Assembly (NCBI RefSeq): GCF_016811075.1
Contig: NZ_JAFBGL010000005.1
Span: 1 to 64,000 of the forward strand
From: Oceaniferula flava
Lineage (GTDB): Bacteria; Verrucomicrobiota; Verrucomicrobiia; Verrucomicrobiales; Akkermansiaceae
Length of the DNA stretch: 64,000 bases
Direction: 5' to 3'
Shown in pieces: positions 1 through 64,000 of the stretch. How positions within the stretch are numbered: the first letter of the stretch is position 1; the number at the start of each line of letters is the position of its first letter. The position numbers and the translations under genes were made by a program. Below the pieces are notes generated by a model. That model saw only the letters and a list, made by a program, of their open reading frames with translations. It ran no database searches and was not told where the DNA came from.

Positions 1-121
1 TGATGTTTGATACTATTGTTCATAAGGTGGTAGCATTCTACAGAAACCGTTGGCTCGGCCTCGACTACCTTCTCATTCAATCTTCGCTACGGGAGCATTT
101 TTTGTCTGCACTACGATGGAT

Positions 122-158
122 AAAAAAAGACCGACTCACACAGAGGTGAGTCGGTCTT
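122..158 (-). terminator. Rho-independent terminator of the PEP-CTERM gene
   Basis: A perfect 13-bp inverted repeat (arms 127-139 and 146-158, loop ACAGAG) is followed on the minus strand by a run of T (positions 127 down to 122). It lies 30 bp downstream of the stop codon of the minus-strand PEP-CTERM gene, so it should end that transcript. Confidence 0.9.
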
Positions 159-187
159 CGGGAAATGGTTCAACCCAATTGGGCGTG

Positions 188-757
188 TTAGCGACGGCGA
201 CGTAGCACCAGTGAGCCCGCGCCGAGGAGCACCATCAGCGCACTGCTGGGCTCGGGAACAACGGACCAGCTGATAGCGGCGATGCCTGCACCGTCGTTTT
301 CTCCGCCGGGGCCCGAACCGGTCGGTGTATTGTATTGGAAAATTTTATCGGAACCAAACACAGGAATGACGTCAGAGTTTTCGTCTGCGCTAACTCCGAT
401 GATATCAAAATTCACATTGTAGATATCAACGTCTTCCAAGAAGGTGACTTGGACCGTCTCACCTGGTTCGACTTCCAGCGACTGCTGAAAACTGTCGCTG
501 TCGTTCTTAAATTGCGAACCCACAGCCACTGTGTAGGTTGATTCAGGGACGATTTCAAATCTTACCAAGCCGTAACCGGGAACGTTGACCTCCACTTGTT
601 CTCCGTCGCTGATGGCCTGATCGCCAGCATTGTCAAAATCAAGAGCGATGACTCCCGTGTCCCCGGAAATCTGCATCGAGTTAAAATCAATGGTAAAGGC
701 ATTCGCTGCGGTGAGCATCGCTGCCGAAGCGATTAGGGTGAGAAATTTGGATTTCAT
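188..757 (-). CDS. PEP-CTERM sorting domain-containing protein
   Basis: This 189-residue exported protein has an N-terminal signal peptide (MKSKFLTLIASAAM onward, cleavage after about ANA) and a C-terminal sorting signal with VPEPSS, a hydrophobic stretch and RRRR. PEP-CTERM proteins are normally processed by an exosortase and delivered to the cell surface or matrix; no exosortase is in the window. The middle is Asp/Glu-rich, probably beta-sandwich, and I recognise no enzymatic motif. It appears monocistronic, with its own terminator and a candidate promoter carrying an AACTAATAA element that recurs at the far right end of the window. Function is unknown. Confidence 0.85.
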   Translation of the reverse strand: MKSKFLTLIASAAMLTAANAFTIDFNSMQISGDTGVIALDFDNAGDQAISDGEQVEVNVPGYGLVRFEIVPESTYTVAVGSQFKNDSDSFQQSLEVEPGETVQVTFLEDVDIYNVNFDIIGVSADENSDVIPVFGSDKIFQYNTPTGSGPGGENDGAGIAAISWSVVPEPSSALMVLLGAGSLVLRRRR

Positions 758-783
758 GCTAAGGGTGCTTGGTTTACTTCTTT

Positions 784-813
784 TTTATATCAGGAAAGCC
801 TAACTAATAACAA
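784..813 (-). promoter_or_regulatory. Candidate sigma70-type promoter for the PEP-CTERM gene
   Basis: On the minus strand TTGTTA (813-808) and TATAAA (789-784) are separated by 18 bp, about 26 bp upstream of the start codon. The -35 side overlaps the 9-mer AACTAATAA (802-810), which is repeated in the promoter region near 62,440-62,500. Assigned by eye only. Confidence 0.4.
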
Positions 814-919
814 GCCTGTTTTTTGAAAAAACGAGTCATGCTCCTTGAGTAGGCGATGATTTCCTGATTTTTAAGGGGTAAAATTTTATCTTTGTAGGTG
901 CTTTCGGTGGAAATGAGCT

Positions 920-3118
920 TTATTGAAGTGATTTGATCCACTGCACCAGCTTCTCGGTGTCCTCCTTGCTGAATGACTCCGAGAGTGTCTGCGGCATGAT
1001 CGGCTGGAAGCCGTCCGGATACTCGGCGCCAGGGTTGAGGATGGCGCGGCGGATATAATCTTCATCCACCGTCATCTCGATGACTTCACTGCCGCGGCGG
1101 ACCTTCTGTTTTTTACCAAACATCCCCTTGAACGAGGGACCGACCAGTTTGTTGCCGTTGGTGGTGTGGCAGGAGGCGCAGAAAGTTTTGTGCAGCACGT
1201 CCACGCGACTGAGTTGGGTCTCGCTGACCTCACCCAGCACGACCGCGTCCGCAGGCAGGGGGCGGATTTCTCCGGCGAGCTCCTTGGGTTTTTCGTTCAG
1301 GTTATACCAGCACTCGCCGGCGAAGAGGCTTCTGCCGCTGGCGCTGGTCAGTGAGCGATTGAGCACGATGTGGGTGACGTAGCCGGTTTTCATCGTGGGC
1401 ATTTTGAGGAACACACGCTTGCGATCGGCCGAGACGGAAATGGCTTCGGGTGTCAGCTTGTGCTGATCGATTTTCGGCCCGCCGTATTTTTCATTCGGTG
1501 CGTAAGTCCAGCTATCGATCAGGTAGTAGCCAGGGTCCCAGCCTTGCCCCTCGGCGAGCGGCTCGGTGAACTCAATTTCCAGACCGTCGCTCTTCGCACG
1601 CACGGCCAACATCTCAAAGGGGACCGGCTCGGCGTATTCGATGCGCAGCAGGCCGTTGCGCTTGGCATTGCCCCAGTTCCCCACGTGCCCGGCGATGCCG
1701 GCGTAGAGGTGGCCGTCGGGGCCCCATTCGAGTCGGTTGATGCCGCCGCGGAGTTTCTGCGCGTGGCGGAAGAGGGCGCCTTGCAGCTGCCCGTTGATCT
1801 CTTCCATGAAGACCCGCTTCAGGCCGCCGTGGTGGATGTCGCCATGGAGGATCTGACCGCGGTAGGGACCGCTGGGCACCTCGATGGGCTCGGTGGGGGA
1901 GTTGCCAATTTCATTCTGCGGCTGCCAGACGACCGGCTGACTCACGGGTCGGCTCGCCCACGGGTGTTCGGGGGTGTATTTATTGTTGAAAAATTTACCC
2001 GGGCGGATGTGCAGCATTTTGTTCGCTGGCAGGTAGTCGCCCTGGTTATCGGACACCAGGATCTCGCCCTTCGAGGTGATGCCGATTCCGTTCGGCGTGC
2101 GCAGGCCGGCGGCGATGATTTCGTATTCGCCGGTGTCGGGATCGACGGCGATGCAGGTGCCGCGGTCTTTCACCTGGGGCACGGTGGTCGCTCCGCCGGG
2201 GTTGATGGCGACGGCGAGGTTGAGGTAGAATTTCCCCTGGTGATAAATCGGGCCGAAGGTGAACTGGTGGAAGTTATCACTCACCTGCCAGGCATTACTG
2301 ACGCAGCGGAAGGTATCGCAGACGCCGTCCTGATCGCTATCGATCAGCTCGGTGAGTTCCTGCTTTTGGCAGACGAAAATGCGGTCGTCCACGATGCTGA
2401 TGCCGAGGGGTTCGGCGAGGCCGGAAGCGAACTCTTTGATCCGCATCTTTTTCGGATCGCCGCCGTAGCCTTGGATGAAATACACCGCGCCCTGGGAGGT
2501 CCATGAGCACACCACCATGGTGCCATCGCTGAGGAATCCGATGCCGCCCGCCTTGATCTCCAAGCCGGGGATGGAGATGTCGGTGACCTTCATCGCGGGG
2601 TGGGGGGCATCGAGCTTGCGCTGGAAACCGGGGGCTCCGCTGAACGGGTGGCCTTGTTCTACCACGGTGATCGGTAAGCGATCGCTCACCAGGTTCAGAC
2701 CGGTGGAGTCTAACACTGCCTCATCGGCGGCCTTGGTGGCGCGCAGAGTGACGGTGTGGGTGCCAGGTGTGAGCTCGAGTTTTTTGAAATGCAGTGGCTC
2801 AAATGTTTTCCAGTCCTTGGTCTGTTTGGTGACGCCTTGGAGCTTTTGGCCATTGCATTCCAGCACCAGTTCACTGCCGGCGGCACGGGCGTGTGCGTAA
2901 TCGAGCACCGGGTAAACGGTGACGGCTTCGGTAACGACGATGGTCCAGCTCGGGACCGATTCGATGGAGTGCCAAAAGCGGAAAAACTGGCCGTCCGCCG
3001 TGAGGTTGCCATTTCCTGAGGGGCCTTTGATGGTGGCTGCTGAGGGGGCGAGGTGCACGCTGCCGGCGTGGGCCGCCAGTAGGCTGCCGGCGAAAAAGAG
3101 AGTGGTGAGAAATTTCAT
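920..3118 (-). CDS. PVC-type propeller and cytochrome c domain protein
   Basis: A 732-residue exported protein. I start it at 3118 (MKFLTTLFFAGSLLAAHAG, a clean signal peptide); an upstream in-frame start at 3169 would overlap the preceding gene. After the signal comes a beta-sandwich region (about 20-150), then a beta-propeller resembling sorbosone/glucose dehydrogenase-like domains of PVC bacteria (about 180-500). A C-terminal cytochrome c domain carries the haem motif CASCH, with its first Cys at about residue 647. Proteins of this type are abundant in Verrucomicrobiota and Planctomycetota and are thought to act in periplasmic oxidation of carbohydrates; the substrate is unknown. It lies 16 bp downstream of the DUF6797-like gene, so the two are probably co-transcribed. 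Haem attachment would need the ResB/CcsA pair at 11.5-14.9 kb. Confidence 0.85.
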   Translation of the reverse strand: MKFLTTLFFAGSLLAAHAGSVHLAPSAATIKGPSGNGNLTADGQFFRFWHSIESVPSWTIVVTEAVTVYPVLDYAHARAAGSELVLECNGQKLQGVTKQTKDWKTFEPLHFKKLELTPGTHTVTLRATKAADEAVLDSTGLNLVSDRLPITVVEQGHPFSGAPGFQRKLDAPHPAMKVTDISIPGLEIKAGGIGFLSDGTMVVCSWTSQGAVYFIQGYGGDPKKMRIKEFASGLAEPLGISIVDDRIFVCQKQELTELIDSDQDGVCDTFRCVSNAWQVSDNFHQFTFGPIYHQGKFYLNLAVAINPGGATTVPQVKDRGTCIAVDPDTGEYEIIAAGLRTPNGIGITSKGEILVSDNQGDYLPANKMLHIRPGKFFNNKYTPEHPWASRPVSQPVVWQPQNEIGNSPTEPIEVPSGPYRGQILHGDIHHGGLKRVFMEEINGQLQGALFRHAQKLRGGINRLEWGPDGHLYAGIAGHVGNWGNAKRNGLLRIEYAEPVPFEMLAVRAKSDGLEIEFTEPLAEGQGWDPGYYLIDSWTYAPNEKYGGPKIDQHKLTPEAISVSADRKRVFLKMPTMKTGYVTHIVLNRSLTSASGRSLFAGECWYNLNEKPKELAGEIRPLPADAVVLGEVSETQLSRVDVLHKTFCASCHTTNGNKLVGPSFKGMFGKKQKVRRGSEVIEMTVDEDYIRRAILNPGAEYPDGFQPIMPQTLSESFSKEDTEKLVQWIKSLQ

Positions 3119-3134
3119 CGCAGAGGTGTGTCTG

Positions 3135-3809
3135 TTAGTTGATTGAGGTGCTGTGGCTGCTGCTGCCATTGCGGGTCACGCGGAGCGCATTGTCGCTGAC
3201 TCCCGACCATTCGAGGCCGCTGGGGAAATCGACCACGATGTGGTTCCCCGGTGCCAGTTCGCTGACTTTCAAGTGGCGTTTCAGCTGTCCTTTTTCCGTG
3301 CTGCGGCAGCTGTCTTCGATCAGCGCGAGATGTTTCCCTTCGGCATTGCGGAAGGCGAAGCTCAGGGTGACCACTCCATTTTTTTCGATTCGATGACCGA
3401 GGTAATGCAGCGTCGCGGAGCTGTCGGAGTGGTGGTAGCGCTGGCCATTTTTCGGCGACTTGTTTTCGAAAATCAGGGTGCCGTTGGTCTTCGGTTGCGG
3501 TCCGTGCGCACCGGTGAAAACGGCGCCTGTTAGTTCCACCGCCTTGCCGGCTTCGGCAGGTTTCCAGAGGGTGGAAATCCCCCCGTGCCAGGTGTCATAG
3601 GCCACCGCAATTTGCGGGCTGAGTTCGATCGCCAAGGATCTCGGTTGACCATTCAAGACACAGCGCAGCGCTTGGGGTTGCTTGGATTTCTGGATGTTTC
3701 GAACATCGTCTGCCAAGCTGTCGGCTCGGCTCGATGTGCTGATCATGGGGCCCGCCAGCATGACGCCAACGAGGGCGGCGAGTGGTGAGCGAAGTGGGAT
3801 GGTCGTCAT
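3135..3809 (-). CDS. DUF6797-like exported protein
   Basis: A 224-residue protein with a signal peptide (about 1-29). Its body resembles, by my recollection of the family, the DUF6797 region usually found at the N-terminus of verrucomicrobial cytochrome c proteins: an AYDTWHGG-like segment, then GAHGPQPKTNGT and a HYLGHRI segment. Here that region is a separate gene directly upstream of the propeller/cytochrome gene, which suggests a split form of a normally fused protein. It has no haem motif of its own. No catalytic residues are recognisable. The assignment to DUF6797 is from pattern memory and should be treated as moderate. Confidence 0.65.
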   Translation of the reverse strand: MTTIPLRSPLAALVGVMLAGPMISTSSRADSLADDVRNIQKSKQPQALRCVLNGQPRSLAIELSPQIAVAYDTWHGGISTLWKPAEAGKAVELTGAVFTGAHGPQPKTNGTLIFENKSPKNGQRYHHSDSSATLHYLGHRIEKNGVVTLSFAFRNAEGKHLALIEDSCRSTEKGQLKRHLKVSELAPGNHIVVDFPSGLEWSGVSDNALRVTRNGSSSHSTSIN

Positions 3810-3992
3810 GAGAATGGATGTGGAATAGGTGCTGTAAAATGTGCAACGGAACCTCGGTAAAACGGACGAGTTGGGCGATGTTTTTCATCGCAAATTTCTG
3901 CTCCGGCCAGCCGCGTCGATGGCTGCCATCTTTGCCGTGGAGAATGCTTCTGCAAGGTTATTGATGATGAACGATAAAAAGCCGCACAGGGC

Positions 3993-4020
3993 TTGACCCA
4001 GTGGGATGGCTTGTTATCTT
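3993..4020 (+). promoter_or_regulatory. Candidate sigma70-type promoter of ppdK
   Basis: TTGACC (3993-3998) and TATCTT (4015-4020) are separated by 16 bp, placing a start site near 4027 and a leader of about 75 nt before the ppdK ATG. The divergent gene starts at 3809. I see no other structure in the 293-bp gap. Confidence 0.5.
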
Positions 4021-4102
4021 GCGCCTCCGTTTTCTAGCTGGAATTGTCACTTGGCGATCCTAACAGAAAAGGGAAAGTCTCTCACAATAAAAAACCATAC
4101 AC

Positions 4103-6922
4103 ATGGCAACTAAAAAGAAGGCCGCAAAGAAGGCCACCAAGAAAACTGCTTCAAAAGCAGCCGCTAGCAAGACTACCGAGTCTGCTTCTTCCAACAAAAA
4201 TGTCTACTTCTTCGGAGGTGGCAAGGCCGACGGTAACGGTTCCCAGAAAAACCTCCTCGGAGGTAAGGGCGCTAACCTCGCCGAAATGGGCCTGATCGGA
4301 ATTCCTGTTCCTGCTGGCTTCACCATCACCACCGAGGTCTGCACCTACTACTACGACAACGGTAAGAAATACCCCAAGACCCTCAAGGCAGAGATCGAAG
4401 AAAACATTGCCAAAGTGGAAGAAGTCATGGGCAAAAAATTCGGTGACTTGGAGAACCCACTTCTCCTCTCCGTTCGCTCCGGCGCACGTGAGTCCATGCC
4501 CGGCATGATGGACACCATCCTCAACCTCGGTATCAACGACGAGGTGGTCGAAGCGCTGGCCAAGAAAACTGGCAACGCCAAATTCGCATGGGACTCCTAC
4601 CGTCGTTTCCTCCAGATGTATGGTAGCGTCGTGATGGAAGTGGAAGCCGAAGAAGGCGAGCACCACGATCCTTACGAAGTGATCCTCGATAAAGCCAAGG
4701 CCAAGGCCAAGGTGAAAGATGACTCCGGTCTCTCCGCTGAAGAACTGCAGTGGGTGGTCGCCGAGTTCAAAGCACTCATCAAAGAGCGCTCCGGCAAGAA
4801 TTTCCCAGAAGACCCACGCGACCAGCTCACCGGAGCGGTCAACGCCGTGTTCAACTCCTGGAACAACGACCGTGCCATCGTTTACCGTCAGAAATACGGT
4901 ATCCCAGCCGCATGGGGAACTGCTGTGAACGTGCAGGCCATGGTCTTCGGTAACACCGGCACCACATCCGGCACTGGCGTTGCATTCACTCGTGACCCCG
5001 CCACCGGCGAAAACGTTTTCTACGGTGAGTATCTCATCGATGCCCAGGGCGAAGACGTGGTTGCAGGTGTCCGCACACCGAAGCCTATCGCCCAGATGGC
5101 CAAGGACCTTCCCAAGTCGCACAAAGAGCTGCTGAAAATCCGCAAGGTTCTCGAGAAGCACTTCCGCGATGTGCAGGACGTTGAGTTCACCATCGAAGAA
5201 GGCAAACTCTGGATGCTGCAGACCCGTAACGGTAAGCGCACCGGTTTCGCCGCAGTCAACATCGCCCTCGACATGGTCAAGGAGCGTCTCATCAAGAAAG
5301 AAGAAGCCATCCTCCGCATCCCTGCCGATGACTTGAGCCACCTTCTCGCCCCCATCTTTGATGCCAAGGCTGAGAAAGCTGCCAAGAAAGTGGGTAGCGG
5401 TCTCCCTGCCGGCCCTGGTGCTGCATGTGGTAAGATCTACTTCTCCGCTGAAGAGTCCGTCAAAGCTGCTGCCAAAGGTGAGTCGGTCATCCTTGTCCGC
5501 CAGGCCACTTCTCCGGAAGACCTTCGCGGCATGATCGCTGCCGACGGTATCCTCACCACCGAAGGTGGAGCTTCCTCCCACGCCGCACTCGTTGCCCGTC
5601 AGATGGGTAAAGTCTGCGTCTGCGGTGCTCACAACATGAGCATCGACTACAGCAAGAAGTCCCTCACCGGAAACGGCGTCACTCTCAAGGAGGGCGACTT
5701 CCTTTCCCTGAACGGATTTGTCGGTAGCGTCTACGCCGGCGAGATCAAGTCTTCTCCTTCACAGGTGATCCAAGGTCTCATCGAGAACAAGCCTGCTGCC
5801 AAGCGTTCCGACACTTACAAGAAGTTCATGGAGCTGATGCAGTGGACCGACAAGCTTCGCAAACTTGGTATCCGCACCAACTCGGACACCCCTGAGCAGG
5901 TGGAGCAAGCCATTAAGTTCGGTGCAGAAGGCATCGGCCTGACACGTGCCGAGCACATGTTCTTCGAAGGCAACCGTATCGACGCCGTCCGTGAGATGAT
6001 CCTCGCTGACGATGACGAAGGCCGCGCCAAGGCACTCAAGAAGATCAAGGTCTTCATGAAAAAAGACTTCAAGGGAATCTTCAAGTCCCTCGAAGGTCGC
6101 CCGGCTACCATCCGTCTTCTGGATCCACCACTGCACGAATTCATCGGCACTATGGACACCGCTCAGAAGAAGGATCTCTCCAAGAAGATCGGCATGAGCG
6201 CCGCTGCGATCACTCGCCGCATCCACGCTCTCCACGAAGAGAACCCCATGCTGGGTCACCGTGGTTGCCGTCTCGGCATCAGCTACCCAGCTGTTACCGC
6301 CATGCAGGTTGAGGCCATCCTCGAAGCTGCTGCTGACGTGCAGAAAGCCGGCACCAAGGTTCTCCCTGAGATCATGGTCCCACTCGTTTCCTACGCCCGT
6401 GAGCTTGAGCTCCAGAAGCAGGTCATCGATGAAACTGCCGCTGAAGTCCGTAAGAAACTCGGTCTCAAGAAGAGCGAGCTGAAGTACACCGTCGGAACCA
6501 TGATCGAGATTCCTCGCGCTGCCATCACCGCTGCTGAAGTGGCCAAGCACGCTGAGTTCTTCTCCTTCGGAACCAACGACCTCACCCAGACCGGTCTCGG
6601 CCTGTCTCGTGACGACTCCTCCAGCTTCCTTCCTGCTTACCAGGACGCCGAAGTGCTCAACAACAACCCATTCGCCAGCCTCGACCAAGAGGGTGTCGGA
6701 CAGCTCGTTGAAATGGGTGCCAAAGGTGGCCGCACCACCAAGCCGAAACTGAAACTCGGCATCTGTGGTGAGCACGGTGGTGATCCGGAATCCGTGAAGT
6801 TCTTCCACCGCGCAGGACTCAACTACGTTTCCTGCTCGCCATTCCGTATCCCCGTTGCCCGTCTTGCCGCTGCGCAAGCCGCCCTCGAGGAAAAAGGCAT
6901 GGCTCGCGGAGAGGTCAGCTAA
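4103..6922 (+). CDS. ppdK: Pyruvate, phosphate dikinase
   Basis: This 939-residue cytoplasmic enzyme interconverts pyruvate, ATP and phosphate with PEP, AMP and pyrophosphate. The order is an N-terminal nucleotide-binding domain beginning at [13 protein letters not shown] (about residue 33), a phosphohistidine domain with the catalytic His in [12 protein letters not shown] (about His493), and a C-terminal PEP/pyruvate barrel with the catalytic Cys in [11 protein letters not shown] (about Cys888). The first ~32 residues are unusual: [11 protein letters not shown] followed by more Lys/Ala/Ser/Thr repeats, resembling a histone H1-like tail rather than any known PPDK element. Codon use is strongly biased (GGT, CGT, TCC, AAG), which suggests high expression. 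No Shine-Dalgarno motif precedes the ATG. A strong terminator follows. Confidence 0.97.
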
Positions 6923-6965
6923 TGACGCATGAGGGGAGCAATCCCTTCGTGACCTAAACAATCAC

Positions 6966-7002
6966 AAGCCCCCGGTGGAGAAATCCGCCGGGGGCTTTTT
7001 TT
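6966..7002 (+). terminator. Rho-independent terminator of ppdK
   Basis: A 13-bp GC-rich stem with one G-U pair (arms 6966-6978 and 6985-6997, loop AGAAAT) followed by a T run to 7002, 44 bp after the ppdK stop codon. Confidence 0.92.
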
Positions 7003-7043
7003 GTGTGGGGTTTTGACGAGGGGTGATTCCCCGAACACAAGCA

Positions 7044-7499
7044 TTAGGATCTTGAGGTCAGCATGCGACCTAGCAGGAAGCCGGTTCCGACCAGTAGGGC
7101 GGCAGCGATACCTGGGCGGGCTTTGCCCTTGGCGCATATGTCATCGGCAAAATCCGAGGGCTTGGAGCGTTTCAGGTAGTCCGACGTGTCAGCCAGCTTT
7201 TCGCTCGCCTTGTGGATGGCGGGTGCCACTTTGCGCTGGTAGCCGGATTCGATCTTCGAGCAGGCTTTTTCACTGGCCTCGCTGAGGTGACCGATCGATT
7301 CTCCCAGTCGGGTCGAGCCGTCGTCGATCAGGGTGCTCGTCTTTTCTTTGGCCTTGGTGGTGGCGTCGGAAACGGACTTTTTGAAGCCCTGCGAGTTTTG
7401 CTCGGCATAGGGGGCGTCGGTAGCTGCTTGGCTGGTGGTGTTCGGATGGGGTTGGGCGTTGGGTTGCATGGAAGTGGGATTGGTTTCTATCGTTGTCAT
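7044..7499 (-). CDS. DUF883/ElaB-like membrane-anchored protein
   Basis: A 151-residue protein if started at MTTIETNPTSMQ (7499); the frame stays open to 7634, but the extra N-terminus looks non-coding. The N-terminal third is Gln/Asn/Pro/Thr-rich and disordered. The middle is a Lys/Glu/Ser amphipathic helix region (about 45-115). The C-terminus has one glycine-rich membrane helix (GIAAALLVGTGFLLGRML) and a basic end. This layout matches DUF883/YqjD/ElaB stress-related inner-membrane proteins, some of which associate with ribosomes; the function here is inferred from layout only. It heads a group of small minus-strand envelope genes. Confidence 0.6.
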   Translation of the reverse strand: MTTIETNPTSMQPNAQPHPNTTSQAATDAPYAEQNSQGFKKSVSDATTKAKEKTSTLIDDGSTRLGESIGHLSEASEKACSKIESGYQRKVAPAIHKASEKLADTSDYLKRSKPSDFADDICAKGKARPGIAAALLVGTGFLLGRMLTSRS

Positions 7500-7684
7500 A
7501 ACAAGTGATGAATTGCAGGAGTTACGCCAATCTTTAAGTGTCGTGGCTGAGAGGCTGCAGGCTAGGGAATATAATGGTTGCCGCGTGTTTGTGGCATTTT
7601 GGATGACGGTAGAGTGGCGCTCTTCATGTTTCATTTTGCATCGTGTAACATGCAGATCGCCAATCTTCGCTGGCCACTGAGCGC

Positions 7685-7993
7685 TTATTCATCTTCCTGT
7701 TCGAGGGCGGCTTTTTTCTGCTCCATATCGTAGCCATCGGTCAGCACCGAGCTATGCGCCAGGGCGCGGCGCATCACCAAGCGAGCCAATCCACCGGCGG
7801 CTCCAGTGAGGATGGACCAGGTCAGGGCGTCCTTCCATTCGGTGGATGGCGATGCGGGGTTTTTCGGCGGTTCGCGATCGGTGAAGGCGCGGTAGCCTTT
7901 GCCGATCACGCCCTTGGTGGCGCGGGAGGCAATGAATGGCACCGCCAGGCCGGCGGCCATGAGGATTTGTTTTTTGGATGGGGTGATGTTCAT
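7685..7993 (-). CDS. DUF4235-like small membrane protein
   Basis: A 102-residue protein with two hydrophobic helices. The first follows the N-terminal KKQILMAAG segment; the second is in WKDALTWSILTGAAGGLARLVMRR. The pattern W-K-x-A-L-x-W with Gly-rich helix and terminal Arg pair is typical of DUF4235 integral membrane proteins, whose role is unknown. It sits 12 bp downstream of the next minus-strand small gene, so they are likely co-transcribed. Confidence 0.6.
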   Translation of the reverse strand: MNITPSKKQILMAAGLAVPFIASRATKGVIGKGYRAFTDREPPKNPASPSTEWKDALTWSILTGAAGGLARLVMRRALAHSSVLTDGYDMEQKKAALEQEDE

Positions 7994-8005
7994 AGCGATT
8001 GGGTT

Positions 8006-8206
8006 TTACTGGGATTGGGCGACGGTGAAAGTTTTCGGCATCTTACGGGCCTCGCTTTTGCCTTGGGCCATATCTCGGTCAGGGGTCGATTCAACCTGTT
8101 CTTCCACTTGGTAAGGGGCGGGTTGAAGAGTGGTTATGTAGGCTGCGGCCATCCAAAGGCCGAGTGTCGTGGACGTGGAAATGATGAAGAGACGGATGGT
8201 TTTCAT
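8006..8206 (-). CDS. Small single-span membrane protein of unknown function
   Basis: I start this at MKTIRLFIISTSTTLG (8206), giving 66 residues; an in-frame ATG at 8257 would add 17 residues without membrane character. It has one N-terminal membrane helix or uncleaved signal and a short polar Gln/Glu-rich tail. No family is recognised. It precedes the DUF4235-like gene by 12 bp. The 200 bp between it and the AI-2E transporter gene at 8407 shows no clear terminator. Confidence 0.5.
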   Translation of the reverse strand: MKTIRLFIISTSTTLGLWMAAAYITTLQPAPYQVEEQVESTPDRDMAQGKSEARKMPKTFTVAQSQ

Positions 8207-8406
8207 AATTCTTGGCCAGCCCTTGTTGGAAGGGCTGACGTCAGAATTGCACTTCATGTGCCAAAGCTATCGGGGCGGGTTTCCGCCCTGAAATACAAGT
8301 GTCTGGGCACGCCAGAGCGTCGCGCGAGGAGACCCAAAACGTGCACTCTGCAACAGTTCGGGGGTAGATTGCACCTGGCGGACTGGCTTCAGGGCCGGCC
8401 GGGGCG

Positions 8407-9630
8407 CTAGGTCGAGATGATACGCTCGATGCGTTTGAACCCCTGCCAGCGGGACAAGATAATGCGGCAGGTCATCAGCAGTGGCAGCCCGATCAGCATG
8501 CCGGGGATGCCCCAGAATGCTCCCCAGCAGAGCACCCAGACGAAGATGATGATCGGATTCACGGTGAAGCTCTCGCCGAGGATGGCGGGGGTGACAAAAT
8601 TCCCTTCAAAGAGGGTGGTGAGGTAGTAAACGCCGGGCACCAAGATGATGAACATACTTTGATCGTAGTGGGTGGCGGCCACGAGGAAAACGATGCAGGT
8701 GCCGACGATGGCACCGATGTAGGGGATGAAATTCAGCACCGCGGCGAGCACACCCCAGAGCACCGGATTCGGCATGCCCAGCGCCCACATCGCCAGACCG
8801 ATGACCAGGCCCAAGACGATGTTGATGATCGTGATGGTGAACATGTAGCGCGAGACCTCATTGGTCACCTCGTCCATCAGTTTCGCCGTTAGATCCACTT
8901 CCGTGATCCGGTTGAGCATCTTTTCGCCGTAGGCTAGGATGAAGTAGACCAGCGTCAGGGTGACCACGATGTAGTAGCCCACGGAGTTGATGATTTCCAC
9001 CAGCTCGTCTATCGGATTAGTGGCGATATTCACCTTCACCGGGCTGAGTGGTTTGACAAAGGTTTCGTCGAGTGTGGCGATTTGCTGATTGGGGATCTTG
9101 CTTCGTTCCAGCGAGCCGGTCTTGGCATTGATAGACTCTTCGTTCTTGATGTCCTCTTGGTTCAGGCTGTCGTCGCCGCCTTCGTCTTCGCCCGTGTTGG
9201 TGATCTTTTCCACCTCGGTGGCCACCTGGGAAATCTCTTTCTGGATTTTGGCGATCGGGTAGAAGACGCTCTTGAGTCGATTCTTGACGATCTCGTTTCT
9301 CAGCTTGTCGGTGTATTCCACCGCGGGTGCCGAGAGGTAGTAAATCCCTGTTCCCAACAATCCCAAGACGGTCAGGATGATCAGCAGCGAGCTCATCGGC
9401 GAGGGCAGCTTGAGCTTGCACAGGTAGCGATGGATCGGTTTGAGAATCAGCGACAGCAGCAGCGAGAGAATGATCGGCAGCAGGACCGGGCGAATGAAAT
9501 ACAGGGTGTAAGCCACCGCCAACAGGAGGATGGCGTGCTGCACGAAGCTGAAGGTGGCCAGCCTCTCCTGAACCTTGTTTCCCAGAGAACTGCGGGAGGG
9601 AGGTTCAGGTGTGGTTGGTTCTTGGCTCAT
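8407..9630 (-). CDS. AI-2E family transporter
   Basis: A 407-residue inner-membrane protein of the AI-2E/PerM family. Two closely spaced N-terminal helices (about 28-95) are followed by a soluble insert (about 110-215) and a C-terminal bundle that includes the family-typical ALGMPNPVLWGVLAAVLNFIPYIG-like region and a glycine/proline-rich stretch near the end. The family includes proposed autoinducer exporters and Na+/H+ antiporters, so the substrate cannot be given. The soluble insert is acidic (GEDEGGDDSLNQED) and longer than usual. It lies 77 bp downstream of hemE on the same strand. Confidence 0.88.
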   Translation of the reverse strand: MSQEPTTPEPPSRSSLGNKVQERLATFSFVQHAILLLAVAYTLYFIRPVLLPIILSLLLSLILKPIHRYLCKLKLPSPMSSLLIILTVLGLLGTGIYYLSAPAVEYTDKLRNEIVKNRLKSVFYPIAKIQKEISQVATEVEKITNTGEDEGGDDSLNQEDIKNEESINAKTGSLERSKIPNQQIATLDETFVKPLSPVKVNIATNPIDELVEIINSVGYYIVVTLTLVYFILAYGEKMLNRITEVDLTAKLMDEVTNEVSRYMFTITIINIVLGLVIGLAMWALGMPNPVLWGVLAAVLNFIPYIGAIVGTCIVFLVAATHYDQSMFIILVPGVYYLTTLFEGNFVTPAILGESFTVNPIIIFVWVLCWGAFWGIPGMLIGLPLLMTCRIILSRWQGFKRIERIIST

Positions 9631-9707
9631 GGGGATGGCGCGAGGGTGGGCTGGATGCTTGGTCTGCTAGTATCCACCATTAATGGAGATGCCTGACCAT
9701 GTCCAGC

Positions 9708-10742
9708 TTAGGAACACTCGGCGACGGTGTCGCAGAGCACCTGCATGTTCTCAGGCTTGGCCGAAGGCAGGATGCCGTGGCCGAGGTTAAGGATGTGGCC
9801 GTGGCGACCTTTCATTTTTTCTAACAAGATGCGTGTTTCCTCTCGCACCACATCCGCGCTGGCGGTGAGGATGAGGGGATCGAGGTTACCCTGCACGGCG
9901 ACGTTGTCTGGCAGGCTGTCGTAGTAGCTCGGGAGGTCGATGGTCCAATCGACGCTGAGCACGCTGGCACCGGTGGCGCAGAGTGCGTCCTTCTGGTGTC
10001 CCATGCCCTTGGCGAAGATGATCACGGGGAAGTCTTCCGGCAGCGAGTCGGTGATCTTTTTGATCCACTTCAGCGACATTGCTTCGTATTGGTGGCTCGG
10101 GCAGAAGGCGCCTGCGGAGTCGAAGATCTGCACAGCATCGATGCCGGCTTCGATCTGCATCTTGAACAAGTCGATCACCGCATCGGTTACTTTGTGCATC
10201 AGTTTTTCAAACACAGCGGGCTCCGAGTAGAACAGCGACTTCAGTGCGGCGAGGTCCTTGAGCGAGCCGCCTTCGGTCATGTAAGCGGCGAGTGTCCATG
10301 GGGAGCCGCCGAAGCCGAGCAGCGTTTTGTCCTCGCCAATTTCCTGACGCGTCATGCGCAGGGCGGCGGGGAGGTAGGCGAGTTTTTCTTCGATCCCGGA
10401 GGCGTCGAGTGCGTCGATTTTTGCTTCGGAATCGAGCAGGTAATCCATGGCAATGCCGCCACCCACTGATTTATCGCGGAAGTGGTAGGGCTGGCCGAGC
10501 GCCTCCGGGATGATGAGGATGTCGGAAAAGATGATCGCAGCATCGAGAGGGAAACGTTTCAGCGGCTGCAGGGTGACCTCGGTGGCCAGCTCGGGGGTCT
10601 GCGCCAGCTCGATGAAGCTGTATTTTTCCTTGAGAGCGCGGTATTCAGGCAGGTAGCGACCAGCTTGGCGCATCACCCAGACGGGTGTGCGGTCGGTCGG
10701 CTGGCGGCGAATGGAGGCGAGGAAGCGTTCTCTGGATGTCAT
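9708..10742 (-). CDS. hemE: Uroporphyrinogen decarboxylase
   Basis: A 344-residue cytoplasmic enzyme that decarboxylates the four acetate side chains of uroporphyrinogen III to give coproporphyrinogen III. The start is MTSRERFLASIRR (10742); the frame is open further upstream to 10928 but that part is not conserved-looking. The signature WVMRQAGRYLPEYR, the FSDIL segment and the C-terminal NLGHGILP are all present, and the length matches the family. It is divergent from the lipoprotein/ResB/CcsA group and close to hemW at 15 kb, so haem synthesis and cytochrome c maturation genes cluster here. Confidence 0.96.
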   Translation of the reverse strand: MTSRERFLASIRRQPTDRTPVWVMRQAGRYLPEYRALKEKYSFIELAQTPELATEVTLQPLKRFPLDAAIIFSDILIIPEALGQPYHFRDKSVGGGIAMDYLLDSEAKIDALDASGIEEKLAYLPAALRMTRQEIGEDKTLLGFGGSPWTLAAYMTEGGSLKDLAALKSLFYSEPAVFEKLMHKVTDAVIDLFKMQIEAGIDAVQIFDSAGAFCPSHQYEAMSLKWIKKITDSLPEDFPVIIFAKGMGHQKDALCATGASVLSVDWTIDLPSYYDSLPDNVAVQGNLDPLILTASADVVREETRILLEKMKGRHGHILNLGHGILPSAKPENMQVLCDTVAECS

Positions 10743-10919
10743 GGGATCTAAATTGGAAGATAGGCGGGGGCGCGGCAATATGATGTCAGGATACGCGGGA
10801 GGAAAGGGCGAATTTGCAGAAGGTGACTGCGAATCGCGGTCGATCTCCGGAATCGCGGACGGGGCGACGCGATATCGATTGCACTTGCACGGGTTCAGGA
10901 GCGAGGTTATGCGAAGCAC

Positions 10920-11483
10920 ATGATTCATAAAGCGATGCTTTTGATGGTGCTTTCCGTGCTTGCAGTCTCCTGCCGCAAGGCCCCGGAGGCGGTGGAAGTG
11001 ACTGAAACCCGCGAACTGACGATGTGGGATGATGGCACTGACCCGCTGATCGCCCCGATGCCCCCCGAGTGGCGTCAGATTCCAAGCACTCAGCTACGAC
11101 TCTACAACTATCGCTTCGGTGAAGGCTCCCAGGGAGGGGAAGTTTACGTCAGTCGCGCCCGCGGAGGGGTGCTGCCCAATGTCAACCGCTGGCTCGCTCA
11201 GTTTGGTAAACCTGAAATCGATTCGCTCGATGATCTTCCCAAAATTAAAGTTCTCGGCCTGGATGCTGTCGTAGTTTCTGCCTCTGGCCGTTTCGGTGGC
11301 GGCATGGGCAAGCCTGCGCAGGAAAATGCCGCCGTGCTCGGTGTCATCGCTGATCATGGCAGCGGACTGCTCACCGTGAAAATGATCGGACCCGCCGATC
11401 AAGTCGCTGCAGAGCGCGAAAGAATGCTAAAATTCTGCGAAAGCCTGCGTATCAAGCAATCCGATGCCGAAACCGGCAACTAA
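10920..11483 (+). CDS. Putative lipoprotein upstream of ResB
   Basis: A 187-residue protein with a lipoprotein signal: hydrophobic MLLMVLSVLAVSC with the lipobox Cys at residue 18. The mature part has no recognised enzymatic motif; it contains a PPEWRQIP segment and a C-terminal GLLTVKMIGPADQV segment, a layout seen in small verrucomicrobial lipoproteins next to cytochrome c biogenesis genes. It ends 27 bp before resB, so it probably belongs to that operon and may act in cytochrome maturation at the outer face of the inner membrane (inference). Confidence 0.7.
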   Translation: MIHKAMLLMVLSVLAVSCRKAPEAVEVTETRELTMWDDGTDPLIAPMPPEWRQIPSTQLRLYNYRFGEGSQGGEVYVSRARGGVLPNVNRWLAQFGKPEIDSLDDLPKIKVLGLDAVVVSASGRFGGGMGKPAQENAAVLGVIADHGSGLLTVKMIGPADQVAAERERMLKFCESLRIKQSDAETGN

Positions 11484-11510
11484 GCAGCAATTTCCCAACT
11501 CATCAGACAC

Positions 11511-12740
11511 GTGGCAAAACCATCATCTCTCAGCTGGCCGGTCCGGATCTTCCGATTTTTATCTGGCTACGGACTCGCCGTTACCTGCCTGCTTCTGCTG
11601 CTTGTGCTCACTTGGCTGAGCACCTTGGAGCAGCCGTTCAAAGGCCTCTACGAAGTGCAGAAGCGTTACTACGATGCCGAAGCATTGTTCGTCACGCCTG
11701 ACTTGCCGTGGCTGTATTTTGGAGGGAAACAAATCATCATCCCGCTGCCCGGTGCCTACTTGGTCAGCGCGGTATTGTTTGTGAACCTCTTTCTCGGAGG
11801 CATCATCCGCATCCGCAAGGGGTGGAAAAACATCGGGGTGATCATTGCCCACTTCAGCATGGTGAGCCTGCTCTTTGCCGGCTTTGTTTCCCACAAATAC
11901 TCCAAGGAGGGCATCATGTTTGTGATGAAGGGTGATACCTCGGACTACGCCCAGAGCTACACCGAATACACCATCGAAGTGTGTGAAATCGTCGACGGTC
12001 AGAAAACCAGACCTTACGTCGTTCAAGCCGAGTATTTGAAAACGCTGGAGCCCGGTGAGACTCGGACGTTCAAGTTCCCCGAGCTGCCGTTCGACATCGA
12101 GGTCTCCGACTGGATGAGGAACAGCACGGTGGTCAAAGCTCCACTCGACGACACCAATCCACTGGCCATTGATGGCATGGCGCTGCAGTCGCAGGAAGTC
12201 GTTCCCACCGAAGAAGAAAACGCCGCTGGCTGCTACGTCGATGTGCTGCCGAAATCATCCGATGCCAAAGCGTCCAGACTGCTGCTCTACGGGCCGGTTG
12301 GCGATGCTGTGACCGCGACGGTGGATGGAAAAATCTACGGCTTCACCCTGGTGCGCGAAATCTGGCCGATGCCATTCCGTGTGCGCCTGGAAGAATCCGA
12401 AGGGGAATACTACCCTGGCACCAACAAGCCGAGCTCCTTCATGAGCGTCATCACGCGCCTGGCCGAGAACGAGGAGAACAAGTTCACCATCAAGATGAAC
12501 GAGCCGATGCGTTACGGCGGCTACACTCTCTATCAAGCACGCTGGTCCGGCGAGACCGAGCGGCCGCAATCTGGCTTCGCCATCGTCAAAAACCCATCCG
12601 ATCAGTGGCCGAAATACAGTCTCTACATTTCCATGCTGGGACTGTTCATCCACTTTGGCGTGAAGCTGTGGTCGTTCATTCTGCAGTCCGCAAAACGTCA
12701 GGGCCAGGGGCCAAAGGAAGGCGCTCCGAAAAACGCGTAA
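11511..12740 (+). CDS. resB: ResB-like cytochrome c biogenesis protein
   Basis: A 409-residue membrane protein of the ResB/Ccs1 family, the partner of CcsA in System II cytochrome c maturation, which delivers haem to and ligates it onto apocytochromes outside the inner membrane. It starts with GTG. It has three N-terminal membrane helices (about 10-35, 80-100 and 110-130), a large periplasmic domain, the typical MNEPMRYGGYTLYQARW segment, and a last membrane helix near residue 375. It lies between the lipoprotein gene and ccsA with short gaps (27 and 19 bp), consistent with one operon. Confidence 0.9.
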   Translation: MAKPSSLSWPVRIFRFLSGYGLAVTCLLLLLVLTWLSTLEQPFKGLYEVQKRYYDAEALFVTPDLPWLYFGGKQIIIPLPGAYLVSAVLFVNLFLGGIIRIRKGWKNIGVIIAHFSMVSLLFAGFVSHKYSKEGIMFVMKGDTSDYAQSYTEYTIEVCEIVDGQKTRPYVVQAEYLKTLEPGETRTFKFPELPFDIEVSDWMRNSTVVKAPLDDTNPLAIDGMALQSQEVVPTEEENAAGCYVDVLPKSSDAKASRLLLYGPVGDAVTATVDGKIYGFTLVREIWPMPFRVRLEESEGEYYPGTNKPSSFMSVITRLAENEENKFTIKMNEPMRYGGYTLYQARWSGETERPQSGFAIVKNPSDQWPKYSLYISMLGLFIHFGVKLWSFILQSAKRQGQGPKEGAPKNA

Positions 12741-12759
12741 GTTAACCATTTCTGTGACC

Positions 12760-14859
12760 ATGCAAGAAAACGAAATTCACTACCGCAAGCAACGCTCCAA
12801 GATGGGACGTTGGGCAGCCTTCATCCTCGTGCTGCTCTTCCTCGGCGGCTACGGGCTCTACACCATGCGGAAAAATGTGGTGTCTGCCAAGCCTGCCGAG
12901 ATCGAGGGCTACCAAGTCTGGAAAGACAAGGCGCTTGATGCCTCCCGCGATATTGCGGTGCAGGACGGCGGTCGAATCAAACCTTTTTCCACCTGGGCCG
13001 GGTTCACCATGCTGAAGCTCCACGGCGCACGCAGCATGAAGATTTCAGTCGATGGCGAGAAGGTTAAGCTAGGGCCTGAAGCGGTGTTGTTAGACTGCTT
13101 GTTCCGCCCGGAGATGGCCAAGGACTTGCCTATTTTCCGCATCGACGACGCTAATGTCATCACCACCCTGGCCACTCACGACCTTCCTGAGGAGGTGCGT
13201 CGCGCGTCGGGGATCGATGATGCTTCCCTGGAGGCCGCGGTGAAGGAGCTGGAGAAGAAGAAAAACCGTCGCGATCGATACAGTTACAACGAGCTGGAAC
13301 CTATCGCCCCCGCCTTGCTTGCCAAGGTGCAACAGATCCGCAAGAACCAGCCTGAGAAAGCCAAGATGACATCCGATCACCGTCGCACTGTGGACTTGGG
13401 TGAAAAAGTCTGGATGTTCATGCAGCTGATTTACCACATGGACTTCGCCAGAGCGGATGTCGAGATTAAGGAAGGCACTCCGGTGGTCGATAAGAAAAGT
13501 ATGCAGCGCATGAGCTACTGGATTCGGTCCTTTCCTCTGCTCGCCGATGCGGTGCGCCAGATGGACCCGACCGGGCAGAAGCTGCCGCCGCATTTACGCA
13601 GTCTGTTTTCGGACCTTGAACTACGCATGCGCCGCTCGTCCGAAAACATCAACATCCTGCCACCTTACGAAGAAGACGAAAAAGTCTGGCTCCCCGTGGG
13701 CAAACGCATCGAGAAAGTGGTCAGTGGCAATCGCGAACACGCCGATGAGCTGATCGCCGATATGGAGATGCTGGAAGACGCCACCATCGCCCTGCGGGAA
13801 AAAGGTCAGAGTGCCTTTGCCGACGAGCTCAACGAGTGGAAAAAATCGGTGCACGGGCGCATTGGCAAAGACGCCACTTCCAAGCTCTCTACTGAGGTGG
13901 CTTATGCCAAGATGGATTACTTCTTCCGCTCGCTGGTGATCTTTATCTTCGCTTTCATCCTTATCATGTTCGGCTGGCTGGCACCACGCAGTCTGGGTGC
14001 GAAGATTTGTAACATCCTGGCCGCTGGCTTGGCGGTGATCGCACTCGCATTGATGATTGCAGGAATCACGCACCGCTGCATCATCATGGAGCGTTCGCCG
14101 GTGGGGAACCTCTACGATACCATCCTGTTCATCGCCACCACCGGAGTGCTGGTGCTGCTTCTTGTCGAGCTGATGACACGCCGCGCGGTGGCTCTCGGTC
14201 TTGCTGTTTTCATGGGGCTGGCCTGCATGTTCTTGGCTCGCCGTTACGAAATTGGTGACGCCAAAGACCATATGGATCCTCTGGTGGCGGTGTTGAAATC
14301 GAACTTCTGGTTGTCGACCCACGTGGTCACGGTGACCATCGGTTACATGGGAGGACTCGCTGCGGCGGGGCTCTCGGTGATCTATCTTTTCGCTCGGGTG
14401 TTGGGCATCGACGAAGGAGATGCCAAGTTCCGCCGTGCGATGACTCGCATTGCCTACGGCATGGTTTGTTTCACCCTCTTCTTCAGTCTGATTGGCACCG
14501 TGTTAGGTGGTATTTGGGCCAACGATTCCTGGGGCCGCTTCTGGGGCTGGGATCCCAAGGAAAACGGAGCTTTGATGATCGTGCTCTGGTGCCTGGTGGT
14601 GCTACACGCCCGCCTCGCCGGTTACCTGCGCGAGTGGGGCATCCACATCGCCGCTGTGTTCGGAGCAAACATCGTCGCCTTCTCCTGGTGGCACGTGAAT
14701 TCACTCAGCACCGGGTTGCACTCCTACGGATTCATCGATGGCCTCGGTGTGATCTGGGGCTTCTACGGCCTAATGACCGGCGTCTGCCTCATGGGCATGA
14801 TCGCCGCGGTAGTGACCAGAGCGAACAAGCCGATTAATCAGAGTTTGGAAGCTGGTTAG
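12760..14859 (+). CDS. ccsA: CcsA/ResC cytochrome c assembly protein
   Basis: A 699-residue membrane protein that transports and handles haem in System II cytochrome c maturation. The start is ATG at 12760; an in-frame GTG at 12754 is possible. It has one N-terminal helix (about 10-30), a long soluble region (about 35-385) not found in minimal CcsA proteins, then eight or so membrane helices. The haem-binding WWD motif WGRFWGWDPKE is at about residues 591-601, with conserved His residues in flanking loops. The long N-terminal extracytoplasmic region is a lineage variation. It follows resB in the same operon. Confidence 0.93.
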   Translation: MQENEIHYRKQRSKMGRWAAFILVLLFLGGYGLYTMRKNVVSAKPAEIEGYQVWKDKALDASRDIAVQDGGRIKPFSTWAGFTMLKLHGARSMKISVDGEKVKLGPEAVLLDCLFRPEMAKDLPIFRIDDANVITTLATHDLPEEVRRASGIDDASLEAAVKELEKKKNRRDRYSYNELEPIAPALLAKVQQIRKNQPEKAKMTSDHRRTVDLGEKVWMFMQLIYHMDFARADVEIKEGTPVVDKKSMQRMSYWIRSFPLLADAVRQMDPTGQKLPPHLRSLFSDLELRMRRSSENINILPPYEEDEKVWLPVGKRIEKVVSGNREHADELIADMEMLEDATIALREKGQSAFADELNEWKKSVHGRIGKDATSKLSTEVAYAKMDYFFRSLVIFIFAFILIMFGWLAPRSLGAKICNILAAGLAVIALALMIAGITHRCIIMERSPVGNLYDTILFIATTGVLVLLLVELMTRRAVALGLAVFMGLACMFLARRYEIGDAKDHMDPLVAVLKSNFWLSTHVVTVTIGYMGGLAAAGLSVIYLFARVLGIDEGDAKFRRAMTRIAYGMVCFTLFFSLIGTVLGGIWANDSWGRFWGWDPKENGALMIVLWCLVVLHARLAGYLREWGIHIAAVFGANIVAFSWWHVNSLSTGLHSYGFIDGLGVIWGFYGLMTGVCLMGMIAAVVTRANKPINQSLEAG

Positions 14860-14906
14860 GGCTTCGATTTCGCTTTGATGGTGTAGGGACGCGGATGGCG
14901 TTGCCC

Positions 14907-14928
14907 GGCAGCATGAGGCTATGCTGCC
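14907..14928. repeat. Hairpin and possible dispersed intergenic repeat
   Basis: GGCAGCAT and ATGCTGCC form a perfect 8-bp stem around GAGGCT between the convergent genes ccsA and hemW. No T run follows, so it is not a classic terminator. The adjacent sequence CTTCGCTACGGG (14940-14951) recurs exactly at 82-93, which suggests a short dispersed intergenic repeat. Confidence 0.45.
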
Positions 14929-14953
14929 CTACCTCCTAGCTTCGCTACGGGGG

Positions 14954-16069
14954 TTAGACGAGTTTTTCGGCGATGGCGTCGACTAAGAGGATGCCGGTGT
15001 TAATCAGGCGGAGCTTGCCGTCCTTGATTTCTGCCAGTTCGTTCTCGATCAGGGTGTCTACTTCGCCTTCTGGAGAGCCTTCGAGGTAGTGATCCGGCAG
15101 GCCTTCCGTGGTGCGCAGCAGGAGGGCGATGCGCTCGATGCGATACGCTTCGGCATCGATAATTTCCTCCTCGCGCTTGGCGTGGCCCACGGTGTTGATG
15201 GCGTGGATGTAGCCGGCGGTGTCAGGGAGATTGCGCCAGCGCCGATCGCCAACGGTCGCGACCGCCGAAGGTCCGAGGCCGAGGTAATCGATCCCCTGCC
15301 AGTAACTTTGATTGTGCCGCGACTCCATACCGGGTTGCGCGTAGTTAGAGGTTTCGTAGTGCAGGAAACCGGCGGCCGTCAGGGTGTCGTGGGCTTGCTG
15401 GAATTGGACCGCATTGGTGTCTTCGCTCTGTGCGTAGTCACCTTGGGTTAGTTTTTCAATGAACTCGGTGTCCTCCTCGTAGGTGAGGTTGTAGGCGGAA
15501 ATGTGGTCGGGCTTCAGTGCCACCGCCGTGTCCAGGCTATGTTGCCAATCGGCGTTGCTGAGGCCGGGGATGGAGAACATCAGATCGATGTTGATTTCGT
15601 CCATGCCGGCATCGCGTAGGATTCTCACCGATTCGGCGGCCTGCTCAGGGTTGTGTTCACGGCCGAGGGTTTTCAGCACATGATCGTTAAAGGACTGGAT
15701 CCCCAGCGATGTCCGGTTGACTCCGAGTTCTTTGAATAGGGCGGCTTTGTTGGGGCCGAAGGTGGCAGGATTCGCCTCCATCGTGATGTGAGTGTTTTCT
15801 AACGGTAGCGTCCGGTGGAAGCCTTCGAAAAGCTCTGTGAGATGTTTCGGCGATAGCATCGATGGCGTGCCGCCGCCGAGGTAGAGGGTGTCGATGGGTG
15901 GCAGGCTGCTAGAAGACGCTGTCTCTTTCGCCTCGTGCAGGATGGCACGGATAAACGCCTGGATATCGGTATCCCCGGGCGTGTGTTTGTAGAAGGAGCA
16001 GTAGGGACAGATCCGGTGACAAAAAGGGATGTGGACGTAGAGAATCAAACTTTGTGATTTAAGTCCCAA
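14954..16069 (-). CDS. hemW: Radical SAM haem chaperone HemW
   Basis: A 371-residue radical SAM protein related to oxygen-independent coproporphyrinogen III oxidase. The cluster motif is C17-x3-C21-x2-C24 in CHRICPYC, followed by the GGGTPS motif and the C-terminal HemW region (YWQGIDYLGLGPSA). HemW-type proteins are now viewed as haem chaperones rather than oxidases; the length and CPYCSF context fit that. The likely start is a TTG at 16069. It is convergent with ccsA and shares the haem/cytochrome neighbourhood with hemE. Confidence 0.9.
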   Translation of the reverse strand: MGLKSQSLILYVHIPFCHRICPYCSFYKHTPGDTDIQAFIRAILHEAKETASSSSLPPIDTLYLGGGTPSMLSPKHLTELFEGFHRTLPLENTHITMEANPATFGPNKAALFKELGVNRTSLGIQSFNDHVLKTLGREHNPEQAAESVRILRDAGMDEINIDLMFSIPGLSNADWQHSLDTAVALKPDHISAYNLTYEEDTEFIEKLTQGDYAQSEDTNAVQFQQAHDTLTAAGFLHYETSNYAQPGMESRHNQSYWQGIDYLGLGPSAVATVGDRRWRNLPDTAGYIHAINTVGHAKREEEIIDAEAYRIERIALLLRTTEGLPDHYLEGSPEGEVDTLIENELAEIKDGKLRLINTGILLVDAIAEKLV

Positions 16070-16123
16070 TAACCAAGGGGGAGATGGCTTGCACAGCTGG
16101 TAGTGAGCTCGTCTCTGCCGGGT

Positions 16124-16903
16124 CTAGATGGTCATCGCGGAAAATCCGCCATCAATGACGATCTCTGAGCCGGTGATGAATGAGGACGCGGCGTTGGATG
16201 CCAGCAGCAGAGTTGCACCGGTGAGCTCATTGGCCATGCCGAAGCGTGACATTGGCGTGTGGCGAAGGATTTCCAGTGCGCGTGTTTCATCGCCTTTTTG
16301 GGAAGCCTGGGCGGATGGGAAGAAGCCGGGGACCAGGGTGTTTACACGGATATCGTGCTCGGCCCACTCGCGCGCGAGGTTCTTGCTGAGGTTATGCACC
16401 GCGGCCTTGGCGGCGGAGTAGGTGAACAGACCAGAGATGGGCATCTTTCCTGCCATCGATCCCATGTTGATGATGCTGCTGGGCTCGTGACGTTTGATGA
16501 AGTAATCACCGAAGATCTGGCAAGCACGGAACACGCTGTGGAAGTTGATGTCCATAAGGCGGGCGTATTCCTCTTCGTCAATCTCGAGGAAAGGAGTGCC
16601 GGAGCCAAGACCGGCACCATTGACGAGGATATCTACTTTTCCAGAGCGGGAAACCACCTCGGAGAGAAGGTCCTCGAGGTCGCTGCGCTTGCTGACATCG
16701 GCTTGGTAAAACCACGACTTGCCACCGATCTCATCGATCGCGGCGAGCTTTTCAATCGCGCTTTCGGGATTCCGTCCGACGAGGATGACCTCGGCTCCCG
16801 CCTGAGCGAGGGCGATGCCCATGCAGCCGCAAAGATTGCCTGTGCCGCCGATGACCACGGCGACCTGGCCCTTGAGATTGTAGAGTGAATTAAGAAAGTC
16901 CAT
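16124..16903 (-). CDS. SDR family oxidoreductase
   Basis: A 259-residue classical short-chain dehydrogenase/reductase. The cofactor loop is GGTGNLCG (19-26), the NAG motif is at 95-97, and the catalytic residues are Ser149, Tyr162 and Lys166 (TYSAAK). The C-terminal INGGF-like end is IDGGFSAMTI. The substrate is uncertain: closest in feel to sugar-acid dehydrogenases such as gluconate 5-dehydrogenase or mannonate oxidoreductase. It stands alone between hemW and the PpiC-like gene. Confidence 0.9.
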   Translation of the reverse strand: MDFLNSLYNLKGQVAVVIGGTGNLCGCMGIALAQAGAEVILVGRNPESAIEKLAAIDEIGGKSWFYQADVSKRSDLEDLLSEVVSRSGKVDILVNGAGLGSGTPFLEIDEEEYARLMDINFHSVFRACQIFGDYFIKRHEPSSIINMGSMAGKMPISGLFTYSAAKAAVHNLSKNLAREWAEHDIRVNTLVPGFFPSAQASQKGDETRALEILRHTPMSRFGMANELTGATLLLASNAASSFITGSEIVIDGGFSAMTI

Positions 16904-17006
16904 GGTGTTCTAAATGTTCGGAAAGTGAGATGAGAGAATGGCGGAATCGGGTGTAGGGACTGAGGGTTCCATTTCGAAATCCCTCATGCCACCTGCCATT
17001 TTGAAA

Positions 17007-17996
17007 TTAGATTTTCTTCTGAATCATCGCATTGCTGCGGAGGCGTTTCATCCAGCGGTCATGCTTGGCCTTGTTCTTGCGAGCGCGGACGCGGGACTCG
17101 ATGACCTTGCGCACCTTGCTGAGAGGAGGCACTGGGCCGTAGCGTTTTTTATCGACGCGCACGATGGTAAACCCGCGCCCGTCTTCAAGTGGCCCGAGCA
17201 CCTTGCCTTCGGGGGTTTCCATGAGGATAGAGGCGAAGGCGGGTGAGAGATCGGTGCGTTTCTGATTGACGATCTTACCTCCGTCTTCGGCGTAGGAGTC
17301 GGCAGAGTATTCTTTGGCCAGAGTGGCAAAGTCCTCTCCCTTTTTCAGACGGTCAACGATGCTTTCAGCAAGTTCCAGCTGCACCTTGGGGGTGACCAGT
17401 GCATTGCTGGGGTCATTTTTGAGAATGTAAATCTTGTGGTAGTCCATGGCATCGCCTGACTGATCACGCATTTTCAGCTTATGGCGGTTGTACTCTGCCT
17501 GCACTTCGCTGGGCAGTGGAGGCACGGCATTTTTGAACTGTTGGGCACGCATCGCCTGAACGATCAGCTTTTTCTCAGTCTCTTTGCGGTGTTGGGATGG
17601 GGTGACGCCTGCTTCCTTGAGCGACTTGTTGAATTCTCTGCGGCTGTTGTTATAAAGTTCGCGCACTTGGCGATCGATCTCGGAGTCGATGGCGTGGGCT
17701 GGGATGCTGCCTTTGATGGAGTGCTTGAATTCCGACAGGATGAGCTCGCGCTCGATCAGGTTTTCAAGGATTTCGCCGCGGGCTTTGGAGAGCAGCTGGT
17801 TGTATTGAGTGCCTTTTCGTGGCATGGCTGCATCGAGCTGCTGGCGGTAGGGCGTGAGGTGGTAATTGACCTCATTGATCGTGATCACCGAACCATTCAC
17901 CTTGGCAGCAATGCCGGTGACTTGACGAGCATCCGCCGTGACGGCGAGCATGGGGAGAAGGGCGGCAATGACGAAGAGTCGCTGAATGAATTTCAT
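17007..17996 (-). CDS. SurA/PpiC-type peptidylprolyl isomerase
   Basis: A 329-residue exported protein with a signal peptide (MKFIQRLFVIAALLPMLAVTADA). An N-terminal chaperone-like helical region (about 25-165, beginning with KVNGSVITINEV as in SurA) is followed by a parvulin-type rotamase domain (about 180-290) with the segments EDFATLAKEYSAD, DGGKIV and GFTIVRVDKK. It should assist folding of periplasmic and outer-membrane proteins. Length is shorter than E. coli SurA, with a single parvulin domain. Confidence 0.87.
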   Translation of the reverse strand: MKFIQRLFVIAALLPMLAVTADARQVTGIAAKVNGSVITINEVNYHLTPYRQQLDAAMPRKGTQYNQLLSKARGEILENLIERELILSEFKHSIKGSIPAHAIDSEIDRQVRELYNNSRREFNKSLKEAGVTPSQHRKETEKKLIVQAMRAQQFKNAVPPLPSEVQAEYNRHKLKMRDQSGDAMDYHKIYILKNDPSNALVTPKVQLELAESIVDRLKKGEDFATLAKEYSADSYAEDGGKIVNQKRTDLSPAFASILMETPEGKVLGPLEDGRGFTIVRVDKKRYGPVPPLSKVRKVIESRVRARKNKAKHDRWMKRLRSNAMIQKKI

Positions 17997-18110
17997 AACT
18001 TAGGAAAATGTGGGGGTCGATTTCGTGAGGACACGAATAGTGTGCGAAATATTGCGCCGTCTGGCAAGGATTCATCAAATAGACGGCATGAAGACCATGA
18101 TTTGTTCAAA

Positions 18111-21100
18111 TTATATCGATCTTAACATTTCCAATGTCTCTGCCAATTTTTCTTCCGGAGTGATCGATTTCAAGCGGGGAAATCGCTTGCCGGTGAGGAA
18201 AATATATTCGCCGTTGCGCGTTAGCATCAGGCGTTGTTCGCGGATTTCCACAGTGGAAATTCCGGCCGCCGCCGCGGCGAGTTTCACGGCGGTGGCGGTG
18301 AGCAGATTGGCGGTGGACTCCGGAGGCCTTCCAAATCGGTCGATCCAGCGGGTTTTCAGATTTTTCAGCTCCTTCTGAGTGACCAATTCCGCGAGCTCTT
18401 TGTAGGCGGAAATTCGCAACCTCGCTTCCGGCATGTAGCTCGCGGGAAGGTAGGCGGGGAGGTTGCCAATACGATCGTCGCCCGTCTCGTCGCCGGACGC
18501 CTGGATGTATTCGGCTTCGCTGAAACAGATGAAATCCGCCCGAAATGTGACGTCCACACGCTCGGTGATTTTTCCGTCACGTAAGCGATCGATCGACTGC
18601 CGAAGCAGCTGACAATACAAATCGAAGCCGACGGCGGCGATGTGGCCGGACTGTTTGGTGCCGAGCAAATTGCCAGCTCCCCGGATTTCCAGATCGCGCA
18701 TGGCAATCTTAAATCCCGAGCCCAGGGCGGTGTATTGCTGGATGGCGTTGATGCGTTTGCGGGCGTCGCCCTGGATGAGATCCGAGGGGAGGAGCAAGAC
18801 GGCATAGGCCTGACCTCCGGCACGACCGACCCGACCACGAAGCTGATAGAGATCGGCGAGGCCAAAGCGATCGGCTCGATCGATGATGATGGTATTGGCG
18901 TTGGGGATATCGATGCCGCTCTCGATGATGGTGGTGGCTAACAAGATGTCCGCCTCGCCGGAAACGAAGCTGCGCATGACCACTTCCAGCTCGTCCTTTT
19001 CCATCTGGCCGTGGCCAACGACGATGGAGGCTTCCGGCACGAGCTTTTTCAACCCGGCCTGCACCACATCGATGCTCTGCACCCGATTGTGCAAAAAGAA
19101 CACCTGCCCGCCGCGCTTGAGTTCGCGGCGGATGGCATCGCGGATGATGCGCTGGTCGTAGCCGTGGATGGAGGTATTGATAGGCACCTTACCGGGCAGC
19201 GGGGTGTCGATGGTCGACATATCACGCGCGCCCATCAGTGAGAGGTAGAGGGTGCGTGGAATGGGGGTGGCGGAGAGCGTGAGGACGTCGATGTTGCGGA
19301 ACATTTCCTTGAAGCGCTCCTTGTGTTTGACGCCGAAGCGTTGTTCTTCATCGACGATGGCCACGCCGAGATCCTTGTAGTTCACATCCTTGGAAATCAG
19401 CCGGTGGGTGCCGATGACGATGTCGACGCTGCCGTCGGCCAGACCTTTTAACGTTTCCTTCACCTCACGGGTGCTGCGGAAGCGGTTGAGCAGCTCGATG
19501 CGGACCGGGTAGTCGCTCATGCGCTCGCGGAAGGTGCGCCAGTGCTGCTCGGCGAGCACGGTGGTGGGCACCAGGACGGCGGCCTGTTTGCCACCGGTCA
19601 CCGCTTTGAACGCCGCGCGGATCGCGACCTCGGTTTTGCCAAAGCCGACGTCGCCACAGATCAGGCGGTCCATCGGCTTGGGCGATTCCATATCGGCCTT
19701 CATGTCCTCAATGGCATCGCGCTGGCCGGCGGTGATGGTGTGGTGGAATGAGTTCTCAAACTCCCACATCCAGCGGCTGTCTGGCGGGTGGCAGTAACCT
19801 GGCTGGGTATTGCGCTCGGCCTGCATCTGCAGAAGTTTCGCGGCGTAATCGAGGATGGATTTCTCCGCAGAATGCTTCGCCTTGGTCCAGGCGGCGGTGC
19901 CCAGACGATTCAACTCCGGATCCTTGCCGCCGAGGCCGACGTATTTTGAAAGCAGATGCGAGTGGTCTAACGGAACGCTGAGAATGGCGCCATCGCGGTA
20001 ACGGATGTGGATTTCCTCGTGGCCGTCCTCATCGCGATCGATGCCTTGAAATCTCCCGACGCCATACTCGGTGTGCACCACCAGATCGCCCTTGCTGATG
20101 TCTTCCAGCGCGGTTTGCTGTCTGGCGCGGCGTTGGTGATCGATCCGTGATGCGCGCTTTCGCGTCTGCGGCGTCTGGTAGCGACCGAACAATTCCGCCG
20201 AGGAGAGAAAAGCCAGCTTGGCTGCCGGCACGGTGAATCCCTGAACCAGATCACCGGCGAGTGGGGTGATAGCCCCGGAGGTGAAGAAATCTTGATCGAC
20301 CAATTCCTCAAAACGACTGCGTTCACCTTGGTTGGCAAAGGTGAGGAAAATCTGCCAGTGGTCCTGGCGCCAGTCGGCAATTTGTTGGAAAAAGCGATGT
20401 CGTCTGGTTTCGTTGAGGATGAAATCTCCGGCATCGAACACACCGAGGGGAGTGCCCGGGCAGATCGATTCGCTGTCGCCCGCTTGCCGGATGTAAGCGT
20501 GGGCGTCAGCTGGCGTCTCCTCATCGCCTGCGGCGAGCCAGCGGTCGTTGGGCCGAATGTAGTCGCGCACCGTCGCGGTCTGTTCCGGCTCGGCAATGGT
20601 GATTTCAGCGGTCTTGACCTTGCGGGTGGAGACCTGGGTATCGATGTCAAACTCGCGCAGGGAATCAATTTCGGTATCGAAAAATTCCATCCGCAGCGGT
20701 GCGGCCGCGTGCCAGGAGAACAGATCCATGATGCCGCCGCGCCGAGCGACCTGACCGTGGGCATGCACCTGGGTGACCCGCTCGTAGCCGTGGTCGAGTA
20801 GACGTTTTTCTAACAAGTCTGGATCGAGGTCGTCACCTAGGTGGATCGCCTGCGCCGATTCCCGCAGCGTTTCTGGCGACGGAGATGGGGCGTCCAGCGC
20901 GTCGGGTGAAAGGATGACCACCTGGCTTTTGTTTCCCACGGGGGCTGAGCTGAGCACATTCATCACGTCCAGCCGCTCGGCGATGGTTTCCGGTGGGATG
21001 GAAAGTTGGTCGTCCTCGGATTCCGGCAGATCCGGGAGCAGCAGCGGGCGAATGTTCCATAGGTCCAGCTCCACTGCGATACGGTCTCGGACCCGTGGGT

Positions 21101-21335
21101 TCGCATGAGTGAGCCAGACCCGACTGCCGGATTCGGCATCCGCGAGTGCCCTGCTGCAGAGCGCGGCGATGAAGGAAAGGGCGGCGTTATCGACCGGAGC
21201 AAAGCTCGGGGGCCCGGCCCCACGTACAAAATCCTCCAGCCGATGCACGAACGGCGGAGCGGTCAGGGCCTCACTCAATCCAGGTAGCAATGGACCAGAT
21301 TGAGGAGGTGATGAATGTGGAGTCTTCGTCGACAC
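18111..21335 (-). CDS. mfd: Transcription-repair coupling factor Mfd
   Basis: A 1074-residue ATPase that removes stalled RNA polymerase and recruits UvrA. The start is GTG. The N-terminal UvrB-homology part contains [11 protein letters not shown]. The CarD-like RNA polymerase interaction domain is seen in [19 protein letters not shown]. The superfamily 2 motor has Walker [13 protein letters not shown] (about 560), the DEEQRFG box, SATPIPRTL, and the TRG region. The C-terminal regulatory domain follows. It is somewhat shorter than the 1150-residue E. coli protein, with the loss spread over the N-terminal part. Confidence 0.97.
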
Positions 21336-21480
21336 CTAGCGTTGATATAGTGCCTGAATCAGGGATGTGCAAGTCGTGTGATCTGGAGTGAATCGCTTTC
21401 TGTGACTGATAATCAAGCTGCAGGGAGTTTTTTAGAATCGTCGCTTTATTTGATTGATAATGTGAGGTATAGGTCGAGCC

Positions 21481-22545
21481 ATGGATTTTGGGAGTGATGT
21501 GGAGAATCGTTTTTGGCCACAAAAATGGCCAATGGTGGCAATGTTAGGAATTATTTGGGGCTTGGCCGCCTGTTCCTCATCACCGGATTATACCAGTGGT
21601 GACCGCTCGGCTGCCGGCTCGGATTACGCCGCCACAGCGTCCAGTGGTCACGGTCTCGCCGCATCTGCGCCGCGTAAAAGTTCCTCGTCGCTTTATCGTG
21701 AAGTGAATGTCAAAAAGTCGTTCATCCCCAAAGGGAAGCACGCGCGGAAATACCGCCGCCGATTGAATCCTAAATACATCACCATCCACAGCACTCAGAA
21801 TTACTCGTCCAGTGCCGATGCCTGGCGTCACTCACTTGCGCTGAACAATGGCAAGCTCCGCGCGTCCAAGCGCAAGGGGGGAAACCGGATCGGCTATCTC
21901 ACATGGCACTATACCGTCGATCAATACCGCGCTGTGCAGCACCTTCCATGCAATGAGCAAGGGGAGCATGCCGACTTCGATGGCCCGGGGAACAACTACA
22001 GTCTCGCCATTGAGATGTGTGAAAACAGAGGCAACAGCCGCGCAGCCACCATCGAACGCACTGCCAAGCTCTCGGCCTGGTTGATGAAGGAGTATGACAT
22101 TCCTCTGCGCAATGTCGTGCCGCATTACCACTGGGAACGCAAGGGACTGAGCAAACCTCATAAAAACTGCCCGCATTTCTTGTTAGATAATGGTCGCCCA
22201 GGGGCTAAATGGCAATGGTTCTTGGCGAAGGTAAACAAGTATTACAAATCCATCACCAGCGGTAGCCCAACGCTGGTCAGCACCACTACGGTGAATACGC
22301 GACCGATTCCTGTCATCACCCAAGCCCAGCCGAGGGTGCTTCAGTCCACTCCTCGTCCAACGGTTCGCAAAACGACGACGACTCGATCAAAGCCGAAACC
22401 CAAAGTGCGTTATCACACCGTTCGCCGTGGCGACACGCTTTATTCACTTTCACGCAAGTATGGCACCAGCGTGACGGCTATTCAAAAAGCCAATGGCATG
22501 AAAAGCACGCTGCTGATCAATGGCAAGCGACTGCGTATTCCTTAA
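21481..22545 (+). CDS. N-acetylmuramoyl-L-alanine amidase with LysM domain
   Basis: A 354-residue lipoprotein-type cell wall hydrolase. The lipobox is LAAC at about residues 28-31; a shorter start at 21532 (MVAMLG) would also keep it. The Amidase_2 domain (about 95-255) has the zinc-ligand motifs TIHST and, near the end, VVPHYHW with KNCPHFL. A Pro/Thr-rich linker leads to a C-terminal LysM domain (about 307-354, HTVRRGDTLYSLSRKYGTS) that binds peptidoglycan. It should cleave the amide bond between muramic acid and the stem peptide. It is divergent from mfd and precedes the YkgJ gene by 12 bp. Confidence 0.92.
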   Translation: MDFGSDVENRFWPQKWPMVAMLGIIWGLAACSSSPDYTSGDRSAAGSDYAATASSGHGLAASAPRKSSSSLYREVNVKKSFIPKGKHARKYRRRLNPKYITIHSTQNYSSSADAWRHSLALNNGKLRASKRKGGNRIGYLTWHYTVDQYRAVQHLPCNEQGEHADFDGPGNNYSLAIEMCENRGNSRAATIERTAKLSAWLMKEYDIPLRNVVPHYHWERKGLSKPHKNCPHFLLDNGRPGAKWQWFLAKVNKYYKSITSGSPTLVSTTTVNTRPIPVITQAQPRVLQSTPRPTVRKTTTTRSKPKPKVRYHTVRRGDTLYSLSRKYGTSVTAIQKANGMKSTLLINGKRLRIP

Positions 22546-22557
22546 CTGTTAGTAAAC

Positions 22558-22920
22558 ATGGAAGTGTATCCAGATACGTGGTTTCAATGTGACCGCTGCA
22601 CGGCCTGCTGTAAATGGCCTGGTGATGTTAAAGTGGACGATGATGAGGTCGAGAAGATCGCCTCATTTGTTGGCATGGAGACTCAGGACTTTATCGATCA
22701 ATACACCCGTCTGCGCACGAATCGCACCGGGCTCTCATTGATTGAAAAAGAGAATCATGAGTGTATCATGTTAGAAAATGGGGGTTGCCGGATCAATCCG
22801 GTGAAGCCTGAACAGTGCCGTGGTTTTCCTAACAAATGGAATTTCCCCGGATGGCAGAAAGTTTGCCATGCGAAAGCAATCCCTATGCAGAAAGCGAAGG
22901 AAATGGGGCTCGTCCAGTAA
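22558..22920 (+). CDS. YkgJ family cysteine cluster protein
   Basis: A 120-residue cytoplasmic protein with the YkgJ/CxxCxxCC pattern: CDRCTACCKW near the N-terminus, then C-x-M-L-E-N-G-G-C and EQCRGFP. The Cys set probably binds zinc or an iron-sulfur cluster; the biochemical role of the family is not established. It follows the amidase by 12 bp, so they may share a transcript. Confidence 0.88.
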   Translation: MEVYPDTWFQCDRCTACCKWPGDVKVDDDEVEKIASFVGMETQDFIDQYTRLRTNRTGLSLIEKENHECIMLENGGCRINPVKPEQCRGFPNKWNFPGWQKVCHAKAIPMQKAKEMGLVQ

Positions 22921-22955
22921 GGTGGATAGAGACCGGTGCCTCATTTTTTAGACCA

Positions 22956-23327
22956 ATGCTTCACTGGAATAAAAATCCGAATCGGCATGTAGCCACCGAT
23001 CTCAATACGCTCTCTGACCCTCCCAATGGTGGCGTGTTCAAACTAGTCTTGTTAGGCGTTTTGCTGCCAGGCTGGATAATGTATCATGCCTCAGAAGCAT
23101 GGCTAAACGAATCGGCCATTTGGTATGGGCAATCGACTGATGTCACTTTGTCCGGTCCGGCTGCGCGCGCCATGGCCATCGTTTACGGCGGTGTTGCACT
23201 GTTCTGTCACTTTCGATGGTTCTGGGGACTCCAGGGCTATTACCGCACATGGGAGATTGGCACCATCGTAGCGCTGTTAGGATTTGTAGGAGGCTTGATT
23301 ACCGCGCTGGTATTGGCTTTTTATTAA
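22956..23327 (+). CDS. Small membrane protein of unknown function
   Basis: Started at MLHWNKNPNRH (22956) this gives 123 residues; the frame opens earlier inside the YkgJ gene but that part is a shadow. Three hydrophobic helices are visible: VFKLVLLGVLLPGWIMYH, the AIVYGGVALFCHFRWFW stretch, and the C-terminal IVALLGFVGGLITALVLAF. I do not recognise a family. It is 35 bp downstream of the YkgJ gene. Confidence 0.65.
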   Translation: MLHWNKNPNRHVATDLNTLSDPPNGGVFKLVLLGVLLPGWIMYHASEAWLNESAIWYGQSTDVTLSGPAARAMAIVYGGVALFCHFRWFWGLQGYYRTWEIGTIVALLGFVGGLITALVLAFY

Positions 23328-23367
23328 GTCCAATGAAGGCGTTGAGTTGCGTTGGAGCGGAGACTGA

Positions 23368-23691
23368 CTATCGGAGCCCCTCGGACTTAACGTTCAGAAT
23401 ATATTCTAACACCTGCTGGCCTTCTGATTGGGTAATCCCTGCGTGTGTGGCCATCGCTGGAACGGTCATGGACCATTTTTTCTCAGAAAGTGATGTGGGG
23501 TCAGCCTGTTGATGGCATTGGTAGCAGGTTTTCATGTAGAGGCTGTGCCCCTCATGCTTGGTGAGGTCCGTATTTTTTACCGGTTCATACGGCATCACTG
23601 GCTTGAAAGGAGCCTCTTTGGGTTCATCTTGTGTGCTGCAGGACAGGGTGATGGCAGCGAGGAGAAGTCCGAGTGGATAGAGTGCTTTCAT
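23368..23691 (-). CDS. Small c-type cytochrome lipoprotein
   Basis: A 107-residue protein started at MKALYPLGLLLAAITLSCS, a lipoprotein signal with the lipobox Cys near residue 18. A single haem c site CYQCH lies mid-protein, followed by WSMTVPAMATHAG, which offers a Met as sixth ligand. It resembles short class I cytochromes that carry electrons at a membrane surface. Partner unknown. It depends on the ResB/CcsA system for haem attachment (inference). Confidence 0.85.
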   Translation of the reverse strand: MKALYPLGLLLAAITLSCSTQDEPKEAPFKPVMPYEPVKNTDLTKHEGHSLYMKTCYQCHQQADPTSLSEKKWSMTVPAMATHAGITQSEGQQVLEYILNVKSEGLR

Positions 23692-23928
23692 GAGCTTGAG
23701 AGGTGGCCGTTGGTAGTTTGGGTGAGGGTGCAATGTTTAGTGGCTGTCAGGTGACGCCTTGAGTCCAAACAAGCACCGTGAAAATCCCGAACGAATAAGC
23801 ACAGAGTGAAGAGAAAGCGCTGTGATGACAAGGTGATTCTCACCCAGCGTGGTTGTCTGTTAGGTGTGACGGTGCCTACGTTTTGCTGCAAGTATCCATT
23901 TGGCTGAAACTTGCGGAGGTTCCGCTCC

Positions 23929-26691
23929 TTATCCTACCAAAGCGGTCAATGAGGTCTCGATTTCTATCTGTTTCTCTTCTTCCTCGATCTTCGAGCCATC
24001 CGGCCAAGTGACGTAGAGGGTGTCCATCGCGGCTCCTTTTTCCGTACAAATACGGGCGTGCACGGTGGCGAGGCCGAGCTCACCAACGGCGAGGAAGAGG
24101 TCGTGCAGTAGACCGATGCGGTCGAGCGCCTGGATCTCGATGGCGGTGCAGGTTGGGCTGATCTCGTTATTGACGTAAACTCGCGTGGGGAAGGGGATGC
24201 CACCCTCGGATTTATCGTCGTGCAGCAGGTTGGTTTTCGGTTTGAGATACTTCGCGGCCTGGTAGTCCTTATGGGGATCCGGGTCTTTATTGAGCGCACG
24301 GAAGGTCTCGATGACCTTTTGTCGCGAGCGTTCGTTAGAGACAGGGCCCATTTCCGGTGTGCAAATTTGGAACAAATCGCAGACCACGCCATCCATGCGG
24401 GTGTAGACATCGGCGGCGATGATGTTGATGTTGGCGTTGGCCAGGGCGCAGCACATTTTCTCGCAGAAAAGTGGTCGGTTCCACGCGGTCACCACCAGCT
24501 CGGTGAGTGAGCGGTTGTCGCGATCGATCCAGCTGAGGTCGCACTCAAAGCCGCCGTTCGAGCGAGCATCGCGTGAGAGGAACTTCTGGATCGAGCGGAT
24601 GTGGCTGGCGATGTTACGGGCATCGCGGAAGCGGAAGTAGGCCGATGGCATTTGCTCGAAATGCTTGGTCATCTGCTCGTGGAATGATTTGGGGAGCTTT
24701 TTGCGGCAGGTTTCCAACAGCTCCACCTTGTTATCATCCATCACTGTCTTGAAGTGCTCCTTGCCTTTCTTGAGCCACAGGCGAGTGGCGTGATAGAGCT
24801 GGAGCATCAGGGTTTCCTTCCACGGCGACCAGGCTTCGTCGTTAGTGCCATTGGAATCGGCCCAGGTAAATAGCAGCAGGGCGTCCAGGTTGCGTTTGTT
24901 TTTCATCAGCCCGGCAAACTCCTCAATGACGGACAAGTCCTCGAGGTTGCGGCTGGTGGCAAAGCGCCAAAAGGTCAGATGGTGATCGACCAAAAACATG
25001 ATCATCGCACGGCGGCCACCACGCACTTGGAGGCGACGGCAAACTCGGTCGGCAAGCATGGTCGATCCGTCGATGTGTTCGCGGACATTTTCGGCGCGAC
25101 CCGAGTCGTGCAGCAGAATGGCGAGATAGAGTGCGTAGGGGTCCTGGATCTCGTGGAGCAATCGGCGGTAGAGTTTGCGACCAGGGTCGGCGTCCTCCGG
25201 TTGACCGACCAAGCTGTCTAGCTGGTCCACGCAGCGCAGGGTGTGCTCGTCCGCTGTGTAGCGGTGGAAGAACTCGTGCTGCACCAGGCAGTCCATGGCA
25301 CCAAACTCGGGCATGTAGTTGTCTAACACCTTGGTGCGGTGCATCAGACGCAGGATGCGGCCGACCTCACCTTTGCGTTCAAGGATCGCGCGGAAGGTCT
25401 CGCGATTATCCACGCTGTAGCGGAAAGCTCGGTCGATTTTCTTGCTCTCGCGGTGAATGTATTTGCGCGCCTGCGGGCTGAGCTCGAGCGAGCGGATCTG
25501 GCAGTGCTGGAACAGCCGCATCAGACGGTTTGGTTCCTCGCTGAGCACGTCTTTCTGCTCCAAGAAAATTCGGCCGTTGCGCGAGTAGAAGCCATCGAAC
25601 TTTTCGGTTTTATCCTTTTTGGTGGCAAAGGGGATTTTCCCTAACAATCCACCACTGCTTTGGTTTTCATGTTCGATTTCAAAGTATTCCATCAGCGAGG
25701 TGCTGTGGCGGAAAATGGCGCGGGTGTGGCGGTAGTAATCGCGCATGAATGCCTCGCAGCGGCGCAGGATGGTTTTCTGCGGGTATTTAAAATTGGTAGC
25801 GACCACTCCCTGGAGTCGCAGGGTCAAGATGTCGGTGCCACGGCCACTTTCGTAGTGCAGTTCATTACGAACGCGGTGGAGGAAATCGTATCCCTCGTTG
25901 AGCTGGCGGCAGGTGCTGGCAGTGATGATCTTGGCGTTGGCAAGTTCCTCGATGGAAGTGAAGCCACGTTTGACCCGAGCCACCCAGAGCACATTCTGGT
26001 AGTCGCGGAGGCCACCGCAGCTTTCCTTCACATGAGGTTCTTGCAGGAAGACGGTGTAGGAATACTTGCTGTGCCGGCGGCGCAGGTCTTCACGGCGGAG
26101 ATCGAAAAAGGCCTCCTGACCTTTCTGCACACATTCCTTTTCAAAGCGCTGTTCGAAATCGGCAAAGAGCTCCTTGTCCCCCGCGATGTAACGGGCGTCC
26201 ATCAGGGCGGTTTTGTTTTGTTGGTCCTTGCGTGCTTCGCCGATGCATTCGGCGATGGAGCGCGACGCGTGCCCCACCTTGAAGCCGGCGTCCCAGAGGA
26301 TGTAGAGGATTTCCTCGATGATGGTGGAGAGCGCCTTGGTGACCTTGTTGGCCGAACGAGGCAGCAGGAAAAGGAGGTCCAAATCGGAGCTCGGGTTCAG
26401 GTGTCTGCGCCCAAAACCACCTTGAGCCACCAGAGTCATCACCGGTGCCTCGCCCTCGTGTCTGCCAATGGCTGTCTGGAACATCACATCCAGAATGATG
26501 TCTAACAAGTCAGCGCGAGCTTGGGCAATCTCGACACCGCTGCCACCTGCATCGTGGCGTTTTTTGATCAGGCCCTCTTCTTTTTTGATGAACTGCATGA
26601 CCACCCCAGCACTTTCAGTGCGGGTCAACTGTCCGTTGACGATGGCTTTGAGTTCTTGCTGGGCGCGTTCTTTGAGTTCTGTTAGGGGCAC
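23929..26691 (-). CDS. glnD: Bifunctional uridylyltransferase/uridylyl-removing enzyme
   Basis: A 920-residue nitrogen sensor that uridylylates PII under nitrogen limitation and removes UMP under excess. It starts with GTG. The nucleotidyltransferase motif GGFGRRHLNPSSDLDLL lies at about residues 91-107, the HD domain carries HDSGRAENV (about residue 550), and two ACT domains follow at the C-terminus, including RIGLLHDLFLAV. Length fits the family. No glnB or glnK gene is in the window. It lies 36 bp from polX on the same strand. Confidence 0.95.
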   Translation of the reverse strand: MPLTELKERAQQELKAIVNGQLTRTESAGVVMQFIKKEEGLIKKRHDAGGSGVEIAQARADLLDIILDVMFQTAIGRHEGEAPVMTLVAQGGFGRRHLNPSSDLDLLFLLPRSANKVTKALSTIIEEILYILWDAGFKVGHASRSIAECIGEARKDQQNKTALMDARYIAGDKELFADFEQRFEKECVQKGQEAFFDLRREDLRRRHSKYSYTVFLQEPHVKESCGGLRDYQNVLWVARVKRGFTSIEELANAKIITASTCRQLNEGYDFLHRVRNELHYESGRGTDILTLRLQGVVATNFKYPQKTILRRCEAFMRDYYRHTRAIFRHSTSLMEYFEIEHENQSSGGLLGKIPFATKKDKTEKFDGFYSRNGRIFLEQKDVLSEEPNRLMRLFQHCQIRSLELSPQARKYIHRESKKIDRAFRYSVDNRETFRAILERKGEVGRILRLMHRTKVLDNYMPEFGAMDCLVQHEFFHRYTADEHTLRCVDQLDSLVGQPEDADPGRKLYRRLLHEIQDPYALYLAILLHDSGRAENVREHIDGSTMLADRVCRRLQVRGGRRAMIMFLVDHHLTFWRFATSRNLEDLSVIEEFAGLMKNKRNLDALLLFTWADSNGTNDEAWSPWKETLMLQLYHATRLWLKKGKEHFKTVMDDNKVELLETCRKKLPKSFHEQMTKHFEQMPSAYFRFRDARNIASHIRSIQKFLSRDARSNGGFECDLSWIDRDNRSLTELVVTAWNRPLFCEKMCCALANANINIIAADVYTRMDGVVCDLFQICTPEMGPVSNERSRQKVIETFRALNKDPDPHKDYQAAKYLKPKTNLLHDDKSEGGIPFPTRVYVNNEISPTCTAIEIQALDRIGLLHDLFLAVGELGLATVHARICTEKGAAMDTLYVTWPDGSKIEEEEKQIEIETSLTALVG

Positions 26692-26727
26692 GGTTGTTTG
26701 GATAAATTTTGAGGGTGAAAAAGAATG

Positions 26728-28479
26728 TCAGGCGCGCATCCGTTGCTCTTTCGGAAGCTTCAGCCAGCGCTGGACTTCATCGAGTGTCATGCAATTCAGC
26801 ACGTCTTCTCTGCGTAGCCAGCCTTTGCGTGCAAGGCGTATGCCATATGCGAGGTATTGCAGCTGTTCTGTGGCATGCGCATCGGGGTTGATGGAGGTCA
26901 TCAAACCCTTGTCGCGGGCGCGTTGCCAGTGACGCCAGTCCATGTCGAGCCGGCGTGGGTTGCAGTTGAGCTCGATGATGGTGCCGGTGCGGATGGCGCA
27001 GTCGATCACCTTGTCCACGTCCACGGCGTAGCCTTCGCGGCGGAGGAGCAGTCGACCCGTCAAGTGACCGATCATGGTAACGTGCGGGTTTTCCATCGCC
27101 TTGATGATGCGAGCCGTCATTTCCTTCTCGGGCAGCTGGAACGAGCCATGGATGGATGCCACCGAGTAGTCCAACTGTTCTAACACATCGTCTTCAAAAT
27201 CAAGCGATCCGTCTTTGAGGATATCTACTTCGGTGCCGGTGAAAATCTGGAAGTCGTCCCAAGATTGGTTGAGCTCCTGGATGGCGGCCACCTGCTTGAG
27301 CAGTCGATCCGGGTACAGCCCGTTTGCTTGGAACTGGGATTTCGAGTGATCGGCGATGCCTAAATATTGCAATCCCAGATCGCGGGCGGCCTCGGCCATT
27401 TCCTCCAGGGTGTTTTTGCCGTCGGAAGCGGTTGTGTGATTGTGGAAGGTGCCGCGCAGGTTTTCCAGCTCGACCAGGCGGGGGATCTCTCCGGCTTCGG
27501 CGGCCTCGATTTCGCCCCGATTCTCGCGAAGTTCGGGGGGGATGCGATCGAGCTCCAAGATGCGGTAAATATCGGCCTCCTCCTTGACGGCGGGGGCGGC
27601 CGGCGAGGTTTTGTCTTTCGGCGTGAAGCCGTATTCATTTAGCGACCAACCATGCTTCAAGGCTCGCGAGCGGAGAGCCACGTTGTGCTCCTTGCTGCCT
27701 GAGAAATATTGCAGGGCAAAGGGGAATTGCTCGTTGGACACGGCGCGCAGATCGCACTGCAGACCGTTGGCCAGTCGGACTGAGGCCTTGGTGCTGCCGC
27801 AGACGATCACCGAGTCGACCTCGGGCAGTTGGCTGAAATACTCGGTCATCTCCGCCGGCTTGGGCGTGGCGACGAGGAAATCGATATCGTGCAGCACCTC
27901 CTTGCTCCGTCGGTAAGAACCAGCGATCTCGACTCGCAAACTGTCCGGGTGCTGGCGCAGGTTTTCCAACATACTCTCGGCGATCGGTGCGATGTCGCCG
28001 AGGCGGAAGAGATCGGCGAATTGCTCTTTCAGCGCGATGGCTTCGAGTAGCTTCTCGATGGATTTTTTACCAAAACCGGGCAGTCCGGCGGCGGAGCCAT
28101 CGGTGCAGGCGGTTTTCAAGGCCTCAATGGAATCGACGCCGAGCTGATCATAGAGGGCGCGGACTTTTTTCGGTCCCAGCCCTTGGATGCCGAAGAGATC
28201 GAACAGCCCCTCTGGAAACTCGGCGCGGAGGTTTTGGTGGAATTTGAGTTCTCCGGTGCTGGCGAGCTCGTGGAGTTTTTCCTGCAGGGCCTTGCCGATG
28301 CCCTTGATGCCATCGAGCTCGTTGGCGGCCGCTTTTTTCACGATGTCGCCATCGTAGTTGCGCACCGTTTCCGCGCCATTGCGGTAGGCTCGGGTCTTGA
28401 ATGGGTTCTCGCCTTTAATTTCTAACAATAAGGCGATTTCATCCAGAACGGCAGCGATGTCATCGCGTGAGATAGCCAT
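26728..28479 (-). CDS. polX: DNA polymerase X family protein with PHP domain
   Basis: A 583-residue repair polymerase/nuclease. Helix-hairpin-helix elements appear at ELDGIKGIGKALQEKL and at LFGIQGLGPKKV. The nucleotidyltransferase site is GSYRRSKEVLHDIDFLV (the D-x-D metal ligands) at about residues 197-213. The PHP domain has HNHTTASDGKNT (about residue 343) and ADHS, with further His/Asp ligands near SINPDAHAT. Bacterial PolX fills short gaps and has 3'-5' exonuclease activity through PHP. It sits between glnD and a lipoprotein gene. Confidence 0.95.
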   Translation of the reverse strand: MAISRDDIAAVLDEIALLLEIKGENPFKTRAYRNGAETVRNYDGDIVKKAAANELDGIKGIGKALQEKLHELASTGELKFHQNLRAEFPEGLFDLFGIQGLGPKKVRALYDQLGVDSIEALKTACTDGSAAGLPGFGKKSIEKLLEAIALKEQFADLFRLGDIAPIAESMLENLRQHPDSLRVEIAGSYRRSKEVLHDIDFLVATPKPAEMTEYFSQLPEVDSVIVCGSTKASVRLANGLQCDLRAVSNEQFPFALQYFSGSKEHNVALRSRALKHGWSLNEYGFTPKDKTSPAAPAVKEEADIYRILELDRIPPELRENRGEIEAAEAGEIPRLVELENLRGTFHNHTTASDGKNTLEEMAEAARDLGLQYLGIADHSKSQFQANGLYPDRLLKQVAAIQELNQSWDDFQIFTGTEVDILKDGSLDFEDDVLEQLDYSVASIHGSFQLPEKEMTARIIKAMENPHVTMIGHLTGRLLLRREGYAVDVDKVIDCAIRTGTIIELNCNPRRLDMDWRHWQRARDKGLMTSINPDAHATEQLQYLAYGIRLARKGWLRREDVLNCMTLDEVQRWLKLPKEQRMRA

Positions 28480-28495
28480 TTTAATCGTGGTGAGG

Positions 28496-29011
28496 TTAGC
28501 GTTTGACCAGCGTCAGGCTCTGCGGGTTGTAGTGGTCCTTGGGGCCGAACAGCCAGCCTGGACGTTTATTCACTACCTCGTAACCGGTGAGCATGAATTC
28601 GGGTAGGATCTGGTTGGAGTTCACCTCGTAGACTTTTTCGCCAGTGTAGTATCCGTAAATGCGGTATTCGTAATTGTTATCGTAGCCGAAACGCTGGCCG
28701 ACCGGGCCGTTCTCCGGCAGGCGATCCGGGCAGAGTTTTTTACTTTCATTCATCACCACCAACTGTGAAGTGCTGGCGCTCTGGCGAGGTTTGCGAAGGT
28801 AGCCCCAGAAGCGGGTTTTTTCGACGTGGTAGCGGCGCCCGTAGAAGAAAGATCCGGTGGGTTCGTTGGCGATCTGGGCCTTGCGTTCGGCGACGCTGGG
28901 GCCACCCATGTTGGCGGGGCCGTAGATTGCTCCTCTGGAGCCACCAGTAGAACAAGAATTCAGGAGGCCGGCGGCCAAGAGCGGGACAAGAAGTAACAGT
29001 GATTTCCACAT
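28496..29011 (-). CDS. Putative lipoprotein of unknown function
   Basis: A 171-residue protein with a lipoprotein signal (MWKSLLLLVPLLAAGLLNSCS, lipobox Cys at residue 20). The mature part is rich in Tyr, Gly and Arg, with the segments FFYGRRYHVEKTRFWGYLRKP and YEYRIYGYYTGEKVYE, suggesting a small beta-structured domain. No family is recognised. It is 16 bp upstream of polX on the same strand but functionally unrelated as far as can be seen. Confidence 0.7.
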   Translation of the reverse strand: MWKSLLLLVPLLAAGLLNSCSTGGSRGAIYGPANMGGPSVAERKAQIANEPTGSFFYGRRYHVEKTRFWGYLRKPRQSASTSQLVVMNESKKLCPDRLPENGPVGQRFGYDNNYEYRIYGYYTGEKVYEVNSNQILPEFMLTGYEVVNKRPGWLFGPKDHYNPQSLTLVKR

Positions 29012-29086
29012 GCCGCTATCCTTGGTGAGAATGGCTCTTAGGTCAAGGCGTCATAGCTTTCCAAGCTCCGCGGAAGTGGCATCGGC

Positions 29087-30016
29087 TTAGAGCTCGTTGT
29101 AGGGCACGTCGAAGGTGTTTCCATCGCGGATGCGGCCACTTTGATAGCCACGCATGAACCAGCGTTTGCGCTGCTCCGAGGTGCCGTGGGTGAAGAGGTC
29201 CGGCTGCACGTGGCCGTGACTGTGCTGCTGGATGCGGTCGTCACCGATAGCTTCGGCGCAGCGCATGGCCTCCTCGATGTCGCCATTTTCCAGAAAGTTG
29301 AATTTCTCCTGCCCATGATGGGCGAAAACGCCGGCGAGGAAGTCTGCCTGCAGCTCCAGTCGCACTGAGAGCCGATTGTATTCGGTCTTGGAAATACGCC
29401 CCTGTTGGCCGTGCACTTTATCGGTCAGGCCAAGAAGCTTCTGAATGTGGTGGCCGACTTCATGGGCAATTACGTAGGCCTGAGCGAAGTCACCTTTCGC
29501 TTTGAAACGTTGTTCCAGCTCACTAAAGAATGAGGGATCGATGTAGATGGTTTCGTTGGCAGGTAGGTAGAAGGGGCCCATCTGAGCGTCCGCTATGCCA
29601 CCGGGGGTGGAAGTGCGCTGGGTATAAACCACCATCTTGGCGGGTCGGTAGGTCAGCCCCTCGGCGGCCATGATCTTGGCCCAGATCGTTTCGTTGTCCC
29701 CTTTGAGCGTCTTGAGATACTCGAACATCTCTTGTTCGGCGGCGGTCGGTTGGTAGTCTTTCTGGCTCACCACCTGACTGCTGCCACCTCCCGGAGTGGA
29801 CATGAACAAGCTGATGGGGTTGATTTTGAACATGAAACAGGCAGCGATCACACCGACGATTAAAATTAGCTTGGTCTTGCCGCTGCCACGCCGGAATAAG
29901 GCGAACAATAGGCTGCCGATGGCTCCTCCAGCGACCGGGCCACCACCGCCGCCGCGGACTGTAGTGCCTCGCCGATCCTCGACGTTTGAACTTTGTTTTC
30001 TCCCTTTCCAGCGCAT
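29087..30016 (-). CDS. Neutral zinc metallopeptidase (YpfJ-like)
   Basis: A 309-residue membrane-anchored protein started at MRWKGRKQSSNVEDRRG (30016), the standard start of this family; the frame opens up to 30106. A Gly-rich stretch and one membrane helix (about 45-75) lead to the peptidase domain with the zinc motif HEVGHH and a distal Glu ligand region. The pattern matches the YpfJ/KPN_02809 zinc peptidase family (Zn_peptidase), of unknown substrate. It is the last gene before the tRNA and has the GC-rich composition of the left part. Confidence 0.92.
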   Translation of the reverse strand: MRWKGRKQSSNVEDRRGTTVRGGGGGPVAGGAIGSLLFALFRRGSGKTKLILIVGVIAACFMFKINPISLFMSTPGGGSSQVVSQKDYQPTAAEQEMFEYLKTLKGDNETIWAKIMAAEGLTYRPAKMVVYTQRTSTPGGIADAQMGPFYLPANETIYIDPSFFSELEQRFKAKGDFAQAYVIAHEVGHHIQKLLGLTDKVHGQQGRISKTEYNRLSVRLELQADFLAGVFAHHGQEKFNFLENGDIEEAMRCAEAIGDDRIQQHSHGHVQPDLFTHGTSEQRKRWFMRGYQSGRIRDGNTFDVPYNEL

Positions 30017-30121
30017 GATTGAATGTGATTGATATGATCTAAGTCCGCATGAGGGGGCTGTGTCAAGGTTGGTGAAATAGCAAGGTCGCTGGAAGTGGCC
30101 TGACATTCGTTAAATATGGCA

Positions 30122-30149
30122 TTGTCAAGTGGCAGTCGGTGGCTATATT
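30122..30149 (+). promoter_or_regulatory. Candidate promoter of the tRNA gene
   Basis: TTGTCA (30122-30127) and TATATT (30144-30149) with a 16-bp spacer lie 15 bp before the tRNA 5' end, a close sigma70-type match. Confidence 0.6.
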
Positions 30150-30164
30150 CGCGCCGCATTCAAG

Positions 30165-30238
<74 letters not shown>

Positions 30239-30866
30239 CTTATTCTTTGTTGATGGCACGTGTTGAGCTTATCTTATCCATGTTCATAGGTTTAAGTGTT
30301 TGATGTTAACGCCTTGTGATTTCTTTGTTCACAGATGTGGGAAAAATTCCCTGACGAGTGCTATCTTCAAGTTCTAGGGAATGATGGACTTCTCTTCACT
30401 ATTTTTCGTAGAAATAAGGTCTTAATCTTGTGGCTACCGATGCTAAAGTGATAGTGTCTCGTTGAGGGGAAATGTGAGGTATGTTAGAGGAGGGGAAGCA
30501 TGTGAATTAGGCTCAAATTTGTCTTTAATGATCTTACTAAAGCGCGAAAATAGTTTGTTTGATGACATGGTTTGAATTCATTTTTGCGCAAAGTTTTCTA
30601 GATTCCCAATCTAGCAGTTATCTGTTTTGATTATCGTAAATCTACTTTCGAATAAACCTAACAAATATCTACCTCTGATGTGAGAGGTAAATATTCATAG
30701 ATGGTGAACTATCCCTGCTTTGGGACAGGTTTCAATAGAGAAATTACTTCCTCTCCTGCCATGGGGCTATTTAGGTTGTTCGTATATCGCTGTCAGATGC
30801 CTATCTGGATGAGTAGGGAACTGACTGTGCTGCGTGCAGTTCGCAATAATAAACAATGAATGGATT
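30239..30866. other. Intergenic, start of the AT-rich island
   Basis: 628 bp without a credible gene. It holds a perfect 7-bp inverted repeat CTAGATT/AATCTAG with a 3-nt centre (30598-30614) and a hairpin built on TACCTCT/AGAGGTA (30670-30689) that extends with one mismatch into flanking AT pairs. No duplicate of the tRNA 3' end or integrase remnant was seen. The promoter of the following PEP-CTERM gene should lie in its right part. Confidence 0.5.
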
Positions 30867-31724
30867 ATGAAAAAAGATAACATACGCAACCTACTTCTTA
30901 TAACAACCTCTGCGCTAATGTGTAGCTCACCCCTCTATGGCTCGCTCGTGATCTATGAACCGTTCGATGATCTTGATGATCCCTTAACAGGTAATAGCAC
31001 CGGATTGGGGCTAGATGGGACTTGGGCTACTAATGACAATGCATTTGAAGTTGCAGGGGGGCTTACATATGGCTCACTCGTCGTTTCAGGAGGCAGTGCA
31101 AAACGTACTGCTGATGCTAGGGCTGGCGCATCAGCTTCTATATCGAGTTCAGCTCTCTCTGGCACAGGGCTGCTTGATGATGGTGCTACCCTATGGTTCA
31201 GTGTGCTCGTTGGGGCAGATCCGAGCTTAGGTTCTAATGACCGGTGGGTGATGTCTCTGGGGACCGGCACAATTCACAGCGGAAACGTAGGCATGAGCGG
31301 TTCAGGCAGCGGTATAGGATTTGTGATCAACGGGTCAAATGGTGGAGCCCTGAGCGCAACCACTTGGTCAGGAGGTGATGAGACTTTGGAGGACAGCACC
31401 ACAAACATGCTTACTGCTGGAGAGACCTCGCTGATTGTCGGTAAAATTACATGGGGAATAGGAGGGAGCGATGACACCATCGATCTATTTGTCGTTGGAA
31501 CCGACCTCACATTACCAGCCCTTGCTGATAGTTCTGGGTCTGCGGCCTTGGATCAATCCACCTTTGATACCCTTGCTTTTGCTGGTAAAGATCAGACTCA
31601 GTTTGATGAGATTCGTTTTGGAACAAGCTATGACGAGGTGGTAGTTACAGCTATACCTGAGCCATCGAGTTCTACGTTCGTTGGTCTAACAGGTTTCGCT
31701 CTGTTGCTGCGTCGCCGAAGATAA
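30867..31724 (+). CDS. PEP-CTERM protein with LamG-like domain
   Basis: A 285-residue exported protein, started at MKKDNIRNLLLITTSALMCS (30867). After the signal peptide, the mature protein begins SLVIYEPFDDLDD and forms one LamG/concanavalin-like beta-sandwich of about 230 residues, with the segment LLDDGATLWFSVLVGADP. It ends with the sorting signal IPEPSSSTF, a hydrophobic run and RRRR. The same domain occurs at 56,427-57,287 and twice inside the 1308-residue protein at 57,383. A glycan-binding or surface-layer role is likely but not shown. Confidence 0.82.
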   Translation: MKKDNIRNLLLITTSALMCSSPLYGSLVIYEPFDDLDDPLTGNSTGLGLDGTWATNDNAFEVAGGLTYGSLVVSGGSAKRTADARAGASASISSSALSGTGLLDDGATLWFSVLVGADPSLGSNDRWVMSLGTGTIHSGNVGMSGSGSGIGFVINGSNGGALSATTWSGGDETLEDSTTNMLTAGETSLIVGKITWGIGGSDDTIDLFVVGTDLTLPALADSSGSAALDQSTFDTLAFAGKDQTQFDEIRFGTSYDEVVVTAIPEPSSSTFVGLTGFALLLRRRR

Positions 31725-31754
31725 CGAAGGTCTCATGCTTTTCTTCGAAACTGC

Positions 31755-31787
31755 ACGGGGGGCAACGAAGGCCGCCCCGTTTTTTTA
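31755..31787 (+). terminator. Terminator of the LamG-like PEP-CTERM gene
   Basis: ACGGGG and CCCCGT pair around a GC-rich loop (31755-31780) and are followed by a run of T to 31786. It lies 30 bp after the stop codon. Confidence 0.75.
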
Positions 31788-32056
31788 ACAGCTATGTACA
31801 AGGGGCGCAAACCTACCAAATACAGGAATGGTTGTTATGCTCTTATTGATTGCGTGACAACGATCACTTGCTTTGATTCAGCATAAATCTTTTGGGGCCA
31901 TTCGACTGGGTGAGAGGGATGACCTCAATCCTGTCCGTCCTTAATTCCATTGGTTTCTCTCCTCGTTGCTGAATTAGTTTCTTAGTCCATGTCCCAATGA
32001 AAATTGGTCTCGAGATCAAATTATCCAAAATAAACTCCTAGCGACAGCTAGTTAAT
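31788..32056 (+). promoter_or_regulatory. Promoter region of the first SASA gene
   Basis: About 270 bp with no gene. It contains AGGAATGGT at 31824-31832, the core of a longer element found at 56281-56299 and 62503-62522. It also has a CCAAT/ATTGG inverted repeat (31994-32007) and CTAGC/GCTAG (32038-32051) directly before the ATG at 32057. No clear -35/-10 pair was chosen. Confidence 0.35.
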
Positions 32057-33874
32057 ATGAAACACATTTGTACATTCACGACCTTTATCCTCATTCTCGC
32101 CACCTGCATGGCAGATATCGAAGCTAGGCCACTCAAGCTCCACTCCATTTTTACTAATCACATGGTTCTACAAAGAGATAAGCCGATTATGATCTGGGGC
32201 TGGGCCGATAAGGGGGCAAATGTATCTGTAAAATTTGGCAAAGAAACCGCTAATGCTACGGCGATTGGAGAGGCTGGTCGCTGGGAAGTCACTTTTCCTG
32301 CCCGTGGAGCTGACGCTATTGGAAAAGAACTCACTGTAGCGCATGGGAGCACATTAATTGAAGTGCGAGATATCGTCATCGGTGATGTATGGGTTATGAA
32401 TGGCCAGTCTAACATGGCATTTGGCCTAGGTAAGACATCCCAAGCCGATCTCGAAAGCGCTCAGGCAAACCTTCCCCTTTTCCGTTGCTTTAACCTCAAA
32501 AGCAATGAACAAGCCTCTCTGCAGTCTGATTTGCCTGCTGATGCAATTGAGGGAGATGGCTGGACATGTTCTACCCCCCAAATATCTCTCACCTTCTCTT
32601 CAATAGGTTACAGTTTCGGCTCCCGCCTCCAACGCGCGTTACAGATCCCGATTGGCATCATCGATACTGCACGCGGCGGGGCATCAATCGAGTCTTTAGT
32701 TCCTCAGCACAAGTTCAAAGACCACCCTCTTGCCGCCGCCTACAAGTCTTATCAAGACAGCGTTATAGCTGAATTTGATGCTGAAGCCTTTGCTGAAAAG
32801 AAGTGGAAGAATCAATTAGCTCAAGCAAAATCAAAGGGACTTCCAAAGGATAAATGGCCTACTAATGGTGGAGCCAAGAGCCTTCGTTCTTGGGATCGAC
32901 CAGATCAAAGCCCAGCTCATAACGGTAGTTGTTATAACGGTATGTTTGGCGTGTTTAAAGGGCTTAATATCAAGGGTGTTCTTTTCCATCAAGGTTTCAA
33001 CAACTCGCTACGCACCAGCTGCAGGCCAAAACTCTACCGTGCCCTCATGAAAGTGATGGTCGAAGGGTGGCGGGAAGATTTTAACGACCCAGCCCTCCCT
33101 GTCGGCGTAATTGGATTCTGTGCGGGCGGAGTCTCACAAACACGTGAAAACTTTGAAGCCTGGTCGATCTCTTCTGGAGCGTATATACGTGAGGCTCAAC
33201 GACTAGGGCTGGCCGATATTGAAGATGCTAAAAATACAGCTTTCTTGCCGGCCCATGACATACAAATCCCGGGCCTTCACCCAGTTAAAAAAATTGATCA
33301 TGCCATCCGCGCCACACGTTGGGCTCTTAATCGAGTATACGGTAAAAAGATTAACTGGGACTCAGCAACCTTGGTGTCAGTCGAGCCACAGGGCGAGCGA
33401 ATCGTGCTTACCTTTGATAAACCAGTAATGCCTGACGATATGTCGACCACCATTGAAGGGTTCTCAATCGCTGGTAAAGATGGAAAATTTTACCTCGCGC
33501 ATGCGAAATGGCCAATGAAGAAAGATCACGGTATTCATAACACCGCTAAGAAGAGCTTTGAAAATAAAAAGATCGAATTATGGAGCCCTCTGGTAGCTGA
33601 ACCCATTGCAGTGCGCTACGCCTGGGCAACCAGCCCCATGGGGAACCTCAAGGTTAACGGTAAGCCTTGGCTACCTCTCCACAGTTTCCGCACCGACAAC
33701 TGGGACTGGCCTGAGAGTGACGACTATTCAAAAATTCTGATGGATCGCCTCACGATGAAAAAGGCAATGAAGGAAGCAGCCGAACGTCTCGAGTTCCGAC
33801 GTCATGAGGAAGCAACGCGAGCAGTGGAAATCATTGATGAGTTGGAAACCTTGGGGCGATCGGTATCAAAATAG
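32057..33874 (+). CDS. Exported sialate O-acetylesterase (SASA domain)
   Basis: A 605-residue exported esterase with a signal peptide (about 1-23). A short N-terminal beta domain (FTNHMVLQRDKPIMIWG, about 30-105) is followed by the SGNH/GDSL-like SASA domain with the nucleophile in NGQSNM (Ser118) and the catalytic Asp/His in DIQIPGLHP. This two-part form is typical of long SASA esterases. It should remove O-acetyl groups from glycans. A 200-bp AT-rich gap separates it from the operon that follows. Confidence 0.9.
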   Translation: MKHICTFTTFILILATCMADIEARPLKLHSIFTNHMVLQRDKPIMIWGWADKGANVSVKFGKETANATAIGEAGRWEVTFPARGADAIGKELTVAHGSTLIEVRDIVIGDVWVMNGQSNMAFGLGKTSQADLESAQANLPLFRCFNLKSNEQASLQSDLPADAIEGDGWTCSTPQISLTFSSIGYSFGSRLQRALQIPIGIIDTARGGASIESLVPQHKFKDHPLAAAYKSYQDSVIAEFDAEAFAEKKWKNQLAQAKSKGLPKDKWPTNGGAKSLRSWDRPDQSPAHNGSCYNGMFGVFKGLNIKGVLFHQGFNNSLRTSCRPKLYRALMKVMVEGWREDFNDPALPVGVIGFCAGGVSQTRENFEAWSISSGAYIREAQRLGLADIEDAKNTAFLPAHDIQIPGLHPVKKIDHAIRATRWALNRVYGKKINWDSATLVSVEPQGERIVLTFDKPVMPDDMSTTIEGFSIAGKDGKFYLAHAKWPMKKDHGIHNTAKKSFENKKIELWSPLVAEPIAVRYAWATSPMGNLKVNGKPWLPLHSFRTDNWDWPESDDYSKILMDRLTMKKAMKEAAERLEFRRHEEATRAVEIIDELETLGRSVSK

Positions 33875-34074
33875 TGATGCTCACAATCTATCAGGGATTA
33901 AACTAGATTACTCAAAATTTATCTTAGCTCATGTAAGATCGCCCAATCCATGCAGTAATTATATCTGGTGGAGTTAATATAATAAATCTAGTTCAATGAT
34001 TTATTGTTAGCATGAAATGCCGACTGTTGAGTCAGTGGAATAAACTATAATAATATAAATAAACTAATCGCATT
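33875..34074 (+). promoter_or_regulatory. AT-rich promoter region of the main operon
   Basis: A 200-bp gap before the six-gene operon. TATAAT at 34046-34051 is a good -10 candidate, 24 bp before the ATG at 34075; the -35 is unclear. No terminator for the upstream gene was seen. Confidence 0.35.
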
Positions 34075-36276
34075 GTGATGAAATGTAATCATATATTAAC
34101 AGCTGTTATCGCGGGCGGAATTCTGCTTTCAGGATTAGCTGATGGAGCCGAAACAAAGCTAAGAAAAACACGCGATCGAGCGCCTGAAACATCTACTGAG
34201 TTGACGACGGTGGGTGAAAAATTAGAAGCTCAATATACTGAGATCCTTAATAGTCTGAAAGCTGAAATCATGCGGCAGTTGCCAACTATCGATAGCTCAA
34301 AAGAAACGGCTTTCCTGAGTGCTTTACAGGATGAAACAAAGGCATTGAAACATGCTATTTTAAAAGCAAAAGACCTGCGCATTTGTCGAGCAAAAGATGG
34401 CAAGTTAATAGAGGCACAAGACAAACTGGAAGAGGCCCCTAAGCGAGTGGTCGATGCACAAGCCAGATTGAACCGAGCTCTTGCTATGCCTGAGGGTAGC
34501 GATGATAAGGCTAAAACTGTTAATTGGTTTAAAGGAAAACTAGAAAAAAGACAGGCTGATGTGAAAAAGCTCAAAGGCAGCGTCAAGAAGGCGGAAGACG
34601 CTTTGAAAAAGGCCCGTCTGAAGGAACCCGAACTAGCCAAGAAATCGGAGAATGCAACAAAAGTCTATGAGCAGGCAAAATTGAACACTTGGCAAACGGT
34701 GGAAGCCCTCGGCCTACACCGCTTGGCATCCAAAAGTCAATTTGATGATAATTTGGTAAAGTACACCGTCCTCTCCGAAGCGACTCCTCGCTACTTGGCT
34801 GAGTTTGCACAACAGGGGCAGGCACAGGAAAAGCTAATCAATCAGCTTTTATCGAACAATAAATTGATGCTCCAGATGTTGCTGGCAGATGGTGCTTGGT
34901 GGGGGAAATACGGAGAGGCCATGGAAATCTATACGGCGATCCAGAACATCAGTCCAAAGGCTAAAGAGGGGATCTACCAGAGATTGGCGCTAGCCGTTAG
35001 CCTAGAGCATGCCGTTCCTCTTCTGCAAAGAAATGCAAAAGCCAAGAAGGATGCTCCAAAATATGTCGATCCTGTCAAAAGATACCTTAGCTATGAAAAA
35101 TCTTATGAGCAAGGAGAGCTCGACCCTGCATTTAAAAACCTCAGTGTTTGGGAGCTAAGGAAAGTTGTGGATGGTAAAGACCCTGATGACGTTTTTGCTT
35201 GGGGCCGTGAATTACTCCAAAATTACCGACCTTCTCATCTCAATATTGATTACAGTGCTGGGCGCTACGCGAAAGCTGTTGATACAGAAATCTTCTACGG
35301 AAGCGATCATGTTAAGGACGATCTGCCAGAACTCGAGTTTTTTCAGAATGTCCTCGCGAATGGTGGCATCTGCGGCAGGCGTGCGTTTTTTGGTCGGTTC
35401 CTGCTTCGCGCTTATGGCATTCCTACAACAGCCCGCAGAGAACCTGGACATGCTACTTTAGCTCACTGGACTCCGAATGGTTGGGAAACTCGATTAGGTG
35501 GTCAATGGAGCGGGCGGGCATCCATGGACCGCTACGGTTATGATATGGATTTTCTTGCCAATACCCAGGCTCGGAATGATGCTGAAGGGTTTAAGATAGT
35601 GAAAAGGCTGCAGTGGATAGGTGATCTCGTGCAAGAGACTCCCGTCTATGGTTACTATTCAAAACGTGAACCTAACCTTTGGTATGGTTTGTCATTGGTT
35701 GTTCAGAGGCGTGTAATCGAAAGCCTGAAGGTAAATACTCCTGAGTTTGTTGGAACGCCTCCTGAACGTGCAATGAAAGCTAGTGTCAGCAATGTAATTG
35801 GAACTGTAGATATTCCACAATCTGAACGCGAGATTAGAGTGGACGGTGAAGGTGTCATAACCATTCCTGCTTCTGCTTGTAGTAAACCTGCCAACAACAC
35901 CGACGTCATTACGTTTGTCGAGAGTTGTCTCGGCGGGATGCAGATGCATTACAGTCGGTATGGTGGTTCAGATACATTTGAATATGAATTCGAAGTAACT
36001 AAAGCTGGGAAATATCTACTCTCTGCAAAATTGATCACACCGGCCTGGAAACAATTCCTGTTTGTTAATTCTAACGGTTCAGAGAAGACCACTGAGATGG
36101 CTTTGCCATACACCGTTGGAAAGTGGGGGGACTCTGAACCTGTCGAAATTGAACTGCTGAAAGGAACGAACGTGTTGACGTTCTCACGTGCTCATTATTT
36201 CCAAAAAGGGATAACAATCAAGGAGTTCAAGTTAAGTCCCGTCAATCAAACTTTCAGGAAACAAATCTCATTTTAG
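34075..36276 (+). CDS. Exported transglutaminase-like protein with coiled coil
   Basis: A 733-residue exported protein of no named family that I can recall with certainty. A signal peptide (about 1-25) is followed by a long Lys/Glu/Ala-rich coiled coil (about 40-210). The central region carries a papain/transglutaminase-like core: GGICGRRAFFGRFLLRAYGI (Cys at about 433) then REPGHATLAHW (His at about 459), the Cys-His order of transglutaminase-fold domains; an Asp downstream was not fixed. The C-terminal 130 residues look like a beta-sandwich binding domain (DGEGVITIPASACSKP onward). It opens a tightly spaced operon of glycan-active enzymes, so it may crosslink, anchor or cleave surface protein at the site of digestion (inference). 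Confidence 0.6.
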   Translation: MMKCNHILTAVIAGGILLSGLADGAETKLRKTRDRAPETSTELTTVGEKLEAQYTEILNSLKAEIMRQLPTIDSSKETAFLSALQDETKALKHAILKAKDLRICRAKDGKLIEAQDKLEEAPKRVVDAQARLNRALAMPEGSDDKAKTVNWFKGKLEKRQADVKKLKGSVKKAEDALKKARLKEPELAKKSENATKVYEQAKLNTWQTVEALGLHRLASKSQFDDNLVKYTVLSEATPRYLAEFAQQGQAQEKLINQLLSNNKLMLQMLLADGAWWGKYGEAMEIYTAIQNISPKAKEGIYQRLALAVSLEHAVPLLQRNAKAKKDAPKYVDPVKRYLSYEKSYEQGELDPAFKNLSVWELRKVVDGKDPDDVFAWGRELLQNYRPSHLNIDYSAGRYAKAVDTEIFYGSDHVKDDLPELEFFQNVLANGGICGRRAFFGRFLLRAYGIPTTARREPGHATLAHWTPNGWETRLGGQWSGRASMDRYGYDMDFLANTQARNDAEGFKIVKRLQWIGDLVQETPVYGYYSKREPNLWYGLSLVVQRRVIESLKVNTPEFVGTPPERAMKASVSNVIGTVDIPQSEREIRVDGEGVITIPASACSKPANNTDVITFVESCLGGMQMHYSRYGGSDTFEYEFEVTKAGKYLLSAKLITPAWKQFLFVNSNGSEKTTEMALPYTVGKWGDSEPVEIELLKGTNVLTFSRAHYFQKGITIKEFKLSPVNQTFRKQISF

Positions 36277-36300
36277 ACAACAAAACAAATTCCGATAACC

Positions 36301-37401
36301 ATGAAATCTACCATCATTACACGAACTAAGAGACTTTCCACAGTCGCTGCGATTGTTATTACAGCCGCAGTCACGCAGAACGGCACATGCGCCGAAACTA
36401 CTGGAATTCAGGCTCCCGATGATCAACCCGCTGACATGAGGAAGCCTGTGCAAGTATTTATTCTGTTGGGTCAATCTAACATGGTTGGCATGGGGAAAGT
36501 AAAAGGGAAGAAAGGATCCCTAGAACATGCAGTAAAAATAGATAAAAAATACCCCTACTTGCAAGGATCGCAAGGTCAGTGGACAGAGCGTAAGGACGTT
36601 CGTTATGTTCGTGTGATGGGCAGCGGTATGAACAAAAATAGAAAACTCAATAACGAATGGTTGACCGTAAAAGGAAACAAAATTGGACCTGAAATTGGCA
36701 TCGGTCATCGTATGGGGCAAGCCATAGACGCTCCAGTGATGATTCTTAAAAGCTGTATTGGGAATCGTAGTCTTGGATGGGATCTATTAGCTCCAGGAAG
36801 CCCGCGTTACGAATTTGAAGAAAAGGTAAAAGACGGCACTGTGAAGACCTATATTTACGCAAAATATAAAGAGTCACCAATGAAATGGGAGAAAGGCACA
36901 GATCCTAAACCAATTAATTGGTATGCAGGAGTTCAATACGATGGTGATATATCTAGGGCTAAAGCTGTTCTTGCAGATCTTGATGCCCATTACCCTGGTG
37001 CGAATGGTTATGAAGTTGCAGGTTTTTTCTTCTGGCAGGGCGACAAGGATCGATACGATGCTGGCCTCTCTGCTAACTATGAAAACAATCTTGTTCACTT
37101 GATTAAGCAGCTCCGGAAAGAGTTTGACGCACCAATAGCGAAGTTCGTGTGCGCTACTCTAGGACAGACCGAAAAAGGGGCCAAAGGAAATGAGGGTCTT
37201 ATTCTTGAGGCTCAATTAGCAGTAGACGGCGAGACCGGTAAATACCAGGCATTCAAAGGAAATGTAGCTACCGTCTACAGTCATCCCTTATCCCTAGGAG
37301 GGTCCTCTAACGGTCATTATGATGGTAATGCTGAAACTTATATGAATATAGGTGAAGCTATGGGCCAGGCCATGACTAAACTACTTAAAATATCGAAGTA
37401 G
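36301..37401 (+). CDS. Exported SASA-family carbohydrate esterase
   Basis: A 366-residue exported esterase with a signal peptide (about 1-30) and a SASA/DUF303 domain. The nucleophile is Ser59 in LLGQSNM; the block GPEIGIGHRMG and the distal SSNGHYDGNAETY (His/Asp region) complete the active site. It lacks the N-terminal beta domain of the long form at 32,057. It probably deacetylates polysaccharide. It is the second gene of the operon, 24 bp after the transglutaminase-like gene. Confidence 0.88.
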   Translation: MKSTIITRTKRLSTVAAIVITAAVTQNGTCAETTGIQAPDDQPADMRKPVQVFILLGQSNMVGMGKVKGKKGSLEHAVKIDKKYPYLQGSQGQWTERKDVRYVRVMGSGMNKNRKLNNEWLTVKGNKIGPEIGIGHRMGQAIDAPVMILKSCIGNRSLGWDLLAPGSPRYEFEEKVKDGTVKTYIYAKYKESPMKWEKGTDPKPINWYAGVQYDGDISRAKAVLADLDAHYPGANGYEVAGFFFWQGDKDRYDAGLSANYENNLVHLIKQLRKEFDAPIAKFVCATLGQTEKGAKGNEGLILEAQLAVDGETGKYQAFKGNVATVYSHPLSLGGSSNGHYDGNAETYMNIGEAMGQAMTKLLKISK

Positions 37402-37426
37402 TATTTCTAGCAATAAATATCATATT

Positions 37427-38632
37427 ATGAAATTAAGTATATATTGTTCAATGCTAGCTGCTTTGGTCGTTGGTCATCTAGCTGAAGCTTCCAGTAAACC
37501 ACTACAGGTCTACATTTTAGCCGGTCAATCTAACATGCAGGGGCATGCAAAAGTAAGTACATTCGAGCACATTGGCATGGATGTAAATTCTAAGCCGATG
37601 CTCGACGATATGCAAAACTCCAAAGGAGACCCAAAGGTTTGTGATCGAGTTTGGATTTCCACTATTGGTTGTGCCGATACTGAACAGGTGGGTAAGTTGA
37701 CTGCGGGGTTCGGAGCGGCCAAAAGAGGGCCTAAAATAGGTCCAGAGTTCACTTTTGGTATCACCATGGAGAAACAAACAGATGCCCCTATTTTGATAAT
37801 TAAAACCGCGTGGGGAGGAAAAAGCTTACATACCGACTTCCGGCCGCCGAGTGCCGGGCCCTATGAATTTAATGAGGCAGAACTTGCTAAGTTAAGAGCT
37901 CAAAGCAAAGACTTCGATGCTGAGAAGTTAGAAAAGGAGAAAGCTACCGGCGTTTATTATCGACAGATGATAGCGCATGTAAATGCCGTGCTTGCTGACA
38001 TCAAACGCGTGGTGCCAGAATATGACTCGAAGCAAGGTTACGAGCTTTCCGGCTTTGTTTGGTTCCAAGGATGGAATGACTTGGTAGACGGTAATGCCTA
38101 TCCTAGACGCGGCAAAGCCGGCGGTTACTCTGCATATAGTGATGCCATGGCTCACCTCATTCGAGATGTAAGAAAGGACCTCAAGACACCCAAGCTTCCT
38201 TTTGTGATTGGTGTCATGGGCGTGGGTGGACCGACCCAGGAATATGGGCCGGATCAAAAACGCTATCGATTTAGCCATCAAAGCTTCCGCGATGCTATGG
38301 CTGCACCGGCGAAGTTGCCGGAGTTCAAGGACAACGTCACCGTCGTGCTCACAGAAAAATTTTGGGATCCCGAACTTACCGCTACCAAAGCAAAGGCCAA
38401 CGCTCTTAGGAAAGAGGCCAAGCAAATTGCAGAAAAGAAAAAACTGAATGCAACCGAGTCAAAGGCACTTTACGAAAAAATTAACAACCAGGGCCTCTCG
38501 GCTAGGGAACAAAAGATACTTGAGAAAGGCATTTCGAATGCCGAATACCACTACTTAGGATCAGCAAAAATACTCGGCGCAATAGGTCAAGAGTTTGCTA
38601 GGGTATTGAGTGGTGTATCAAACAATCACTAA
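37427..38632 (+). CDS. Exported SASA-family carbohydrate esterase
   Basis: A 401-residue exported esterase with a signal peptide (about 1-21) and a SASA domain. The nucleophile is Ser35 in LAGQSNMQGHAK; GPEFTFGITM and FVWFQGWNDLVDG are the further blocks. Near the C-terminus is a Lys/Ala/Glu helix (KANALRKEAKQIAEKKK) followed by the end NAEYHYLGSAKILG with the catalytic His. It is related to, but clearly different from, the gene before it, suggesting distinct acetyl positions. Gaps to neighbours are 25 and 11 bp. Confidence 0.88.
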   Translation: MKLSIYCSMLAALVVGHLAEASSKPLQVYILAGQSNMQGHAKVSTFEHIGMDVNSKPMLDDMQNSKGDPKVCDRVWISTIGCADTEQVGKLTAGFGAAKRGPKIGPEFTFGITMEKQTDAPILIIKTAWGGKSLHTDFRPPSAGPYEFNEAELAKLRAQSKDFDAEKLEKEKATGVYYRQMIAHVNAVLADIKRVVPEYDSKQGYELSGFVWFQGWNDLVDGNAYPRRGKAGGYSAYSDAMAHLIRDVRKDLKTPKLPFVIGVMGVGGPTQEYGPDQKRYRFSHQSFRDAMAAPAKLPEFKDNVTVVLTEKFWDPELTATKAKANALRKEAKQIAEKKKLNATESKALYEKINNQGLSAREQKILEKGISNAEYHYLGSAKILGAIGQEFARVLSGVSNNH

Positions 38633-38643
38633 CTTTATAAGTA

Positions 38644-41040
38644 ATGACATTCAAATATATTATTCTGTGCCTGTCTCTTTCTATTTCTGGCACAACATAC
38701 GCTGCTTCTAAACACTCCATTTCCAAACTCGACTTTACGCAAGGGGACAAGGTTCCCGAAAATGCAAATCACGACTGGAATCTCGGTGCTACTGGTCTAC
38801 GCGGATGGATGTACTTCAATAAAATGGTCACAACTGATGCCCGGCAAGTTCTGGTCACAAAAGTCACCAAAGGGTCGCCTGCTGACGGTAAAATCAAAGT
38901 TGGAGATGTGATTTTAGGAGTTAACGGGAAGCCCTTCTCAAGTGACCCTCGTAAGGAAATAGGTAATGCTTTGGGGCATGCTGAATCATCTAAATCTAAC
39001 GGGGGTCTTACGTTATTGCGTTGGCGTGACGGGAAGCAGGATGAAGTATCATTAATTCTTCCAATTCTGGGGAGCTACAGTGCTACCGCCCCTTATGATT
39101 GCTCGAAATCTGTTGTCATTTTTAAGAAGGGTTGCGAGGCTCTTGCCGCGCGTATTGTTAACCCAAGCTATAAGGAAAACCCTATACCCAGGGCATTGAA
39201 TGCGCTTGCTTTACTAGCCAGTGGTGAGCCTAAGTATCTTCCAGTTATTCGCCAAGAAGTTGAATGGGCCGCCAACTTCTCAACTGATCGATTTCAAACT
39301 TGGTATTACGGATACAACATGATGTTAGTGGCCGAATATACCATGGCTACGGGTGACAAGAGTTACTTACCTGGGTTGCGACGTTTGGCGTTGGAATCCG
39401 CCGCTGGACAAAGCGCTGTTGGCTCTTGGGGGCATGGTTTTGCTGGATCTGATCGTCGATTAATTGGGTACGGCATGATGAATTCCCCTGGAGTGCCTCT
39501 TACAATAGCTCTTACTATGGCACGTGCTGCTGGCCTCAAAGATCCTGAAATCACCCAAGCCATCAATCGTAGTACTCGCCTACTTCGTTTTTATAATGGA
39601 AAGGGTGCTATTCCCTATGGTGATCACACGCCCTGGACTGAAACACACGAAGATAACGGGAAATGTGGTATGACCGCAGTCCTCTTTAATCTACTCAAGG
39701 AGAAAGATTGCACCACTTTTTTCTCGAAGATGAGCATTGCCTCACACGGCTCAGAGCGTGACACCGGACACACTGGCAATTTTTTCAATATTCTTTGGGC
39801 ACTTCCTGGAATCTCTCCAAGTGGTCCTCATGCTACCGGAGCCTGGATGAAAGAATATGGCTCATGGTATTTTGATCTCGCTCGACAATCAGACGGAAGC
39901 TTTACCCATCAGGGGCCACCTCAACTTAAAACTGATAGTTATGCGAATTGGGACTGCACTGGTGCCTATCTGCTCAGTTATGCTTTACCACTTAAGACGC
40001 TCTATTTGACGGGAAAAGAAGGGTCCTGCATCCCTGCTGTCAATGCCATACGCGCTGCAAAACTCATTGGTGACGGTCAAGGATGGGATAATAAAGATCG
40101 GAACAGCGCCTATGATAAACTCAAGATCGGATTTCTCCTTGATAATCTAACAAGCTGGTCTCCCGTCGTTCGTGAACGATCAGCTATGGCCCTCGCTCGT
40201 CGGAAGGATACACCTATTGCACCACTTGTTACTCTTCTTTCTTCATCAGACATGAACTCCAGATACGGTGCTTGTCAAGCCCTCGCAGCCCTGCGTAAGC
40301 GAGCCGCCCCTGCCATCGAACCACTCAGGGCCTGTCTCAAATCTGATGACTTATGGCTTCGTATTAAAGCTGCAGAGGCCCTGTCCTCCATCGGTAAACA
40401 GGCTATGCACACAGCCCCCGAACTTTTAAACCTGCTTGCGCAAGTTGACAAAAAAAATGATCCTAGAGGGATGCAACAGCGCTATTTCTCCTACACGCTT
40501 TTCAATGCTAGGGGGGGGATGCTCACTAGCTCACTTGACGGCGTAGATCGAGAAGCGCTATACGCAGCGGTTAGAGCTGGGCTAAAAAATGAGGATGGTC
40601 GAGCTCGTGGTAGTATTGGATCAGTTTACCGTAACCTGAATTTTAAAGAGATCCGTCCACTTCTTCCTGCAATCTTGGAAGCTGTCGTCGAGCCTGCACC
40701 CAGCGGTGTTATGTTTGCCGATATCGTCCGAGTCGAGGGACTTCATATTCTCTCAGTGCACAAAGTCGAAGAAGGCATCTTGGCCTGTGTAAACTACCTC
40801 CGCACTCAGAACCGATGGGCAAGTGAAAAACGTACACCAGAACTCCTGGAGATCCTTCTTTCCTACGGAACTCACGCTAAGTCAGTCATCCCAGAACTCG
40901 AAAAAATTGCGGCAACAATGTCACAGGGTGAAGCCCATTTCCCGAAACGTCTTAGTTTGCAAAAAGCTGAGTATATTCGAGAGACCATCGCCCTGATTGA
41001 AAAATCCAATATTACACCAGAACTTATAACCATCAATTAA
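38644..41040 (+). CDS. DUF6288 protein with PDZ and HEAT-like repeats
   Basis: A 798-residue exported protein with a signal peptide (about 1-20). A PDZ domain (about 45-135) contains LGATGLRGWMYF and VGDVILGVNGKPF. The central region (about 150-460) resembles the DUF6288 alpha-rich domain, with HGFAGSDRRLIGYGMMN and YANWDCTGAYLLSYALPL. The C-terminal part (about 495-650) has HEAT-like repeats such as RERSAMALARRKD and SRYGACQALAALRK. Role unknown; the PDZ-plus-repeat design suggests a scaffold or a lyase-like alpha/alpha fold. A paralogue starts at 62,787. It is co-transcribed with SASA and glycosidase genes. Confidence 0.78.
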   Translation: MTFKYIILCLSLSISGTTYAASKHSISKLDFTQGDKVPENANHDWNLGATGLRGWMYFNKMVTTDARQVLVTKVTKGSPADGKIKVGDVILGVNGKPFSSDPRKEIGNALGHAESSKSNGGLTLLRWRDGKQDEVSLILPILGSYSATAPYDCSKSVVIFKKGCEALAARIVNPSYKENPIPRALNALALLASGEPKYLPVIRQEVEWAANFSTDRFQTWYYGYNMMLVAEYTMATGDKSYLPGLRRLALESAAGQSAVGSWGHGFAGSDRRLIGYGMMNSPGVPLTIALTMARAAGLKDPEITQAINRSTRLLRFYNGKGAIPYGDHTPWTETHEDNGKCGMTAVLFNLLKEKDCTTFFSKMSIASHGSERDTGHTGNFFNILWALPGISPSGPHATGAWMKEYGSWYFDLARQSDGSFTHQGPPQLKTDSYANWDCTGAYLLSYALPLKTLYLTGKEGSCIPAVNAIRAAKLIGDGQGWDNKDRNSAYDKLKIGFLLDNLTSWSPVVRERSAMALARRKDTPIAPLVTLLSSSDMNSRYGACQALAALRKRAAPAIEPLRACLKSDDLWLRIKAAEALSSIGKQAMHTAPELLNLLAQVDKKNDPRGMQQRYFSYTLFNARGGMLTSSLDGVDREALYAAVRAGLKNEDGRARGSIGSVYRNLNFKEIRPLLPAILEAVVEPAPSGVMFADIVRVEGLHILSVHKVEEGILACVNYLRTQNRWASEKRTPELLEILLSYGTHAKSVIPELEKIAATMSQGEAHFPKRLSLQKAEYIRETIALIEKSNITPELITIN

Positions 41041-41052
41041 GCTACACTTCCC

Positions 41053-43491
41053 ATGTCTCATCCATCTTTCACCCATTCAGCGAGCTTAGGGTTGCGTCTC
41101 ATTCCTGGACTAAGTTCTATCGCCGCTCTGGCTTTATCCGTTGTAAGCTCAACAGCTTTATCTGCTTCTGAAATAATTCCAGGAGCAACGGAGTCTACCC
41201 CGTCTCGGTCACAGTATTTTTCGTGGATCAACAACACTAATGAAGGAGCCACCGAAACTCAAACATTGGCTAATCTGGAGTTTTTTAAATGGATGCATGA
41301 TGAATACGGTATGAAACTGGATATCTATGCTTTCGACGCAGGTAACATTGATGGTCCTCGGTATTATGGGAGCATGGATTCTGATAAATTCAAGAAGCAG
41401 TTTCCGCGCGGGTTTGAACCGATCTACAAACTCGCAAAAAGTTTCGATTGTCGACTGGGTATTTGGTTAGGTCCAGATGGCTTTGGTGACACCCCTGAAG
41501 AAGAACAAGCGAGGATAGATATGCTGGCTGGTCTTTGTAGGGACTATGAATTCGCACTTTTCAAGATGGATTCAGTCTGTACCCAGTTACGCCCGGAAAA
41601 GCAGGATGCCTTTGCTCGCTTAATGACAGAGTGCCGAAAATACAGCCCGGATTTGATCTTGCTTAACCACCGTCTGGACTTGGGCAAAGCCAATCCCTAT
41701 GCCACTACTTTTCTCTGGGGTGGCGCGGAAACGTACATCGATGTGCACATGACAAACCGGAGTCGCACTGGAACCCACAATCGGGTAGAGGCAATATCTC
41801 GTGGCTTAGTTCCTGATCTACAGAGACTCACAGAGGATCATGGTGTCTGCCTTTCATCATGCCTCGACTTCTGGGAAGATGATTTGATATTGCAGGCATT
41901 TAACCGAAACCTAATCCTATCTCCTGAGATTTATGCCAACCCTTGGTTCTTGAAAGATGATGAGTTTCCACTTTTGGCACGCATATATAACTTACTCCAT
42001 CGTTACCGCGACATCATGGTCAAGGGCATAGTCCTCGATGAACAACGCTACGGTCCGTTGGCTGTAGCTCGGGGGGATGCAAATACTCGCATCATTACCT
42101 TACGAAATTTAACTTGGGAACCAGTCATCAGAAAAATCAAATTGGATGAATCAGTTGGTTTCACTTCAACAGGGCCAGTCGAAGTTCGCCGTTTTCACCC
42201 TAATGAACGTATTTTGGGGACATTTAACTACGGTGATGAAGTGGAGGTTGAAGTGCTCCCTTTCCGAAGCTGCTTGTTATTAGTCGATAATCAACAAACA
42301 GGAGGGGTAGGTGTCATTGGTAGTGATTACTCGGTTGTTCGAGATGTGCCTGGGAAAGATGTAATTATCAAGCTTCGAGGTGAAGCTGGTCATACGACTC
42401 CCATTTCATTGGTAGGTGGTGGTAAGACATTTAAACGTGCCACTTTAGACGGTGAACCGTTGAATAATTTTACCACAGGTGGGGCAGTAACCATCAACTT
42501 TCCAGGGACTTTAAATCCCAAATCATGGCACAGAAAAATCGGGAATCCTGCCGTATGCGCAGTTCCTGAGGATGCCGAAACCCTTTATGAGGTTACCTGT
42601 TTCGCTGCCGACAACCACCCACTCGAAATTCGCTCACTGCAGCGATCAGGCCCAAGTGCTATTCCACAGGTGCAAAAAGCGAGAAAAGAATTTCTTGGTC
42701 AGGCGATCATTCAAGAACGTGGTATTCTTCAGCAATATCTGTTCGATGACGACCCTTCCACGGTCTATAGCCTGTTGCGTAGAAAGAGACGTAAGCCAGA
42801 AAGCCGTTACCTGAGGCTTGACCTAGGGGAACTTACAAATATCAACCGTATCGTATTAGAAACACCACAGAATGCCGAGTTAAAACATGCATCAATAACG
42901 AAGGACACTCATGCCGAAGTATCAGCAGATCTCAAGACCTGGTCACCTGTGCAGCTGGTAGAAGATGACGGGAACTTTCGAATTGATATTAACTCTGACA
43001 AACCAGTCCGCTATCTGAGAAGCAACCTAGTGCCAGACAAGTTGGTCGAAATTCGCGGTTACGAAGGAGACAAGCAATTAGCAAGAAGCCAGTGGAAGAT
43101 GTCGTGGCTATTCACTGAGTTTCAATCAGCATCTAAAGCTTGGTCATTACCTTTCACGATGGAGGCAGCTCCAGCTGGAAGTTACTTAGCTGTTGCATGC
43201 AATGGTAAACACGGAAGAGATGGGACTTGGGTTGCACTTAAAGTAGGAGACCGTTACGTAGGAGCCCCACGCCGAGCACCTTCATTCCCTGTTAATCCAT
43301 GGGAAAACGGGGTTCCACGGACAGAAAGCAATGTTACCTACTTCATTCCTGTGACTCCAGATATGGTTGGGAAAAAATGTGAAGTCGTTGTGCTTGGTCT
43401 AGATCCTGAGCATCTAGATTTCACCCCAGAAGTTTGGTTGACTGCATACCCTATTCCTTTGAAGGAAAAAACTCTCATTCTATCAGAGTAA
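41053..43491 (+). CDS. Putative clan GH-D glycosidase (alpha-galactosidase-like)
   Basis: An 812-residue exported protein with a signal peptide (about 1-39). A TIM-barrel-like region (about 50-320) has LDIYAFDAGNIDG, RLGIWLGPDGFGDT and FKMDSV; Asp173 of the last sits where clan GH-D enzymes (GH27/31/36) have their K-x-D nucleophile. A beta domain follows, then a discoidin-like segment (about 590-670, LRLDLGELTNINRIVLETP) and a C-terminal beta domain. The family is inferred from these blocks; the substrate could be an alpha-galactoside or a related sugar. Gaps are 12 bp upstream and 67 bp downstream. Confidence 0.65.
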   Translation: MSHPSFTHSASLGLRLIPGLSSIAALALSVVSSTALSASEIIPGATESTPSRSQYFSWINNTNEGATETQTLANLEFFKWMHDEYGMKLDIYAFDAGNIDGPRYYGSMDSDKFKKQFPRGFEPIYKLAKSFDCRLGIWLGPDGFGDTPEEEQARIDMLAGLCRDYEFALFKMDSVCTQLRPEKQDAFARLMTECRKYSPDLILLNHRLDLGKANPYATTFLWGGAETYIDVHMTNRSRTGTHNRVEAISRGLVPDLQRLTEDHGVCLSSCLDFWEDDLILQAFNRNLILSPEIYANPWFLKDDEFPLLARIYNLLHRYRDIMVKGIVLDEQRYGPLAVARGDANTRIITLRNLTWEPVIRKIKLDESVGFTSTGPVEVRRFHPNERILGTFNYGDEVEVEVLPFRSCLLLVDNQQTGGVGVIGSDYSVVRDVPGKDVIIKLRGEAGHTTPISLVGGGKTFKRATLDGEPLNNFTTGGAVTINFPGTLNPKSWHRKIGNPAVCAVPEDAETLYEVTCFAADNHPLEIRSLQRSGPSAIPQVQKARKEFLGQAIIQERGILQQYLFDDDPSTVYSLLRRKRRKPESRYLRLDLGELTNINRIVLETPQNAELKHASITKDTHAEVSADLKTWSPVQLVEDDGNFRIDINSDKPVRYLRSNLVPDKLVEIRGYEGDKQLARSQWKMSWLFTEFQSASKAWSLPFTMEAAPAGSYLAVACNGKHGRDGTWVALKVGDRYVGAPRRAPSFPVNPWENGVPRTESNVTYFIPVTPDMVGKKCEVVVLGLDPEHLDFTPEVWLTAYPIPLKEKTLILSE

Positions 43492-43558
43492 AGTGCAGAT
43501 TAGACAAAACTCTAGAACGACTCAACATACATCGGCCTCCCTACTAAAAGTTAGAAAT

Positions 43559-45970
43559 ATGAAGATAGGACTCTTGACAATAATCGCCTTCGCAGGGTTA
43601 AGCAGCTTGATTGAGGCTGCTCCTGTTAAGATAAAGGTGGAAGCTAAAACAGCACTCTTGGCAAACGACTTTATTACGGCGAAATTTGATCTAGATAGTC
43701 GAAGGTTCAGCATTCTCGATAGCCAAAATGGTGAAATACTGCTCGAAAATTCAGAGATTAAAACCAAGATGAAGGAAGGTGCGAGCCTGTACGTGCATCG
43801 TCAAGAGGCGGTAGTGGACGCATTCGGCAAGGGGCAACGGCTAGTGCTTGCCCTCAGCGATTACGGGCTTTATCGCTACTCTTCACATTTCAAACGTAGG
43901 GGCTTACCAGCTCAGCAACTCTTCTCATACACCCTTTATGAGAATCATCCGGCTATTATACTCGGCTTTGGCCTTAAAACTCCGAATTATTTTAGCATGC
44001 GGTTAAGGGATATTACCGTGCTTGATGGAGGTCGTTTATTTGGCGGGAAAGAAGTCAGCCAGTCTCAAACCTTGAATGGTAGTGCAGGCATGGACTCAAC
44101 TCTAGTAATTAAAGGGCTCGATCGTATTTCCTGTAACAGCTTGTTATTGACGGGTAAGGTAAACGGTAAACGCCGTTCGATCGTTTGGGGAGGCCTTGGG
44201 AATAAAGCTTATGCTAAGATTGCGACCCTAAAGGCGGGAGTCCTCGGATTATACGCAGAAGACCCGATCGGCATCCTGGTCGACGAAGATAAAGATTATC
44301 TTAGTGAAGATACTTTCTATCTCGACCTCACAGGATTAGACCCATTTGAGACTTTGGAGAGGTATGGTAAAGCTGTGCGTATAGCCAATAATGCTTCACC
44401 CAACGTTTACCAAGCTCCTGTTCTATGTGGGTGGAGTGTGTCTCATATCAGTAAATTGCCAAATATTAACAACTCTGCAAAGCTTGTTCAAGAGGCGGAA
44501 CTGGCTAAGGCCAGTCAACTGACGAAGTACACAGAACCGATGCTCCGTCTCGAGCCAGATAAATATCACTTGGATACTGAGCAGGGCTGGTGGGACGATC
44601 AGCGCTTTCGTCAATATGGGCACCTCGTGCCACCTTACGAGACTGTCGCGAGCTGGTGTAAGGCTCTCGAGGAACGAGGTTGTTCAGGCTACACATACAT
44701 GCAGCTTGGTATGCCTTCGGATGATTTCGCCAAAGCTCATCCGGAATGGATGCTCTTTAATGATATTTCAGAGCTGGACCGTCGAGGTCCTGGCTATGAA
44801 GACAAAAAAAATAAACATAACCATCATCAACCTTACGTTACCTATGACTATACCGATAAGGAATACTCCAAACACTTCGTTAAAGTTTGGTCAGCAATAC
44901 GTAAGGCCGGAGTGCGCGGGGTGAAAGTAGATTATCCCGCTACCGCATGGCGCCCCGAAGGAGGATTTGACGACCGTTACGCCAGTACAAACTCTGCTTA
45001 CCGACGTGCATTTTCCTTGCTTAGAGAGGCTATGGGGGAGGATGGGTTGATCGATGAACGAAATCTCGGCGAATCTGGCCGCCCTTGTTTAGACTTGACC
45101 GCTGGCTTAGTGGACACTCAACGGACTTGGGGAGATGATAACAAGTTCGTGCCAGAGATGGTTTCGCGCAGTGGGCTGCGTTGGTATAAAAACCGGACTG
45201 TCTTTAATTATTATTCAGACACGAAGGCTGTACATGGCCTTACACCGGAAAATTTACAATCGCTCATCACGATGAACTTCCTAACCAGTGGTCGACTAGA
45301 TTTGGCGACTTCGTATTCCTTGTTTACACCCGAAGTCACTAGAATCGTCTCACGGAGCTATCCGCACTATCAGGAGCCAATGAGTGCTCGTCCACTTGAT
45401 GCCTTTACCGACATCAGCGATCCACAAGTTTACGAATTGGAGCTGACTCCTGATTGGAGACAGGTGGCACTCTATAACACTGGGGCAAAGAGAACAATCG
45501 TCTCAACTGCATTAAGCGGCGATCGAACGACGAATGCGATCGGGCTTGACCCTTCGGCTAGCTATCATGGCTACGAATTCTGGAGCGATACTTATTTAGG
45601 AAAAATCGAGGGAAGTGGTAGGGTGGAACAAGAGCTAGAACCCGGCCACTGCGCCATGATTTCGGTGAGAAAGGCCTTGGATCATCCACAAGTAATAAGC
45701 ACAAACCGCCACCTGCTCCAAGGCTGGGTAGATCTAACTAATGTCCGGTGGGATGAGTCAAAAAGATCACTGTCTGGAACGGCCAAGGTGATTGCCGGAG
45801 AAGAATTCAAGATCGTGATTGCCAACAACGGTATCGAGATGAACCAAGTGAAGGTTGATAAGGGTTTAGCTACAATAGCACCTCACCCAACATCACGCAG
45901 CCTTAAGGTCCTGAGTATAGAATCATCCCAGTCTGGTGAGGTTGACTGGCGTGTCACACAGAGTCATTGA
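43559..45970 (+). CDS. Putative clan GH-D glycosidase (GH36-like)
   Basis: An 803-residue exported protein started at MKIGLLTIIAFAGLSS (43559) so that the signal peptide is N-terminal; an in-frame GTG at 43493 would bury it. A long N-terminal beta-sandwich (about 25-290) resembles that of GH36. The barrel region has the probable nucleophile Asp458 in GVKVDYPATAW and the block DTQRTWGDDNKF. A C-terminal beta domain closes the protein. It differs from the preceding gene in the length of the N-terminal beta domain, so the two glycosidases probably act on different linkages. It is the last gene of the operon; no terminator was recognised after it. Confidence 0.68.
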   Translation: MKIGLLTIIAFAGLSSLIEAAPVKIKVEAKTALLANDFITAKFDLDSRRFSILDSQNGEILLENSEIKTKMKEGASLYVHRQEAVVDAFGKGQRLVLALSDYGLYRYSSHFKRRGLPAQQLFSYTLYENHPAIILGFGLKTPNYFSMRLRDITVLDGGRLFGGKEVSQSQTLNGSAGMDSTLVIKGLDRISCNSLLLTGKVNGKRRSIVWGGLGNKAYAKIATLKAGVLGLYAEDPIGILVDEDKDYLSEDTFYLDLTGLDPFETLERYGKAVRIANNASPNVYQAPVLCGWSVSHISKLPNINNSAKLVQEAELAKASQLTKYTEPMLRLEPDKYHLDTEQGWWDDQRFRQYGHLVPPYETVASWCKALEERGCSGYTYMQLGMPSDDFAKAHPEWMLFNDISELDRRGPGYEDKKNKHNHHQPYVTYDYTDKEYSKHFVKVWSAIRKAGVRGVKVDYPATAWRPEGGFDDRYASTNSAYRRAFSLLREAMGEDGLIDERNLGESGRPCLDLTAGLVDTQRTWGDDNKFVPEMVSRSGLRWYKNRTVFNYYSDTKAVHGLTPENLQSLITMNFLTSGRLDLATSYSLFTPEVTRIVSRSYPHYQEPMSARPLDAFTDISDPQVYELELTPDWRQVALYNTGAKRTIVSTALSGDRTTNAIGLDPSASYHGYEFWSDTYLGKIEGSGRVEQELEPGHCAMISVRKALDHPQVISTNRHLLQGWVDLTNVRWDESKRSLSGTAKVIAGEEFKIVIANNGIEMNQVKVDKGLATIAPHPTSRSLKVLSIESSQSGEVDWRVTQSH

Positions 45971-46636
45971 TCTCCGCGTTCCGTAAATAGAAACGGCTAT
46001 TAAGAGGTCTTTTAGAGTTTATACGATGAGCCTTCCTAGTAGCAATGGAGCAGTTAATGCTCTGTAAATTTCTTAAACTAGCTGCTGGGTGGTCTGTTAT
46101 TCATCACGTGATCGGGTTCCCGATTCAATAAGAAACCAGAACTACCGCACTGAATGAATCTAACCTGCGAGAAAACGTCGCGCAGCCGCCCCTGAATCAG
46201 AAAGCATCAAGTTTTTTCAAGAGTCGACGAATAAAGTGTGCACCTCGCACTCTATGCCGTCATGCAGCAGAGGGGGGGACTGTGCAGAGTGAAACAACAA
46301 CCCTAATCCTAATGAGTGCCGTCGCCTCATTAGTGAGAAAGGAGGGGCTCCTGTCTAGAGCGAGGTCAGTCACAGCGTGAGGTTGTGAGGATTATGAGCA
46401 ACTCCAATTGTTGCACTCGCGCTATCGTTCCGCCTGCGGATCACAACTGTAAAATCTATGCCAAGACCACGGGGCAGTTCGTTGCTCTCAATCATCAAAA
46501 TGATATGAATATTGTTGATCAGTCTCAATGAGTTTTGACGACTTGTTAAGCATCGTCTTATGGTCGGGCACACGAGCAATCTTCCTGGTTTTCCCCACCG
46601 CTTTCCATAAATGATTCAGGGCCATGGAGGCCATGC
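45971..46636. other. Intergenic, no credible gene
   Basis: 666 bp between convergent genes. A minus-strand frame of 48 codons (46634-46488, beginning MASMALNHLWK) and a 69-codon frame (46579-46370) are too short and lack support. A small AGGAG/CTCCT inverted repeat lies at 46340-46352. I see no terminator with a T run. It may hold remnants of lost genes. Confidence 0.4.
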
Positions 46637-49210
46637 TCAATTTGAGGTCACCCCTGCGCGTAGAAATATTCGAGCAGCTTCTTCGCTGACGGTGACCGTA
46701 ACAGTGGTGGTTGTACCAGTGGTGGAGGGCACGATTGTCGCAGTGAGCCCACCAATCGGGCCATCGACTCCATCGCCAGAATACCAGTTAACTAGGTCTA
46801 GCGACCATTCGTAAAAACTGCTCACGTCACTCGGTGGAGTTTCGCTCTGCGGATGGATTGTCGTGGTCGTTGTGCCGTCAGTCGTGAGCACAGTAAGCCC
46901 CACATTGAACTTACCTGGATGGGTGCCGAACCAGGCTTCGAGTCCGTTGCTAAGGCCGTCGTTGTCTGGGTCGAGCTCGAAGTCCCGTTCATCCGGATCG
47001 ATGTTAAATTCAGGGTTGGAAAGGTAGTCGTTGAAGGTCGTATTGGAAACAAGCTCATAACCAACTCCAGTGTAGTAAGTGCGGGTTGAGCTGCTGTTTC
47101 CGTTAATTAGCATGTCCACGTAGATATCAATTTCTGTGTCACCGGATAAAGCAACTTCTCCAAGGTAGACGGCATAAAGCCTGTTCTCACTAGTTAAGCC
47201 TTCATTGACTAACGTAATGGGAGTGGTGCCTCTGAAGTCAGAGCTAAACACCTCAGAGACGCCTGAGGTAGTGATCGTTCCCGTGCCTTCAGATCCGAGT
47301 ATGGGAGGGGCACCGTTGTGTGTTGCCTGAGGTTGGTTCGGTGCCCAGTATGTCGTCTCCAATGACTCTGTGAGGCCTGCCGCTAGAACCCAATTTTGGT
47401 AAGAACTACTATCATCACCTGTATTGTCTCGGAAGAAGGCCCAGATTCTATATGTTTCTCCATCGGTCAGACCTGAGATCGTCGTGGTCAACTGCGGGAT
47501 GCCGCTCGGGTCTCCGTCGGGCATCGCTTGGAAATAGTTGTCGAGCCCTGTGCCTCGCTCAGCCCACTGCGTGTTGTTGGTTAGAGACGAATCAATTCCA
47601 ACCCAGCTTGTATCACTCTGAAGTTTTCCTGACTCCCGTGTATTTCCGTCAACACCTGCTTGAGCATCAACGTAAGTAATCACTTTGCTGATGGCTGGTT
47701 CATCACTTTTGGTGGTTAGCAGCACAGAGCCGCCGGAGATTTCGATGTTAGAATAGCTAGCTTGCGTTGCGTTCAAGTTGCCAGTCATCAGGAAAGCGAC
47801 ACAGTTGTAATTATACTTCGCCACAGTTTGGTTCACCAAGTTTTGTGACTGATCATAGGTTCCGTGGTCGGTGAAGTTCGTGGAAATATCGAGGTTGTTG
47901 CCGTTGCGTGCGATCATCAGGGTAAACTCGATGGGCGTATTTGTAGGAACCATGGCATCTGCGGCCGGGACTGGGCCGAGGATGAGAGAGGTGGCGGTTT
48001 CGAAAGGATGGTTGGTGCCGGTTCCGTCACCTGCCGCGATTTTGGTGGCCGCGGTTGCCGGTGCCTCAGCCCAGATTCCGACATAGCCGTTTCCATCGTC
48101 CTCAGTCACCGGATTATCGCCCTCGAAGAGGCCGATGCGGAAATTACTACCGGATAAAGGGGTATCGAAGGTCACTGATCCGGTCATTCTGATGAACTGA
48201 CCGTCCGCCAGGCTGACGTCGGTAAAATGAGCTGCAATTCCGTCGCCATCGGCGTCAGTAGTAACTGGAGAAGACGTTGTGGCGCTCATACCAGAAAAGC
48301 TCGTGTCTCCGAAGATCTTCACCCATTCGCTGACTGGGTCTGGATCTGCATGAGGGTGTGTTAAGTATCCTAGCGAGACGAGGAATTCATCCATCCGGAA
48401 TATGTTGTTTTCATAGCCATCTCGACCGTAGTTAAAAAATCCGTGGACTTGATCTTCGTAGAGATGCAGATCGCAGCGAAGCCCTTTTGCCCTCATCAGG
48501 GCTTGATAGCCCTTGGTCGTGTCGACTGGAATATATTCGTCCCTCGTGCCCAGGAAAACCGTCGTTGGGGGCGCAGTTTCATCGATATTGTGCAAAGGCG
48601 AAAAATCCTCCCAGTAAGCTTGGACTTTGTTGTATCCATAGCCAGTCGGCCCGTTATCGAACACCGGATTGAACAGAACTAGGGCATTGGGCTTAGAGCT
48701 GGTGCTAGAATTTTCGGCTGCTTCGTCATAGTTGGTGAGTGTCCCAGCAGCAGCGGCGATATGCCCTCCAGCGGAGCCTCCCCCAGCGATGACCTTGTTC
48801 GGGTCGATGCCTAGTGTGCTGGCATTGTTACGAACCCAACGAATCGCTGATTTTCCGTCCGTAACACTTTCCTGTGGAGTGGTTCCATGGACACCGGTGA
48901 GACGATATTCTGCGGAAATCGCCACCATGCCTCGGGAAGCTAGGTATTTACAATGTGGGTGGAACTGAGTTGTAGAACCACTGGACCAGCCTCCGCCGTG
49001 AAAAAAAACAATGACCGGTCGGCTGTCGGCTGGCTGATGGTCAGGCGGTGTGAACACCTCGAGGTGTAAGGTCACCGCCTCTCCGCTACCGTTCACCGTT
49101 TGCTTGTATGCTAGGGTTTGATCGGCTGTAAATCCCGCGACATCGAAGGCATAGGTGGAAAGACTAGCACAGAGCCAGGCCGATAGCAGGATAACGCAGT
49201 TTCGCTTCAT
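46637..49210 (-). CDS. Multidomain alpha/beta-hydrolase esterase
   Basis: An 857-residue exported protein with a signal peptide (about 1-21). The esterase domain (about 25-300) has the oxyanion motif HGGGW, the nucleophile elbow GGGSAGGH (Ser146) and a late DQVHGFF His. A middle beta-sandwich (about 310-500) is followed by a YVDAQAG domain (about 509-720) nearly identical to that of the neighbouring PEP-CTERM protein. The C-terminus is a Ca-binding-like DPDNDGLSNG segment and a beta domain ending FLRAGV. It may remove acetyl or feruloyl groups; the neighbouring glycan enzymes favour acetyl groups. Confidence 0.8.
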   Translation of the reverse strand: MKRNCVILLSAWLCASLSTYAFDVAGFTADQTLAYKQTVNGSGEAVTLHLEVFTPPDHQPADSRPVIVFFHGGGWSSGSTTQFHPHCKYLASRGMVAISAEYRLTGVHGTTPQESVTDGKSAIRWVRNNASTLGIDPNKVIAGGGSAGGHIAAAAGTLTNYDEAAENSSTSSKPNALVLFNPVFDNGPTGYGYNKVQAYWEDFSPLHNIDETAPPTTVFLGTRDEYIPVDTTKGYQALMRAKGLRCDLHLYEDQVHGFFNYGRDGYENNIFRMDEFLVSLGYLTHPHADPDPVSEWVKIFGDTSFSGMSATTSSPVTTDADGDGIAAHFTDVSLADGQFIRMTGSVTFDTPLSGSNFRIGLFEGDNPVTEDDGNGYVGIWAEAPATAATKIAAGDGTGTNHPFETATSLILGPVPAADAMVPTNTPIEFTLMIARNGNNLDISTNFTDHGTYDQSQNLVNQTVAKYNYNCVAFLMTGNLNATQASYSNIEISGGSVLLTTKSDEPAISKVITYVDAQAGVDGNTRESGKLQSDTSWVGIDSSLTNNTQWAERGTGLDNYFQAMPDGDPSGIPQLTTTISGLTDGETYRIWAFFRDNTGDDSSSYQNWVLAAGLTESLETTYWAPNQPQATHNGAPPILGSEGTGTITTSGVSEVFSSDFRGTTPITLVNEGLTSENRLYAVYLGEVALSGDTEIDIYVDMLINGNSSSTRTYYTGVGYELVSNTTFNDYLSNPEFNIDPDERDFELDPDNDGLSNGLEAWFGTHPGKFNVGLTVLTTDGTTTTTIHPQSETPPSDVSSFYEWSLDLVNWYSGDGVDGPIGGLTATIVPSTTGTTTTVTVTVSEEAARIFLRAGVTSN
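47051..47686. repeat. Duplicated YVDAQAG domain, copy inside the esterase gene
   Basis: About 630 bp matching 49391-50012 closely, with long identical runs such as the stretch beginning GGTCAGACCTGAGATCG. It encodes the third domain of the esterase and corresponds to the whole mature body of the adjacent PEP-CTERM protein. Confidence 0.85.
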
Positions 49211-49244
49211 GAGTTTTGACAGGATGTTCGAGCTCTATGCAAGT

Positions 49245-49278
49245 CGCCCCCCTGTAACGCTTGGGTCACAGGAGGGCG
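49245..49278 (-). other. Hairpin between the PEP-CTERM and esterase genes
   Basis: An 11-bp stem with one C:A mismatch (arms 49245-49255 and 49268-49278, 12-nt loop) lies in the 105-bp gap between the two minus-strand genes. There is no T run, so it may be an RNA-processing or attenuating structure rather than a terminator. Confidence 0.5.
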
Positions 49279-49315
49279 TGAGATCATTTTACTCCGAGCG
49301 GAGGTAAGAGTGAAA

Positions 49316-50086
49316 TTACTTCCGGCGGCGAAGAATCAAAGCAAGAGCACCGAGACCGAGCAGAGCACTCGAAGAAGGCTCTGGAACAGGCTGGAGTTCA
49401 TAGCCAACCCCGGTGTAATAGGTCCGAGTGGAGCTATTCGAGCCGGCAATCAGCATGTCCACATAAACGTCGATTTCTGTATCTCCAGACAGGGTAACCT
49501 CTCCTAGATAGACCGAGTAAAGTCTACTCGGACTTGTCCCTGTTGCGGGAGCAATGCCTGCAAAGTCGGCAGCCGATGCCTCAGAGACGCCAGTCGAAGA
49601 GATCGTGCCCGTGCCACCGGTTCCGATTACTGGGGTAGCGCCGTTGTGTGTAGCCAGAGGTTGGCTATCAGACCAGTATGTCGTGTCCAATGACGGGGTG
49701 AGACCTGCCGCCAGCACCCAGTTTTGGTATGGCTCAGAGGTGTCATCAATCTGATCCCGGAAATAGGCCCAGACCTTGTAGGTTTGGCCGTCGGTCAGAC
49801 CTGAGATCGTCGTGGTCAACTGCGGGATACCGCTTGGGTCTCCATCAGGCATCGCTTGGAAATAGTTCTCGGCTCCTGTGCCTCGCTCGGCCCACTGAGT
49901 GTTGTTGTAACCAGAAACATCAGCTCCTACCCAGCTTGTATCACTTTGAAGCTCTCCTGATTCTCGTGTGTTTCCTCCAGCGCCTGCTTGAGCGTCAACG
50001 TAAGTAATGGCAGCGTGAGAGGTGGCGATAGATATTGCCAGGCCGGCAAAGGCAGATAATGGAATACGATAGTTCATGTGTTTCAT
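49316..50086 (-). CDS. PEP-CTERM protein with YVDAQAG domain
   Basis: A 256-residue exported protein started at MKHMNYRIPLSAFAG (50086), with a signal peptide to about THA. The mature body is a single domain (ITYVDAQAGAGGNTRESG to YYTGVGYELQ), then VPEPSSSALLGLGALALILRRRK as sorting signal split here into its VPEPSS motif, hydrophobic helix and RRRK tail. The domain is shared with the esterase just downstream. It has no catalytic motif; it probably binds a ligand or forms surface structure (inference). Confidence 0.82.
   Translation of the reverse strand: MKHMNYRIPLSAFAGLAISIATSHAAITYVDAQAGAGGNTRESGELQSDTSWVGADVSGYNNTQWAERGTGAENYFQAMPDGDPSGIPQLTTTISGLTDGQTYKVWAYFRDQIDDTSEPYQNWVLAAGLTPSLDTTYWSDSQPLATHNGATPVIGTGGTGTISSTGVSEASAADFAGIAPATGTSPSRLYSVYLGEVTLSGDTEIDVYVDMLIAGSNSSTRTYYTGVGYELQPVPEPSSSALLGLGALALILRRRK
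49391..50012. repeat. Duplicated YVDAQAG domain, copy in the PEP-CTERM gene
   Basis: The partner of 47051-47686. The two copies are in the same orientation, about 1.7 kb apart, and similar enough at the DNA level to suggest recent duplication or gene conversion. Confidence 0.85.
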
Positions 50087-50797
50087 GTTGTTGGTAATAT
50101 TGGGACGCATAAAAAGGCAGGATCTTTACTGCACGCGTTACAGCAAAAAGCCAAATGCTAGAATTTCGATACAATTAAGCTGAGTAATGACGGCCAATCC
50201 AGTCAAAACTACTTTATCGTTCTTGGCGACTATACCCCATAATGGTAGGTTATAATCACACATGGTTTTTGGAAATTATCGCCACTTAAGAAGGGGCGCC
50301 TGGCGGACTTGGATCATGTAGCAGACGACGGAGGCGTAATTGATTGGCTATGAGTATGAGCTCATGAAAACCAGAGAAATGATCGAAGCTCAGTGAGGTG
50401 TGAAATTGGAAGATCACTCCTATAAATAGGGCCCATATCGAGTTCTACAATGCTCTTCGGAAGCTCTCTGGATGAAGCTTACATGATGTTGTCATTGACG
50501 TTTAAAGAGCGTTACAAAAGTGAGCCATTTACTCGCTGTTAGTAGCCTGGTTTGGCGTACTCTGCTTCGTTGTTTATTAGGCTATCGGGAACAATTGAAA
50601 GTCATCGGCGATAAACGCTATGAGTAGAGTTTTATTGCAACTATCCAATTTAAGGATGGGTGGGCATGAATAAATCTCTTGTGAGCCGAGGGCGGCTAGT
50701 AAAAGTCTAGGTGATAAATGGTTTTGAGATCTCGCGTGCCTCGTGTTGGTAATCCGCAGCATGTTGCCTCCCAAGCCCAATCCACCATTCGTTCAAT
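50087..50797. other. Intergenic, divergent promoter region
   Basis: 711 bp between divergent genes, AT-rich in parts. A minus-strand frame at 50577-50780 is not supported. CCAATTTAAGGATGGGT (50643-50659) is a weak match to the island element at 56281-56299. No other structure was recognised. Confidence 0.35.
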
Positions 50798-51979
50798 ATG
50801 ACCCAAACAAATTTAAAGAGCCCTCAAAATATGCCTACGCATGCAGAATCAATCCTCTTTCATGCAGATTCGAACGATCCAGATTTACTCTATTTCAGCG
50901 GTTTCAAAGCGCTCGATCCCTACATTGCGTTTTCAATAGGCCAAATGAAAGTGGGTGTGGTTCACTCGTCGGAATATGGGAGGATGGTAGCCGAGTCAGA
51001 CCTGGACGAAATCCTACTTGTGAACAAAGTCAACGATGATGCTGCGCGACATTTCAAATTACCAAAAGGCCAGCAGGCGAGTCTCAGTCAAATGATCATA
51101 CATCTAGCGGAGGTTTATCAGATCCCTAGATTTCGTATCGGCGAACGATTCCCAGCCGGTCTTGCACTTGAGCTTCAACAAGCGGGGGTGGAAATCCAAG
51201 CAGACAAAAACGGAGGGGTTTGCCCTGAGCGTGAAATTAAAAAAACCTCGGAAGTGGAATCATTGCGCAGGGGGAATCGAGCAAGCGAAGCAGGCTTTCG
51301 AGTCGTCCACAAAACCCTCACTGAATCCAAGATTGTGCGCGGGCAGCTTGTCCACCAAGGCAAGGTCCTTACGTCAGAGCGCCTCAGGGAGCTGATTAGC
51401 CATGCGGCTCTCGATGAAGGTGCCGTGGCGTTGCATACAATTGCGTCCTGTGGCGATCAGGTACACGACAACCACAACACCGGTTACGGCCCTATCCTTG
51501 CTAATCAGTTGATAGTCGTAGATATCTTTCCTCAGAGGATTGACGACCACTATTGGGGAGATATGACGCGGACTTTCCTCAAGGGCCAAGCCAGTGACGC
51601 ACAACGGCGACTAGTGAGAACTGTTAAAAAAGGTCACGAGCTAGCGATCAGTATGATTAAGCCAGGTCAAGTCGGCGGGGAGGTGCATGATGCGGTACAG
51701 GCATTTTTTGATAAAGAGGGCTACGAAACAGTGAGAGACAGCGAGAACGTGAAAGGGTTTTTTCATGCTCTTGGTCATGGGGTCGGCCTTGAAATCCATG
51801 AAAACCCATTCATGCGATCGAAAGCGCCATGGAAATTCAAGGAGGGGCATGTCATCACCGTAGAACCTGGGCTTTATTACTTAGGCCTGGGCGGTTGTCG
51901 AATTGAAGATGTCGTGCATGTGACTCCTGGGGGCAACGAACTCATTTCCCATGCTCCTTACACATGGGAAATACAATAA
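50798..51979 (+). CDS. M24 family metallopeptidase (Xaa-Pro type)
   Basis: A 393-residue protein without a signal peptide, probably cytoplasmic. The N-terminal creatinase-like domain (about 10-150) is followed by the pita-bread M24 domain. Its metal ligands appear in order as Asp in VVDIFP, Asp in GDMTRTF, His in HALGHGVGLEIHE, Glu in TVEPGLY and Glu in CRIEDVV. It should remove N-terminal residues before proline or act on related dipeptides. It precedes the first sulfatase by 55 bp; its role in the island is unclear. Confidence 0.9.
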   Translation: MTQTNLKSPQNMPTHAESILFHADSNDPDLLYFSGFKALDPYIAFSIGQMKVGVVHSSEYGRMVAESDLDEILLVNKVNDDAARHFKLPKGQQASLSQMIIHLAEVYQIPRFRIGERFPAGLALELQQAGVEIQADKNGGVCPEREIKKTSEVESLRRGNRASEAGFRVVHKTLTESKIVRGQLVHQGKVLTSERLRELISHAALDEGAVALHTIASCGDQVHDNHNTGYGPILANQLIVVDIFPQRIDDHYWGDMTRTFLKGQASDAQRRLVRTVKKGHELAISMIKPGQVGGEVHDAVQAFFDKEGYETVRDSENVKGFFHALGHGVGLEIHENPFMRSKAPWKFKEGHVITVEPGLYYLGLGGCRIEDVVHVTPGGNELISHAPYTWEIQ

Positions 51980-52034
51980 GTAAACAGCGCAGGTTGTATT
52001 AAGCGATACACAGCCAGGCAATTTATTATATATC

Positions 52035-53471
52035 ATGAATCACCAATTCCTAACTTCGTTGCGGGCATTTATATTCTCCGCAGCGCTCGTCCATGCGGAT
52101 AAAGCATCAAGTCCACTCAACTTCGTCTTTTTTATCGCTGATGATATTTCATATGAAGATCTTGGCTGCTATGGACACCCGACAATTAAAACGCCCCACA
52201 TAGACCGATTGGCAAGCAATGGTATGCGTTTCAATAACGCTTATCTAACGTCAAGTAGTTGTAGTCCAAGCCGATGCAGTATCATTACCGGACGCTACCC
52301 CCATAATACTGGTGCAGCCGAGTTGCACACCACCTTACCTGAAAACCCATCACTCTTCCCCCTGTTACTTAAAGATGCGGGGTATTACACCGCTCTTTCC
52401 GGGAAGCACCACATGGGCAAATCTGCAAATATCGCCTTTAGTAAAATATCACGTGGCAAGGGGGCTGGTTTAGAAGAAGACTGGGTGAGTATTTTGCAAA
52501 ATCGCCCTAAAAACATACCTTTTTTCTGTTGGTATGCATCATCGGACGCCCACAGGGATTGGGCGATCAGACCAGGAACGCCAACTTACCAACCTGAAGA
52601 CGTCATTGTTCCCCCATACATGGTTAACGGCCCGGAAACGCGTCGAGACCTGGCTGGATACTACCACGAAATTAGTCGCTTCGACCACTATATCGGCTTA
52701 GTCGTTGAAGAACTTGAGCGACAGAATGTTCTCGAAAATACGGTCATCATCGTCATGGCGGATAATGGCCGCCCTTTTCCCCGGTGCAAAACGCGGCTTT
52801 ATGACAGCGGTATTAAAACGCCATTTATCATACATTACCCCAAAGGAACCAAAACCGGAGTCAGCAGTAGCCTGATCAGCTCCATCGATGTGTCAGCCAC
52901 AGTTCTTGATCTCGCTAAGGTTCCAAAAAGCGAGCGCATCCAAGGTGTCAGCCTAACACCTATTATGAAAAATCCCAAAGCCACTGTCCGTGACCTTGTT
53001 TTTGCTGAACACAATTGGCATGTTTACCGTAGCCATGAGCGACTCGTTCGCATGGGTGACTGGCTGTATATTCGTAACAATGTCCCCGATCAACAAAACC
53101 TCTGCGTAGAGGCATACATAGGAGGAGCTGGAAAAGAATTGAAAGCCGCTCATCAAGCCGGCACGTTAACAAAGGCTCAGATGAATATTTTCCAAAATCC
53201 CTGCCCGGAAGAAGAGCTATACCATGTTGGGAAAGATCCTGAACAATTAACGAATCTAGCAGACAACCCTGAAAACGAGACGATTCTCAAGACCATGCGG
53301 AAGCAGCTTAAAATCTGGACTGAGCAGACGGGCGATACTTTACCCAAAAACCTCAAACCAAGCCGAGGCAGTAAAGAAGCAAGGAACAAGAAAACAAAAA
53401 GCGAAATGCCTGGAGCCTCTTCCGGAGCTCAACAGATCAATCATCCTGGCCCGATCAGGGTTCAGCCATAA
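52035..53471 (+). CDS. Exported Cys-type sulfatase
   Basis: A 478-residue sulfatase with a probable signal peptide (about 1-22). The N-terminal FVFFIADDISYEDLGCYG gives the metal-binding Asp pair. The maturation motif is CSPSR (Cys76) followed by the TGRYPHN block. A later HHMGKS His and the VIIVMADNGR segment supply further active-site residues. Formylglycine formation from Cys76 is needed for activity, and no maturating enzyme is in the window. It should remove sulfate esters from a polysaccharide. The C-terminus ends with a Lys/Ser/Pro-rich tail. Confidence 0.93.
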   Translation: MNHQFLTSLRAFIFSAALVHADKASSPLNFVFFIADDISYEDLGCYGHPTIKTPHIDRLASNGMRFNNAYLTSSSCSPSRCSIITGRYPHNTGAAELHTTLPENPSLFPLLLKDAGYYTALSGKHHMGKSANIAFSKISRGKGAGLEEDWVSILQNRPKNIPFFCWYASSDAHRDWAIRPGTPTYQPEDVIVPPYMVNGPETRRDLAGYYHEISRFDHYIGLVVEELERQNVLENTVIIVMADNGRPFPRCKTRLYDSGIKTPFIIHYPKGTKTGVSSSLISSIDVSATVLDLAKVPKSERIQGVSLTPIMKNPKATVRDLVFAEHNWHVYRSHERLVRMGDWLYIRNNVPDQQNLCVEAYIGGAGKELKAAHQAGTLTKAQMNIFQNPCPEEELYHVGKDPEQLTNLADNPENETILKTMRKQLKIWTEQTGDTLPKNLKPSRGSKEARNKKTKSEMPGASSGAQQINHPGPIRVQP

Positions 53472-53609
53472 TGCAAATGATGGTACGGTTGAGACAATCA
53501 AGAAACCCGATGTAGTTCGTAAATCTTGAGCAGATAGATAATCTGTTATCACAGCTCACTGCAGAAATTATTATTCCCTTTATTAGTATTAACTAGAGCT
53601 CCAAGTTCA

Positions 53610-55118
53610 ATGCAACGCCACCTTCCTCTCCACGAAATACTTCCAATAGGCATTCTCATGCTTCTGCTGAGCACCCTTCCACACGCGATGGGAGCTCCCG
53701 ACATCGTTCGAAAACCAAACATTATTCTGATCACAGCAGATGATCTCAACTACAACTCCGTCGGAGCCTACGGGTGCAAGGTTTCAAAAATCACGCCCAA
53801 CATTGATCGCCTTGCGGCAGAGGGGATGAAGTTTAATCACGCGCATGTCAATATTGCGGTCTGCCAACCATCCAGACAGTCTGTCATGACGGGATGCTAT
53901 CCGCACCGCAATGGAGCCAAGGGATTCCAACCAATCAATGAAGAGATTCCAACATTGCAGGAATACCTGAAATCATCCGGTTATGTTAATGGCATCCTCG
54001 GCAAGGAAGTGCACTTGAAGCCTAAACACAAATATTGTTGGGACTATTATATCACAGAGTCCCAGCTATCCTCCGGTGCTGGAATCGGAAGGTCGCCTGA
54101 AAAATATTACTCGTTTGCAAATGCATTTATCTCGATGGCCAAGCGCCAAGGAAAACCGTTTTTCCTGATGGCCAACATTCATGACCCTCACCGGCCTTTC
54201 GCTGGGAGTGAGCAGGAGAAAAAGAGCTGGGGGGCCAATTTGCCCAAGGTCACTCGTTGGATCAGAGAAGATGAAATATCAGTACCTCAATTCCTCCCCG
54301 ACCTTCCTGAAATTCGGAAGGAGATCGCGCAATACTTCACATCAGTTCATCGCGGTGATCAATCCGTTGGTGCTGTGATGAGCGCGTTAGAAGAGTCCGG
54401 CCTAGCTGAAAATACCATGGTCATGTTCATTAGCGATAACGGTATGGCAACCCCCTTCGCTAAAGCCAATTGTTATCTCAACAGCACGAAGACGCCGTGG
54501 ATTGTCAAATGGCCCGGACATGTGACTCCCGGATCTGTGGATTCCGAACACGTGATCTCGGGAATCGACTACATGCCAACTGTACTCGATGCGATTGGAC
54601 TGAAATCCGCCGCTGGTATGGACGGCACCAGTTTTCTGCCAGTGCTCCATGGCAAGAAGCAAACAACACGAAAGTATGCCTTTACCCAGTTTCACGAGAC
54701 TTACTCCAGAAGCCAATACCCTATGCGTGCTGTGCAGGGCAGGCGATATGGCTACCTGATTAACTTCTGGGCAAATCGAACTGGAGCGATGCGCATGGAT
54801 TCCACAAGCGGGCTTGCTTTCAGATCGATGCAGCAAGCGGGAAAATCGGACCCAGCCATAGCTGCCCGTGTCGCTTTATTTGAGCACCGAGTATTAGAGG
54901 AATTTTACGATTTCGAGAAGGACCCTGACGCTTTACACAACTTGATTGCAGATCCGGAATATAAGGACCAAATCTCGGAAATGCGGTCCGAGCTCAAAGC
55001 GCAAATGGCGAAGACCCATGACCCCGCGCTACAAGCCTTCGTCGACCGGGACACTCCATCCGCAGTTGATGCGTTTATGAAACAACAGCGGACTCGCGCT
55101 CGAAACAGGAAAAAGTAG
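53610..55118 (+). CDS. Exported Cys-type sulfatase
   Basis: A 502-residue sulfatase with an N-terminal signal (about 1-30). NIILITADDLNYNSVG supplies the Asp pair, the maturation motif is CQPSR (Cys85) with MTGCYPHRNG, and ANIHDPHRPF and FISDNGMATPF are further active-site blocks. It resembles heparan/galactan-type family S1 sulfatases, but the substrate cannot be given. It follows the other sulfatase after 138 bp and is convergent with the regulator. The C-terminus is Arg/Lys-rich (RTRARNRKK). Confidence 0.93.
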   Translation: MQRHLPLHEILPIGILMLLLSTLPHAMGAPDIVRKPNIILITADDLNYNSVGAYGCKVSKITPNIDRLAAEGMKFNHAHVNIAVCQPSRQSVMTGCYPHRNGAKGFQPINEEIPTLQEYLKSSGYVNGILGKEVHLKPKHKYCWDYYITESQLSSGAGIGRSPEKYYSFANAFISMAKRQGKPFFLMANIHDPHRPFAGSEQEKKSWGANLPKVTRWIREDEISVPQFLPDLPEIRKEIAQYFTSVHRGDQSVGAVMSALEESGLAENTMVMFISDNGMATPFAKANCYLNSTKTPWIVKWPGHVTPGSVDSEHVISGIDYMPTVLDAIGLKSAAGMDGTSFLPVLHGKKQTTRKYAFTQFHETYSRSQYPMRAVQGRRYGYLINFWANRTGAMRMDSTSGLAFRSMQQAGKSDPAIAARVALFEHRVLEEFYDFEKDPDALHNLIADPEYKDQISEMRSELKAQMAKTHDPALQAFVDRDTPSAVDAFMKQQRTRARNRKK

Positions 55119-55195
55119 AACAGTGTGCATGGCGTCGCTGTTTACCGGCTTTGTCAAATACCGAAGCCCCAGCAAATAAGCTCTGCTGTAAATGA

Positions 55196-56266
55196 CTAGG
55201 AATCTCTCGGCGCAGGCCCAATTGTTCCGCCATCAACAAAGACTGATCTGATAGAGTTCTGGCTCAGGTCCTGCTTGCCTTGCGCAACATTGTTCACCCA
55301 TTTTACGATACGGCGCACCAATAGGCGTGGATCCCACTTGATATGGGCCACGGTTGGCCGACACCAGTCGAAGGCTGGGTTCGGATCGCCGCAAACCATT
55401 GAAATATTGCGCGGAGCTGAAATGCCACGTTGCGCAAGATGTTGAGAGGCAGCGACAAATATAGGCATTTCTTCGATAAACATTGCAGTAGGAGGCGTCG
55501 TGGCAAATAGAGAATCCAAGCAATCCTGTAACCCTCCTGGGTCATTACTCCAGTTCGGCAAATTATATTGACCTACCGGAAGACCGTGGGCGGCCATTTG
55601 TTCAAGAAAGCTTTGCTCAAAATGGCCTGGTCTGGGCACACGGTGCTCCTCGCGCGATAAGATCACGATGCGGCGATGCCCAAATCCAACCAGTTTCTTC
55701 AGAATGGCTGTTTGCGCCATCACTTTGTCCGGTCCACATCCAGCAATCTCAACGGAACGACGTCGGCCAGCGAGAGCAAATACGGGTTCAGGTCGCTTAG
55801 CAAACCATTCCAGAACGGATCTTGAGCCGCCAAACACAATCCAGGCGTCTGCCGTGGTATTTTTGACATGTCGTTTAATCCGACTTGTATCCATTTTCAT
55901 ATCTAATAAACTTTTCTCTGTGAATGCTGCCTGATGCCCTGCCTCATGAAGCCTGTGGAAAAGATCAACAATATAGTGGCTACTGCCATCACTTTTTTCA
56001 TAGAGTAAAATTTTAATCTGTAGCGAAGGGGTGTTCTGTTTCCCTCCTGATACGATGCGGCGGCGACGTCCCACGCCCTGAGGGACTATCAGACCGTCTT
56101 TCTCCAATATGCCCAGTGCGGTATCGATTGTACCGTGCCCAACCCCAAGGAGTTCTGCTAATCTGTTACTGCCCGGTAGCACCCCGACCCAAGCTCCTCG
56201 TGCGAGTTCGTTACGCAGGTGAGTAGCCACTTGTTCAGCTGCGGTAATTACTTGAAATTCAGACAT
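55196..56266 (-). CDS. GntR/LacI-type hybrid transcriptional regulator
   Basis: A 356-residue regulator. The N-terminal winged helix (about 5-75, with LPGSNRLAELLGVGHGTIDTAL split by position) is GntR-like, and an Arg-rich GVGRRRRI follows. The remaining 280 residues form a LacI/periplasmic-binding-type sensor (ILKKLVGFGHRRIVILSRE, AMFIEEMPIFVAASQHLAQ), so a sugar is the likely effector. It is the only regulator in the island and the only gene with a strong Shine-Dalgarno site (GGGAGGAG, 56277-56284 on the minus strand). A palindrome lies between this site and the ATG. It probably controls the flanking glycan genes and itself. Confidence 0.88.
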   Translation of the reverse strand: MSEFQVITAAEQVATHLRNELARGAWVGVLPGSNRLAELLGVGHGTIDTALGILEKDGLIVPQGVGRRRRIVSGGKQNTPSLQIKILLYEKSDGSSHYIVDLFHRLHEAGHQAAFTEKSLLDMKMDTSRIKRHVKNTTADAWIVFGGSRSVLEWFAKRPEPVFALAGRRRSVEIAGCGPDKVMAQTAILKKLVGFGHRRIVILSREEHRVPRPGHFEQSFLEQMAAHGLPVGQYNLPNWSNDPGGLQDCLDSLFATTPPTAMFIEEMPIFVAASQHLAQRGISAPRNISMVCGDPNPAFDWCRPTVAHIKWDPRLLVRRIVKWVNNVAQGKQDLSQNSIRSVFVDGGTIGPAPRDS

Positions 56267-56299
56267 GTTAGACTAACTCCTCCCATAATTAGGAATGGT
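56267..56299 (-). promoter_or_regulatory. Leader of the regulator: Shine-Dalgarno site, palindrome and island element
   Basis: Reading on the minus strand: the element TCCCATAATTAGGAATGGT (56281-56299 on the plus strand), GGGAGGAG (56277-56284), then GTTAGTCTAAC (56267-56277), a perfect 5-bp inverted repeat around one base ending at the ATG. The arrangement would let a bound protein block both transcription and ribosome access. A further GCTCC/GGAGC repeat lies at 56350-56364 on the way to the divergent gene. Confidence 0.5.
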
Positions 56300-56426
56300 C
56301 GTCAAGATATATATATGTTGTTCAAGTGTGAGATCACAGAAAGGATGTAGCTCCTAGTTGGAGCGATTAGAGGTAAAAATTTCTGCCCTGATCGTCCATC
56401 AAGGAACAAACAAGAATATCAACACC

Positions 56427-57287
56427 ATGTATAAATTAACTGCAATACTCACAATGCCATTGATTCACTTAGCTGGGATCGCTGGAGCACACGCGGCAAC
56501 TGTTGTTTACGAGCCTTTCGACGTAACTGATGTCGGCGATTCATTGAATGGAAAGGCAACCGGTAGTGGTTTGGCAGGAAATTGGAATGGCTATGACGGA
56601 GCTGGACGTCTTGAAATCCGTTCCGGAGATCTTAGCTATGGATCACTGGCAACCAAAGGAAATCATGTGGGGTTGAGTACATCTGAGAATGGTCGCACTG
56701 GCTACAGCGCCAATCCCTATGCAGCACTAGACGGTGCAGGATTGATGGATGATGGCGCAGAGCTGTGGTTTAGTTTTCTTGTAGAACAATCAACAGAAGA
56801 CAGCAACAATCGCTTTATGTTCTCCCTAGGCACTGATGGAACAAATTCTGGGTCAGGCTCGATGAATAGCAGTGGGAACGGTCTTGGGGTTCATATCGGC
56901 AATAGCAGAGGAAACCAGATTAGCGCGACAACATACACAAGCGGATCCCAGGCTAAAGGTGCTGAGACCTCGATCGCTTACAGTACTGTTCACTTGATAG
57001 TTGGTAGAATTACTTGGGGTTTGGACGGTGCATCGGATGATACGTTGGACCTCTTTATGCCCGGGACTGACCTCGTTCTTGGCTCTAGCATTTCTTCAAT
57101 CAGCGGAGTGTATGATCAATCAACTTTCGACACTTTGGCCTTTTCTGGTAAACAGGATGCACCGATTATTGATGAGATACGCCTTGGGGCATCCTACAGT
57201 GATGTTGTCGTCACAGTACCAGAACCCTCAGCAACCGCTTTGCTTGGTTTGGGAGGGCTAGCATTGATCTTGCGTCGTCGCATCTAA
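56427..57287 (+). CDS. PEP-CTERM protein with LamG-like domain
   Basis: A 286-residue exported protein started at MYKLTAILTMPLIHLAGIAG (56427), signal cleaved near AHA. The mature domain begins VVYEPFDVTDVG and is a paralogue of the one at 30,867-31,724, sharing the LMDDGAELWFSFLVEQ and VGRITWGLDGASDDTLDLF blocks. The sorting signal is VPEPSATALLG with RRRI at the end. It is divergent from the regulator and 95 bp before the 1308-residue SASA protein, whose LamG-like domains it resembles. Confidence 0.84.
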   Translation: MYKLTAILTMPLIHLAGIAGAHAATVVYEPFDVTDVGDSLNGKATGSGLAGNWNGYDGAGRLEIRSGDLSYGSLATKGNHVGLSTSENGRTGYSANPYAALDGAGLMDDGAELWFSFLVEQSTEDSNNRFMFSLGTDGTNSGSGSMNSSGNGLGVHIGNSRGNQISATTYTSGSQAKGAETSIAYSTVHLIVGRITWGLDGASDDTLDLFMPGTDLVLGSSISSISGVYDQSTFDTLAFSGKQDAPIIDEIRLGASYSDVVVTVPEPSATALLGLGGLALILRRRI

Positions 57288-57382
57288 CCTTAGGATCTAC
57301 GAAAAATCTTCCTAGGCTTTCAATTAAACATATCCCCTCCGAAGCTTCCCTCAGAGGGGTAGTCTAACGGCTTTAAAACACA

Positions 57383-60300
57383 ATGATCCATAACCATTTC
57401 GCCCGCTTGCGCTACACCGCTATTCCGGTTTTCCTGACTGTCTTTTTTGCTCTGAGTTCGGAGCTTTGTGCTGAGCAAGCAGGGAGCAGTCCGTTGAAAA
57501 TTTTCATCCTAGTCGGCCAATCTAATATGGTCGGCCAGGGGGAGATATCTCCACAAAGTAAACCTGGAACACTGGAATATCTCGTCGCAAACGACCCTAA
57601 GGCGGAATATCAACACCTCGTAGATGGCTCGGGGGACTGGGTGGTGCGTGATGATGTATGGATTCAAGAACGATTTGCATCCAGAGGGGGATTGACTGCT
57701 GGCTACGGAGGAGATACTGCAGCAGGGCTCACCGACCTCATCGGCCCTGAACTTGGCTTCGGCCATGCCGTTGGCGATTTATATGAAGAGCAAGTGCTTA
57801 TTATCAAAGCCGCTTGGGGTGGTAAGAGTTTAGGGCTCGATTTTCTTCCCCCAAGTTCCGGCCCTTATCCCACACCAACTGAGTCTGGTGATCCAGGGTA
57901 TTTCTATCAGCAAGTCCTCGAAGCTGTTAGTGCTGTCACCGATAACTTAACGACCTACTTTCCTGACTATGATGGTGGTGGTTATGAAATTGCCGGTTTC
58001 TGCTGGCATCAGGGCTGGAACGATCGGATCGACTCAGGCTTCAGCAATGCCTACGAGACAAACATGGTAAATTTCATCAATGACATGCGGACAGACCTCG
58101 GTGCTCCGAATCTGCCTTTTGTCATCGCCTCTGCTGCGCAAGACCCATGGATTACTTATACCAAAGTAGAGAAAGCCCAGCTGAAAATGGCCGATGTAGC
58201 TGCCTATCCAGCATTTGCTGGAAATGTCGCAGCCATCGATACACGTGCCAGTTATGACGGTTTGTCCTTCTGGCAGCTGGCTGAAAATTCACCAGCAGAC
58301 CAAGGCTACCACTGGAACAGAAATGCCAAGAGCTACCTCAACATTGGTAAAGCAATGGCTGATGCCATGTCGTTGATGGTGAAACCTCGTTGTCCCTACC
58401 GCTTGAAAGCGAACGGTGACGGGTCAGGAGTCAATCTTAGCTGGGAAAATGGATCTGACGCTCTAACAAGTGTGGGAGTGAATCGTCACGGCACCACCAT
58501 CGCAGCTGCTGTATCTACTGGCACATCATCCTTCCTCGACACCACTGCGCAGCCAGGCGTAATCGAATATGAACTGATTTTTACCAAATCCGGGACACCC
58601 TGCCCGCCGCTGACGCTCACGTTCGATGCCGGAATCACTGATCTGGAAGCTTATCGCACGCAAACCAGCGTAAAACTTCGCTGGGTCAACAATCTCGGAT
58701 ACACAGGTATTGAAATTCGTCGTGACGGAGCCCTGATATCAACCTTGACTGGCACCGAAACAAGCTTCGTGGATACCGCGCCACCCACATCCGGCACAGT
58801 GAGCTATAGCGTTGTGCCAACTAATGGATCCGCTACGCCCACCGTGACATCCATCAACCTAGACGGCCCGTCTCCGGGTAATGCCTACGTCTACGAATCA
58901 TTTGAGGATTCGGACTCATCACTTTACGAAAACCATGTTGGTGCTGGTCTTGTAGGGAGATGGATTGGTGGCCTGCATGTTGCATCAGGCAGTATGAGCT
59001 ATGGATTATTGCCCACCTCTGGCAATCAAGTTTACAATAATGGGAGTAACACGACCACAGGTGCGCTGCTTCGCCCAGAGCTTGCCGAGGCAGGTTTGCT
59101 CAATGATGGAGCTGAGCTTTGGTTTAGCTTTCTAACCAACAACACATCAAGCTCTAATACCGCCGTTGTTTTCTCCCTCGGCACAGACCGGAGCGATTAT
59201 TTTGATGGAATAGAAGATGACGGTGAAGGCATCGGTGTGAACCTCCATCAAGGCTCATCTCCACAGGCAGCCACTTGGACTCCAAACCGTTCCACAGGCT
59301 CCAGCTCAAGCAGTATACCTAACAATACTACTCGGCTTGTAGTGGGGAAAATCACTTGGGGAGCAGATGAGGCATCGGCGGACACCATCGAAGTTTTCCT
59401 GCCGGGCAATGATTTCAGTATGCCTTCTACTCCTGTTTCCTCGACATCAGCCGTGCTTGACCAATCTAAGTTCAGAGTCGTCTCCTTTGGTGGGAAAAAC
59501 GCAGGCTCCCCAAAAATTGATGAGATCCGGTTCGCAGCAAGTTATGCGGATGTGATCGCCAGTGATCTAATGGTGGCAGATACAACCGCACCTACACCTG
59601 ACCCAATGACTTGGTCCTCAGCCCCATCCGCATTGGGTGATAGTAGCATCACAATGACTGCCAATACGGCGAGCGATCCGAGTGGCGTAGAGTATTATTT
59701 TGAAGAAACCTCGGGAAATCCAGGTGGAACTAACAGTGAATGGCAAGACAGCCCAACCTATACTGACACAGGGCTAAATCCTGAAACCACCTACAGTTAT
59801 ACCGTAACAGCGCGAGACAAAAGCCCTGATCAAAATAGCACAAATGCGTCAACACCAGCATCTCCAGCCACAACTCAAGCTGTTGACATCATTGCCCCAC
59901 CTACTCCTTCATTTGAAACGCAGCCCACTGCAATATCGCATCATAGTATCACGATGACGGCGGCTGCCGTTACTGACCCTAACGGTGTGGAATACTACTT
60001 CACGGAAACAAGTGGCCACCCTGGAGGCTCGGACAGTGGATGGCAAGATAGCACGGTTTACATTGATTCTGGATTAGATCCGCTAACAACCTACTCATAC
60101 ACGGTGATGGCGCGTGACAAAGCTTCGGCAGCCAATACAAGTGCTCCCTCACCTGCAGAATCGGCAGTCACTGATGAAGCGCCTCCAATTCCAAACGGAG
60201 CTTTGATCTATGAGCCCTTTGCGCAAACTGGCGGATCACTCAGCGGTGTGTCAGGAGGAGAAGGTTTGAATAGTTGGAATTCAAACAACAATCCGAGCAT

Positions 60301-61309
60301 CGCAGAAACCCCGACTATAACATATGGAGACTTACCCACCTCCGGAGGCCAGCTGAACCTCCCTAACACCGGAGGGACAGATGCGTGGGTTACCACAAAA
60401 TCTACACTCGGCGATTACGGCTTACTCAATGACGGCGCAACTCTATGGTTCAGCTATGTCTTTGTGAAGACATCGGGAGACTCATCAAACGAAAAGGGCG
60501 GGTTTTCCTTTGGTACAGACAGAATTGATGGAGCATACAACGGCACCAAAATGAATAATTCTGGGAATGGACTCGGCGTCATTACCAGAACAAAGAGCAT
60601 CAGCGCTGCAGGCTGGCTTAATGGAGGAAATGGAAGCACTGGCGGCAGCATTACCATTGACTACACGACCCCCATCCTAGTCGTCGGAAAGATCGAATGG
60701 GGGGCCACGACTGGGGATGATGAAACGATTACAATCTACACACCTGCGATGGATGACCTAACCTCCTTAGATGCAGGAGTCACTCATAGCGTATCCGGAT
60801 TTGACCAATCATTAATAGACACCATCAGCTTCACTCAGCGAAATTCCAATGGTGATCAGATCTATGATGAGATCCGCTTTGGCGCGACATACGAAGCCGT
60901 CATTGGTGCTGAAGCCGGAGGCTCAGATTATGACGTATGGGCTTCCATCTACGCACCAGCTGATCTTGAGGATCCAAGTGCTGACTTTGATAAAGATGGG
61001 GTATCCAACAGAGAGGAGCTGATCTGGGGACTTGACCCTACCAATGGCAACTCAGCCAATCCAATCTCGATTCCCCTAGATCCAACGACAGGAACCATGA
61101 CTTACACACGCCGCCCTCCGTCGTTGACCGGTATCACATACACCTATGAATGGACTACCACTATGGCTGAAGATGACTGGACGGCGTTCACCCCATCGGA
61201 TGAATCTTCAGACAACGGCAGTTTCACTGAAGAGGTAACCATCACCCTTCCTTCCGCTTTATTAAATGGCAATAATCTTTTCATCCGTGTCGCAGCCTAC
61301 GAAGAATAA
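57383..61309 (+). CDS. Giant modular SASA esterase with LamG-like and Fn3-like domains
   Basis: A 1308-residue exported protein with a signal peptide (about 1-31). Domain order: SASA esterase (about 35-340, nucleophile Ser47 in LVGQSNM); two Fn3-like beta domains (about 345-500); a LamG-like domain (from YVYESFEDSD, about 502-730); two nearly repeated Fn3-like domains (about 732-833 and 834-935, both with VEYYF, a TSG block and TTYSYTV); a second LamG-like domain (about 939-1175); and a C-terminal Ca-binding-like DKDGVSNREE segment with a beta domain ending LFIRVAAYEE. It is a surface-oriented esterase that likely binds polysaccharide through several modules. It lacks a PEP-CTERM tail. Confidence 0.87.
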   Translation: MIHNHFARLRYTAIPVFLTVFFALSSELCAEQAGSSPLKIFILVGQSNMVGQGEISPQSKPGTLEYLVANDPKAEYQHLVDGSGDWVVRDDVWIQERFASRGGLTAGYGGDTAAGLTDLIGPELGFGHAVGDLYEEQVLIIKAAWGGKSLGLDFLPPSSGPYPTPTESGDPGYFYQQVLEAVSAVTDNLTTYFPDYDGGGYEIAGFCWHQGWNDRIDSGFSNAYETNMVNFINDMRTDLGAPNLPFVIASAAQDPWITYTKVEKAQLKMADVAAYPAFAGNVAAIDTRASYDGLSFWQLAENSPADQGYHWNRNAKSYLNIGKAMADAMSLMVKPRCPYRLKANGDGSGVNLSWENGSDALTSVGVNRHGTTIAAAVSTGTSSFLDTTAQPGVIEYELIFTKSGTPCPPLTLTFDAGITDLEAYRTQTSVKLRWVNNLGYTGIEIRRDGALISTLTGTETSFVDTAPPTSGTVSYSVVPTNGSATPTVTSINLDGPSPGNAYVYESFEDSDSSLYENHVGAGLVGRWIGGLHVASGSMSYGLLPTSGNQVYNNGSNTTTGALLRPELAEAGLLNDGAELWFSFLTNNTSSSNTAVVFSLGTDRSDYFDGIEDDGEGIGVNLHQGSSPQAATWTPNRSTGSSSSSIPNNTTRLVVGKITWGADEASADTIEVFLPGNDFSMPSTPVSSTSAVLDQSKFRVVSFGGKNAGSPKIDEIRFAASYADVIASDLMVADTTAPTPDPMTWSSAPSALGDSSITMTANTASDPSGVEYYFEETSGNPGGTNSEWQDSPTYTDTGLNPETTYSYTVTARDKSPDQNSTNASTPASPATTQAVDIIAPPTPSFETQPTAISHHSITMTAAAVTDPNGVEYYFTETSGHPGGSDSGWQDSTVYIDSGLDPLTTYSYTVMARDKASAANTSAPSPAESAVTDEAPPIPNGALIYEPFAQTGGSLSGVSGGEGLNSWNSNNNPSIAETPTITYGDLPTSGGQLNLPNTGGTDAWVTTKSTLGDYGLLNDGATLWFSYVFVKTSGDSSNEKGGFSFGTDRIDGAYNGTKMNNSGNGLGVITRTKSISAAGWLNGGNGSTGGSITIDYTTPILVVGKIEWGATTGDDETITIYTPAMDDLTSLDAGVTHSVSGFDQSLIDTISFTQRNSNGDQIYDEIRFGATYEAVIGAEAGGSDYDVWASIYAPADLEDPSADFDKDGVSNREELIWGLDPTNGNSANPISIPLDPTTGTMTYTRRPPSLTGITYTYEWTTTMAEDDWTAFTPSDESSDNGSFTEEVTITLPSALLNGNNLFIRVAAYEE

Positions 61310-61408
61310 TACAATATAGAACGATTTAGACTCGCCGCATTTGGTAAGACACAGTTGCCATTATCATGGCTTCGTGCATGCAGCATACAATGGACGGTGC
61401 GTAGCCCC

Positions 61409-62236
61409 TTATTGTTTCTCATTTACCTTGTCTGCATCAGGGGCTGGCGCAACCTTAGGACGAAGGCGAAGTTTAACTTTAGTCCCAACTTCCGGGAGAT
61501 GTGTGGCATCAATCTGCCACTCTAGCGAGTTCGTAGAATGACTATACACTCTAGGTAAACAAAGGAGTTCATCCCCAAAGGTAGCAATGGAAATCACATG
61601 GCCGCTCATGTCAGCTAGATATTTGCGAGCTCCGTTACCATGATTACGGAGAAATGAACCGGCGAACAAGAATGTATTTGTAGGAAATTGGCTATCCTTT
61701 TGCTTTGTTCGCAGTTTCTTTTTCCCAGAATAAGCCTTTATTAAATCGCATACAGGCCGTTCTACAACAATTCCTTGTTTGTTCTTAAAAACTATAAAGA
61801 CATCTACAGGGGCACCTCTTGGGGGGACATGAACCCAAGTTCCGTTCTGTTTGCTCAACGGTTTTTGCATTGCAGGATTCCCTGGCGTAGAACCCATTAG
61901 AAGGAGTGCTGTGTGTATATGTCGAGGCATTGCACCCACTGCAATTATGGACTCGTGCTCTTTACTATTTTTGGTACAAGCAAGAAGCTCTAGAGGCCCT
62001 TCATCAAGACAGATTTCGCCGTCCACATCTACGCAATGTTCCTTGAGGTTGATGTGAACACCTGGCAATTTAAGTTTTTTAAGTGCTCCCTCCAAAGATT
62101 CTGTCGACCCACTCTCGGAGGAAGTCGTCTTAGCAGTGCTATCTGCGACCGCTTTGTCGGTGGGTATCATCGCCAATAGTATCGCTACAGTTACCACGCC
62201 AATTAAGGGATGATGTTTCGGCGGTGTTTGCTTCAC
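61409..62236 (-). CDS. YdjY-domain exported protein
   Basis: A 275-residue protein if started at a GTG (62236) that places a signal peptide (KQTPPKHHPLIGVVTVAILL, cleaved near AVA) at the N-terminus, with GGAAAAG as a weak Shine-Dalgarno. The frame is open with an ATG at 62410, adding 58 residues of non-signal sequence. The body matches YdjY domains by pattern: GVHINLKEHCVDVDGEICLD, LLACTKNSKEHESI, and AMPRHIHTALLLMG. These domains are common in Planctomycetota and Verrucomicrobiota, role unknown. It is convergent with the modular SASA gene. Confidence 0.75.
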   Translation of the reverse strand: MKQTPPKHHPLIGVVTVAILLAMIPTDKAVADSTAKTTSSESGSTESLEGALKKLKLPGVHINLKEHCVDVDGEICLDEGPLELLACTKNSKEHESIIAVGAMPRHIHTALLLMGSTPGNPAMQKPLSKQNGTWVHVPPRGAPVDVFIVFKNKQGIVVERPVCDLIKAYSGKKKLRTKQKDSQFPTNTFLFAGSFLRNHGNGARKYLADMSGHVISIATFGDELLCLPRVYSHSTNSLEWQIDATHLPEVGTKVKLRLRPKVAPAPDADKVNEKQ

Positions 62237-62786
62237 AAATCTTTTCCGATGCCCTAACTGAGAAGCCTTACCAACACGGCTATTCACAACCGAAGTTGGT
62301 CTAATATTGATCAAGCTACAAGTTTGCTCGACTACGTTTGAGCAATCCAAAATATGGTTATTAATCAACGAGGGCACTGGGGAAATTTGATAATGGTTAT
62401 AGAATGTCAAGCCTCCTAACGTCTTTAGGGAGGGTTCTTATTAGTTGGATAATAACTAATAACCAAAGGCTTCAGGTAGATACTAATCAATTATTAGTTT
62501 TTACCATTCCTAATTCATGGGATGTTTATGCTGCAATCATTGGATTTTCTGGACAAAAACTCCTTGCTTAACTTGATTCATGTCTTCCTCCCAGAATGAG
62601 GGGTGGTAGCCAGAAGGTTAACGGTTGTCATGAAAGATATGCAAAGTGTTTAATGCACCATTATTAGAGATATAACATAATCTATGTTTATTTCAGATAT
62701 GTTGTTTAGTCATAGGGTCCCAATACTTACGGCGCGTTATGAATTGGCCCATTAACACATCATACGTCACGGTAACCCAATACATC
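62237..62786. promoter_or_regulatory. Divergent promoter region with iterated operator-like sites
   Basis: About 550 bp between the YdjY gene and the last gene. TTATTAGTT occurs at 62438-62446 and 62491-62499 and inverted as AACTAATAA at 62454-62462; the first pair forms a perfect 9-bp inverted repeat. ACCATTCCTAATTCATGGGA (62503-62522) is the reverse complement of the element at 56281-56299 with one extra base. A hairpin CCTCCTAA/TTAGGGAGG lies at 62412-62433. These suggest a regulated divergent promoter. Confidence 0.55.
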
Positions 62787-64000
62787 ATGAAAATAATTAA
62801 CCAAGTCACTACACTAAGCGAACAATGGAAAACTCTCGTTTCAGTCATCACGGGCTTCATCATTGTTCTCTACTCTCTTTTCTCTGCAAGCGTGCATGCA
62901 TCCGCTCCAGATCTAACCACCGGAGGTGTGCCGAACGAGACACCTACTCTGGACATAAACCTTGGACCTACAGGAATGCACGGATGGGTTTATCACCAAG
63001 GGGCCAATACTAAAGATAGTCGACAAATCTTAGTTACTTCAGTCGATACCGGGTCGCCTGCTGATGGTGTTCTGGCCGTTGATGATGTTGTCCTTGGGGC
63101 AGATGGAACCGGAGCTACCCCAGTGAATTTCAGCTCAGATGCCCGCAAGAGCCTTGCTTTGGCCATCGCTGATGCCGAAGCACAGAATCCGGCTACACTC
63201 AGGCTTCTGCGTTGGAGAGCAGGCACTACCTCTACAGTTTCAATTACGCTTCAGGCACTTGGCGCATACAGCGCTACGGCACCCTACAATTGTCCCAAGT
63301 CTGCTACCATTCTTGAGCAAGGTTTGGATTTCATTATGGCCAGTGAGGATTCTGGGAGGTTTTCGTTGGGCACTCTAAGCCTTTTGGCAGGGAATGACCC
63401 CTTGAACACAGACAATGCGGCAAGGCAAACACGGGCTCAAACGGAAGCACGTGCACTTATCGCCAGTCCAGATAAAATTGCCTTTTGGAAATCTGGCCAG
63501 ATAGACACTAATGCCAAAATCACTTGGACGCTGGGGCATCAGCTGATTGTTTTGACTGAATACTATCTTCAGACGGAAGACCAATTGGTCCTCCCCACTA
63601 TTGAGGCCATGGCCATTCAGATAGCCAACGGGCAAAGTCATTTCGGAACCATGGGACATCAACTTGCCGTTCCAGCATCCGATGGCTCACTCAATGGTGC
63701 CTATAACGTGGGTTACGGAACAGTTAACTCTGCAGGTATGCCATGTTTCTTAGGTTTGTTGCTCGCCAGGGAATGCGGGGTCAACAGCCCTGAAATCGAT
63801 CCCGCGATCGAGCGAGCTAGTGCTTTTTTTGCGGCGTATGAAGGCTATGGGAAAATACCTTATGGCGAACACGAACCTGAGCGCTCTGGGCATTCGGGGA
63901 ACGGAAAAAGCGCGATCGCGGCCCTTTGCTTTTCTCTGATGGATGATAGGCAAGGTGAACAAAAATATTTTTCCAGAATGGCGACAGCTTCGGCATCTGA
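62787..64000 (+). CDS. DUF6288 protein with PDZ domain, cut by window end
   Basis: At least 404 residues in an open frame to the window end. A hydrophobic N-terminal segment (WKTLVSVITGFIIVLYSLFS) ending near VHA acts as a signal peptide. The PDZ domain has LGPTGMHGWVYHQG, GSPADGVLAVDDVVLG and LLRWRAGTT; the DUF6288 body begins LGAYSATAPYNCPKSA, the same phrase as the 38,644 gene. The two proteins share the order and spacing of these blocks, so they are paralogues from one family within the island. The body then has HFGTMGHQLAV and GKIPYGEHEPERSG. Co-regulation is suggested by the operator-like sites upstream. Confidence 0.82.
   Translation, partial: MKIINQVTTLSEQWKTLVSVITGFIIVLYSLFSASVHASAPDLTTGGVPNETPTLDINLGPTGMHGWVYHQGANTKDSRQILVTSVDTGSPADGVLAVDDVVLGADGTGATPVNFSSDARKSLALAIADAEAQNPATLRLLRWRAGTTSTVSITLQALGAYSATAPYNCPKSATILEQGLDFIMASEDSGRFSLGTLSLLAGNDPLNTDNAARQTRAQTEARALIASPDKIAFWKSGQIDTNAKITWTLGHQLIVLTEYYLQTEDQLVLPTIEAMAIQIANGQSHFGTMGHQLAVPASDGSLNGAYNVGYGTVNSAGMPCFLGLLLARECGVNSPEIDPAIERASAFFAAYEGYGKIPYGEHEPERSGHSGNGKSAIAALCFSLMDDRQGEQKYFSRMATASAS

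Follow-up and report, generated by a model that had tools for sequence, protein, structure and literature searches.

The window analysed here is a stretch of 64,000 nucleotides of Oceaniferula flava DNA at the start of contig NZ_JAFBGL010000005.1 (C5). Between positions 34075 and 45970 it carries six genes on the forward strand, in the order TG-like, SASA366, SASA401, DUF6288, GHA and GHB. The transglutaminase-like (TG-like) protein (34075..36276, +; 733 aa) features a signal peptide, a helical region, a transglutaminase-like core and a C-terminal CBM6/35-like domain. It is followed by two SASA esterases with signal-peptide-like N-termini, SASA366 (36301..37401, +), whose homologues recur beside TG-like genes, and SASA401 (37427..38632, +), whose homologues recur beside DUF6288 genes. 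The DUF6288 protein (38644..41040, +; 798 aa) comprises a signal peptide, a PDZ domain (residues ~45-140), a predicted (alpha/alpha)6 toroid (144-457) and a HEAT region (~490-790). The last two genes encode GH-D-like glycosidases: GHA (41053..43491, +; 812 aa), with barrel motifs and an F5/8-type C-like domain, and GHB (43559..45970, +; 803 aa), with a weak match to the GH36 alpha-galactosidases. The gaps between the genes are, in order, 24, 25, 11, 12 and 67 bp, the last one calculated with the ATG at 43559 adopted as the GHB start, while the ORF list places this start at an upstream GTG (43493). Another gene of the same family, SASA605 (32057..33874, +), is located 200 bp 5' of the six, encodes a SASA-family (PF03629) acetylesterase-like protein with a signal-peptide-like N-terminus and is possibly a seventh member of the cluster.

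A spacing of 11-67 bp fits one transcript, and co-transcription of the six genes is inferred from it; scans for promoters and terminators of the cluster returned values no different from shuffled sequence. Export of the proteins would be consistent with the Sec-signal-peptide-like N-termini detected on 7/7 of them, SASA605 included, with a simple scan of hydrophobicity rather than with SignalP. In the Pfam scan, PF03629 (SASA) was assigned to SASA605, SASA366 and SASA401 with 57-73 bits against a gathering score of 24.8, and the product of 38644-41040 to PF19805 (DUF6288) together with PDZ and HEAT_2. The same scan gave no match for the TG-like protein and GHB and a sub-threshold F5/8-type C match only for GHA, and no NCBIfam family was assigned to any of the cluster proteins above its cut-off. 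No transporter family, the SusC/SusD pair included, was found among the proteins scanned between 29 and 82 kb of the contig, a set that leaves out small ORFs and a 310-aa ORF at 69575. The earlier note had described a set of six same-strand genes with these gaps, all with signal peptides, and no SusC/D, TonB or ABC transporter nearby; the ORF list and coordinates, the hydrophobicity scan and the domain scan bear this out, and its general picture of a PUL-like exported cluster in which the DUF6288 and transglutaminase-like members are uncharacterised is likewise supported.

The cluster lies within a low-GC block that begins just behind a tRNA-Met gene (30165..30239, +), which forms its left edge. 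The block extends from 30240 to the end of the window at 64000 and covers about 52.6 kb in total (contig C5, ~30.24-82.8 kb). At the tRNA there is a sharp GC step, from about 0.57 to 0.45, and the values return to 0.54-0.60 at ~83 kb. In 2-kb segments the GC content is 0.51-0.59, mostly at least 0.55, to the left of the tRNA, and 0.44-0.54 to its right; GC3 is 0.57-0.77 in the listed genes on the left, against 0.39-0.47 in the cluster genes. Synteny of the left flank extends as far as the tRNA-Met in two stretches from the same genus (L316 and L317), and in a third (L315) the matches are limited to the metallopeptidase gene and the tRNA; beyond the tRNA, the sequence in L315 and L317 differs from the block. 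The right-flank genes were found in none of these three stretches, of which L316 stops 222 bases past the tRNA, so that no clean empty site is available and an empty-site proof of an island was given up. No direct repeat of the tRNA 3' end of at least 15 bases was detected on the contig, the best imperfect match being 15/24, and no integrase domain was found in the scanned block proteins. Judged purely by composition and position, the block looks acquired, and so does the cluster, since it lies inside it.

In addition to the cluster, the block carries two sulfatases, a GntR/Peripla_BP_3 regulator, two PEP-CTERM proteins and a second DUF6288 gene, which starts at 62739 (62739..64000 in the window, +), ends at C5:69647 and encodes a protein of 2302 aa with DUF6288, HEAT, Big_9 and PASTA domains. 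Divergent from this gene and ahead of it lies an ORF of 333 aa (61409-62410, -) with no Pfam match; in L139 and L142, relatives of this ORF immediately precede DUF6288 genes. The block further encodes two large cytochrome-c proteins (L110:8894-12451 and 12405-15332, corresponding to C5:70894-77332), with DUF7133 and 3-keto-disaccharide hydrolase domains in one and DUF6797 in the other, which points to a possible oxidative pathway for glycans within the block.

The earlier note proposed that the same gene order might be sought in other Verrucomicrobiota. The exact order of the six genes was seen in no other genome searched, while smaller combinations do recur, and this recurrence of two of its gene pairs in other genomes makes the cluster more than chance. 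At the level of the order (141 genomes, E ≤1e-10), relatives occur in 35 genomes for the TG-like protein, 6 for GHA, 9 for GHB and 73 for DUF6288; at the level of the phylum (288 genomes, E ≤1e-20), the TG and GHA profiles match in 10 and 9 genomes, respectively. DUF6288 has 12 matches in one of the 141 order genomes and at least 549 related places in public genomes. Within the genus, the TG-like gene is present in 7/14 genomes, the other copies showing 34-51% identity and mostly different surroundings. Small genomes of the same family hold single distant homologues of the TG-like protein (25-34% identity) and single distant DUF6288 matches in open frames of 1390-1506 aa. No relatives of the TG-like protein or GHA were confirmed in viral contigs.

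The first recurrent pair joins SASA401 and DUF6288. SASA genes account for 33/147 immediate neighbours of DUF6288 genes versus 2/132 genes at least seven positions off, as counted in 79 of the 80 named DUF6288 loci (L185 was excluded, no DUF6288 ORF having been called in it by the simple ORF finder). Across 109 DUF6288 loci, 35/48 strong SASA401 matches fall within 500 bp of the DUF6288 gene, a count that includes duplicate genomes (e.g., L113/L152, L114/L156, L121/L170 and L128/L191) and corresponds to about 30 distinct matches. The second pair joins SASA366 and the TG-like gene: in 38 TG-like loci, each a stretch of about 20 kb or less, all 11 strong SASA366 matches (11/11, in 10 loci) lie at most 330 bp from the TG-like gene, and a further one was found 299 bp away in L287, one of 11 same-genus loci. 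These adjoining SASA366 homologues are close, with 52-64% identity. Mixed arrangements were also observed, namely DUF6288, GHA and SASA401 in succession (L142), a sulfatase, GHA and GHB in succession (L232), and DUF6288, SASA366, TG, SASA366 and DUF6288 within 12 kb (L179); in 11/13 GHA loci neither DUF6288 nor GHB is present. The statements on TG, GHA and GHB modules derive from tblastn, the ORF caller having taken some antisense ORFs, as seen at L232.

The assignment of GHA and GHB as GH-D-like, made in the earlier note, agrees with profile-profile comparisons at the level of the fold. The GHA profile matched the GH36 (Melibiase) profile with 85% probability (P 6e-6), while the GHB match was weak, at 39% (P 3e-4), unrelated pairs giving 0.1-0.4%; the GHB profile also matches solved alpha-galactosidases (E 5e-4). 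Asp173 of GHA and Asp458 of GHB are invariant in alignments of six rows and would be the candidate nucleophiles of the two enzymes.

For the DUF6288 protein, an AlphaFold model built from 46 sequences reached a pLDDT of 88.7 and a pTM of 0.89. Foldseek placed HEAT/armadillo proteins in its top rows, and VIA-align of the model aligned residues ~144-457 with (alpha/alpha)6 toroids. The best structural match is the GH76 entry 6shm_A (Z 22.1 over 275 residues, 3.3 A, with 7-11% identity for GH76), followed by MmpH (Z 21.5), sugar epimerases (~20), squalene-hopene cyclase (19.9) and GH105/88 (17-19). With Z scores this close the families are not separated, and the toroid fold does not fix the function, as the squalene-hopene cyclase and also complement proteins (Z 15-16) illustrate. 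The six loops of one toroid face, read from the secondary structure of the model, hold 103/293 residues and 19 of the 38 positions at which a polar or aromatic residue is ≥95% conserved, among them His264, Asp327, His328, His335, Asp337, His376 and Asp437. Compared by sequence rather than by superposition, residues 144-457 contain no conserved Asp-Asp pair, only Glu336-Asp337 (78%/96%), and for this reason the protein was not filed as GH76. DUF6288 is read as a likely enzyme. No mention of DUF6288 was found in the literature searched.

The transglutaminase label given to the first gene in the earlier note stood in part, profile-profile comparison supporting it at the level of the fold. Compared with Transglut_core, the whole alignment gave a weak match (6%, P 0.006) and the core segment a modest one (48% probability, score 28.0, the best of 137 control windows reaching 18.0), and Cys433, His459 and Trp470, which are in register with the Transglut_core alignment, are invariant in 22/22 homologues. 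The catalytic Asp, however, is missing: its position is occupied by Leu474, with Leu in 20/22 and Phe in 2/22 homologues. By its sequence profile the protein is thus transglutaminase-like, but with the third catalytic residue replaced it is not a canonical transglutaminase. Its C-terminus matches CBM6/35. In 3/22 homologues (L082, L086 and L087, the last two apparently from near sister genomes) an FGE-sulfatase (SUMF1-like) domain is present, and this stretch lies within the C-terminal CBM region of the alignment. An AlphaFold model of the TG-like protein from three sequences had a pLDDT of 41.9 and was set aside. No link between a transglutaminase-like protein and loci of this kind was found in the literature searched.

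According to the available part of its description, Oceaniferula flavus 5K15T was isolated from kelp, has a genome of 3,953,077 bp in 51 contigs (N50 346,557) with 79 annotated sulfatase genes, and gave no alpha-galactosidase or alpha-mannosidase reaction in a standard test (PMC9865893). The earlier note had suggested a sulfated substrate from the sulfatases at 52-55 kb. This part of the claim is weak and was dropped: these genes are 6 kb off, with two opposite-strand genes in between, and in a genome with 79 sulfatase genes (82 places matched by Pfam), or roughly one every 50 kb, such proximity is non-specific. Around DUF6288 genes in general, sulfatase matches are mildly enriched, with 14/381 genes at offsets 1-3 versus 4/295 at offsets of 5 or more. 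Between the sulfatases and the end of the cluster, Pfam identifies a BD-FAE-type esterase on the opposite strand (46637-49210, -). Given the habitat, a kelp galactofucan carrying acetyl and sulfate groups would be a fitting candidate substrate.

Taken as a whole, the cluster is on balance probably a horizontally assembled, modular PUL-like set that degrades an acetylated polysaccharide or glycoconjugate, probably of algal origin, outside the cytoplasm. In such a set, the SASA enzymes would strip acetyl groups from the glycan and GHA and GHB, with their GH36-like barrels, would cleave alpha-linked sugars. The DUF6288 toroid would be a likely enzyme for the backbone, for uronides or for some unusual linkage; the TG-like protein may be a Cys-His amidase or hydrolase that attacks a linkage, of the amide type or related to it, in the same material. 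The cluster would be built of interchangeable modules, namely TG-SASA366, SASA401-DUF6288 and GHA with either DUF6288 or GHB. Against this reading count the rarity of GHA and GHB, the 11/13 GHA loci with neither DUF6288 nor GHB, the missing six-gene order in the other genomes searched, the low conservation of the TG-like gene within the genus and the negative enzyme tests of the strain, as given in the available part of its description (PMC9865893).

The same observations could also be read as two or three independent small modules for glycans or glycoproteins (TG-SASA366, SASA401-DUF6288 and GHA-GHB), juxtaposed when the block was assembled and sharing no common pathway. The modules are indeed separate in most genomes, most GHA and GHB loci show different neighbours and conservation within the genus is poor; nevertheless, the short gaps of 11-67 bp, which fit a single transcript, and the repeated mixing of modules in L179, L142 and L232 speak against it, and this reading appears rather unlikely. 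Less probable still is that DUF6288 acts as a non-catalytic surface scaffold, in which PDZ, toroid and HEAT would collect the secreted esterases and glycosidases. PDZ and HEAT, both found here by Pfam, are binding modules, and the model also aligns with the toroids in complement C3/C5 and alpha-2-macroglobulin, at Z scores of 14-16. Enzymes of sugar metabolism score higher, however, with Z scores of 20-22, and half of the conserved polar or aromatic residues, several His and Asp among them, fall in the loops of one toroid face, as expected of a pocket.

It is similarly improbable that the TG-like protein acts on protein, by cross-linking or as a peptide amidase, and that the cluster consequently targets glycoproteins instead of a polysaccharide. 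This idea draws on the transglutaminase-like Cys and His, invariant in 22/22 homologues, and on the precedent of the peptide N-glycanases, which belong to the same superfamily and cut glycan-peptide amides. It is opposed by the replacement of the triad Asp by Leu or Phe in 22/22, by the CBM6/35-like C-terminus and by the recurrent partner gene, which belongs to an acetylesterase family.

As PUL-like loci lacking SusCD had been described before in the phylum, the interest of the cluster lies in two enzyme-like families without a name, DUF6288 and the TG-like proteins. A broader proposal, put forward tentatively and as a joint claim that may well not hold in full, is that DUF6288, secreted with its PDZ and HEAT modules, would found a family of polysaccharide-active (alpha/alpha)6 toroids paired with a SASA acetylesterase in Verrucomicrobiota and Planctomycetota, and that the TG-like family would be a second new type of enzyme, an Asp-less Cys-His glycan amidase with an acetylesterase of its own. 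Both phyla play an important part in the breakdown of resistant algal polysaccharides, and much of their stock of secreted enzymes is unnamed. With its confident predicted fold, conserved face and recurrent esterase partner, DUF6288 lends itself to direct testing as a new family of enzymes.

Several known systems can be set beside the cluster. At the level of single proteins, the barrel motif pattern of the GH36 alpha-galactosidases (PF02065; 1zy9, 5m0x) is also found in the GHA and GHB profiles, although both have low identity to these enzymes and no Pfam match to them. DUF6288 has the (alpha/alpha)6 toroid in common with solved GH76 alpha-1,6-mannanases, but it is devoid of their Asp-Asp pair and has added PDZ and HEAT modules. 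The TG-like protein shares the GxCG...GIP...H...GW pattern of the Transglut_core (PF01841) cysteine enzymes, with Cys and His in register, and differs from them in the Leu or Phe in place of Asp, the lack of a Pfam match and the CBM-like C-terminus. At the level of the locus, co-linear genes for exported glycan-acting enzymes are found as in Bacteroidota PULs, from which the cluster differs by having neither a SusC/SusD pair nor a regulator within the operon. The earlier note had taken the missing SusC/D as a distinguishing mark, a view that does not hold within the phylum: the available part of one survey reports SusCD genes to be absent from its Verrucomicrobiota MAGs and already describes PUL-like fucosidase/sulfatase loci without them (PMC8857213), and the absence was therefore dropped as a novelty. 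Glycan strategies of the Akkermansiaceae have also been surveyed, as the available part of another report indicates (PMC13174399). With the Verrucomicrobiota PUL-like loci, as far as the available part of their description extends, the cluster and its surroundings share co-located hydrolases, sulfatases and esterase-related genes and the absence of SusC/D; the cluster differs in having no fucosidase match and, in its place, DUF6288, the TG-like protein and the GH-D-like enzymes, which are assigned to no family (PMC8857213).
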